Source: Planctomycetota bacterium
Lineage (GTDB): Bacteria > Planctomycetota > Phycisphaerae > UBA1845 > JANYLN01
DNA: 45,403 bases
Reading direction: 5' to 3'
NCBI GenBank assembly: GCA_025357795.1
Contig: JANYLN010000049.1
Span: 1 to 45,403 of the forward strand
Position 1 is the stretch's first letter. The number at the start of each line of letters is the position of its first letter. A program made the translations under genes and the position numbers. The notes beneath the pieces are model-generated. The model was not told the origin of the DNA. It did no database searches and saw only the letters and a list, made by a program, of their open reading frames with translations. Positions 1-45,403 of the stretch are shown here, piece after piece.

Positions 1-154
1 GGAACGGAACCCAGCATCGCGCGCCACACCCGCGCCGTGTCTTTGTGGCCGTTGTTGTTGTGGTCGTAGCCGTTGTCGTACCTTCTTGGCAACCGGACCA
101 CCCAGCGGCCGTCAAGTGGCGCCGGAAGTGGCGCTTTCGCCTCCGGCATCTGCA

Positions 155-249
155 CCCCGCCCAGCTCGCCCATCCAGCCCAGCTTCACGCCGCGCTCGCC
201 TGGCCCAGACCTGTTTGGTGGCGCCGTTGGTGGCAGACCCGCCGGCTCC
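155..249 (-). repeat. Dispersed ~95-nt intergenic repeat, copy A
   Basis: Reverse complement (ggagccggcgggtctgccaccaacggcgccaccaaacaggtctgggcca...gcgtgaagctgggctggatg...) matches 17196-17290; first 49 nt identical, about 6 mismatches in 95 by hand alignment. Confidence 0.93.
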
Positions 250-389
250 AGTTTCCCTTGCGGTGGCTCCCCGTTTCACCCGATCCCCAGCGACCCCAAA
301 CCCGCATCCGCTTGCCCCCCGGCGCAACACTCAGCACACCCCTCGTCATAGATAAGGGATGGCCGCTATCCAATAACAGTTAAGTGTAG

Positions 390-1034
390 TTATCCCAGTA
401 CCTTGGCTCGGACGTAGTCGATCACCTCGGTGCAAGCGCGATTCGCCTCGGTCTGCTGGTGGGCAACCTCTTCGCGGATGCGGACTTGCTCCCCGGCCGC
501 CAGGTCCGGCGAGCTGAGGTTGGCGTAGACGGTCCACGCAGCTGCCTCAGCCGCCGCAAGGGTCATGTGCGCGGCCCCCGCCAGGTCCGTCCACAGGTAC
601 CGGCTGGACAGTGGGGCCAACGCAGCCATATCCCGCAGACACGCGGCGCACGTCGCCAGGATCTGGCTCGGAATCGCCAGCGCAGCCGTCAGGGCCAACA
701 CCTTCTGCTCCGCCGAGGCAGGGTCGTTCGCTTCGAGACGGGAGGCCTTCCGCCAAAGATCGTAAGCTGCGATGTCTTCAGCAATTAGCCCCGCCAGCAA
801 CTTCGCCCCACGCTCCAGCCGGCTCATCGCATGCACGATCGGCTCCGACCCGCTCCCTTGCTTTTGGGCTCGCTTCAGAGCGAAGGTGGCGACCATATGC
901 CCAAGGTTCACACCGATCGAGCCGGTCAACGCCGCCGCGCTGCCGCCCCCCGGCATGGACGAGTTGCTCCCCAGGTCAGCCAGGAACTGCTGCATCGGTA
1001 ACGAGAGGTAGTCCTTCTCCGTTGCATCGCTCAT
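390..1034 (-). CDS. Formiminotransferase-cyclodeaminase (FTCD_C / cyclodeaminase domain) family protein
   Basis: ORF 390..1100; start refined to MSDATEKDYLSLPMQQFLADLGSNSSMPGGGSAAALTGSIGVNLGHMVATF, typical of FTCD C-terminal cyclodeaminase domain proteins. Confidence 0.85.
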   Translation of the reverse strand: MSDATEKDYLSLPMQQFLADLGSNSSMPGGGSAAALTGSIGVNLGHMVATFALKRAQKQGSGSEPIVHAMSRLERGAKLLAGLIAEDIAAYDLWRKASRLEANDPASAEQKVLALTAALAIPSQILATCAACLRDMAALAPLSSRYLWTDLAGAAHMTLAAAEAAAWTVYANLSSPDLAAGEQVRIREEVAHQQTEANRACTEVIDYVRAKVLG

Positions 1035-1103
1035 GTGTGGGTTCCGTTGTCTAAAAAAGTGTAAGGACCGGCCGGGCCACGATTTACCGCGCCTGGCCAA
1101 ATT

Positions 1104-3950
1104 CTATCGCCCAGCGCCCGGCGTTGCCTCCCTGGCCGGCTGGGTTTGCGCAGGTTGCGTCTGGGCGGATTCGATAACTGCCGTGTAGCCCTTGACTTGC
1201 ACCGCCTTGGGGTCGGGGGTGATCACGACGATCACCGGATTGGCCAGGAATTTCCGCCCGACTCGCTGCACGTCATCCATCTGGATCGACTCCATGACCT
1301 CGGGCAACTTATCGGAGAAGGCATATCCCAATCCATAAAGCTCGTCCAGAGCAGCCATTGCCGCTCGCTCGCTGTTGGTCTGCCGATCCAGGAGCTGGGT
1401 CGTCAGGATGACCCCCTTGGCCCGCTCAAGTTCCTCCGGGTCGAACTTGCCTTCCTGGGCCTTGGTCATCAGGTCCAGCACGATCGAGATCACCTTGCTC
1501 ACCTGCTCGGGCTGTGTGCCGGCGTAAACCGGGAAGAAGCCACCAGTTAGGCCCGTCCAGTTGATGCCGTGGACCTCGTAGACATACTTGCTCGTGCCCC
1601 CACGAAGCGCTTCGTGCAGCCAACCCGACGGCATCTGGTAGCCCGAGACGATAGTGTCGAGCGTGGTCATCGCCCAGCGGTCTTTCACTTCCGCGTAACC
1701 TACGGACGGGTAAGCAATTGCCACGCCGGCGACCTGGCGGTCCGGGGACTTGGCCTTGATGAACAGCTTGTCAGGATTGGCGTTGCCGGCGACGGAAAGC
1801 CCTGCATCCAGTCCCCCCGGACGACCCGGAACGAGTCGGCCAAAGAGCTGACGCACCTCTTTTTCGACCGCGGCATCATCAATATCGCCGAAAATCGCGA
1901 GGATCGACCCCGCCCCGGTCACGCTGCGAGCGTGCCACTGGCGAAGATCGTCCGAGGTAAGTCTGGTGACAGAGCTGATCTGGCCTATCGGGTCCATCGA
2001 GTAAGGGTGCTGGCCAAAGTACTTACGGCGGACGTACTGGAGCAGCTCGCTCCGCCAATTCTCATCCATTGCACGGATCTGGTCCAGGATGGGCTGGCGG
2101 ACCTCCTCAACGGCCTCAGGTTTCAAGGCCGGATCGAGCACGACCTCAGCGAAGACGGGCAGGGCATCAGCGAGGTTCTCAGAGAGGACTTCAGCCTTAT
2201 AGAAAAAGGTATTGGAGCCCGCCCCGGTCTCGACAGCCGCCCCGATCGAATCGAAGAAGTCCGCGATCTGCTCGCCCGTGCGGGTCTTGGTGCCGCGGAG
2301 GCTCGCCTCGGCCATAAGGTTAGTGATGCCATTGTTTTGCGGCGTTTCGGCGAGCACCCCGCCCAAGGCGTAGAACTGGATCGAAACGGTGGGCGTGGCC
2401 GGATTCTTCTGCAGCAGAACGCGCAGACCGTTGTCGAGTTTTATCATCCGAATCTCACCAGGCTGGCCGAGCGCCTTGGCGGCGGTGGCTTGTTCCCACT
2501 GGGTGAGGTCGGCTTGGCGGGGAGCGACCAGGACGCTGACGAGGTTATCGGACCGCAGGTACTTGTGGGCAACTCGCTGGATATCTTCGGCCGAGACCTT
2601 CTGGATCTGTTCGACGTAGCTGGCGGAGAAATGCGGGTCGCCTGTGGACATCAAATCGGTCGCGAGCATCGCACCAAGGGTATCGACCTTTTGGAGGCTC
2701 TGGACGTACTCGGCGACCTTCTGGCGCTTCGCCTTGGCGAGTTCCTCCTTGCTGGCCGGCTCGTTGGCGAGTTTGGCGACGGCCTCGATCACGGCCTGGC
2801 GGACTTTCAGCAGGTTTGCAGGCAGGCAGCGGACCTGGACCTCAAAAACGCCGCGGGACCACTCGGGGGTCCAGCTGGCACCGCCCAGGGACAGGGCCAG
2901 GCGCTGGCGGTAGACCAGGTCACTGGTCAGCCGGGCGCTCGGGCCGGTCGTGAGGATGAAACTGGCCAGGTCGAGGGCGTAGAGGTCCGGGTCGGTCAGC
3001 CGAATCGAGGGCCAGCCCATAGTAAGGATGGCGGCGTTGAGTTCCATCTGTTTGGTCGCGCTGCGAGGCGAGACGATCTGCGGGGCCTCGGGCAGGGTCA
3101 CCAGGTTGAGGGGCCTGCGGGCGAAATCGCTGAAGTACTTGATAACACTGGTCATAGCCTGGTCCAGGTCGATGTCGCCGCAGATGCTGACGATGACGTT
3201 GTCGGGAATGTAACGGCTGCGCCAGTAGTTAACCACGTCCTGCTTGGTCAGGGCCTGGATGTTCTGCTTGTAGCCAATGACGGGGAACTGGGCGGGGTGT
3301 CCGGCGAATAGGATCTTCATTGTCAGCTGGTGGAGCTGGGTTTCGGGGTCGTCGAGGGAGCGTTCCAGTTCGCGCTGGACAACGCCCAGTTCACGCTGGA
3401 ACTCGCTGTCGGGGAAACTCGCCCGGGTGATCCAGTCGGAGAGCAGGTCGACGGCGGTATCGAGGTACTTGCCTGCGGTGTTGATGTAATAGCAGGTGTG
3501 GTCGTAGGTTGTGTATGCGTTACTGTCCCCGCCGATCTTGAGCAACAGTTCGCGGCTTTTCTCCTCGGAGCGGGTGGTGGTGCTGCCCCCCGCAAGCAGG
3601 TGCTCGAAGAGGTGGCTCAGGCCCGTGCCCAGGTAGGGGTCTTCGTAGATACTGCCGGTCCGCACGTACATACGGACGGAAACGATGGGGGCGACCTTAT
3701 ATTGCTTGAGAATCACGCGCATGCCGTTGGAGAGGACGGCGACCCGTTCGTCGGGGCGGTCGACCAGCAGGGCGTTCACGAGCAGCGCCTCGCTGGGCTG
3801 GCTGCTCGGGGGCATGAACTTCTGCAGGGAGACGGTGCCCTGCGGCTGGGAGGCGGGGGCGGCCGGCTGGGCAAACGAAGTCGCGACAACGAGCGATGAC
3901 AGAAGAGCACAGCAGACGACGACGGCAACGACGTTTTGTCTTGGCATCAC
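1104..3950 (-). CDS. M16 family (insulinase/pitrilysin-like) zinc peptidase, two tandem M16 halves, signal peptide
   Basis: 948 aa; inverted zinc motif HLFEH in GTGLSHLFEHLLAGGS; second half lacks the motif (GGVLAETPQNNGITNLMAEA); N-terminal hydrophobic signal. Confidence 0.93.
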   Translation of the reverse strand: MMPRQNVVAVVVCCALLSSLVVATSFAQPAAPASQPQGTVSLQKFMPPSSQPSEALLVNALLVDRPDERVAVLSNGMRVILKQYKVAPIVSVRMYVRTGSIYEDPYLGTGLSHLFEHLLAGGSTTTRSEEKSRELLLKIGGDSNAYTTYDHTCYYINTAGKYLDTAVDLLSDWITRASFPDSEFQRELGVVQRELERSLDDPETQLHQLTMKILFAGHPAQFPVIGYKQNIQALTKQDVVNYWRSRYIPDNVIVSICGDIDLDQAMTSVIKYFSDFARRPLNLVTLPEAPQIVSPRSATKQMELNAAILTMGWPSIRLTDPDLYALDLASFILTTGPSARLTSDLVYRQRLALSLGGASWTPEWSRGVFEVQVRCLPANLLKVRQAVIEAVAKLANEPASKEELAKAKRQKVAEYVQSLQKVDTLGAMLATDLMSTGDPHFSASYVEQIQKVSAEDIQRVAHKYLRSDNLVSVLVAPRQADLTQWEQATAAKALGQPGEIRMIKLDNGLRVLLQKNPATPTVSIQFYALGGVLAETPQNNGITNLMAEASLRGTKTRTGEQIADFFDSIGAAVETGAGSNTFFYKAEVLSENLADALPVFAEVVLDPALKPEAVEEVRQPILDQIRAMDENWRSELLQYVRRKYFGQHPYSMDPIGQISSVTRLTSDDLRQWHARSVTGAGSILAIFGDIDDAAVEKEVRQLFGRLVPGRPGGLDAGLSVAGNANPDKLFIKAKSPDRQVAGVAIAYPSVGYAEVKDRWAMTTLDTIVSGYQMPSGWLHEALRGGTSKYVYEVHGINWTGLTGGFFPVYAGTQPEQVSKVISIVLDLMTKAQEGKFDPEELERAKGVILTTQLLDRQTNSERAAMAALDELYGLGYAFSDKLPEVMESIQMDDVQRVGRKFLANPVIVVITPDPKAVQVKGYTAVIESAQTQPAQTQPAREATPGAGR

Positions 3951-4081
3951 ATCCGCTCCGATTCATGGCTGAAAATTATGACAGTTTCATGCTTGTTCTA
4001 TTGTAGGGCAGCCGACGACGGCCAAGGTCCGTATAAAAACACCGGCCATGGCATGTGGACGAGGCTGGCAGGGGCGTCGGG

Positions 4082-4555
4082 TTACTTGTTGGGTTGGCCG
4101 AGGGCGCGTTCGAGTTCCTCGAGGTAGGTCAGGGTTCGGTCGAGTTCGTTCTGCAGGTGACGCAGCCGCAGCAGCGTGCTGACCCGGCTGACCAGTTCGA
4201 CTCGCTTGATCGGCTTGACCAGGTAGTCATCCGAGCCGACCTCGACGCCGCGCTCGATGTCAGCCAGTTCGTCCAGGGCGGTGACCATGATGACCGGGAT
4301 CAGCTTGGTGGCTGGGTCGGCCTTGAGTTTCCGACAGACTTCGTAGCCGCTCATCCGGGGCATCATGATGTCCAGCAGGACCAGGTCGGGCCGATCGGCG
4401 GCAACCTTCTTGAGGGCCTCCTCGCCATCGCCGGCGGTCATGATGGTCACCTGTGGCAGGTCCTCCAGGTAGGCGTGCAGTAGCTCGACCATCTGGGGGT
4501 TGTCATCGACGATGAGCACCTTGCTGGACGGAATCGGCTTTTCCTGTTCCGACAT
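4082..4555 (-). CDS. Response regulator (single REC domain)
   Basis: VLIVDDNPQMVELL, DLVLLDIMMPRMSGYEVCRKLK, PVIMVTA, DDYLVKPIKRVEL: canonical CheY-like motifs. Confidence 0.93.
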   Translation of the reverse strand: MSEQEKPIPSSKVLIVDDNPQMVELLHAYLEDLPQVTIMTAGDGEEALKKVAADRPDLVLLDIMMPRMSGYEVCRKLKADPATKLIPVIMVTALDELADIERGVEVGSDDYLVKPIKRVELVSRVSTLLRLRHLQNELDRTLTYLEELERALGQPNK

Positions 4556-5337
4556 ATCGGGATCCTCTCGAAGGCGCAGCTGCCATCTCTCTCTATAACA
4601 GACTATGGTCGGAGCATTATAGCGATCTTCGAGGGTACGTCAGGTGGTTCAGGCAAAGAGTACACCGCCTTCCAGAACAGACCAAGGCTAGGATCAGCCT
4701 CATCAACCGGAAGCAGAGCGCGGGACTGAGCGTTGAAGAATGAGGAACGACAACCGCAGAAGGGACCGACCGCGGGATTTTTCGCTACCACATAGTGTAC
4801 CGATTTCGGGATATTAATAGGGAGATCCTGAGGCAGAAACCCCTATTTCGATCGGCGGGGCCAGATCCGGGGCGGCGTATGGTTAGGCGATGCCGCGGGA
4901 AAGGTGATCGAGGTGAGCCAAACGGGGGAGTTATAGGACGAGCGGACTAGGAGGTACCTGCGTGGTGAGGTTGTGGCCGAACGTAGGTCCGGCAAACAGC
5001 GAGGGCGTGGCAGTTGGCGGAAAAGGTTTTCCCGGCCGCTTTTTCAGGATCCCCGGCGTAGCAGTGTCGTACGGAAGCAGGAAAGGTGCGCAGTGCACGT
5101 CGCACACTTCTAACATGCCATTCATGCCATACATGAAGCACTGCTGATCCCTCAGGCCTGACTGTCAGCAACTCCAGAAGCGGTGCGGTGGGGGCGAAAT
5201 TCTTATGTGCCGAGCGAGTCAAGGGGGCTTGCGCCTCTGGCGTTCCGCTGAAGGGACATATATACTTTTCGTCTTAGCTCTGGCTGTATGTTGCCAATGT
5301 CACTACCAAAGGTTCCTTTGCGAGGGAAGTAGATCCT

Positions 5338-7956
5338 ATGAAGCGAGTACCGACGTGGATGTTCGCACTGATGGTCGTCGGCGTGCTGGGGGCCGCGACC
5401 TGTATGGCGCAGGTTCCAACCCCGGATTCCGCCTCCATCAGCGCAACGACAGGTGTAGCGGTGGCTAATGGCGGCCACAGGACGATCGAGTTGTGGCAGC
5501 CGTTGATCGGCGAGAAGTTCAACATTGGCGAGAAGATCGCCTTGTGTGTGAACGTGCTGATCGCCATCGCGGGCCTGATCTATGCCTTGATGCTGGTCGG
5601 GCAGATCAAGGGCGCGGATCAGGGCACAAAGAAGATGCAGGAGATTGCCCAGGCGGTCCGGGAAGGGGCGAATGCCTACCTCGGCCGGCAGTTCCGGGTG
5701 GTCGGTGTGCTGATCGTGATCGTCACGATCGCCCTGTACTATGCCGCGAAGGCCTCGGGCGCGGAATCGGTGATTTCGTACGGCCGCGCGGTTGCGTTCC
5801 TGGCTGGCTCGATTTTCTCGGCGACGGTGGGCTTTGTGGGCATGCGGCTGGCGACCACCGGCAACCTCCGCGTGGCGGCTGCGGCCCGCACGAGCTTCGG
5901 CAACGCCCTGCAGCTGGGCTATCGCACCGGCACGATCACGGGCATGTTGACGGATGGCTTGGGCCTGCTGGGCGGTTCGATCATCTTCCTGATTTACGGC
6001 GAGCACGCGTACGAGGCCCTGCTGGGCTTTGGCTTCGGCGGCACGTTGCTGGCGCTGTTCATGCGAGTCGGCGGCGGCATTTACACCAAGGCCGCGGACG
6101 TTGGCGCGGACTTGGTCGGCAAGGTTGAGGCCGGCATTCCTGAGGACGATCCTCGCAATGCCGCGACGATCGCCGACAACGTCGGTGACAACGTCGGCGA
6201 CTGCGCCGGTATGGCCGCTGACATTTTCGAGTCGTACGAAGTGACGATGGTGGCGGCGATGATTCTAGGTATCGCCTCGTTCGGTCACAAGGGCGTGATC
6301 TTCCCGCTGCTGGTCCGTGCGATCGGTGTGATTGCCTCGATCATCAGTACGTACAGCGTCCGCGCGGGCGACAAGGGCTCGGTTTCCGAGGCTATGAAGA
6401 GCGTCAACAGGGGCTTCGTGATCGGTTCGGCCCTGAGCATCCTGGGCTTCCTGGCCCTGGGCGTGGTGTACCTGCACTTCTCGCCGGCATATCTGCTGGC
6501 CTACCCGCAGGCAGCGGCGGGCTTCCCGGGGCATGACCCGGCCAATCTGCCGGCCTGGCAGAACCTGGGCGGCATGTTCGGAGCGGGGCTGGACATGCGG
6601 CCGGCCTGGACGTGCCTGATCGGTATCTTGCTGGCGGTTTGCCTGAACAAGGTGACCGAGTACTTCACGGGCACCGAGTACAGCCCGGTCAAGAGCTTGG
6701 CGAAGAGCTGCCAGACGGGCCATGCAACCAACATCATCCAGGGCTTCGCGGTCGGCTATGAGTCCACCGTGGCGGCCGTGCTGGTGATTGCTGCGGCGAT
6801 CCTGGCGTCGGTGGTGATCTACGCCGGCACGAACGCGACGTTCGTGGCCTTTGGCGTGGCGATGTGCGGCATCGGCATGCTGACGCTGACGGGCAACACC
6901 ATTTCGATGGACGTGTTCGGCCCGGTGGCGGACAACGCCAATGGCATCGGCGAGATGGGCTACGACAGGGCGGAGATGGGCGAGGTGCAGTACAAGAATG
7001 CTCGCCAGATCCTGTCTGACCTGGATGCGGTGGGCAACACCACCAAGGCCATCACCAAGGGTATCGCTATCGGCTCGGCGGTCATTGCGGCTGTCTCGCT
7101 GTTCAACTCATTCATTGTGTCGGTCGGCTCGGGCGGCCAGGGCGAAAGCGCCCTGATCGCTGAGGAAACGTACAGCAAGGTGGCGTCGATGCTGACGATC
7201 AGCGATCCGCGGCTGTTCATCGGTATGCTGATCGGCGGCGCGGTGCCGTTCCTGTTCAGTTCGATGACGATTCGCGCGGTCGGTCGCGCGGCGTTCCTGA
7301 TCGTCAAGGAAGTTCGCATCCAGTTCCGTGACAAGGCGATCTGGGAAGGCACCAAGAAGCCCAACTATGGCCGCGTGGTGGACATCTGCACGGCGGCGGC
7401 CCAGAAGGAACTCATCGGGCCGGGACTGTTGGCCCTGCTGGCGCCGGTGCTGGTCGGCTTTACCCTGGGTGTGGTTCCGTTGGCCGGCTTCCTGGGCGGT
7501 ATGATCGTAACGGGCCAGTTGCTGGCGGTCTTCATGGCCAATGCCGGCGGCGCGTGGGACAACGCCAAGAAGATGATCGAAGACGAGCCGAAGGACATGG
7601 TTGCCAATACGGGCAAGGGCAGCGAGAAGCATAAGGCTGCCGTGACCGGCGATACGGTCGGCGATCCGCTGAAGGACACGGCCGGCCCGGCCATCAACCC
7701 GCTGATCAAGGTCATGAACATGGTCAGCTTGCTGATCGTTGCTCTGATCCTGCCGTACGACAAGGTCATGGTCGAGGCCCTGCAGAAGCTGGGCGTGAAC
7801 GTGACGTTCAAGCCGATGGACAAGATGTTCTGGATCATCGTCACGGTTTGCGTGGTGGGCCTGGTGTGGGCTCAGTGGCAGTCCAAGCGTGAGAGCAAAG
7901 AGCTGATGGAGATAGAACAGGAAGTCGCCAAGGCCGAGACCGTCGGCGCCAAGTAG
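5338..7956 (+). CDS. hppA: Membrane-bound proton-translocating pyrophosphatase (H+-PPase)
   Basis: DNVGDNVGDCAGMAADIFESYEVT, GNTTKAITKGIAIGSA, GGAWDNAKKMIE, GDTVGDPLKDTAGPAINPLIKVMN motifs; many TM segments. Confidence 0.97.
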   Translation: MKRVPTWMFALMVVGVLGAATCMAQVPTPDSASISATTGVAVANGGHRTIELWQPLIGEKFNIGEKIALCVNVLIAIAGLIYALMLVGQIKGADQGTKKMQEIAQAVREGANAYLGRQFRVVGVLIVIVTIALYYAAKASGAESVISYGRAVAFLAGSIFSATVGFVGMRLATTGNLRVAAAARTSFGNALQLGYRTGTITGMLTDGLGLLGGSIIFLIYGEHAYEALLGFGFGGTLLALFMRVGGGIYTKAADVGADLVGKVEAGIPEDDPRNAATIADNVGDNVGDCAGMAADIFESYEVTMVAAMILGIASFGHKGVIFPLLVRAIGVIASIISTYSVRAGDKGSVSEAMKSVNRGFVIGSALSILGFLALGVVYLHFSPAYLLAYPQAAAGFPGHDPANLPAWQNLGGMFGAGLDMRPAWTCLIGILLAVCLNKVTEYFTGTEYSPVKSLAKSCQTGHATNIIQGFAVGYESTVAAVLVIAAAILASVVIYAGTNATFVAFGVAMCGIGMLTLTGNTISMDVFGPVADNANGIGEMGYDRAEMGEVQYKNARQILSDLDAVGNTTKAITKGIAIGSAVIAAVSLFNSFIVSVGSGGQGESALIAEETYSKVASMLTISDPRLFIGMLIGGAVPFLFSSMTIRAVGRAAFLIVKEVRIQFRDKAIWEGTKKPNYGRVVDICTAAAQKELIGPGLLALLAPVLVGFTLGVVPLAGFLGGMIVTGQLLAVFMANAGGAWDNAKKMIEDEPKDMVANTGKGSEKHKAAVTGDTVGDPLKDTAGPAINPLIKVMNMVSLLIVALILPYDKVMVEALQKLGVNVTFKPMDKMFWIIVTVCVVGLVWAQWQSKRESKELMEIEQEVAKAETVGAK

Positions 7957-7993
7957 GAACGGCAAGAGATTGCCGGACTCACTGAAAAAGACC

Positions 7994-8030
7994 AAAGGGC
8001 TCGTCTGTCGAAAGGCAGACGAGCCCTTTT
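7994..8030 (+). terminator. Rho-independent terminator downstream of hppA
   Basis: 14-bp perfect stem AAAGGGCTCGTCTG / CAGACGAGCCCTTT followed by T-rich tract. Confidence 0.88.
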
Positions 8031-8439
8031 CCTTTGGGGCAGCGCTGGTCGTTGGTTGTTACGGACGCGGATGCACGCGGACAATAACCACCACGGCCAC
8101 AGCAGCAGAAAACACGGCGCCCTTGGATTGCGCTGGAGGACAAGCCGGTAAAGCCGGGACTCAGAACGCTGGCGCCGAGGGGGCAATCTTTCCGAGTGGG
8201 TGAAGGGCCTCACCTATGGTGTTTCCGGGAGCCTGGTTGGTTATCGGACGCCGGAGCGTTCGTGGGCTCAGCCGGCGGGAATCGGGCCGTCGCGGCCAAG
8301 TGTGGCGGGGCGGCAAGTGTTTGGGTTGCCGGCTTTGATTTACGGGCGGGTTTCGAGCATACTATAACGTCGGCTTGGTTCTGCGGTTGACGGTATCGCG
8401 GCAAGACGTGCTCGTCCTTCGATTCCGATGCCCGTGGGG

Positions 8440-8468
8440 TTGACTTGGCCGCTGGTGGCGGCTACCTT
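8440..8468 (+). promoter_or_regulatory. Putative sigma70-type promoter upstream of rpmF-plsX-fab cluster
   Basis: TTGACT - 17 nt - TACCTT. Confidence 0.4.
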
Positions 8469-8606
8469 CTTCGGCTTACACTGCGCGGTAGCTGTTGATA
8501 CAGTGTGCTTTCCGACACGTCGACGGCCTGGAAACCGAGGTTGTTTCCACCCGTGCTAAAGAATGGTGACTGTTAGGGTTACGTTTTTCTTCCATAGAGG
8601 TGATCG

Positions 8607-8789
8607 ATGTTACCGCAATTTAAGACCAGCCGGTCCCGCAAGCGTCTGCGTCGTTCGCACCACGCGCTGAAGCCGACGAATGTCGCGTTCTGCGCAAAGT
8701 GCAGCCAGCCGAAATTACCCCATGCCGCCTGTGACAACTGCGGCTACGTGAACGCCAAGGTGGCGATCCCGGTCAAGGAAGAGGAGTAG
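8607..8789 (+). CDS. rpmF: 50S ribosomal protein L32
   Basis: MLPQFKTSRSRKRLRRSHHALKP...CAKCSQPKLPHAACDNCGYVNAKV; upstream of plsX as in many bacteria. Confidence 0.94.
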   Translation: MLPQFKTSRSRKRLRRSHHALKPTNVAFCAKCSQPKLPHAACDNCGYVNAKVAIPVKEEE

Positions 8790-8796
8790 GACTCAC

Positions 8797-9810
8797 ATGC
8801 GCATCGCAGTGGATGCGATGGGCGGTGACCATGCGCCTCGCGAGATCGTTCGCGGCGCGGCCGAGGGGCTCTCATTCCTCGGTCCGCAGGACGAGCTGGT
8901 CCTGATCGGGGATGTCAAGGTTATCGAGGCCGAGTTGGCTGCGGTCAACGGTCACTCCAACCGGATCGTTATCGAGCCGGCGAGCCAGGTCATTGGCATG
9001 GACGAAGAGCCGGTCGAGGCCCTGCGCAAGAAGAGAGACAGCAGCATCGTCAAGATGGTCGCGCTGCATGCGGCCAGGAAGGTCGATGCGGTCATCAGCG
9101 CGGGCAACACGGGGGCATGCGCGGCGGCGGCGCAGCTGGGTCTGCGGACGATTCCCGGCGTGAGCCGGGCGGGCATCGCGATCGTGCTGCCGACGTTTGC
9201 GGGTGTGTCCGTGGTGTGCGACGTGGGTGCCAATGTTTCGCCCAAGCCCCATCACCTGTACCAGTACGCGCTGATGGGGTCGGTCTACGCCAAGGCGGTC
9301 CTGGGGCTGGATCCCAAGGTGGGCCTTTTGAGCGTCGGCGAAGAGGACGAGAAGGGCAACACCCTGGTCCACAAGGCGCGAGAGCTGATCAAGGCGGATC
9401 CGTTCCTGCACTATGCCCGCAATGTCGAAGGACGCGACCTGATCTACGGCAACTGTGCCAACGTGGTCATCTGCGACGGCTTCGTGGGCAACGTGGCGTT
9501 GAAGATCATCGAAGGCCTGGTCGAAGGGATCATCGCCAACGTCAGCAAGTCGGTGGCCGGGGCGGTGCCCGAGGTGGCCGAGAAGATCAATGCCGCCCTC
9601 AAGAGCGTCTTCAGCAAGCTGGACTACAGCGAGTATGGCGGCGCACCGCTGCTGGGGGTCGATGGGGTGATGATGATCTGCCACGGCCGCAGCGATCATC
9701 GCGCAATTGCCAACGCCGTGCGATCGGCCGGGGAGTTCGTCAAGGCGGGCGTGAACAAGGTCATTGCAGGCCACTTGGCCAAAGGGGTTGGCGTTGTTGG
9801 ACAAGATTGA
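8797..9810 (+). CDS. plsX: Phosphate acyltransferase PlsX
   Basis: MRIAVDAMGGDHAPREIVRGA; ISAGNTGACAAAAQLGLRTIPGVSRAGI; NVVICDGFVGNVALKIIEG. Confidence 0.96.
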   Translation: MRIAVDAMGGDHAPREIVRGAAEGLSFLGPQDELVLIGDVKVIEAELAAVNGHSNRIVIEPASQVIGMDEEPVEALRKKRDSSIVKMVALHAARKVDAVISAGNTGACAAAAQLGLRTIPGVSRAGIAIVLPTFAGVSVVCDVGANVSPKPHHLYQYALMGSVYAKAVLGLDPKVGLLSVGEEDEKGNTLVHKARELIKADPFLHYARNVEGRDLIYGNCANVVICDGFVGNVALKIIEGLVEGIIANVSKSVAGAVPEVAEKINAALKSVFSKLDYSEYGGAPLLGVDGVMMICHGRSDHRAIANAVRSAGEFVKAGVNKVIAGHLAKGVGVVGQD

Positions 9811-10798
9811 GCGCCTGCCCGTGAGACTGCTGGGCACCGGCCATGCAGTTCCCTCCCGGGTGATGACCAATAACGATTTTGCGAAGTATCTGGATACGTC
9901 GGACGATTGGATCGTTGAGCGGACGGGGATCCGGGAGCGACGCATCGCCACGGATGGCGAGACGACGGCGCCGCTGGCGACGTCGGCCGGCCGGGCCGCT
10001 CTGGTCGAGGCCGGCATCGATCCCAAAGAGGTGGACTTGGTCATCTGCGGCACGGTCACGCCGGAGGTTCCGTTTCCGGCGACCGCGTGCTTCGTGCATC
10101 GCGATCTGGGTTGTGTGAACGCGGCGGCATTCGATATTTCCGCGGCCTGCAGCGGGTTTCTCTACTCGCTGATCACGGGCTCGAAGTTCCTGCAGGGCGG
10201 GACCTGGAAGACGGCCCTGATCATCGGCGTGGACTGCATGAGCCGCGTCAGCGACTACCAGGATCGCGGCAGCTGCATTCTCTTCGGAGACGGCGCGGGG
10301 GCCGTGCTGATTCGGCGGGCGAGTCTCTCCGACGGCAAGGGCATCCTGCATCACCGAATGTACGCCGACGGCAAGGGTGTGGAGATGCTGTATGTGCCGG
10401 CCGGTGGCACGCGTCGGCCCGCCAACGAGCAGACGGTCGCGGCTCGTGAGCACTACCTGCGGATGAATGGGCGGGAGATCTACAAGTTCGCCGTCAGCCG
10501 GATGCAGGAGATCATCGAGCAGACGCTCTGCGAGGCGGGTGTGCGGCCCGAGCAGGTGGATATGGTCATTCCGCACCAGTCGAACCTGCGGATCATCGAG
10601 TCGGCCCGGCAGAGGATCGGGTGGCCGAAAGAGAAGATGCTGATCAACATCGAACGGTACGGCAACACCTCGGCGGGCTCGATCGGCATCGGGCTGGACG
10701 AGTGCCGCAAGGACGGCCGAGTGAAAGAGGGCAGCCTGATCCTGCTGGTGGCCTTTGGTGCGGGGCTCACCTGGGCGTCGGCCCTGTGGCAGCTGTAG
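9764..10798 (+). CDS. fabH: Beta-ketoacyl-ACP synthase III (start uncertain; could be an internal TTG/GTG near 9796-9820)
   Basis: LLGTGHAVPSRVMTNNDFAKYLDTSDDWIVERTGIRERRIA; DISAACSGFLYSL; GNTSAGSIGIGLDE. Confidence 0.95.
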   Translation: MQATWPKGLALLDKIERLPVRLLGTGHAVPSRVMTNNDFAKYLDTSDDWIVERTGIRERRIATDGETTAPLATSAGRAALVEAGIDPKEVDLVICGTVTPEVPFPATACFVHRDLGCVNAAAFDISAACSGFLYSLITGSKFLQGGTWKTALIIGVDCMSRVSDYQDRGSCILFGDGAGAVLIRRASLSDGKGILHHRMYADGKGVEMLYVPAGGTRRPANEQTVAAREHYLRMNGREIYKFAVSRMQEIIEQTLCEAGVRPEQVDMVIPHQSNLRIIESARQRIGWPKEKMLINIERYGNTSAGSIGIGLDECRKDGRVKEGSLILLVAFGAGLTWASALWQL

Positions 10799-10855
10799 AA
10801 GGCTGGATTCCTCGTTTTTTCTTATCGTGTTCGCGAACGGCAATGGTGAGTAGGC

Positions 10856-11782
10856 ATGGCCAAGACTGTGATCCTGTTTCCGGGGCAGGGAGCCCAAAGG
10901 GTCGGCATGATGGCCGACGTGGCGGCCGGGAGCCCCGCAGGCAAGGCGATCTTTGATACGGCGAACGCCGTTCTGGGCTTCGACCTGGCTTCGATCTGCT
11001 TTGGCGGCCCGGAGGAGAGGCTCAACGCGACGGACGTAGCGCAGCCGGCGCTGTTTGCGGCGAGCGTAGCGATGTGGAAGGCGCTGGAGGCGGCGGGCCT
11101 GACGGAGCAGTACAAGCCAGACGGTGCGGCGGGCCTGAGCCTGGGCGAGTATACGGCGCTGTGGCTGGCGGGGTGTTTTTCGTTCGAGGACGGCCTGCGG
11201 ATCGTGCGGGCCCGGGGCGAGCTGATGCAAGCGGCGGCCGTGGCATCGCCAAGCGGTATGGTCTCGATCATGGGCCTGGATGAGCCGGCTGTGGTCGAGT
11301 TGTGCGGTAAGGCGCGGCAGGGGGCTGAGGTGCTCTCGCCGGCGAACTTCAACTGCCCGGGGCAGATTGTGGTGTCGGGCAGCGCGGCGGCGTGCGAGCG
11401 GGTGGTTCCGCTGACGGAGGCGGCTGGGGGCAAGGCGATCCCGCTGAAGGTGGCGGGGGCGTTCCATAGCGAGCTGATGCGGCCTGCAGCGGAAAAACTT
11501 GCGGTCGTGCTGGCGGGGGTGAAGATACAGGCCCCGACGATGCCAGTGCTCAGTAATGTGACCGGCACGTATCATGAATGCAATCCGGAGCGGATCCGTC
11601 AGTTGCTCGTCGAGCAGGTGACGCAGTCGGTCCGCTGGGAGCAGGATATTCGGCAATTGCTGGCTGACAGATACGGGCGGTTTGTCGAGGTCGGCCCGGG
11701 CCGGGTGCTGACGGGGCTGCTGAGAAAGATCGAGCGCAAGGCCGAGGCGGTGAATATCAGCGATGCGGCAGCGCTGAAGTAG
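10856..11782 (+). CDS. fabD: Malonyl-CoA:ACP transacylase
   Basis: FPGQGAQRVGMMADV; AAGLSLGEYTALWLAG; VAGAFHSELMRPA. Confidence 0.95.
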   Translation: MAKTVILFPGQGAQRVGMMADVAAGSPAGKAIFDTANAVLGFDLASICFGGPEERLNATDVAQPALFAASVAMWKALEAAGLTEQYKPDGAAGLSLGEYTALWLAGCFSFEDGLRIVRARGELMQAAAVASPSGMVSIMGLDEPAVVELCGKARQGAEVLSPANFNCPGQIVVSGSAAACERVVPLTEAAGGKAIPLKVAGAFHSELMRPAAEKLAVVLAGVKIQAPTMPVLSNVTGTYHECNPERIRQLLVEQVTQSVRWEQDIRQLLADRYGRFVEVGPGRVLTGLLRKIERKAEAVNISDAAALK

Positions 11783-11807
11783 GACCGGTACTCAGGACTG
11801 AGAGCGG

Positions 11808-11847
11808 CAACAAAAGCAACACGCGGCCCCGCAAGCGGGTCGGCCAG
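11808..11847 (+). repeat. CAA-rich + GCAAGC hairpin module, copy in fabD-fabG spacer
   Basis: gcggcaacaaaagcaacacgcggccccgcaagcgggtcggcca; similar to 20389-20433 and 26436-26475. Confidence 0.75.
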
Positions 11848-11870
11848 CAGGCGTGGGCGTGGAGGATACG

Positions 11871-12620
11871 GTGAACGAACTAGCAGGCCAGGTGGCGGTG
11901 GTAACAGGCGGTTCGCAGGGCATTGGCAAGGCCATCTGCCTGATGCTGGCTCGGCAGGGGGCTACGGTGGTGGCGTGCGCCCGCAAGGTGGAGAAGCTGC
12001 AGGCCGTTGCCGAGGAAGCCGCCAAGCAGTGTCTGAGCGGCAAGGTTCAGCCGTACCCACTGGACGTGACGGATCGCGAAGCCATCGACAAGATGGTCGA
12101 GGACGTGATCGCCCAGCACAGCAAGATTGATGTGCTGGTCAACAATGCGGGGATCACGAAAGACGGTCTCATGCTGAACATGGAAGACGAGCAGTTCGAG
12201 GCGGTCCTGACGACCAACCTCCGCTCGGCCTTCTGGACGGTCCGGGCCGTAAGCAAGTACATGGTGCGGGCGCGGTTCGGGCGGATCATCAATATTTCGA
12301 GCGTCTCGGGCGTGATGGGCAACGCCGGTCAGAGCAATTACGCGGCATCCAAGGCGGGGCTGATCGGATTCACCAAGTCGGTCGCCAAGGAGCTTGCCAA
12401 GCGCAATATCACCTGTAACGCGATCGCTCCGGGGTTTGTCATGACGGAGATGACCGACGTACTGCCGGAGAAGGTGAAAGAGATCGTCAAGCCGCTGATT
12501 CCGATGAATCGCTTCGGCGAGCCGGACGACATTGCGTCGGCGGCGGCGTTTCTGGCCGGGTCGGGCGCCAAGTATATCACCGGGCAGGTGTTGGTGGTGG
12601 ACGGCGGGCTGTGTATGTGA
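11871..12620 (+). CDS. fabG: 3-oxoacyl-ACP reductase (GTG start preceded by GGAGG)
   Basis: [64 protein letters not shown]. Confidence 0.95.
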
Positions 12621-12664
12621 TGTAATGTCTTTCCGGGCAAGGCCCCGGGGTTGGTGGCCGCGTC

Positions 12665-12693
12665 TTGCAAGGGGCCCAGCCGGTAAGTATAGT
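12665..12693 (+). promoter_or_regulatory. Putative internal promoter for acpP
   Basis: TTGCAA - 17 nt - TATAGT, followed by an 8-bp hairpin TCGCGTCT/AGACGCGA at 12695-12715. Confidence 0.5.
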
Positions 12694-12777
12694 GTCGCGT
12701 CTATCGCAGACGCGATGGTTCGACTAGAGAGTTCTATCGCAAGGGCAACAATACTCATGAGTCAGGAGGATACCAAC

Positions 12778-13032
12778 GTGGCGTCCGAAAAGGAGGTCGA
12801 GGAAAAGGTCATTTCGATCGTCAGCGAGCAGCTCGGTGTGGACAAGGCTGAGATTTCCCGCGAAACCTCCTTCGTCAACGACCTGAACGCTGACAGCTTG
12901 GATACGGTCGAACTGATCATGGAACTCGAAGACGCGTTTGAGATGAGCATTCCCGACGAGGAGGCCGAGAAAATCCAGACGGTTGGACAGGCTGTCAATT
13001 ACATCGTCCAGCACCTGAACGCCAAGAAGTAG
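12778..13032 (+). CDS. acpP: Acyl carrier protein (GTG start after AGGAGGA)
   Basis: [45 protein letters not shown] with DSL phosphopantetheine site; the ORF track start at 12532 overlaps fabG out of frame and is too long. Confidence 0.95.
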
Positions 13033-13084
13033 TCGGCGGCGGGCACCGGATGAGGTTCGGCTCTAAAGTTTACAGGATTGTGGA

Positions 13085-14326
13085 ATGACCGGAAGACGTG
13101 TGGTCATAACCGGCCTGGGTGTGGTTACGCCCCTGGGCTGCGACGTCAAGATGTTCTGGCAGCGGCTGTTGAGCGGGTGCAGCGGCATTGGCCCGATCAC
13201 CAGCTTCGACGCCAGCAAGTTTGACGTGCGCTTCGGCGGCGAGTGCCGGGAGTTTGACCCGGAGCAGTACATCGATCGCAAGCAGGTCAAGCGGATCGAC
13301 CGCTTCGCCCAGTTCGCGATCGCCGGGGCGATCCAGGCGGCCAAGGACAGCGGCCTCGACTTTGCCAAGGAAGTGCCCGACCGCATGGGTGTGATCATCG
13401 GGTCGGGCATTGGTGGGCTGCGCGAACTGGAAGAGCAGCACAAGCGCATGCTGGAAAAGGGCCCGGACAAGATCAGTGCCTTTACCATTCCCAAGCTGAT
13501 GGTCAATGCGGCCAGCGGCAACGTCTCGATTCTGTTCGGGGCGCAGGGGCCGAGCACAGCGGTGGCGACGGCGTGTGCGTCGGCCGCTAATGCGATGGCA
13601 GATGCCTTCAAGGCCATCGCCCGTGACGAGGCGGACATCATGTTCACCGGCGGGACCGAGGCGGCTCTGACGGAGCTGGGCGTGGCGGCGTTTGCCGCCA
13701 TGAAAGCCCTGTCGGAGCGCAACGACGATCCGCAGCGGGCGAGCCGGCCGTTCGACAAAGACCGGGACGGATTCGTCATGGGCGAAGGCGCGGGTATCCT
13801 CATCCTCGAGGAACTCGAGCACGCAAAGGCCCGCGGCGCAAACATCTACGCCGAGTTGGTCGGCTATGGTGTCAGTTCGGATGCGTTCCATATCACGCAG
13901 CCCGAGACCGAGGGTACTGGCGGCGGCAAAGCGATGCGGATGGCGCTGGCCGATGCGGGCATGGGTCCGGACAACATCGACTACATCAACGCCCACGGCA
14001 CTAGCACGCCGCTGGGGGACATCGCCGAGACCAAGGCGGTCAAGGCGGTGTACGGTGCGGCGGCCCGGAAGGTCGCCATCAGCAGCACCAAGAGCTGCAT
14101 CGGCCATCTGCTGGGTGCAAGCGGGGGCGTGGAGATGATCGCGACGATTCTGGCCCTGCGGGACCAAGTTGCTCCGCCGACGATCAATCTGGACACGCCA
14201 GATCCAGAGTGCGACCTGGATTACGTGCCAAATCAGCCCCGGCCGATGAAGATCGAGGCGGCGATGAGCAACTCGTTCGGCTTCGGCGGGCACAACGCGT
14301 CGCTGATAGTCTGCAAGTACCGGTGA
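13085..14326 (+). CDS. fabF: Beta-ketoacyl-ACP synthase II
   Basis: RRVVITGLGVVTPLGCDV; GPSTAVATACASAANAM; NAHGTSTPLGD; KSCIGHLLGASGGVE; NSFGFGGHNASL. Confidence 0.96.
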   Translation: MTGRRVVITGLGVVTPLGCDVKMFWQRLLSGCSGIGPITSFDASKFDVRFGGECREFDPEQYIDRKQVKRIDRFAQFAIAGAIQAAKDSGLDFAKEVPDRMGVIIGSGIGGLRELEEQHKRMLEKGPDKISAFTIPKLMVNAASGNVSILFGAQGPSTAVATACASAANAMADAFKAIARDEADIMFTGGTEAALTELGVAAFAAMKALSERNDDPQRASRPFDKDRDGFVMGEGAGILILEELEHAKARGANIYAELVGYGVSSDAFHITQPETEGTGGGKAMRMALADAGMGPDNIDYINAHGTSTPLGDIAETKAVKAVYGAAARKVAISSTKSCIGHLLGASGGVEMIATILALRDQVAPPTINLDTPDPECDLDYVPNQPRPMKIEAAMSNSFGFGGHNASLIVCKYR

Positions 14327-14357
14327 ACCAAGTTCGTACAGATAACCGATAATAAGG

Positions 14358-14392
14358 AAGGGCTTGCCCCGGTGGGTAAGCCCTTTGTTTTA
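14358..14392 (+). terminator. Rho-independent terminator downstream of fabF
   Basis: AAGGGCTTgccc..gggtAAGCCCTT followed by TGTTTTAG. Confidence 0.8.
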
Positions 14393-14421
14393 GATTTACA
14401 ATATCGGATTATCTACCGCGT

Positions 14422-14895
14422 ATGGCTGGAACGCAAGCAGAGATCGATGCCCTGCTGGCTGAGGCGCAGACCCTGGCGGCGACGTCTGAGGCAGGCGGGG
14501 ATGCTGGGCCGACGAGCCCTGCCCTTGCAGCGGCGACAGTGGTTGCCGGGGCAGGAACCTTGGCGTCGGGCGGTGCTTCGTCCGGGGCGAGGTCGGCGCC
14601 GGGCGGGTGGAACCGGCCAGGCAACGAGCGGATGGGGCGGATTCTGCAGATCAAGGTTCCGCTGATGGTGGTGCTGGCGCAGCGGAAGATGCCGGTCCGC
14701 GAGATTCTGAGCATGTGCATCGGCTCGATCATCGAGTTCGACAAACCCTTCGACGAAGAACTGGAATTGCTGGTTAATAATCGTTCGATCGCGTTTGGCC
14801 ACGCGGTCAAGATCGGCGAAAACTTCGGTCTGCGGATCTCGCGGATCGGGGATGTTCGCGCGCGGATCGATGCCCTTCGGTCGGAAGTGGACTGA
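14422..14895 (+). CDS. fliN: FliN/SpoA-domain flagellar motor switch (or T3SS C-ring) protein
   Basis: RILQIKVPLMVVLAQRKMPVREILSMCIGSIIEFDKPFDEELELLVNNRSIAFGHAVKIGENFGLRISRIGDVRARI: SpoA/FliN C-terminal domain. Confidence 0.87.
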   Translation: MAGTQAEIDALLAEAQTLAATSEAGGDAGPTSPALAAATVVAGAGTLASGGASSGARSAPGGWNRPGNERMGRILQIKVPLMVVLAQRKMPVREILSMCIGSIIEFDKPFDEELELLVNNRSIAFGHAVKIGENFGLRISRIGDVRARIDALRSEVD

Positions 14896-15313
14896 CAGGG
14901 CTTGTCACCAGCGGCGAATGAGTGTCATTTTGTCTGCGACTCTGTCGGATTACCTCTTGCGTGCGCTTTATTGGCAACCGTTTGAGGCTTACCGAGTTAT
15001 GAGGCCGTGTCGGCGAGGGAATGGCGAGCGGGGCCAACTTGGATTGTCGCTCCATTTTTGTGTTGACTCGTCCGCCTGGAATGGTAATGTTGACATAGGA
15101 GCAGGGCGTAGTGCCGCGAAGATCCGGGCTGCTCGAAAAACCCCGGAATAGCCCTTAAAGCGAGCGCCCATGCGCGCGGTGTGCCGGTGCGTACGGCACC
15201 AAACAGCAATAGGGCAATAGCGGCAAGTCGCCCTGCTTCTCTTTTTTGTTTAACGACGTATGCTACGGAAACGACACGGGTTGCGTTTGCGTTGGCTGCG
15301 GTGATTCCTGACA

Positions 15314-15353
15314 TAAGACGACCCGCGACAGATGGCTGCCGCGGGTCGTCTTA
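15314..15353. terminator. Perfect 14-bp stem-loop between fliN and ilvC (probable bidirectional terminator)
   Basis: TAAGACGACCCGCG / CGCGGGTCGTCTTA. Confidence 0.6.
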
Positions 15354-15398
15354 TATCCAACTTAACGACTGCAGTATTCCAGAATCCGCCATGGTGTT

Positions 15399-16403
15399 CT
15401 AGAATTCCTTTGCGTTGATCCACTTCATCATCTTGCGCAAACGCCGGCCAACGACCTCGAGCGGGTGTGTTTTATCGGCCTGTTCCAGGGCGTTGAACAT
15501 CGGCTTGCCGACCTGGCACTCGAGGAGCCAATCGCGGGCGAACTGGCCGGTCTGAATTTCCTTGAGGATCTTGACCATTTCCTTGCGGGTCTCGTCGGTG
15601 ACGATCCGGGGGCCGCGGGTGAGGTCGCCGTACGTGGCGGTGTTGGAGACGCTGTAGCGCATGTAGCTGATGCCGCCCTGGTAGAACAGGTCGACGATGA
15701 GCTTCATCTCGTGCATGCACTCGAAGTAGGCCAACTCCTCGGGATAGCCGGCGTTTACGAGCGTTTCGAAGGCGGCCTTGATGAGGGCGGAGACGCCGCC
15801 GCAGAGGACGACCTGCTCGCCGAAGAGGTCGGTTTCGGTCTCGTCCTTGAAGGTGGTCTCGATGACGCCGGCGCGGGTGCCGCCGATACCGGTGGCCCAG
15901 GCGAGGGCGATCTGGCGGGCCTTACCGGTGGCGTCCTTGTGGATGGCGACGAGGTTGGGGACGCCGCCGCCGCGTTCGAACTCACTGCGGACGAGGTGAC
16001 CCGGACCTTTCGGAGCGATCAGGACGACATCGACGCCTTCGGGGGCGACGATCTGGCCGAAGTGGATGTTAAAGCCGTGCGTGAAACCCAAGGCTGCGCC
16101 GGGCTTTAGATTTGGAGCGATCTCGTTGCGGTAGATCGGTCCCTGCGTTTCGTCGGGCAGGGCGAGGATGACCAGGTCCGCGACTTTGACGGCCTCGGAG
16201 ATGGGCAGGGGGGCGAAGCCGTGCTGTTTGGCGAGGTCGTAGTTTTTGGAGCCCGGGCGCTGGCCTATGACGACCTTGAGGCCGCTGTCACGCATGTTGA
16301 GTGAGTGGGCGTGGCCCTGGCTGCCGTAGCCTAGTACGGCAACGGTTTTGCCCTTGAGGGGGTCGAGGGAGGCGTCTTTTTCGTAATAAATAGTTACCGG
16401 CAT
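15399..16403 (-). CDS. ilvC: Ketol-acid reductoisomerase (class I)
   Basis: [76 protein letters not shown]; start refined from 16757. Confidence 0.97.
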
Positions 16404-16621
16404 TGTGTTTGTCTCCAACAGTAAACTGCGTCGAGGTTTGAACCCTGGGCCGTCCAGTGGACGGCCGCACCAACCGCAACAAAGGCCGAGCCTTATGTGC
16501 GGCACACGCACCTGGCGCCAGGTTCTGCCTCTGCGGGTACGCACGGCATGGGGGCTGAGGGCGGGGTCGCCGCCGTCAGCGACTTGGCGTTGCAGGCATC
16601 CGTACATCTTTGAGGGAGACC

Positions 16622-16649
16622 AGTATAGTCGGCTTGGGTGCGGCCGCAA
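16622..16649 (-). promoter_or_regulatory. Putative promoter for ilvC
   Basis: minus strand TTGCGG - 16 nt - TATACT. Confidence 0.35.
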
Positions 16650-16788
16650 AGGCAATCGGTGCGGGAGGTTGCCGAGGCAAGCGGTGTGCGGCATGGACTT
16701 TGGCCGCCAGGGACCTAGGATCTGTGTTCGAGCTGGAGTGCGTCGGGTACCGGCCATAAAGATGTTGGGTCAAAGTGGTTGCCGGTTG

Positions 16789-16817
16789 TTGACCGTGATT
16801 GGCGCCGACAGTAGCAT
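16789..16817 (+). promoter_or_regulatory. Putative promoter of ATP synthase operon
   Basis: TTGACC - 17 nt - TAGCAT about 100 nt upstream of the first operon gene. Confidence 0.42.
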
Positions 16818-16920
16818 CGTGGTTTCTTTGCTGGTCGGGCAGCCGAGGCGTGGTGCCGCGACCCGCAGAGCGGAAATTCCCGTAAATGCTGGATCTGCCT
16901 GACGATGGAGCCCAAAATCA

Positions 16921-17178
16921 ATGTCTCCTTCGGAGCCGCCACGTGAGTCGCAGACGCCCTGGTCCCGGTATGCGGGGATGGGATTCGAGTTTGCCGCGGC
17001 TATTGGCGCGTTCATGCTGATGGGCTGGTGGGTCGATCGGCACTGGGGAATTGAAGGGCGCAAGGGACTGCTGATCGGGACGTTGATTGGTGTGATCGGT
17101 GGGACCTATAACTTCATCCGCGAGGCGGTTGGGGCGTTGCGGGAGAGTGAGCGGCAGGGAAGAAAGAAGCGGCCCTGA
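16921..17178 (+). CDS. AtpZ/AtpI-family small membrane protein (F0F1 ATPase-associated)
   Basis: WSRYAGMGFEFAAAIGAFMLMGWWVDRHWGIEGRKGLLIGTLIGVIGGTYNFIRE; two TM helices; first gene of atp operon. Confidence 0.85.
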   Translation: MSPSEPPRESQTPWSRYAGMGFEFAAAIGAFMLMGWWVDRHWGIEGRKGLLIGTLIGVIGGTYNFIREAVGALRESERQGRKKRP

Positions 17179-17195
17179 ACGGCAGACGGGATTCT

Positions 17196-17290
17196 GGAGC
17201 CGGCGGGTCTGCCACCAACGGCGCCACCAAACAGGTCTGGGCCACTCGAGCGCAGCGTGAAGCTGGGCTGGATGCGGGAGCTGGGCGGGA
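17196..17290 (+). repeat. Dispersed ~95-nt intergenic repeat, copy B
   Basis: near-identical to reverse complement of 155-249. Confidence 0.93.
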
Positions 17291-17317
17291 GCCGCGAGAG
17301 GGATTCGGACAGGGCGT

Positions 17318-17406
17318 GGGTGCCACCAACGGCGCCCGTGAAGAGGTCTGTGAAAAGTGAGCCCGGCGTGAAGCTGGGCGGGCTGGGCGAGCTGGGCTGG
17401 GTGCGG
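17318..17406 (+). repeat. Dispersed ~95-nt intergenic repeat, diverged copy C (tandem to B)
   Basis: gggtgccaccaacggcgcccgtgaagaggtctg...cccggcgtgaagctgggcgggctgggcgagctgggctgggtgcgg. Confidence 0.8.
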
Positions 17407-17408
17407 CT

Positions 17409-17864
17409 GTGAAGGATGACAACAAAGGTTTGACGGGGCGGATCGAGTCACTTACGCCTCGCGGGATGTGGAAGGCGGGAGTGGGTGTTTCGGCGGCGGC
17501 GGTGCTGGCGGTCAGCGGTGCCGCTGTGTTTGTTTTGCAGGGGACGCGGGCGTGGGTCGGCTGGGAGCCCGTGCTGTTGGCGATGGCGATCATCGGATTC
17601 ATGCCGGTGGTGGGGCTGTGGCCCCTGGGTCGATGTGATCCGTCGGATAGCAAGCGTATTTCCAAAGCTGCGTATAGTGGAACGCCGATTCGAATGGTTA
17701 CGGCAGGGGTGTTGGGCCTTGTGGTGATCCTGAGCTTGGCGGATCGGCCTGGCCGGATGGCGTTCGGCGTGTGGCTGGGCGGGCTGTACGTGGTGTCCTT
17801 ATTGGCGGAAACGGTCGTTCTGGCTGTGTGGCTTCACAGCCGAGGCGGCGTTACGAGAGTCTAA
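17409..17864 (+). CDS. Predicted four-TM membrane protein between atpZ/I-like gene and atpB (ATP synthase subunit I-like)
   Basis: 151 aa with about 4 hydrophobic segments, in operon position of AtpI; no clear motif recognised. Confidence 0.6.
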   Translation: MKDDNKGLTGRIESLTPRGMWKAGVGVSAAAVLAVSGAAVFVLQGTRAWVGWEPVLLAMAIIGFMPVVGLWPLGRCDPSDSKRISKAAYSGTPIRMVTAGVLGLVVILSLADRPGRMAFGVWLGGLYVVSLLAETVVLAVWLHSRGGVTRV

Positions 17865-17869
17865 CGAAT

Positions 17870-18784
17870 ATGCAACCGTGGCTGTTTCTAGCTGAGATGA
17901 ATCCGCTGACGCACGTGGTGCAGCATCCGTGGAAGCAGTTGCACTTCACGATGGGCGGCAAGCCTCTGACTTTCACGGTGATGAGCAACCAGATTCTGAT
18001 GGAGATCGTCGCGGCGCTGCTGCTGGTGGTGGTATTCGTGCCGATGTTCCGGCGGCTGCGGGCGAGCCAGAGCGATCCGAAGGGGCTGGTGCCTCACGGG
18101 GTGCCGAACTTCGTCGAGGCGGTGTGCGAGTTTTTCCGGCAGAACCTGGGCAAGCCGCAACTGGGCGAGTACACGGACCGGCTGATGCCGCTCATTTGGA
18201 CGGTCTTCTTCTTCATTCTGACGTGCAACCTGCTGGGGTTGCTGCCGATCGCCGCATTTACGGAGCCGTGGCTGAAGGGGACGCCGATCGGCGGGACGCC
18301 GACGGCGAACATCTGGATGAACGGCACGCTGGCGTTCTTCGCTCTGATTGCGATCCTGGTGACGGGGTTCGGCGCGCAGGGGTTGGGGTATCTGAAGCAC
18401 TTCCTGCCGGGGCCGTGGTGGCTGGCGCCGCTGCTGATCCCGGTGGAGATCATGGGGCTGCTGGCGAAGATCGTGGCGCTGGCGGTGCGATTGTTCGCGA
18501 ACATGCTGGCGGGGCATTTGCTGCTGGCGATCCTGTTGGCGCTGGTACAGATGGCGATCCTGGGCATTGGGCTGGCGGGCGGGCTGGCGATCGGCGCGGC
18601 GGTGGTGGTCGGGAGCATCGCGATCAACCTGCTGGAGCTGTTCGTGGCGTTCCTGCAGGCGTTCATCTTCACGTTCCTGGTGATCGTGTTCCTGGGGCAG
18701 GCGGTGCATCATGAGGAGCACGGGCATGGACACGAGAAGGACGAGGATCTGGCGGTGGAGGGGATTCAGCCGCCCCCTGCGTGA
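17870..18784 (+). CDS. atpB: ATP synthase F0 subunit a
   Basis: MNPLTHVVQHPWKQL...LLIPVEIMGLLAKIVALAVRLFANMLAGHLLLAILLAL: conserved Arg helix of subunit a; start refined to MQPWLFLAEMN. Confidence 0.95.
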   Translation: MQPWLFLAEMNPLTHVVQHPWKQLHFTMGGKPLTFTVMSNQILMEIVAALLLVVVFVPMFRRLRASQSDPKGLVPHGVPNFVEAVCEFFRQNLGKPQLGEYTDRLMPLIWTVFFFILTCNLLGLLPIAAFTEPWLKGTPIGGTPTANIWMNGTLAFFALIAILVTGFGAQGLGYLKHFLPGPWWLAPLLIPVEIMGLLAKIVALAVRLFANMLAGHLLLAILLALVQMAILGIGLAGGLAIGAAVVVGSIAINLLELFVAFLQAFIFTFLVIVFLGQAVHHEEHGHGHEKDEDLAVEGIQPPPA

Positions 18785-18944
18785 TGGCAACGGAAGATCG
18801 TCCTTCGCGTGCTAAGGACGGCAAAGACAGAGCAGACAACTGCCGTGGCTGGAGGAGCGGGATCCGGCCTGTGGCCGAGACGAGGCATCGGCATACGAAG
18901 GAGCGCCCTGGTCCCGCGGGCGCAGCGATACAGGAGATAGTTGG

Positions 18945-19310
18945 ATGAGCAGGTTTACAGCGAAGACGTTGCTTGCCCTGATCGTGATGGGCTATGTGCT
19001 GATGCTGGCCAGTCCGGCGATGGCACAGACCCCGGCGGCTCCGGCAGAAGGGGCGGCCGCGGCGGCGTCGCACGCGGTGTTTCTGGACAGCGCGGGCGCG
19101 AAGGCGTTGGGCGGGGCGATCGGCGCGGGGCTGGTGATCATGGGCGGTGCGAAGGGCATCAGCCAGATCGGCAGTTCGGCGGTCGAGAGCATTGCGCGGC
19201 AGCCGGAGGTGGCGGGCCAGGTCAACACCGCGATGATCATCACCGCGGCGATGATTGAAGGTGCCACGCTGTTCGGCGTGATCGTGGCGCTGTTGGCGGT
19301 GATCGGGTAG
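18945..19310 (+). CDS. atpE: ATP synthase F0 subunit c with N-terminal signal/extension
   Basis: SAGAKALGGAIGAGLVIMGGAKGISQIGSSAVESIARQPEVAGQVNTAMIITAAMIEGATLFGVIVALL; hydrophobic leader ending ASPAMAQ. Confidence 0.95.
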   Translation: MSRFTAKTLLALIVMGYVLMLASPAMAQTPAAPAEGAAAAASHAVFLDSAGAKALGGAIGAGLVIMGGAKGISQIGSSAVESIARQPEVAGQVNTAMIITAAMIEGATLFGVIVALLAVIG

Positions 19311-19453
19311 AGACGATACGCAAGGGCGGCCGTCCGGGAGACCGGACGGCTGATCCGCGTGGCCCTTCCGTCGGCCGGAGCGCTGTCGAAACGACAGCGG
19401 GATGGCGCCATGGCGATGGCGGGGTTGGGCGGATCGGAACGGCGTGTGTGATC

Positions 19454-19515
19454 GTTGTTACTCGTTTCGATAACAACGGCAACAACGACCAAGAGCCGCC
19501 AACGGCGGCTCTTGG
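19454..19515 (+). promoter_or_regulatory. Two tandem stem-loops in atpE-atpF spacer (RNA processing/attenuation candidate)
   Basis: GTTGTTA-N10-TAACAAC (7 bp) then CCAAGAGCCGCC-AAC-GGCGGCTCTTGG (12 bp perfect), no T-run. Confidence 0.6.
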
Positions 19516-19668
19516 TTGAATACGCACACAAGAGGAAACGACGAGCGGCCACGGATCCCCGGTGGCCAGAACGGCCACCGGCATTGGGTGATGTTTTGAC
19601 GCCCCGGTGGGGCTAACGGCAGCAGCAACAGAAGCTGAGAATAAGCACGCGAACCTGGAGGCAGCACA

Positions 19669-20340
19669 GTGACAGGTGTTTCAGCCAGATCTATGAGAGT
19701 GTGGATGGTGGTAGCGGCGCTAGCGGTGTGGCCTGCGCTGGCGGCTGGGCAGCATGCCGAGACGCCGGCCCGGGGCGAGGCGGCGCCTGCGGTTCAGACG
19801 ACGGCGGGACACGGCGCGGCAGGTGAGCAGGGCGGGCACGAGAAGCCGGGGCTGTTTTCCGGGGACACGGGCAACATCATCTGGACGGCGATCATCTTCG
19901 CGGGGCTGCTGCTGGTGCTGGGCAAGTACGCGTGGCGGCCGATGCTGGACGCCCTCAACCGCCGGGAGCAGTTCATCCGGCAGACGCTGGAGACGGCGCA
20001 GAAGGACCGGGCGGAGGCGGAACGGATGATGGCGGAGTACCGCCAGATGATCGATAAGTCGAAGCAGGAGGCGCAGGCGATCATCGAGCAGGGCCGCCAG
20101 GATGCGGAGACGGCGCGGCAGCGGCTGCACCAGCAGGCGCAGGGCGAGGCCGGGCAGATGATCGGCCGGGCGAAGCAGGAGATTCAGCTGGCGAAGCAGT
20201 CGGCGCTGCAGGATCTGCAGAACCTGGCGGCGGACCTGTCGGTGAACGTGGCCAGCAAGATCATCCAGCGGAACGTGACGGCGGCGGACCAGCAGCGGCT
20301 GGTGGAAGAGTCGTTGAAGCAGTTGGGGAAGGTTGGGTGA
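19669..20340 (+). CDS. atpF: ATP synthase F0 subunit b
   Basis: signal-like N-terminus, one TM (NIIWTAIIFAGLLLVLGKYAWRPMLDALNRRE), long coiled-coil; GTG start after GGAGG. Confidence 0.93.
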   Translation: MTGVSARSMRVWMVVAALAVWPALAAGQHAETPARGEAAPAVQTTAGHGAAGEQGGHEKPGLFSGDTGNIIWTAIIFAGLLLVLGKYAWRPMLDALNRREQFIRQTLETAQKDRAEAERMMAEYRQMIDKSKQEAQAIIEQGRQDAETARQRLHQQAQGEAGQMIGRAKQEIQLAKQSALQDLQNLAADLSVNVASKIIQRNVTAADQQRLVEESLKQLGKVG

Positions 20341-20353
20341 TCGGGAAAGATGG

Positions 20354-20384
20354 CATGGTCCTGCAACGGCGCGGGACCATGGCA
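20354..20384 (+). repeat. 31-nt hairpin repeat, copy 1 (catggtcctgcaacggcgcgggaccatggca)
   Basis: identical 31/31 to 26361-26391; internal 8-bp palindrome CATGGTCC/GGACCATG. Confidence 0.9.
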
Positions 20385-20388
20385 CCGG

Positions 20389-20433
20389 GCAACAACAACG
20401 ACAACAACACGCGGCTCGCAAGCGAGTCGGCTA
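20389..20433 (+). repeat. CAA-rich + GCAAGC hairpin module, copy in atpF-atpH spacer
   Basis: gcaacaacaacgacaacaacacgcggctcgcaagcgagtcggcta. Confidence 0.8.
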
Positions 20434-20535
20434 GATGGGTGACGCTGGACATAAACGGAATCCTGATCCGGTTGTTTGTTGGAACGATGGCAGTGGCGAT
20501 GACAGTCCTGAGTCTTGAGTGACGGCAATCACGCT

Positions 20536-21120
20536 ATGGCGGAACAGACGAGCAAGAGAGTCGTGACGGTCTACGCGGAGGCGCTGTACGAGGCGGCCAG
20601 CGGCGGTGACGCCCTGGAGGCTGTGCGGGCCGACGTCGAGTCACTGCAGAAGATGCTGGAGGCGTACCCGAAGTACGGGCGGCTGCTGGCGGACCCGAAG
20701 ATGGACCTCGACGAGCGGGAGAAGACCGTCCGGCGGACGGTTGAGGGCAAGGTCCATCCGCTGACGCTACACTTCCTGCTGGTGCTGAACCGGCGCTGGC
20801 GGCTGGGGAACCTGGCGGCGATTCTGGATGAGTACGTCCGGTTGGACAACACGCGGCGGCTGGGTCGGCGGGACGTCGAAGTGGTCACGGCGGTGCCGCT
20901 GGACGAGCAGATGCTGGCCCAGATCAAGCAGGGCATTGCGGCGTGGGGCGGCTTCGAGCCGGTGATCCACGTGAAGCAGGATGCGTCGCTGCTGGGCGGG
21001 CTGATGCTGCGGATCGGCGACCAGCAGATCGACGGGTCGGTCAAGGGCCAGTTGGAGCGGTTCCGCGAGCAGCTGAAGAGGGAGTTCCAGGTGAGAGGGA
21101 GCGAGGCGACGGTGGCGTGA
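20536..21120 (+). CDS. atpH: ATP synthase F1 subunit delta
   Basis: MAEQTSKRVVTVYAEALYEAA...LHFLLVLNRRWRLGNLAAILDEYVRL...ASLLGGLMLRIGDQQIDGSVKGQLERFREQL. Confidence 0.92.
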   Translation: MAEQTSKRVVTVYAEALYEAASGGDALEAVRADVESLQKMLEAYPKYGRLLADPKMDLDEREKTVRRTVEGKVHPLTLHFLLVLNRRWRLGNLAAILDEYVRLDNTRRLGRRDVEVVTAVPLDEQMLAQIKQGIAAWGGFEPVIHVKQDASLLGGLMLRIGDQQIDGSVKGQLERFREQLKREFQVRGSEATVA

Positions 21121-21258
21121 GATCGCGGCCGGGGTCCGCTGCGAGGGGCCGGCAACGGCGACGACAATGGCCCGGCTGAGGCCGCAGGGCAGTGAGCGGG
21201 CCGGGCGAACGAGAATATTGACGCAGAGATGACGGCCAGGACGTTATAGGAGATTGTT

Positions 21259-22953
21259 ATGGCTGGCGGGTTTCGCATTGACGACATCGCATCGGTCATC
21301 CGCGAGCAGATTGAGAACTACAAGCCCGAGATGGAAGTAGCGGAGATCGGGCGGATCATCGAGGTCGGCGACGGTATTGCGCGGGTGTACGGGCTGGCGC
21401 GGGCGAAGGCGGCGGAGATGATCCACTTCCCGCGGACGGACACGTACGGCGTGGCCCTGAACCTCGAAGAGGACAGCGTGGGCATCGCCATCATGGGCGA
21501 CTGGCTGGGGCTGGCGGAGGGCGACGAGGCCCGCTGCACGGGGACGCTGCTGTCGGTGCCGGTGGGTGATGCGATGGTGGGGCGGGTGGTCGATCCGCTG
21601 GGGCGGCCGCTGGACGGTCGGGGCCCGATCCAGTCGAAGGATCGGCGGGCCCTGGAGAGCAATGCGCCGGGCATCGCGGAGCGGCAGCCTGTGACGGAGC
21701 CGCTGCAGACGGGCATCAAGGCGATCGATTCGATGATCCCGATCGGGCGGGGGCAGCGAGAGCTGATCATCGGCGACCGCAAGACAGGCAAGAGCGCGAT
21801 CGCGGTGGATACGGTCATCAACCAGAAGGGGCAGGGCGTCATCTGCGTGTACGTGGCGATCGGGCAGAAGGAGAGCACGGTCGCCTCGCTGGTGGAAGTG
21901 CTGCGCGAGCACGGCGCGATGGATTACACGATCGTGGTAGTGGCGGGTTCGAGCGACCCGGCCCCGGTGCAGTACATCGCCCCGTATGCGGGCTGCGCGA
22001 TGGCAGAGTACTTCATGTACGAGCGTGGCCAGGGGACATTGTGCATCTACGACGATTTGAGCAAGCATGCGGCGGCGTACCGGCAGTTGTCGCTGCTGTT
22101 GCGGCGGCCTCCGGGGCGCGAGGCGTACCCGGGCGACGTGTTTTATCTGCACAGCCGGCTGCTGGAGCGGGCGGCGAAGCTGGCGGAGCGGTACATCCTG
22201 GTTGAGAAGAGTGCCAAGGCAGAGACCCAGAAGGGCGTCAACGGGAAAGAGTACATCGGCGTGCCGGGCAAGGAGGAGGCGGAGGCGGATCTGAAGAAGA
22301 TGGCCAATGCGGCGTCGCTGGAGGTGCGCAAGGTGTCGGGCAGCGGCGGGTCGCTGACGGCGCTGCCGATCGTGGAGACGCTCGAGGGGGAGGTGTCGGC
22401 GTATATCCCGACGAACGTGATTTCGATCACGGACGGGCAGATCTACCTGGAGCCGGAGCTGTTCTTCTCGGGCGTGCGGCCGGCGATCAACGTGGGGATC
22501 AGCGTCAGCCGAGTGGGTAAGAACGCCCAGAGCAAGGCGATGGCGAAGGTGTCGGGTTCGCTGCGGCTGGACCTGGCGAGTTTTCGCGAGTTGGAGGCGT
22601 TCGCGCAGTTGGGCACGGATTTGGACCAGGCGACGTTGCGGCAATTGGAGCGTGGGCGGCGGTTGGTGGAGCTGCTGAAGCAGCCGCAGTACCGGCCCTA
22701 CAACATTACGGACGAGACGATCAGCATTTTCGTGGGCACGGGCGGGTACATGGACGAGGTGCCGGTGTCGCGGGTGGTGGACTTCGAGCAGAAGATGCTG
22801 GAGCATATGCACACGCGGCAGCAGGGCCTGTGGGAGGAGCTGCAGAAGCATGCCGTGATGACGGACGATCTGCGCAATCGGCTGACCGAGGCGGTCAAGC
22901 AGTTTAAGAGCCAGTATATGGCGGGGATCGTCCCGGCGGCGCAGGCGCGGTAG
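21259..22953 (+). CDS. atpA: ATP synthase F1 subunit alpha
   Basis: [53 protein letters not shown]. Confidence 0.97.
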
Positions 22954-22984
22954 CAGAAGGGCGGTCGGTGTTACCTGGGATTCG

Positions 22985-23165
22985 TCAAACGACCAGGGCA
23001 ACGGCTACGGCAACCACAGCGACGGCCGCGGATTTGCACGGATGGACACGGATAACAGCAACAACAGCCATAGCCGAGGGCGGCTGTGCTACTTGCAACA
23101 ACAGCAACAGAAACGGCGACAACAAAAAAGACACGGCGCGGGCGCCAAGCCCGGACTCCGAACGA
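22985..23165 (+). repeat. Composite intergenic repeat region in atpA-atpG spacer
   Basis: gcggatttgcacggatggacacggataa; (CAA)-rich tracts; gacacggcgcggg...ccggactccgaacg shared in part with 8060-8175 and the left window edge. Confidence 0.65.
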
Positions 23166-23186
23166 CGGCAGGATTGAGGAGCATCG

Positions 23187-24071
23187 ATGGCCAGGGCAAG
23201 AGCCATTGTCAAACGACGCAAGGCGGTCCGCAACATCCGCAAGATCACGCGGACGATGCAGCTGATCGCGACGGCGCGCTTCCAGCAGGCGAACAACCGG
23301 GTGGCGGCGGGCCGGCCTTACGTCAGCAAGATCCGGCACCTGGTGGGGCAGCTGAGCCAGGGGGTGGACCTGGATCATCCGCTGCTGAAGGCGAATCCGG
23401 AGACGGCGCCCGATCTGCTGCTGGTGCTGACGAGCAGCAGGGGGCTGGCGGGCGGCTACAACTCCAATGTGCTGCGCAAGGCGATCCAGTACATCGACCA
23501 GCTGCAAGGCGAAGGCCGCCACGTGCTGGTGCACATGGTGGGCAAGAAGGGCATCACGTACTTCAAGTTCCTGGACCGGCCCGTGGAAGCCGCGCACATG
23601 CAGTTCGGCGACAAGCCGACGTACGCGCAGGTGGCGGAGCTGGCGGAGCAGTTCATGCAGCGTTATGCCGCGGGGCAGCTGCGGAGCGTATCGGTGGCGT
23701 ACATGCACTTCCTGTCGGCTGGGGTGCAGAAGACAGAGGTGGTGCGATTGCTGCCGATGGAACCGCCTCAGCAGCGAGAGGAGGCCGCGGCGGGTGCGCG
23801 GCAGTCGGTGGAGTGGGAGTTCTCGCCCGATCCGGCGACGATCCTGGCGGACCTGCTACCTGAGGCGGTGAAGGTGAGCCTGTACCAGAACTTCCTGGAG
23901 GCGGTAACCAGCGAGCAGGTGTCGCGGATGGTGGCGATGAAGGCGGCGACGGATGCGGCGGGGGACATGATCAAGCTCCTGTCGCTGCAGTACAACCGGG
24001 CGCGGCAGACGCAGATCACGCTGGAGCTGCTGGATATTGTCGGCGGGGCGAATGCGTTGCAGGACAAATAG
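23187..24071 (+). CDS. atpG: ATP synthase F1 subunit gamma
   Basis: MARARAIVKRRKAVRNIRKITRTMQLIATARF; LLLVLTSSRGLAGGYNSNVLR; MVAMKAATDAAGDMI. Confidence 0.95.
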   Translation: MARARAIVKRRKAVRNIRKITRTMQLIATARFQQANNRVAAGRPYVSKIRHLVGQLSQGVDLDHPLLKANPETAPDLLLVLTSSRGLAGGYNSNVLRKAIQYIDQLQGEGRHVLVHMVGKKGITYFKFLDRPVEAAHMQFGDKPTYAQVAELAEQFMQRYAAGQLRSVSVAYMHFLSAGVQKTEVVRLLPMEPPQQREEAAAGARQSVEWEFSPDPATILADLLPEAVKVSLYQNFLEAVTSEQVSRMVAMKAATDAAGDMIKLLSLQYNRARQTQITLELLDIVGGANALQDK

Positions 24072-24078
24072 AACGGCT

Positions 24079-25720
<1,642 letters not shown>

Positions 25721-25824
25721 GAACGGCAGGAGCCAGTGGTCCGATGCCAGGTGTCGGCAAGAGTCCTAACAACGACGGGTGGCATGACCAAGGGATGCGC
25801 AGGCGCGGCAAGGAATAGCAGACT

Positions 25825-26235
25825 ATGCCGGACGGCAGACAGTTGAGTTTTTCGATCGTGACGCCCGAGCGGGTGCTGGTGGAGGGCAAGGCGGAGTTTG
25901 TCGTCTTGCCGGGGCTCGACGGCGAATTCGGTATTCTATACAACCGCAGCCCGCTGCTGGTGCGGCTGCAGCCTGGGATTGTCCGAGTGCGCAGCGGCGA
26001 GCGGGAGGAGTGGTACTTCGTCGGCGGCGGGTTTGGGGATGTGATTGACAACCAGGTGACGATCCTGACGCCACGGGCGCTGAAGGCGGGCGAGGTGAAG
26101 GCGGAGGATGCGCAGGTGGCGCGCGAGCGGGCGCGGCGGTTGAGTGCGCCGGATGCGGCGGGGGAACGGAAGTTGCGGGACGCGAATGCGGAGGCGCATG
26201 CGCTGGATCGGATGCTGGCGGGGGCTGGACGATAA
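25825..26235 (+). CDS. atpC: ATP synthase F1 subunit epsilon
   Basis: LSFSIVTPERVLVEGKAEFVVLPGLDGEFGILYNRSPLLVRLQPGIVRV. Confidence 0.93.
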   Translation: MPDGRQLSFSIVTPERVLVEGKAEFVVLPGLDGEFGILYNRSPLLVRLQPGIVRVRSGEREEWYFVGGGFGDVIDNQVTILTPRALKAGEVKAEDAQVARERARRLSAPDAAGERKLRDANAEAHALDRMLAGAGR

Positions 26236-26265
26236 GGCAACCTGTATATTGCGGTTCTCAAAGAC

Positions 26266-26288
26266 AGCCGGCGTGAGCCGGCTTTTTT
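26266..26288 (+). terminator. Rho-independent terminator downstream of atpC
   Basis: AGCCGGC-gtga-GCCGGCT then TTTTTT. Confidence 0.87.
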
Positions 26289-26360
26289 GTTATGCGCGGA
26301 CGGGGGCAGACCGGCCAGGGGGGCTAGAGTATTTCAGATTATCTCTAGCGGGAGCGACAG

Positions 26361-26391
26361 CATGGTCCTGCAACGGCGCGGGACCATGGCA
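26361..26391 (+). repeat. 31-nt hairpin repeat, copy 2
   Basis: catggtcctgcaacggcgcgggaccatggca, identical to 20354-20384. Confidence 0.9.
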
Positions 26392-26435
26392 TTGCGCTTC
26401 AGTCGTCCCTACGGGACAGTAGAGGCCAACGGCAT

Positions 26436-26475
26436 TGAGTAACGGCAAGAACGCGCGGCTGGCAAGCGAGCCGGC
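26436..26475 (+). repeat. GCAAGC hairpin module, copy downstream of atp operon
   Basis: gtaacggcaagaacgcgcggctggcaagcgagccggcta. Confidence 0.72.
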
Positions 26476-26526
26476 TAAATGGTCCGTCCCCCTTCCTTCC
26501 ATAGGTCTTCGAGGGCGGGGTTGGCT

Positions 26527-27528
26527 TTAGAAGCCGAGGTATTGGACTTCTTCCTGAAGGTCGACACCGAAGCGCTGGCGGACGCGGTCCTTGAGCTGGG
26601 CGACGAGGGCGAGGAGGTCGGCGGCGGAGGCCGTGCCGTGGGTGTTGACGATGAGGTTGCCGTGGTGGTGGCTGACTTCGACGCCGCCTACGCGTGTGCC
26701 TTTGGCGCCGACGGCTTCGAGGAGGTAGCCGGCGGCGACCTTGCCGTAGGTGATCTGGGAGGAGTCGATGCGCGAGAGGAAAGTCGGCAGCAGGTTCTGG
26801 GGGTCGAGCTGATCGAGGCGGATGTTCTTGAAGTAACAGCCGGGGCACTTGAGGTCGAGCGAGAACTTTCGCTGGCGCGACTGGATGAGGTCCTGGCTGG
26901 TGTTGAGCAGGTGCTGGGGGTCGCCGGGGGCGAGGTCGAGGACGACCTGGGAGATGATCCAATCCTTGTGGCGCTTGAAGGTGCTGTCGCGGTAGCCGAA
27001 CTGGCATTCGCTGACGGAGAGATGGTTGAAGCGGTCGGTGGAGGCGTTGTAGTAGCGGACCTCGCAGATGTGATCGCGCATCTCCTGGCCGTAGGCGCCG
27101 GCGCAGCCGTAGATTGCGCCGCCTATCGTGCCGGGGATGCCGGCCATTTTCTCGAGGCCGGCGAGGCCTATGCGGTCGGCCTGGAGGACGACTTCGCTCA
27201 GATGGTCGCCTGCCCCGACGGTGAGGCTGGTGTCGATGGCGGCGAAGGCGTGGATGCGGTTCTGGATGATCAGGCCGGGGTAGCCTGCGTCGGCTGCGAC
27301 GAGGTTGGAGCCGTCGCCTATGACGCACCAGTAGAGTTGGCAGGCGCGGGCGATGCGGATGGCGGCGGCGAGGTCGGCCTCGGTGTGGGCCTGCAGGAAG
27401 AATCTGGCGGGGCCGCCGATTGCCATGCTGGTGACGGTAGCGAGCGGCAGGTTGTTCTGCAGCTGCTGGCCGAAGTGTTCGCGGAGCAGGGTTTCGGGGC
27501 TGGCAGCGGGGGCTTGCAGCTCGGGCAC
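26527..27528 (-). CDS. murB: UDP-N-acetylmuramate dehydrogenase (GTG start, SD GGAGGGA)
   Basis: TSMAIGGPARFFLQAHTEADL; GIPGTIGGAIYGCAGAYGQEM; FGYRDSTFKRHKDWII; CPGCYFKNI. Confidence 0.93.
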   Translation of the reverse strand: MPELQAPAASPETLLREHFGQQLQNNLPLATVTSMAIGGPARFFLQAHTEADLAAAIRIARACQLYWCVIGDGSNLVAADAGYPGLIIQNRIHAFAAIDTSLTVGAGDHLSEVVLQADRIGLAGLEKMAGIPGTIGGAIYGCAGAYGQEMRDHICEVRYYNASTDRFNHLSVSECQFGYRDSTFKRHKDWIISQVVLDLAPGDPQHLLNTSQDLIQSRQRKFSLDLKCPGCYFKNIRLDQLDPQNLLPTFLSRIDSSQITYGKVAAGYLLEAVGAKGTRVGGVEVSHHHGNLIVNTHGTASAADLLALVAQLKDRVRQRFGVDLQEEVQYLGF

Positions 27529-28022
27529 GTTCACTCCCTCCAGGCGTTCCTTCGACCAACGGCAAAAACAGAGTGTGCCAGCTGTGCGAGCGAGTTGCCT
27601 CATGGCAACGGGGTGAGTGGGTGCGGGTCTGTCCCGCTGGCAGCACGGCGTACAGGGGAGACATCGACGCGGGCGAGGCATGGGCTTGAGGGCAACCGGG
27701 TCTGGGGACGCCGTGGCGAGGGCGTGCTGGGTGGAGCATGGCGAGAGGGCGATTTGGCGGCGGGGTGGGGTCGCGGGGCGGATGACGGTGGGGGATGTGC
27801 GGCAAGGTGTCAGCGGGTATCGCAATCTCAGGGCTGAGACAGCAAAGAGTACCAAATGGGTACGATTGACTTGAATGCGAGATGCGGGGCTACCTAGTGT
27901 TTCGCAAATGCCGAGGTGGATTCGAAGACGCAACAGGGAGGCAGACAAGGACCTTGGCGCTGGTATCTCGATCCTCCCATGCGTCGCATGCCGTTACGCC
28001 TTTGAACAGGAGAGGACGCACC

Positions 28023-28640
28023 ATGGCTTACGAGCTTCCGGCCTTGCCGTACCCGTACGACGCGTTGGAGCCGTACATCGACGCCAAGACAATGGAGATC
28101 CATCATACCAAGCACCATCGGGCGTATATCACGAACGTCAACAAGGCCCTGGAGGGGCATCCCGAGTTGGCGAAGTTGAGTGTCGAGGACCTTCTCAAGA
28201 ACGTGCAGAAGGTGCCGCAGGAGATCCGCCAGACGGTGATCAACAATGGGGGCGGGCACGCCAATCACAGTTTGTTCTGGCCTATCATGGGCAAGGGCAA
28301 GGGGGGCGAGCCGAAGGGGGATCTGGCGGAGGAGATCAAGAAGACGTTCGGGGATTTCGCGGGGTTCAAGGAGAAGTTGTCGAACGCGGCGTTGACGCGG
28401 TTTGGCAGCGGGTGGGGCTGGCTGGTGCTGGATTCGGGCGGGGCCTTGCAGGTGGTGAGCACCGCCAACCAGGACAACCCTCTGTTAAACGGGCAGGTGG
28501 CGATCCTGGGCATCGACGTCTGGGAGCACGCGTACTACCTGAAATACCAGAACCGCCGGGCGGATTATATTGCGGCCTGGTGGAGCGTGGTGAACTGGGA
28601 CAGGGCAGCTAATATCTACGCTTCCGCGAGGGGAAGGTAG
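28023..28640 (+). CDS. sodA: Superoxide dismutase (Mn/Fe family, Mn-type Gln position)
   Basis: [73 protein letters not shown]. Confidence 0.95.
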
Positions 28641-28808
28641 CGCACCTGTCAGCGGGGTTGCTGCGGATTCCTTTGGAATCGGACGGCGTGCTTGTTGGGG
28701 CGCCGTCCGGTGTTTTTGTTGGGGTGGGGGTGGTAAGATGGGGAGCTGGCGGGCGGCGGCATCGCCCAACAGATCCCGGGAGCCTGTCAACGCGAGGAGA
28801 GCGCGACG

Positions 28809-29246
28809 ATGAAGTGGGTGACGCGGTCGCATGTCCACATGGATCGGGTGGCGTGTCCTTGGCTGATTGCGCGGTTCGTCGATTCGCAGGCCGAATTCCT
28901 GTTCGTGCCAAGCAACTGCGTCGAGGAGGTGTCTCGACGGGATGGGGCGATCCCGTTTGACGTGCCGGGGGTTGAGCTGGGGCATGGCGAGGGGACGTGT
29001 TCGTTCGACGCGATCCTGGGCAAATACGATCTCAAGGACAAAGCGCTTTTGCGGTTGGCGAGGATCGTCAACGCGGCGGATCTGCATAGACTTGACAATG
29101 ACCCAATTGCGGCAGGGCTGGACGCGATTGCGACGGGGTTCGGCATCCGCTTTCCGGATGACCACGAGAACCTGCGGCAGCAGTTTGTTGTATACGACGC
29201 ACTCTATGCCTGGTGTTGTTTGGAGGTAGTGAAGAATGGGCAGTAA
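28809..29246 (+). CDS. ChrB C-terminal-domain (chromate resistance) family protein
   Basis: KWVTRSHVHMDRVACPWLIARFVDSQAEFLFVP...FDVPGVELGHGEGTCSFDAIL. Confidence 0.82.
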   Translation: MKWVTRSHVHMDRVACPWLIARFVDSQAEFLFVPSNCVEEVSRRDGAIPFDVPGVELGHGEGTCSFDAILGKYDLKDKALLRLARIVNAADLHRLDNDPIAAGLDAIATGFGIRFPDDHENLRQQFVVYDALYAWCCLEVVKNGQ

Positions 29247-30642
29247 GGAGGCGCGGCCGGGGCTTTCGGGTGATTCGGCGGAGAAGCCGGCATCGGAGCC
29301 GGGAAGCGGCGGCAACGAGGCCTTGAGCCCGGCGGGGTCGGTCGAGGCGCGTCGATCGGGCCTGCAGCAGGCGATCGAGTTTTTCGGTCTGAAGCGGAGC
29401 ATTGTCGGGCTGCTCAGCATGGTGATTCTCGTTGGCATGGGCGAGCACATGGCGGAGCAGTTCCTGCCATTGTACCTGACGGCCTTGGGGGCGGGGTTCC
29501 TGTCGGTGGGCTTCCTGAACGGCATGGACAACCTCCTGGGGGCGCTCTATTCGTTCCCGGGCGGGTACCTGGCGGACCGACTGGGGACCAAGCGGGCGCT
29601 GCTGGTGTTCAACCTGCTGGCGATGTTCGGCTTTGCGATCGTGATTCTGGTGCCGAAGTGGCCTGCTGTGTTCATCGGGGCGATTTTCTTCCTGTCGTGG
29701 ACGGCGATCTCGCTGCCTGCGACGATGAGTCTGGTGGCGAAGGTGCTGCCGAAGAACAAGCGGACGATGGGCGTGACGGTGCATTCGCTCATCCGGCGGA
29801 TCCCGATGGCGCTGGGGCCGATCGTGGGGGGGGCGTTGATCTACTACTACCGGGACAAGTACATCGCGATGTACGGCTTTGAAGTGGGGAGTCCGATGGG
29901 CATCCGCGAGGGGGTGCAGGTGGCTTTCGGCGCGGCGCTGATCCTGGCGGTGGTGGCGGCGATCGCGCAGCAGATCCTGATCGAGAAGGATCCGCCGAAA
30001 AAGCCCGGCGAGGCGGAGACCCTCGTGGAGAAGAACCCCCTGAAGATGTGGCGGCAGATGCATCCGTCGCTACGGAACCTGCTGATCAGCGATATTCTGA
30101 TCCGGTTCTGCGAGCAGATCCCGTACGCGTTCGTGGTGATCTGGGCGGTGGGCACGGCGACGCAGAAGGGGCCGGTCAATACGGTGGAGTTCGGCATTTT
30201 GCGGACCATCGAGATGGCGACGGCCATCCTGATTTATATCCCGGTGGCGTACCTGGCGGACAAGGGGCAGAAGAAGCCGTTCGTGGTGATGACGTTCATC
30301 TTCTTCACGCTGTTTCCGGTGGTGCTGTACTTCAGCCATACGTTCTGGATGCTGGCGTTCGCGTTTGTGATCCGGGGTCTGAAGGAGTTCGGCGAGCCGA
30401 CACGCAAGGCTCTGATCATGGACCTGGCGCCGGAGGACCGGAAGGCGGCGATGTTCGGGCTGTACTACCTGATCCGCGACACGATTGTGTCGATCGCGGC
30501 GTTTGCGAGCGGCTTCCTGTGGGTGAAGTCGCCTGGATTGAACCTGTTCACGGCGGCGGCATTCGGGGCGATCGGGACGATCTGGTTCGCGTTGAGGGGG
30601 CAGGATCTGTCGGGGCCGCGTGAGAAACCGGCCGAGGCGTAG
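29236..30642 (+). CDS. MFS transporter, overlapping the ChrB-like gene by 11 nt
   Basis: about 12 TM segments; GGYLADRLGTKRALLVFNLL MFS loop motif. Confidence 0.9.
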   Translation: MGSKEARPGLSGDSAEKPASEPGSGGNEALSPAGSVEARRSGLQQAIEFFGLKRSIVGLLSMVILVGMGEHMAEQFLPLYLTALGAGFLSVGFLNGMDNLLGALYSFPGGYLADRLGTKRALLVFNLLAMFGFAIVILVPKWPAVFIGAIFFLSWTAISLPATMSLVAKVLPKNKRTMGVTVHSLIRRIPMALGPIVGGALIYYYRDKYIAMYGFEVGSPMGIREGVQVAFGAALILAVVAAIAQQILIEKDPPKKPGEAETLVEKNPLKMWRQMHPSLRNLLISDILIRFCEQIPYAFVVIWAVGTATQKGPVNTVEFGILRTIEMATAILIYIPVAYLADKGQKKPFVVMTFIFFTLFPVVLYFSHTFWMLAFAFVIRGLKEFGEPTRKALIMDLAPEDRKAAMFGLYYLIRDTIVSIAAFASGFLWVKSPGLNLFTAAAFGAIGTIWFALRGQDLSGPREKPAEA

Positions 30643-30644
30643 GG

Positions 30645-30673
30645 GGGCTAGCCCACCTGAAGGTGGAGCCCTG
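30645..30673 (+). terminator. Stem-loop downstream of MFS gene
   Basis: GGGCTagcCCACCTgaaGGTGGAGCCC. Confidence 0.45.
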
Positions 30674-30674
30674 T

Positions 30675-30852
30675 TCACACCTCCTGTTGCGTGATGATCC
30701 TGTAGAGTTCTTCCGACGTGGCCGCGCGATCAATCGCTTCGCGAACCTGCGGGAGCATCATCAGTCTGCTAATGCGGGCCAGGGCCTGGATGTGCGGGCC
30801 CGTCTGGTCGGGCGGGATGCCGGTGCTGCGGCGGCCCTCGTGTCCAACCCGT
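30675..30852 (-). pseudogene. C-terminal fragment of a PTS EIIA (fructose/Ntr-type)-like protein
   Basis: Minus-strand frame not in the ORF list: GIPPDQTGPHIQALARISRLMMLPQVREAIDRAATSEELYRIITQQEV*, EIIA-like C-terminus without the N-terminal part. Confidence 0.5.
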
Positions 30853-30898
30853 GCCTGACCGCAGGCAAGACAACCATGTGCCGCACCGCCGCAAGATA

Positions 30899-31632
30899 TC
30901 AGGCGGAATCGCTGATGAGAGTCCCGACGGCTTCGCCGCGGACCGCCCGAAGCAGGTTGCCCGGCGAGAAGACGTTGAACACCATGATCGGGATCTTTTT
31001 CTGCTGCACAGGTCGAATGCGGAGATATCCATTACGCCCAGCCGGCCGTTGAGGGCCTGATCGTAGGTGAGCTTGTCATAGCGCTTGGCGGCGGGGTTCT
31101 TCTTGGGATCTTCCGTGTAGACGCCGTCGACCTTGGTAGCCTTAAGCAGGGCGTCAGCCCCAAGCTCCAGAGACCGCAGTGCGGCACAGGTGTCGGTGGT
31201 AACGAAGGGACTGCCTGTGCCGCTGACGAGCACCACGATGCGTTTCTTCTCGAGGTGGCGGATACAGCGTCGGCGGATGTAAGGCTCGCAGACCGCGCTG
31301 ATGTTGATTGCGCTCATGAGGCGGGTGGGTATGCCCTTGGCCTCGATCGTATCCTGCAGGGCCAAGCCGTTGATCACTGTCGCCAGCATGCCCATGTAGT
31401 GACCGGTCGCCTCGTGGACAGGGGTGGTCTGGGCAATGGTGTTGCCGCGCATCAGGTTGCCGCCGCCAACGACAATTGCGATCTCCACGCCGGTTGCCGC
31501 GGCATCGACGATGCTGGTTGCCAGGCGGTCAATCGCGTCGCCATTCAAACCCACCTGGCCGGGAAGGCCGAGGGCTTCGCCGGAGACCTTCAGGACGATT
31601 CGACGATACTTGGGCTGCTGTGCGGTTGTCAT
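30899..31632 (-). pseudogene. pyrH: UMP kinase with apparent 1-nt frameshift near 31006 (or sequencing error)
   Basis: MTTAQQPKYRRIVLKVSGEALG...LGVMDISAFDLC, then frame shift to QQKKIPIMVFNVFSPGNLLRAVRGEAVGTLISDSA*. Confidence 0.88.
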
Positions 31633-31724
31633 GGCTCATTCTTACCCTGCAAGATCGATTGGCAACGGATATCGATGCGTCATCTTCACTGCTTATCGGC
31701 AGGACCTGTTGGCACGATGCGGCC

Positions 31725-31757
31725 AAAAAAAGAGCCGCCCGAGGGCGGCTCTTTTTT
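31725..31757. terminator. Bidirectional-type terminator between tsf and pyrH
   Basis: AAAAAAAGAGCCGCCC-GA-GGGCGGCTCTTTTTT. Confidence 0.9.
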
Positions 31758-31770
31758 GGGTTCTTGTCAT

Positions 31771-32622
31771 CTATTCCGTCTCACCGACAGCCAGGCGGAC
31801 GAACTTCGTCACGTTGGCGCCGGCCTTTTTGAGGACATCGCCGACGATTGCCTTGCCGGTGGGGTCCTTCACGAACGTCTGCTCGATCAGCACACGCTCG
31901 TTGAACCACTTGTTGATCTTGCCGTCAACGATCTTGGCCTTGATCTGCTCGGGCTTCTTCTCGCGTTCGATCTGGGCCAAGGCAATCTCGCGCTCCTTGG
32001 CAACGAGGTCCGCCGGGACCTCTTCGCGCCGCACGGCCATCGGCTGCATCGCGGTGATCTGCATGCAGACGTCCGACAGGATCGCCTGGTCAGCACCGGC
32101 GGGCTCCGCCGCCAGCAGCACCGCCACCTGGCCGTTGAAATGCTGGTAGGAACCGATCGCCGGACCGGTCAGCCGAACGAACCGGGCGGCCTGGATATTC
32201 TCGCGGGTCTTGTTGACCGCATCGGTGATCAGGTCGCGGCCGGTTACCTGGGCGTTGTCGACATGCGGCTGGGCGAGCAGTTCCTCGATGGTCGTAGCCG
32301 GATTGTTTGCCATGGTCAGTTGCTTGGCCAAGAGGTCGGCGGTCCGGCGAAACACGTCGTTGTCGGCGACCTGTGCCGTCTCGCAGCGCAGTTCAACCAG
32401 CGCGCCGGCGGTGCGGTCCGGGGTGACGAACAGGCCGATACGGCCTTCGGCGGTCTCGCGGCCAACCTTCTTCTCCGCGGCCGCGGCGCCCCGCTTGCGC
32501 AGGATTTCAATCGCCTTGTCGGCGTCGCCATTGGTCTCGGTCAGGGCCTGCTTACAGTCCATCATGGGCAAACCGGTCCGCTCCCGGAGTGCTTTGACAT
32601 CACCGGCAGTAATATTCGCCAT
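31771..32622 (-). CDS. tsf: Elongation factor Ts
   Basis: MANITAGDVKALRERTGLPMMDCKQALTETNGDADKAIEILRKRG. Confidence 0.96.
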   Translation of the reverse strand: MANITAGDVKALRERTGLPMMDCKQALTETNGDADKAIEILRKRGAAAAEKKVGRETAEGRIGLFVTPDRTAGALVELRCETAQVADNDVFRRTADLLAKQLTMANNPATTIEELLAQPHVDNAQVTGRDLITDAVNKTRENIQAARFVRLTGPAIGSYQHFNGQVAVLLAAEPAGADQAILSDVCMQITAMQPMAVRREEVPADLVAKEREIALAQIEREKKPEQIKAKIVDGKINKWFNERVLIEQTFVKDPTGKAIVGDVLKKAGANVTKFVRLAVGETE

Positions 32623-32660
32623 GTATGCGTTAACCTCCTGCTGCTTCTTCTGACAAACTC

Positions 32661-32695
32661 GGCACGGCCCGGTATTTGGCTAGCCGGGCCGTGCC
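32661..32695. promoter_or_regulatory. Strong 12-bp stem-loop between rpsB and tsf
   Basis: GGCACGGCCCGG-N11-CCGGGCCGTGCC, no T-run. Confidence 0.6.
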
Positions 32696-32736
32696 GCGTT
32701 GTGTATTCCAGATTAAACCTCGGCCGATCGACCGGG

Positions 32737-33618
32737 TTATGGGTTCTGCTGTTCCGGCGGAGCCAGTACGGGGGCCTCGGGCTGCGGGGCGGCCGGCTCG
32801 GCGGCTACCGCTTCCGGGGCCTGCTGCTCGCCGGCCTCGGGGGCACGACGGATGCGCCGGCGAGGACCGGCTGCGGCAGCAACGGCTTCCTCGGCCGGGG
32901 CGGCGGCTTCGCGATCACTTCGGGTGACGACGATGCGACCCCGCTTGCCTTCTTCGACCGCCTCGGCGATCTGGTTCAGCACGATTTCGATCGAGCGAAT
33001 GGCATCATCATTGCCCGGGATCGGAATATCGGCCATGTCCGGATCGGCGTCCGTGTCCAGCAGGCAGACTGTCGGGATGCCCAGTTTCCTGGCTTCCTTG
33101 ACGGCGATGTGTTCCTTGCGCGGATCGACGACGAAGATCACGCCGGGCAGGCGCGTCAGATTGCGGATGCCTTCGAGGTTCCGCTGGATCTTCTTCTTCT
33201 CACGCAGCAGAGAACTCACTCGCTTCTTGGAGAAGTCCTGGATGCCGCCAGTGGTTTCGAGCTGTTCGAGCTCGACCAGGCGACTCAGGCGGGACCGAAT
33301 GGTGCGGAAGTTCGTCAGCGTACCACCGAGCCAGCGCTCGGAGACGTAGTGCATGCCGCACTTGTTGGCGAAGTTTTGCACCAACTGCTTGGCCTGCCGC
33401 TTGGTACCAACGAACAACACGTCCTGACCGCTTCCAACCACTTGCGTGATGTACTTGCGCGCACGCAGAAGGCCCTTGACGGTTTCGCGGATGTCAATGA
33501 TGTGAATCATATTCCGCTTACCGAAGATATAAGGGGCCATCTTCGGGTTCCAACGGCTTACACGATGACCAAAGTGAATGCCCGCGGTTACGAGTTCGCG
33601 GACCAGTGCCGACGCCAC
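32737..33618 (-). CDS. rpsB: 30S ribosomal protein S2 (GTG start after AAGGAGG)
   Basis: VRELVTAGIHFGHRVSRWNPKMAPYIFGKRNMIHIIDI; PGVIFVVDPRKEHIAVKEARKLGIPTV. Confidence 0.96.
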   Translation of the reverse strand: MASALVRELVTAGIHFGHRVSRWNPKMAPYIFGKRNMIHIIDIRETVKGLLRARKYITQVVGSGQDVLFVGTKRQAKQLVQNFANKCGMHYVSERWLGGTLTNFRTIRSRLSRLVELEQLETTGGIQDFSKKRVSSLLREKKKIQRNLEGIRNLTRLPGVIFVVDPRKEHIAVKEARKLGIPTVCLLDTDADPDMADIPIPGNDDAIRSIEIVLNQIAEAVEEGKRGRIVVTRSDREAAAPAEEAVAAAAGPRRRIRRAPEAGEQQAPEAVAAEPAAPQPEAPVLAPPEQQNP

Positions 33619-33686
33619 GCTCACCTCCTTGAGATAGGTGACCTTACTTTGACTTCCACAGACGCCACAGCCTGTTAAAATGACGT

Positions 33687-33715
33687 ACCTTACGATTCCG
33701 ACCGACTTGCGTCAA
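33687..33715 (-). promoter_or_regulatory. Putative rpsB promoter
   Basis: minus strand TTGACG - 17 nt - TAAGGT. Confidence 0.5.
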
Positions 33716-33884
33716 GGTACCGGGATTGGCCGCAAAGCAACGGAACACCCAAGCAGCGCTTGGGAGATTCGGATGCGGTCTTGCCCTATTGTCGCCTGAA
33801 TTATACAGTCGGTGCCAATGAGTTGCGAGCCCTTTGTTGTGAATGCCGGTCAGTAATTCGTAGCCTTAAGGCTGGAAAGCACTT

Positions 33885-35063
33885 ATGCGCATTTTCGTCA
33901 GTGCCCTCGAGCATAGCGCCGATCTATACCTGGCTGACCTCGTCCGATCGCTCCGCCGCCAGCGGCCGGAGGCAGAAATATTTGGCCTGGCCGGCCCGGC
34001 TGCCATAGCGGCGGGTTGCCGCTCGATTCAGGACATGACCGGCAAGGCCGCCATGCTCAATCACGCGGTTGCCCGCGGGCCGGAAGCCCTCATGCTGATC
34101 AGCCAGCTCGACCGCGCCTTTTCATACGATCCGCCCGACCTGGCGATCCTGCTGGACTCGCCCACCTTCAACCTGCCACTGGCCCGCCGACTCAAGAGCC
34201 GTCAGGTCCCCGTGTACTACTACATTGCCCCGCAGGTCTGGGCGTGGGCGAAGTTCCGCGTCCACAAGGTCCGGAATCGCACCGATGCCGTGGGCTGCAT
34301 CCTGCCGTTCGAAGAGGAATTCTTCCGCGCCTACGGCGTCAACGCGACCTTCCTGGGCCACCCGCTGCTGGATCGCCTCCGCGCGATCCCGGTCGACCAG
34401 GCTGAGTTGCAGACGATCCGCTCGATAGGCCAGCCTCTGGTCGCCCTGATGCCCGGCTCGCGAAGGCACGTGATCGAGAGCGTCCTGGCGGACATGCTCT
34501 ACTGCGCCAAGCGAATCCGCCGGCAGATGCCCGCCGCACGCTTTGTGATCTCCTGCGCCCGGCCCGACATGCTCGGGCTGATCCAGGAGATCTGCCGCAA
34601 GGCCGGCGCGACCGACATCCCGATCCTGCAAAGCCGCAACGCCGAAGTGCTCACCGCCGCCGACCTGGTGCTCGTCGCCTCCGGCACCGCCACCCTCGAG
34701 GTCGCCTACTACGGCAAGCCCATGATTGTCTGCTACAAGGGCAACAAGTACGCCTACTGGGCGATCGCCTACTGGCTGATCCGCACGAAGTACCTCTCGC
34801 TGGTGAACATCCTGGCGAACCAGCGTCTCGTCCCCGAGTTCATGCCGTACTACACGGATCCTGAGCCGATCGCCCAGGAGGCCCTCGAACTGCTCGCCAA
34901 CGAGCATCTCCGACAGAAAGTCTCTGGCAAGCTCGCCGAGATCATGGCGACGCTCGACAAGCCTGGCGTCGCCGACCGCGTCGCCCAAATGGCCCTGAAT
35001 CTTGCCGACAGCCGGGCTCGATCGCGTGTCGGCCCGGTGGGTAGCGTGGCAAGGCTGTGGTAG
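33885..35063 (+). CDS. lpxB: Lipid-A-disaccharide synthase family protein
   Basis: PDLAILLDSPTFNLPLARRLKSRQVPVYYYIAPQVWAWAKFRVHKV; LPFEEEFFRAYGVNATFLGHPLLD; LMPGSRRHVIE. Confidence 0.93.
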   Translation: MRIFVSALEHSADLYLADLVRSLRRQRPEAEIFGLAGPAAIAAGCRSIQDMTGKAAMLNHAVARGPEALMLISQLDRAFSYDPPDLAILLDSPTFNLPLARRLKSRQVPVYYYIAPQVWAWAKFRVHKVRNRTDAVGCILPFEEEFFRAYGVNATFLGHPLLDRLRAIPVDQAELQTIRSIGQPLVALMPGSRRHVIESVLADMLYCAKRIRRQMPAARFVISCARPDMLGLIQEICRKAGATDIPILQSRNAEVLTAADLVLVASGTATLEVAYYGKPMIVCYKGNKYAYWAIAYWLIRTKYLSLVNILANQRLVPEFMPYYTDPEPIAQEALELLANEHLRQKVSGKLAEIMATLDKPGVADRVAQMALNLADSRARSRVGPVGSVARLW

Positions 35064-35088
35064 TCGGCCTCCACAAAGGAAGCTCCGC

Positions 35089-36222
35089 GTGACACCCAAA
35101 GAACGTGTAATCGCCGCATTGAACCACACCGAACCCGACCGCGTGCCGCTCGGCGAAATGGCCTTCGACCACAAACTCATCGAGCATTACACCGGCAAGC
35201 CGTCCTATTGGCGCCCCTTCAGCAACGCCAAGGCCCAGATCGCCATCTGGGAAGGCAAGCGGGACAGGGTCGTCGAGTCCTGGAAGGAAGCGATCGTCTT
35301 CCTGGCCGAGAAGATGGAGCACGACATCCTGGCGGTGCAGTGGGCCCCGAGCAAGTACAAGCCGATCAAGGCCCCCAGGCCGATCTCGCCGGGCACGTGG
35401 GAAGACGCTCGCGGCAATCAGTTCAAGTACTCCGCCCAGACCGAGTCGATCCTGCCCGTGCACAAGTCCGTCGAGCGCGACTACAGCGAATCAGACTTCC
35501 CGATCCAGGACATCACCGAACCGGACGACAGCGAGTGGGAACTGATCCGCTTCGTCATCGAGCGATACGGCCAGACGCACTTCATCGTGGCCCGCAGCGA
35601 TGACGGCTCCTGGGTCTGGCCGGGCGGCATGGAAAACGGCATGATGCTCCTGCTTGAAAAGCCCGAGGTCATCGCCGCTGCCATCCGCGCGGAAACCCAC
35701 CGGGCCATCCAGACGGACCGCCTCTTCGCCCGCGAGGGATGCCACGGCTTGATGCCCGCGGTCGATTACGCCATGAATGCCGGCCCGCTGTTCGCCCCGA
35801 AGTATTTTCGCGACCTGGCGCTGCCTTCGATCAAGCAGCAGACAGCCGCCGCCCATACGCTCGGCCTGTACGTCCTCAAGCACGCCTGCGGCAACAATTG
35901 GGCATTCATGGACATGTTCATCGAGGCAGGCTATGACGCCTACCAATCCATCCAGGAATCCGCCACGATGGACATCGGCCGGCTCAAGCAGCAGTATGGC
36001 CACACGATCACCCTCTGGGGTGGCGTCCAGGTCGAGACGCTGGTTCGCGGCACGCCGGAGCAGGTCCGCCTGGAGGTCCAGCGGGCAATCCAGCATTGCG
36101 CGCGGGCTGGGGGGTTCCTTCTGGGCGCTTCGCACTCGGTGGTCAACGCGACAAAGCCGGAGAACTATGAAGCGCTCCGGGAGGCTTGGCGGGAATATCG
36201 CGACTACGGCAGAGGTCAGTAG
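35089..36222 (+). CDS. Uroporphyrinogen decarboxylase family protein (URO-D/MtaA-like)
   Basis: TPKERVIAALNHTEPDRVPLGEMAFD...KHACGNNWAFMDMFIEAGYDAYQSIQESATMDIGRLKQQYGHTITLWGGVQ; URO-D superfamily pattern. Confidence 0.85.
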   Translation: MTPKERVIAALNHTEPDRVPLGEMAFDHKLIEHYTGKPSYWRPFSNAKAQIAIWEGKRDRVVESWKEAIVFLAEKMEHDILAVQWAPSKYKPIKAPRPISPGTWEDARGNQFKYSAQTESILPVHKSVERDYSESDFPIQDITEPDDSEWELIRFVIERYGQTHFIVARSDDGSWVWPGGMENGMMLLLEKPEVIAAAIRAETHRAIQTDRLFAREGCHGLMPAVDYAMNAGPLFAPKYFRDLALPSIKQQTAAAHTLGLYVLKHACGNNWAFMDMFIEAGYDAYQSIQESATMDIGRLKQQYGHTITLWGGVQVETLVRGTPEQVRLEVQRAIQHCARAGGFLLGASHSVVNATKPENYEALREAWREYRDYGRGQ

Positions 36223-36803
36223 GCGGCTGGTTCCTGGCACTTCAGGAAGTTCGCCAGCAGCTTCGGCCCCTCGTCGGTGAGGAAACTCTCCGGGTGGTAC
36301 TGCACCCCCTCGATCGACAAGGTCTTGTGCCGGATGCCCATCAACTCATCTTGGTCGGTCCAGGCTGTCACGATGAAATCCTTGCTCAGGTGGTCCAGCT
36401 CGACCACGAGCGAGTGGTACCGGGTAGCCGTGAATGGGTTGCTCACACCCCGGTAGATGCCCTTGCCATCGTGGTAGATCCGGTCGGTCTTGCCGTGCAT
36501 CAGCCGCTTGGCCCGCACGATATTGGCGCCAAAGACGTGGCCGATGCACTGGTGCCCCAGGCAGACCCCCAGGATAGGCACCTTGCCGGCAAAGTGCTTG
36601 ATCATTTCGTTGCTGACCCCCGCCTCGTTGGGGGTGCACGGGCCAGGCGAGATAATCAGATGCGTGGGCTTATCGACTTCAACTTGCTCGGGCGTGACCT
36701 TGTCGTTGCGATAGACCTTCGTCACGCGATTGGGGTCGAGTTCGCCGATTCGCTGCACGAGGTTGTATGTGAAGGAGTCGTAATTATCAATCAGTACGAT
36801 CAT
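36216..36803 (-). CDS. trpG: Anthranilate/aminodeoxychorismate synthase glutamine amidotransferase component II
   Basis: MIVLIDNYDSFTYNLVQ; LIISPGPCTPNEAG; ILGVCLGHQCIGHVFG; RYHSLVV; GVQYHPESFLTDEG. Confidence 0.92.
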   Translation of the reverse strand: MIVLIDNYDSFTYNLVQRIGELDPNRVTKVYRNDKVTPEQVEVDKPTHLIISPGPCTPNEAGVSNEMIKHFAGKVPILGVCLGHQCIGHVFGANIVRAKRLMHGKTDRIYHDGKGIYRGVSNPFTATRYHSLVVELDHLSKDFIVTAWTDQDELMGIRHKTLSIEGVQYHPESFLTDEGPKLLANFLKCQEPAAY

Positions 36804-36959
36804 GTTTGACACCAATGCCTAAGCCATGTTGGCGACAGCCCATCGCCAGGAACTCCCAAGAGGATATGCGGCCAGGGGCACCCCACGCAAGAGGTTGTCG
36901 ACAGAAGTCTTGCCGCATGGGTTGGCCGATCGACCCGTCCAGGCCGAGGATCTTCCTGG

Positions 36960-37267
36960 AGTTTTGATGGCGGGGCAGCCTACAAGGCGGTGGATCAACA
37001 CCTGCGGCGAAGGCTGCGTCAGTGGTTGTGCGCCAAGCATGCGGTACGCTGGCCGAGGACGAAGCGGTTCCGGGACGCGTACATCAACGAGGGGCTGGGG
37101 CTGGTGTGATTGCCCCGGCTGACGCGGACCTTCCCGTGGGCGAAAGCATGACTCTCCTGGACGAGAGTCGGATGCGGGAAATCCGCACGGCCGGTTCGAT
37201 GACCGGGCGATGGAAACGGAGTCATAGTGAGGACATTGAGGCGCCGGCAACCGAAAGGGCCGACTAA
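36960..37267 (+). mobile_element. 3' remnant of a group II intron: RT/maturase C-terminus with in-frame stop plus intron 3' sequence
   Basis: FDGGAAYKAVDQHLRRRLRQWLCAKHAVRWPRTKRFRDAYINEGLGLV*LPRLTRTFPWAKA* followed by gagtcggatgcgggaaatccgcacggccggttcgatgaccgg. Confidence 0.75.
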
Positions 37268-37443
37268 CACGCTACGCCTTGCCTTCGGCCACCGCGCCAC
37301 CGCTCGACTTTACCCTCTGGCCAGCCAGCCGGATGTGCGCTCGTGCCGCCTCGATATACACTCCCCAGGCAGGTCCGTAGAATAGGTACGCTGTCTGGGC
37401 GCCGACTCTGCATATTGTCAGCCGTTGCATCGGAGAGATCGCC

Positions 37444-37977
37444 ATGAAGCCGCCGACACACTGGAGTACAGCCCGCCTGCACCTGCGGCCGCCCGTGATC
37501 GAGGACGCCGACGTCCTCTTCGCCACCTATACGCAGGATCCCGAGGTGACGAAGTACCTGATGTGGCGGCCGCACGACTCGGCCGAGACCACGCGCGACT
37601 TCGTCCGCCGCTGCCTCGAACAGTGGCAGGACGGTCCGACGTACTCCTGGGTCATCCTGACACAACTGGATGACCAGCTGGTGGGGATGATCGACCTGGA
37701 GATCCATGGGTTCCGGGCCGAGATCGGCTACGTGCTGGCCAAACGGTTCTGGGGCCAGGGCTACATGACCGAGGCGGTGCGCGGGCTCATCGACTGGGCG
37801 CTCCCCCAACCGGACATCTACCGCGTCTGGGCAACGTGCGACGTCGAGAACCTGGCGTCGGCTCGCGTGCTGGAAAAGGCCGGCATGCAGCGGGAAGGTC
37901 TGCTGCGTCGCTGGATCCTGCATCCGAACGTCAGCGATACACCCCGCGACAGCTGGTGCTATGCCAGCGTCAAGTGA
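37444..37977 (+). CDS. GNAT-family (RimJ/RimL-type) acetyltransferase
   Basis: TARLHLRPPVIEDADVLF...EIGYVLAKRFWGQGYMTEAVRGLIDWAL...NLASARVLEKAGMQREG. Confidence 0.93.
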   Translation: MKPPTHWSTARLHLRPPVIEDADVLFATYTQDPEVTKYLMWRPHDSAETTRDFVRRCLEQWQDGPTYSWVILTQLDDQLVGMIDLEIHGFRAEIGYVLAKRFWGQGYMTEAVRGLIDWALPQPDIYRVWATCDVENLASARVLEKAGMQREGLLRRWILHPNVSDTPRDSWCYASVK

Positions 37978-38082
37978 GGGATTGACGTTTCCAGGAATTC
38001 CGGGGCACCGGCAGCCTGATGGTGCTCGGCTACTCGCGTAACGCGCGGACTGTGGTATCCTGTTGGGCAAAGGAGGTCAGCG

Positions 38083-39186
38083 ATGGCACTGTGGGACAAG
38101 CTCTTTGGCGAACTGGTTGACATTGTCGAGTGGGTCGATGATACCCGCGACACGATGGTCTACCGCTTCCAGCGGTACAACAACCAGATCAAGTATGGCG
38201 CCAAGCTGATCGTCCGCGAATCGCAGGTCGCTGCGTTCATCAACGAGGGCACACTGACGGACCTGTTCCTGTTCCCCGGCACCTACACGCTGGAGACCAA
38301 GAACCTGCCGCTGCTGTCGACCTTGCAGGGCTGGAAGCACGGCTTCGAGAGCCCCTTCAAGTCCGAGGTCTACTTCGTCAGCATGCGGACCTTCACCGAC
38401 CGCAAGTGGGGCACGAAGAACCCGATCATGCTCCGGGACCCGGAGTTTGGCCCGGTCCGGCTGCGGGCCTTCGGCTCGTTTGCCATCCAGGTCAAAGACC
38501 CCGCCACGTTCCTCAAGCAGGTCGTGGGCACGAGTGGCCGCTTCAGCGTCGAGCAGATCGGCGAGCAGCTGCGCGACATGGTGGTCTCGCGCTTTGCCGA
38601 CGTGCTGGGCGAGAGCAAGATCCCGATCCTCGACCTGGCCAGCAACTACGACGAGCTCGGCAAGTTCATCACCAGCCGGATCGAGCACGATTTCGACCAA
38701 TTCGGCCTGAAGGTGGCTGCCCTGTACGTCGAGAACATCTCGCTGCCGCCGGAGGTCGAGGCCGCCCTGGACAAGCGGACCAGCATGGGCATCATCGGCA
38801 ACCTGCAGGCCTACACGCAGTACCAGGCCGCCACCGCCATGCAGGACGCCGCGAAGAACCCCGGCGGGTCAGCGGGTGCCGGGATCGGAATGGGCATGGG
38901 CATGGCGATCGGCCAGCAGATCACGCAGGGTCAGCAGGCGAGTGGACAGCCGCAGGCGGCGCCGCCTCCCCTGCCCCCGCAGGCCGGGCAATACTATGTG
39001 GCGGTGCAGGGACAGCAGGCGGGGCCGTTTGACGTGGCGGCGCTGCAGATTAAGGTGCGCGGCGGGGAGCTGACACGGGAATCGCTTGTCTGGCGGCAAG
39101 GGATGGGGCAGTGGACGCCGGCAGGGCAGGTCCCCGAAATGGCATCCCTCTTCGCCGCCAGCCCGCCACCCCTGCCGCCGAAGTAG
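38083..39186 (+). CDS. SPFH-domain (YdjI/virion-core-like) protein with C-terminal GYF_2-like domain
   Basis: MALWDKLFGELVDIVEWVDDTRDTMVYRF; FLFPGTYTLETKNLPLLSTLQGWKHGFESPFKSEVYF; C-terminal YYVAVQGQQAGPFDVAALQIKVRGGELTRESLVWRQGMGQWTPAGQVPE. Confidence 0.85.
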   Translation: MALWDKLFGELVDIVEWVDDTRDTMVYRFQRYNNQIKYGAKLIVRESQVAAFINEGTLTDLFLFPGTYTLETKNLPLLSTLQGWKHGFESPFKSEVYFVSMRTFTDRKWGTKNPIMLRDPEFGPVRLRAFGSFAIQVKDPATFLKQVVGTSGRFSVEQIGEQLRDMVVSRFADVLGESKIPILDLASNYDELGKFITSRIEHDFDQFGLKVAALYVENISLPPEVEAALDKRTSMGIIGNLQAYTQYQAATAMQDAAKNPGGSAGAGIGMGMGMAIGQQITQGQQASGQPQAAPPPLPPQAGQYYVAVQGQQAGPFDVAALQIKVRGGELTRESLVWRQGMGQWTPAGQVPEMASLFAASPPPLPPK

Positions 39187-39318
39187 ACTGACAGGGCTTC
39201 GCGTAACAGAAATAGCTGGGTGCCATAGCCGCGTTGTTTGCGGCCATGCAATCCTTCGGGTGGGCATGCACCGCGTACTCCTTTACGGCCGCTCGATAAC
39301 CGCGCACAATTGCACGAA

Positions 39319-40476
39319 ATGACTGCCACCGCCCCTACAAACCAGCACCGCCAGTTCCCCTGCAAACAATGCGGGGCGAACCTCCAATACGCGCCCGGCA
39401 CGCAGACCCTCGTCTGCCCCTACTGCGGCACAGCCAACGACATCCCTGAGTCGCGAGAGGTCGTTGAGGAACTCGACTACCAGGCTTGGCTGGCCAAGGT
39501 AGCTGACGAGCATCCGACCGACGAGGTCCTGACGGTCCACTGCAACACCTGCGGGGCAGAGGCTACGCTGCCGCCGAACGTAACAGCCGAACTCTGCCCC
39601 TTCTGCGGCAGCCCCATCGTGGCTGAGGCGGTCTCCAATCGCCGCATCAAGCCGCAAGGGTTGCTGCCGTTTCACGTAACGCGCGAGCAGGCGATGGTGG
39701 CGTTTCGCACCTGGGTCCGGAGTCTCTGGCTCGCCCCCAGCAGTCTCCGGCTGAACGCGGACGCGGAGGCGGGCATCAAGGGGATCTACATCCCGTGCTG
39801 GACCTACGATGCCGACACGCAGAGCGACTACACCGGCCAGCGAGGCGATGACTACTGGACAACCGAGACCTACACGACCGTCGAGAACGGCAAGACCGTC
39901 ACCCGCACCCGCCAGGTCTGCAAGACCCGCTGGCGATGGGTCAGCGGCACCGTCAACAACCGCTTCAACGACCTGCTCGTGCTGGCAACCACCAGCCTGC
40001 CCCGCAAGTATGCCGAGGCCCTGGAACCCTGGGACCTCGGCAGCGTCGCCCCCTACAGCGATGAGTACCTCAGCGGCTTCGTGGCCCAGAGCTATCAGAT
40101 CGACCTGCCCGGCGGTTTCGAGATCGCCAGGCAGATGATGGTCGCCCCGATCGAGCAGACCGTGAGGGAGGACATCGGCGGCGATCACCAGATGATCGAG
40201 AGCGTCCGGACCCGCTACTACAACATCACCTTCAAGCACCTGCTGCTGCCCGTCTGGCTGAGCGCCTATCGCTACAACAACAGAACATTCCGCTTCCTGG
40301 TCAACGCTCGCACGGGCGAGGTCCAGGGCGAACGGCCGTACAGCACCCTCAAGATCGTCCTGCTGGTCCTGTTGATCCTGGCCATCGTGTCCGCTGTCCT
40401 GCTGGTGCTCAATCTCACCGGCGCACTGCACGGGGTGCAGGGGATCCACGGGCCGAACTACCGGGTAGACTGGTAG
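39319..40476 (+). CDS. Zinc-ribbon (TFIIB-type) protein with one C-terminal TM helix, paired with SPFH protein
   Basis: FPCKQCGANLQYAPGTQTLVCPYCGTAN; VHCNTCGAEATLPPNVTAELCPFCGSPI; C-terminal LKIVLLVLLILAIVSAVLLVLN. Confidence 0.82.
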   Translation: MTATAPTNQHRQFPCKQCGANLQYAPGTQTLVCPYCGTANDIPESREVVEELDYQAWLAKVADEHPTDEVLTVHCNTCGAEATLPPNVTAELCPFCGSPIVAEAVSNRRIKPQGLLPFHVTREQAMVAFRTWVRSLWLAPSSLRLNADAEAGIKGIYIPCWTYDADTQSDYTGQRGDDYWTTETYTTVENGKTVTRTRQVCKTRWRWVSGTVNNRFNDLLVLATTSLPRKYAEALEPWDLGSVAPYSDEYLSGFVAQSYQIDLPGGFEIARQMMVAPIEQTVREDIGGDHQMIESVRTRYYNITFKHLLLPVWLSAYRYNNRTFRFLVNARTGEVQGERPYSTLKIVLLVLLILAIVSAVLLVLNLTGALHGVQGIHGPNYRVDW

Positions 40477-40483
40477 AGAAAAA

Positions 40484-40514
40484 GAGCCTCCGGTACCTGT
40501 GGCACCGGAGGCTC
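40484..40514. terminator. Stem-loop between convergent zinc-ribbon gene and lysC
   Basis: GAGCCTCCGGT-N9-ACCGGAGGCTC. Confidence 0.7.
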
Positions 40515-40552
40515 GATATTGTCTTTAGAACCTGGCCCTGTATCGCGCGTTC

Positions 40553-41869
40553 TTACTTCACGAACGTTTGGTAGATCGCCGTGACGGTCCGCTCGAAGTC
40601 CTCGTTGCTCACGCCCACGATGATGTTGATCTCGCTGGACCCCTGGTCGATCATCCGGATGTTGACGTTCGCCTGGCCCAGCGCCCCCAGCACCTTCGCC
40701 GCGATGCCCGGGGTGTATGCCATGCCCCGCCCGACCGTCGCAATAAGAGCCATCCCCCGGTAGACATTCACCGAGTCAGGCTGGCACTCCGTCTGGATCT
40801 CCGAGACGATCTTGTCCACCTTGCCGTTGAGCTGGCTGTCCGCGATCACCACGCTGATCGTGTCGATGCCCGACGGCATGTGCTCGAACGACACGCCGTT
40901 GACCTCCAACACCGAGAGCAGTCGCCGGGCAAACCCCAACTCCTGGTTCATGAGGGCCTTTTCGACCACGATAACCGTGAAGTCCTTCTTGCCTGCGATG
41001 CCCGTGATCATCCCGCGATGCGTGATAGGCGACGCATCCTTCACGATCATCGTGCCGGCATCCTCCGGCCGGTTCGTGTTGCGGATGTTCACCGGGATGC
41101 CCGCCTGGCGGACCGGGAAGATCGCCTCGTCATGCAGCACCGTCGCCCCCATGTACGCCAGTTCCCGCAGCTCACCGTACGTGACCACCTCCATAGTCAG
41201 TGCGTCCTTGACGATCCGCGGGTCCGCAATCAGGAGTCCCGACACGTCCGTCCAGTTTTCGTAGATCGATGCCGCCGCCCCCCGCGCCACGATCGCGCCA
41301 CTGATGTCCGAGCCGCCTCGGCTGAAAGTCTTGACCTCGCCGCCAGGCAGCGACCCGTAAAAGCCCGGGATCACCGCCCGCTCATGCTCCGCCAGCCGCT
41401 TGCTGATGACCGTTTGCGTCCGCATCGCGTCGAAGCGGCCATTCTCGTCGAAGAAAATCACCTCCGCCGCGTCAATGAAGTCGTACCCCAGCAGATCCGC
41501 CATGATCAGGCCGTTCAGGTACTCGCCCCGGCTGGCGGTGTAATCCGCCGAAGCCCCGGCGGCGATATCATTGTAGATCTTCTGGAGGTGGGGCTTGAGG
41601 TCGAATTGTAGTTCCAGGTCGGTGACGATCTGGAGGTAGCGGTCGGCGATGATGTCGAAGACCTCATCGATCGACACCTGCTGCTTGGCCGTAGCATGGC
41701 AGAGGTAGAGCAGGTCGGTGATCTTCTTATCGTCACTGGTCCGCTTGCCGGGGGCCGACGGTACGACATAGCGCCGCTCCGGGTCCGCCTCGATAATAGC
41801 CTTGACCTTGCAGATCTGGCCCGCATCCGCCAAGGACGTACCACCAAACTTGGCAACCTTGATACCCAT
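40553..41869 (-). CDS. lysC: Aspartate kinase
   Basis: MGIKVAKFGGTSLADAGQICKV; TFSRGGSDISGAIVARG; two C-terminal ACT domains. Confidence 0.94.
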   Translation of the reverse strand: MGIKVAKFGGTSLADAGQICKVKAIIEADPERRYVVPSAPGKRTSDDKKITDLLYLCHATAKQQVSIDEVFDIIADRYLQIVTDLELQFDLKPHLQKIYNDIAAGASADYTASRGEYLNGLIMADLLGYDFIDAAEVIFFDENGRFDAMRTQTVISKRLAEHERAVIPGFYGSLPGGEVKTFSRGGSDISGAIVARGAAASIYENWTDVSGLLIADPRIVKDALTMEVVTYGELRELAYMGATVLHDEAIFPVRQAGIPVNIRNTNRPEDAGTMIVKDASPITHRGMITGIAGKKDFTVIVVEKALMNQELGFARRLLSVLEVNGVSFEHMPSGIDTISVVIADSQLNGKVDKIVSEIQTECQPDSVNVYRGMALIATVGRGMAYTPGIAAKVLGALGQANVNIRMIDQGSSEINIIVGVSNEDFERTVTAIYQTFVK

Positions 41870-42197
41870 GTCACTCCCACCTCTTGCTCGTCAGGGGTAA
41901 AACACCGGCTGGAACAAAGGCAAGTAGTATACGCGCCTCCCCCTGCAACGCGAGACCATTTTGGAGCGAATTTGCCGCCTGCTCGCGAATTCCTTCGCCC
42001 ACCCTCCACAACCCCCGCCGTCGGCCTCTCGCCCAAGGCGTGTACCGCACACCCACTGCCTGTCCCCCTCACACCCCATTACCCACTTCACCCGCCCTTG
42101 CTCATCGCCCATCTTGTTGTACTGTATAAGGTCATCCGGACCCGCTGCGAACGGTATTCGCAGCTGACCGATTCCCTCTGTCTCAGGATGACCGATC

Positions 42198-44939
42198 ATG
42201 GCGACTTTCGTCCCGACGTACCTGCGTTGCGAGTACCTGGTCAACCCCCTGGCAATCGACACGCCGGCCCCCCGGCTCAGTTGGATCCTCCAGCCGACTC
42301 AACCCAGCCTGCGAAGCCTCCGCCAGACCGCCTACCAGGTCCTCGTCGCCACCAGCCCCGACAAACTCGCCTCCAACGCCGGCGATGCCTGGGACTCCGG
42401 CAAGGTCCCCTCCGACGCGATGAACCAAATCGAATACACTGGCAAGCAGACCCGCTCAGGCCGCTCCTGCTTCTGGAAGGTCCGCTGCTGGGACCAGGAT
42501 GACAACGTTTCCGCCTGGAGCCAGCCCGCCACCTGGTCGCAGGGCATGGGCCAGTACGAATGGCAAGGCAAGTGGGTCGGCGCCGCCGAAACCCCCCCCG
42601 CCGACCGCCCCGGCCCCTCCCCAATAGTCCGCAAGGCCTTCCGTTTGGACGCCCCCGTTACCCGGGCCATCGCCTACGCCTCCGCCCTAGGCCTCTATGA
42701 GCTGCACCTCAACGGCCAGCGCGTAGGCGACCAGGTTCTCTCCCCCGAGTGGACCGACTACAACAAGCGCATCCAGTATCAGGCCTACGACGTGACCGCC
42801 CTGCTCCAACCCGGCGACAACGCCCTCGGCGCCATGCTCGCCGAAGGCTGGTACGCAGGCCGTGTCGGCCTGACCCACATCGTCAAGGATGGCCCTGTCC
42901 GTCACATCTACGGCGATCGTCCACGCCTGCTGGTCCAGTTGCAGATCGAACTCGCCGACGGCCGCGCCCAGATCCTCACCACCGACAACACCTGGCGCTA
43001 CACCCTCGAAGGCCCCATCCGCTACGCCGACATCCTCGACGGCCAGGTGTACGACGCCACCCGCGAGATCCCAGGCTGGGATACCCCCGCCTTCGATGAC
43101 GCTGGCTGGCACCCCGTCGACGTCCTCGACAAGGCCAAGGGCAAACTCGTCGCCCAACCCAACGAGCCCATCCGCATCACCCGCCAGCTCCGCCCCGTCG
43201 CCGTCCGCGAAGCAAAGCCCGGCACCTGGGTTTTCGACCTGGGCCAGAACATCGCCGGTGTCTGCCGCCTGAAGGTCCGCGAGCCCGCCGGCACGATCAT
43301 CCGCCTCCGCCACGCCGAAATGCGCAGCGACGACGGCACGATCTACCGCGAAAACCTCCGCATGCCCAAGGACGGCGGCCCCCTCGGCGCCCGCCAGGAA
43401 GACCGCTTCGTCACCAAGGGATCAGGCGACGAAACCTTCGAGCCCGGCTTCACCTACCACGGCTTCCAATACGTCGAGGTTGTAGGCCTGACCACCGCCC
43501 CAACCCTCGAGACGCTGACTGGCTGCGCGATGTACTCCGCCGCCCCCGAGGTCGGCACCTTCGACTGCTCGAGCCCCATGCTCAATCAGCTCTTCTCGAA
43601 CATCTTCTGGACCCAGCGCGACAACCTGCTCGGCATCCCCACCGACTGCCCGCAGCGCGACGAACGCCTCGGCTGGACCGGCGATATGCAGGTCTTCAGC
43701 CAGACCGCGATGTTCAACCAGGACATGGCTGCCTTCTTCTCCAAGTGGGTCCCCGACCTCCGCGATGCTCAGGCCGACGACGGCCGGTTCCCGGATGTCG
43801 CCCCCCACCCCTACAACCCCAACGAACGTTTCAGCGGCGCGCCGGCCTGGGGTGACGCCGGCACGGTCGTACCCTGGCGGCAATGGATCAACTACGGCGA
43901 CAAGCGACTCCTCACCGACCACTTCCCCTCCGCCGCCCGCTGGGTCGACTGGATCCGCGAGAACAACCCCGACCTCATCTGGTGCAACAAGCGCCACAAT
44001 GACTACGGCGACTGGCTCCACGGCGACACCCTCAAGGCCGAGGGCTGGCCCAAGACCGGCGGCGAGGTCCCCAAGGAGATCTTCGCCACCGCCTTTTTCG
44101 CCCACTCTGCCGAACTCGTCGCCCGCATGGCCCACGTCCTGGGCCTCAAGTGCGAAGCCTCGAAATACGCCAGCCTCGCCGCCTCCGTCAAGGTCGCCTT
44201 CTGCAATCGCTTCGTCTCCCTCGATGGCCACATCTGCGGTGACACACAGGCAGGCTATGCCCTCGCCTTGGCCTTCGACCTGCTGCCGGAGAACCTCCGC
44301 CCCGCGGCCGCGAAGTACATGGTCGAAGGCGTTGCCCGCTACAAGGGTCACATGTCCACCGGCTTCAACAGCACCGTCCGCATGATGCTCGAACTCACCC
44401 GCTGGGGCTACAACGACCTCGCCTATGACCTGGTTAACTGCACGACCTTCCCCTCCTGGGGCTACATGATCGAAAACGGCGCCACCACGATCTGGGAGCG
44501 TTGGGACGGCTACGTGAAGGGGCGCGGCTTCCAGGACGCCGGCATGAACTCCTTCTGCCATTACGCCATCGGCTCCGTAGGCGAGTGGATGTACCGCGTG
44601 ATCCTGGGCATCAACCCCGATGAGCACGATGTCGCCTACAAGCACGTCGTTATCTGCCCCCTGCCCGGTGGCGACATCACCCACGCCCGTGGCCAGTACG
44701 ACTCCATCCGCGGCCGGATCGCTACCGCCTGGAAACGTGATGGCGACCGCCTTTGCCTCGACGTCACCATCCCGCCCAACACCACCGCCACGGTCTACAT
44801 CCCCGCCAGGGATGCCGCCGCCGTCACCGAGAGCAGCCATCCGGCCTCCAGCGCCCCCGGCGTGAGGTTCCTCCGCATGGCCGGCAACTGCGCGGTCTAC
44901 GAGATCGGCTCCGGCGACTACCGCTTCGTCTCGCAATAA
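42198..44939 (+). CDS. Alpha-L-rhamnosidase (GH78)
   Basis: LRCEYLVNPLAIDTPAPRLSWIL; GIPTDCPQRDERLGWTGDMQVFSQTAMFN; GATTIWERWDGY; no obvious signal peptide. Confidence 0.95.
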   Translation: MATFVPTYLRCEYLVNPLAIDTPAPRLSWILQPTQPSLRSLRQTAYQVLVATSPDKLASNAGDAWDSGKVPSDAMNQIEYTGKQTRSGRSCFWKVRCWDQDDNVSAWSQPATWSQGMGQYEWQGKWVGAAETPPADRPGPSPIVRKAFRLDAPVTRAIAYASALGLYELHLNGQRVGDQVLSPEWTDYNKRIQYQAYDVTALLQPGDNALGAMLAEGWYAGRVGLTHIVKDGPVRHIYGDRPRLLVQLQIELADGRAQILTTDNTWRYTLEGPIRYADILDGQVYDATREIPGWDTPAFDDAGWHPVDVLDKAKGKLVAQPNEPIRITRQLRPVAVREAKPGTWVFDLGQNIAGVCRLKVREPAGTIIRLRHAEMRSDDGTIYRENLRMPKDGGPLGARQEDRFVTKGSGDETFEPGFTYHGFQYVEVVGLTTAPTLETLTGCAMYSAAPEVGTFDCSSPMLNQLFSNIFWTQRDNLLGIPTDCPQRDERLGWTGDMQVFSQTAMFNQDMAAFFSKWVPDLRDAQADDGRFPDVAPHPYNPNERFSGAPAWGDAGTVVPWRQWINYGDKRLLTDHFPSAARWVDWIRENNPDLIWCNKRHNDYGDWLHGDTLKAEGWPKTGGEVPKEIFATAFFAHSAELVARMAHVLGLKCEASKYASLAASVKVAFCNRFVSLDGHICGDTQAGYALALAFDLLPENLRPAAAKYMVEGVARYKGHMSTGFNSTVRMMLELTRWGYNDLAYDLVNCTTFPSWGYMIENGATTIWERWDGYVKGRGFQDAGMNSFCHYAIGSVGEWMYRVILGINPDEHDVAYKHVVICPLPGGDITHARGQYDSIRGRIATAWKRDGDRLCLDVTIPPNTTATVYIPARDAAAVTESSHPASSAPGVRFLRMAGNCAVYEIGSGDYRFVSQ

Positions 44940-45215
44940 CAGGCCGCGTCTGGCACGGCGTCCTCGTCCTGGCCATTGCGACTCCCAGCCCCTGGCAACA
45001 TCGCGGGGGCTGCTACGTTTTGCCGACGGGACCCTCTGCCCTTACGCCTTCCCAGGCTGTCCAGCCGCCGTCGTTGCCGCCCCCCCCCTGCCGACAGCAG
45101 ATGCCCCGCCGGCAACAACGGCTGGATCGTCAAACTGCTCGACGAGATGGTCGCCAGACAGGAGGACTCAGCAATGACTGAGTAAGGGTAAGGACAACCC
45201 AACCAAACAACCAAC

Positions 45216-45247
45216 GCCGCGGATCTGGGGTCTGCGGCTTTTTTTTT
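45216..45247 (+). terminator. Rho-independent terminator
   Basis: GCCGCGGA-tctgggg-TCTGCGGC followed by T9. Confidence 0.82.
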
Positions 45248-45403
45248 GCGCCCGGCAATATAATTTTCGCGCCGCAAGGGCCCGACACGCCACCCCTGGC
45301 ACACCCGGCGCGCAAGACCGGCCACCGGCGAACCTTATCTCTACCGCCCCATTTTTGGTCTAGACCATGTGTCCCTTTTTTTCAACAAGGTCGCCTCGCC
45401 CCC

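Follow-up and report, generated by a model that had tools for sequence, protein, structure and literature searches.

The window, a stretch of 45,403 nucleotides from the draft genome of a planctomycete, contains three copies of a repeat of which the genome has about 110 or more. The repeat is probably a mobile DNA element, lineage-specific and non-autonomous, that resembles the Rickettsia palindromic elements (RPEs) in its behaviour without being palindromic. We infer its movement from the following features. With up to two mismatches, its 22-nt core has 112 matches in the genome versus none in a reversed control, and only three isolated, chance-like two-mismatch matches in 113 other genomes of the order. 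Copies form in-frame extra segments in conserved genes and arrays with steps of 111-112 nt, a 15-mer is letter-perfect in 78 of 79 copies while full copies (70 compared) average 82% pairwise identity, and chimaeras with a group II intron tail and with the R1 and R3 modules occur in many places.

Copies in the window and in the genome

Copies A, B and C were all recovered by sequence reading and by nhmmer profile search. The first-pass annotation had already listed the three copies, and its positions are 2-14 nt away from the profile coordinates. The features of the window are:

97..156, minus strand: R1 module on the right (3') side of copy A, ending in GGCGCCACTTGACGG, with an exact R1 motif match at 109-128
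157..251, minus strand: copy A, full length (nhmmer 251-157, 84.6 bits), 93% complementary to copy B
220-234, minus strand: 15-mer GCCACCAACGGCGCC of copy A
252..295, minus strand: U3 module on the left (5') side of copy A (module scan)
16933-17178, upstream of copy B: ATPase_gene1 (AtpZ), Pfam
17192..17288, plus strand: copy B, full length (nhmmer 88.0 bits)
17211..17225, plus strand: the same 15-mer in copy B
17304..17399, plus strand: copy C, diverged and in tandem with B (nhmmer 67.9 bits), 76% identity to B
17322-17336, plus strand: the same 15-mer in copy C
17897-18781, after the 151-aa ORF: ATP synthase subunit a, Pfam
36960..37313, plus strand: unfused group II intron tail, an unannotated remnant (end of the maturase frame, domain V and domain VI; GIIM 21.4 bits, Pfam cut-off 23)

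Copy A is located downstream of a formiminotransferase-cyclodeaminase-like gene (Pfam). It pairs with copy B as inverted arms (156-257 and 17188-17289), 93% complementary over 102 nt, in agreement with the opposite orientation first described for them, and the identical 49-nt core reported for both copies is present in the sequence. The U3 module of copy A is common to at least two other element copies, and a 321-nt match between window positions 183-502 and another stretch of the genome (L036) spans it. Copies B and C are in the atp operon, between atpZ and an ORF of 151 aa, which opens at GTG 17409 and shows no Pfam match. Copy C lies 111 nt downstream of B, with 76% identity over 88 nt; it is the diverged tandem copy of the first-pass annotation, but about 10 nt separate its end from the GTG at which it had been thought to finish. 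Other small repeats are found in the same region. The F3 repeat, a hairpin (CATGGTCCTGCAACGGCGCGGGACCATGGCA) with 29 motif matches in the 1.43 Mb of genome that was read, is located at 20342-20384 and 26349-26391, 6 kb apart in the region of the atp gene cluster. The segment 26349-26480 shows three small repeats in a row: F3, a relative of the repeat adjacent to a Y1 transposase gene (26401-26439), and F2 (CGGCTCGCAAGCGAGCCGGCTAAAT, 26456-26480).

The source genome is a draft of 3,535,969 bases in 338 contigs, 87.9% complete, and copy numbers at genome level come from whole-genome searches. Its two SBP_bac_10 matches, against none in 14 controls, are a hint, though no proof, of Planctomycetota. 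BLASTN of copy B gives at least 64 matches in its own genome, and a search with a 19-mer allowing up to three mismatches finds 128, versus 10 in a reversed control. Together with the 22-mer count, these figures rule out a local duplication and agree with the earlier description of a dispersed family, which has about 110 or more copies. Since several contigs end in element copies, the true number may be higher. The part of the genome that was read comprises 1.43 Mb in 121 stretches, where copy-bearing contigs were taken first and density figures are therefore biased; in it, 75 full and 38 core-only copies were accepted, 113 in all.

BLASTN of the whole copy B gives no matches in 60 other genomes of the order, and in the contigs of other species that show two exact 21-mer matches the remainder of the element is absent. 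Because the other genomes of the order contain no copies, the family appears to be lineage-specific at the order-level resolution of this comparison, whose relatives belong to the same order but to other families. The first-pass annotation had proposed that a local duplication would be recognised by the existence of only three copies and by none in relatives: the first does not hold (about 112 copies) and the second does in the genomes of the order, but absence from relatives makes the family lineage-specific, not unreal. No match to the element was found in phage, plasmid and viral collections, which, with a limited literature search, does not prove that it is undescribed.

Neighbouring clusters on one contig form 12 divergent, two codirectional and no convergent pairs, and the right ends of the element are nearer to contig ends than the left ends (29 versus 14 within 1.5 kb). 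The excess of divergent pairs is perhaps an effect of assembly breaks to the right of copies; several divergent pairs sit well inside long contigs. Divergent pairs were also considered as ends of composite transposons and rejected, as the called genes between them, compared by number, size and strand, differ from pair to pair. That the whole family is an assembly or binning artefact is very improbable: a draft of 338 contigs with several ending in copies, and breaks that could yield the divergent arrangement, would be compatible with it, but the copies vary in sequence, have many different surroundings and, within conserved genes, leave the frame open.

A nearly constant core in a variable element

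Full copies are about 97 nt long. The left end is fixed near TTCGGA, with a form of about WTTYnGGAnnCGG and two subfamilies, TTCGGATACGGGGTGGGT and TTCTGGAGCCGGCGGGTMT. The 15-mer GCCACCAACGGCGCC at the heart of the element and the letters that follow it constitute a 12-nt direct repeat (GCCACCAACGGC GCCACCAAACAG); ACYRAAC is directly to the right of the heart, and full copies continue for about 60 nt more. The right side is variable, and no sharp right end was found. Copies are single or in head-to-tail arrays of two to four units with a 112-nt period (22 of 30 array steps measure 111 or 112 nt). Most of them are intergenic, and their orientation shows no bias with respect to the flanking genes.

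The constancy of the 15-mer was rechecked with a profile of the right half only, which avoids the bias of searching with the 15-mer itself. This profile recovers 81 copies, two of them cut by contig ends, and it is in the other 79 that the 15-mer is letter-perfect in all except one, so its constancy is not a search artefact. For other 15-nt windows of the element, the number of copies that agree with the consensus ranges from 0 to 44 of 70. Intragenic copies lie in different frames and on both strands, and protein-level selection alone therefore cannot explain the constancy. Either movement requires the 15-mer, and the copies are young descendants of several source copies, or selection maintains it once a copy has inserted; the data do not separate these two. 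A dead element should decay evenly, which the 15-mer does not, and this counts against a mobile element unless the copies are young or the 15-mer is kept in some other way.

That the 15-bp heart is a selected functional DNA site, read by a host or element protein and carried throughout the genome, including housekeeping genes, by a mobile element without inverted ends, is conceivable, at roughly one chance in five. Slightly less credit is given to a host DNA-binding site in which the 15-mer would be recognised by a chromosome-organising, replication or recombination protein, and kept and spread by selection like Chi, KOPS or uptake sequences, the rest of the element being a carrier. Near-invariance at DNA level across copies of different age and context, and retention in intragenic copies of differing frame and of either strand, are what such a site predicts, but known sites of this type are short, and are not 97-nt units, 112-nt arrays or 37-residue insertions; the lack of orientation bias with respect to flanking genes also argues against it. 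The near-unchanged 15-mer offers a practical starting point in the search for the protein that reads it.

Insertions in conserved genes

Sixteen of the 113 copies lie inside genes, according to the approximate calls of a simple gene caller, and an ORF survey adds several more. The geranylgeranyl-PP synthase has 37 extra residues that are absent in all 13 aligned same-order homologues and also in solved structures, and MurF has about 22 extra residues, which none of its 13 same-order homologues shows. Extra residues split the alignment of two further enzymes with solved structures: prolyl-tRNA synthetase aligns as residues 12-320 and 403/410-644, and gamma-glutamyltranspeptidase as 20-105 and 175-585, versus structure residues 104 and 109. 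The ORF survey and Pfam place element copies in the tail of DnaK, an extension of ScpB, a linker of DnaX and a loop of ZnuA. SucA (around 12475 of stretch L073) contains a core copy and shows no net extra length versus two relatives, so that the copy replaced sequence or a deletion came afterwards; this counts against a mobile element.

Judging from their intact frames, the intragenic inserts are presumably translated; FGAGGYATNGATEEVVANR is an example of a peptide predicted from an element insert. The peptides that the element creates in the ORF track had been regarded as false in the first-pass annotation, which is right at some loci and not at several others, where copies are in frame in conserved genes. 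In the annotation of this organism, many spurious small ORFs and some odd protein linkers are explained by the element.

Element ends and candidate mobilising enzymes

No linked transposase or recombinase was found in this incomplete draft, in which part of the transposase families was searched, and no parent transposon is present among its five Y1 loci. By eye, core-only copies show no constant target duplication, the element ends being only approximately placed, and the compared genomes, all of other families, offer no empty site at DNA level. These results, together with the lack of a sharp right end, count against a mobile element. Comparison of the left end with the right side, by the profile of 38 core copies and by folding, gave no terminal inverted repeats. 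The consensus fold of 22 copies has 14 short pairs, one of them with a two-sided change and none joining the ends, and no conserved hairpin; single-sequence folds give z-scores of -1.3 to -1.9 on the plus strand and none on the other. A structured RNA was rejected, as Rfam gave nothing convincing for the atp locus and there is almost no covariation, and integron attC sites were rejected since no RYYYAAC / GTTRRRY pair was seen on reading by eye.

The first-pass annotation had suggested a link to a TnpA_REP/RAYT transposase. The five Y1 transposase loci (L178-L182), fetched as 2.6-3.4 kb segments, contain no element core, and the link found no support. Each of the five genes has its own adjacent small repeat: r178, r179, r180, r181 and the F2/F3/F5 group adjoin Y1 genes, L180 contains an inverted pair of GGTGTCAGGAAGAATT-type ends (r180) around 1074 and 1806, and L181 and L179 share GGGGTCAGAGCTT-type ends (r181, r179). 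The genome thus has Y1-associated repeats, among which the element does not visibly belong. Mobilisation of the element as a REP-type repeat by one of these Y1 (RAYT) enzymes is improbable: the enzymes exist, and nine of the 83 clusters have REP ends of two of them (r180 or r181/r179) no more than 450 nt away on their right, but the Y1 loci contain other repeat families and no element core, the consensus has no palindrome, and the REP ends are limited to a minority of chimaeric arrays.

Partner modules and group II intron tails

On their left, element copies adjoin the modules U1, U2 and U3. On their right, the module scan of the 1.43 Mb found as partners R1, with 24 motif matches, a group II intron tail, with 10, and R3, with four. 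The R1 module resembles, by reading, the right end of the element core itself, and contains CCGTCAAG in reverse.

About nine arrays are directly followed by the end of a group II intron, namely its final codons, its domain V and, in contigs that extend far enough, its domain VI; the fused tail is a true domain V-VI (RF00029). The element itself contains no group II intron domain V or VI, these being present only in the partner fused to the nine or so arrays, and Rfam finds no intron at the atp locus. RF00029 has 12 matches in the genome, four above the cut-off, and at least one of the weaker matches looked spurious on reading. The intron tail of the window has its domain V at about 37165-37197, carries no element and was aligned with nine fused tails; its Rfam score is below the threshold, whereas L082, L041 and L040 are above it. 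The fusion junction lies within GGGCTGG repeats common to the element and the intron tail, so the first fusion of array and intron probably arose through microhomology and would then have spread. The assembly shows no RVT_1 domain, and the intact intron is therefore gone or missing from the draft.

These arrays raise a further alternative, slightly less probable than the Y1 origin: a SINE-like retroelement derivative copied by the reverse transcriptase of a group II intron through the shared tail. It would account for arrays that run straight into the intron and for chimaeras in multiple copies, but most copies, core-only ones included, have no tail, the assembly lacks the RVT_1 domain, and a junction in GGGCTGG repeats of both partners is explicable by deletion.

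Proposed mechanism and relation to known repeat systems

As a mobile element, the repeat would be inserted by a trans-acting enzyme that recognises the 15-bp heart. Intragenic copies would persist where the frame is kept and the site is a loop, linker or tail, adding a short soluble peptide as RPEs do. Arrays may expand via unequal recombination or slippage, and some copies may have captured DNA of the right-hand neighbour, such as the group II intron tail or REP ends, after which the chimaeras would spread.

Bacterial MITEs (Correia, ERIC, RUP) are short, have high copy numbers and no transposase of their own, and some are fused in frame to ORFs (PMC2229807). The element shares these features, but MITEs have terminal inverted repeats, which it lacks, and usually target duplications, of which no constant one was seen by eye at its core-only copies. 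The REP/RAYT repeats of the GTAG and CGTC families are high-copy, some of them inside genes, and have been reported in Planctomycetes among others (PMC3733652). The element is likewise small, high-copy and partly intragenic, and other repeats of the genome adjoin Y1 genes. However, REPs are tagged palindromes of 20-40 bp, while the element is longer, non-palindromic and away from the five Y1 genes, with neither a GTAG nor a CGTC tag at its left end. Likeness to group II intron remnants is limited to the tail of about nine arrays, and the element itself mostly occurs without it.

The RPEs, of 105-146 bp, are found in intergenic regions and in frame inside genes, keep open reading frames and have an unknown mobiliser (PMC2229807, PMC10969869). 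The element, compared with them on features and behaviour, is similar in size and is also both intergenic and in frame, in the geranylgeranyl-PP synthase, MurF, prolyl-tRNA synthetase, gamma-glutamyltranspeptidase and other genes. RPEs are palindromic with inverted-repeat ends, whereas the element has no palindrome or inverted ends and is therefore not filed as an RPE; it also differs in its invariant 15-mer, its 112-nt tandem arrays, its intron-tail chimaeras and its unrelated lineage. Rickettsia offers the best-known example of a small element spreading in frame through many conserved genes. The same pattern with a non-palindromic element, and in an unrelated lineage, suggests a wider tolerance of such insertions by protein genes, and a wider reshaping by them, than thought.
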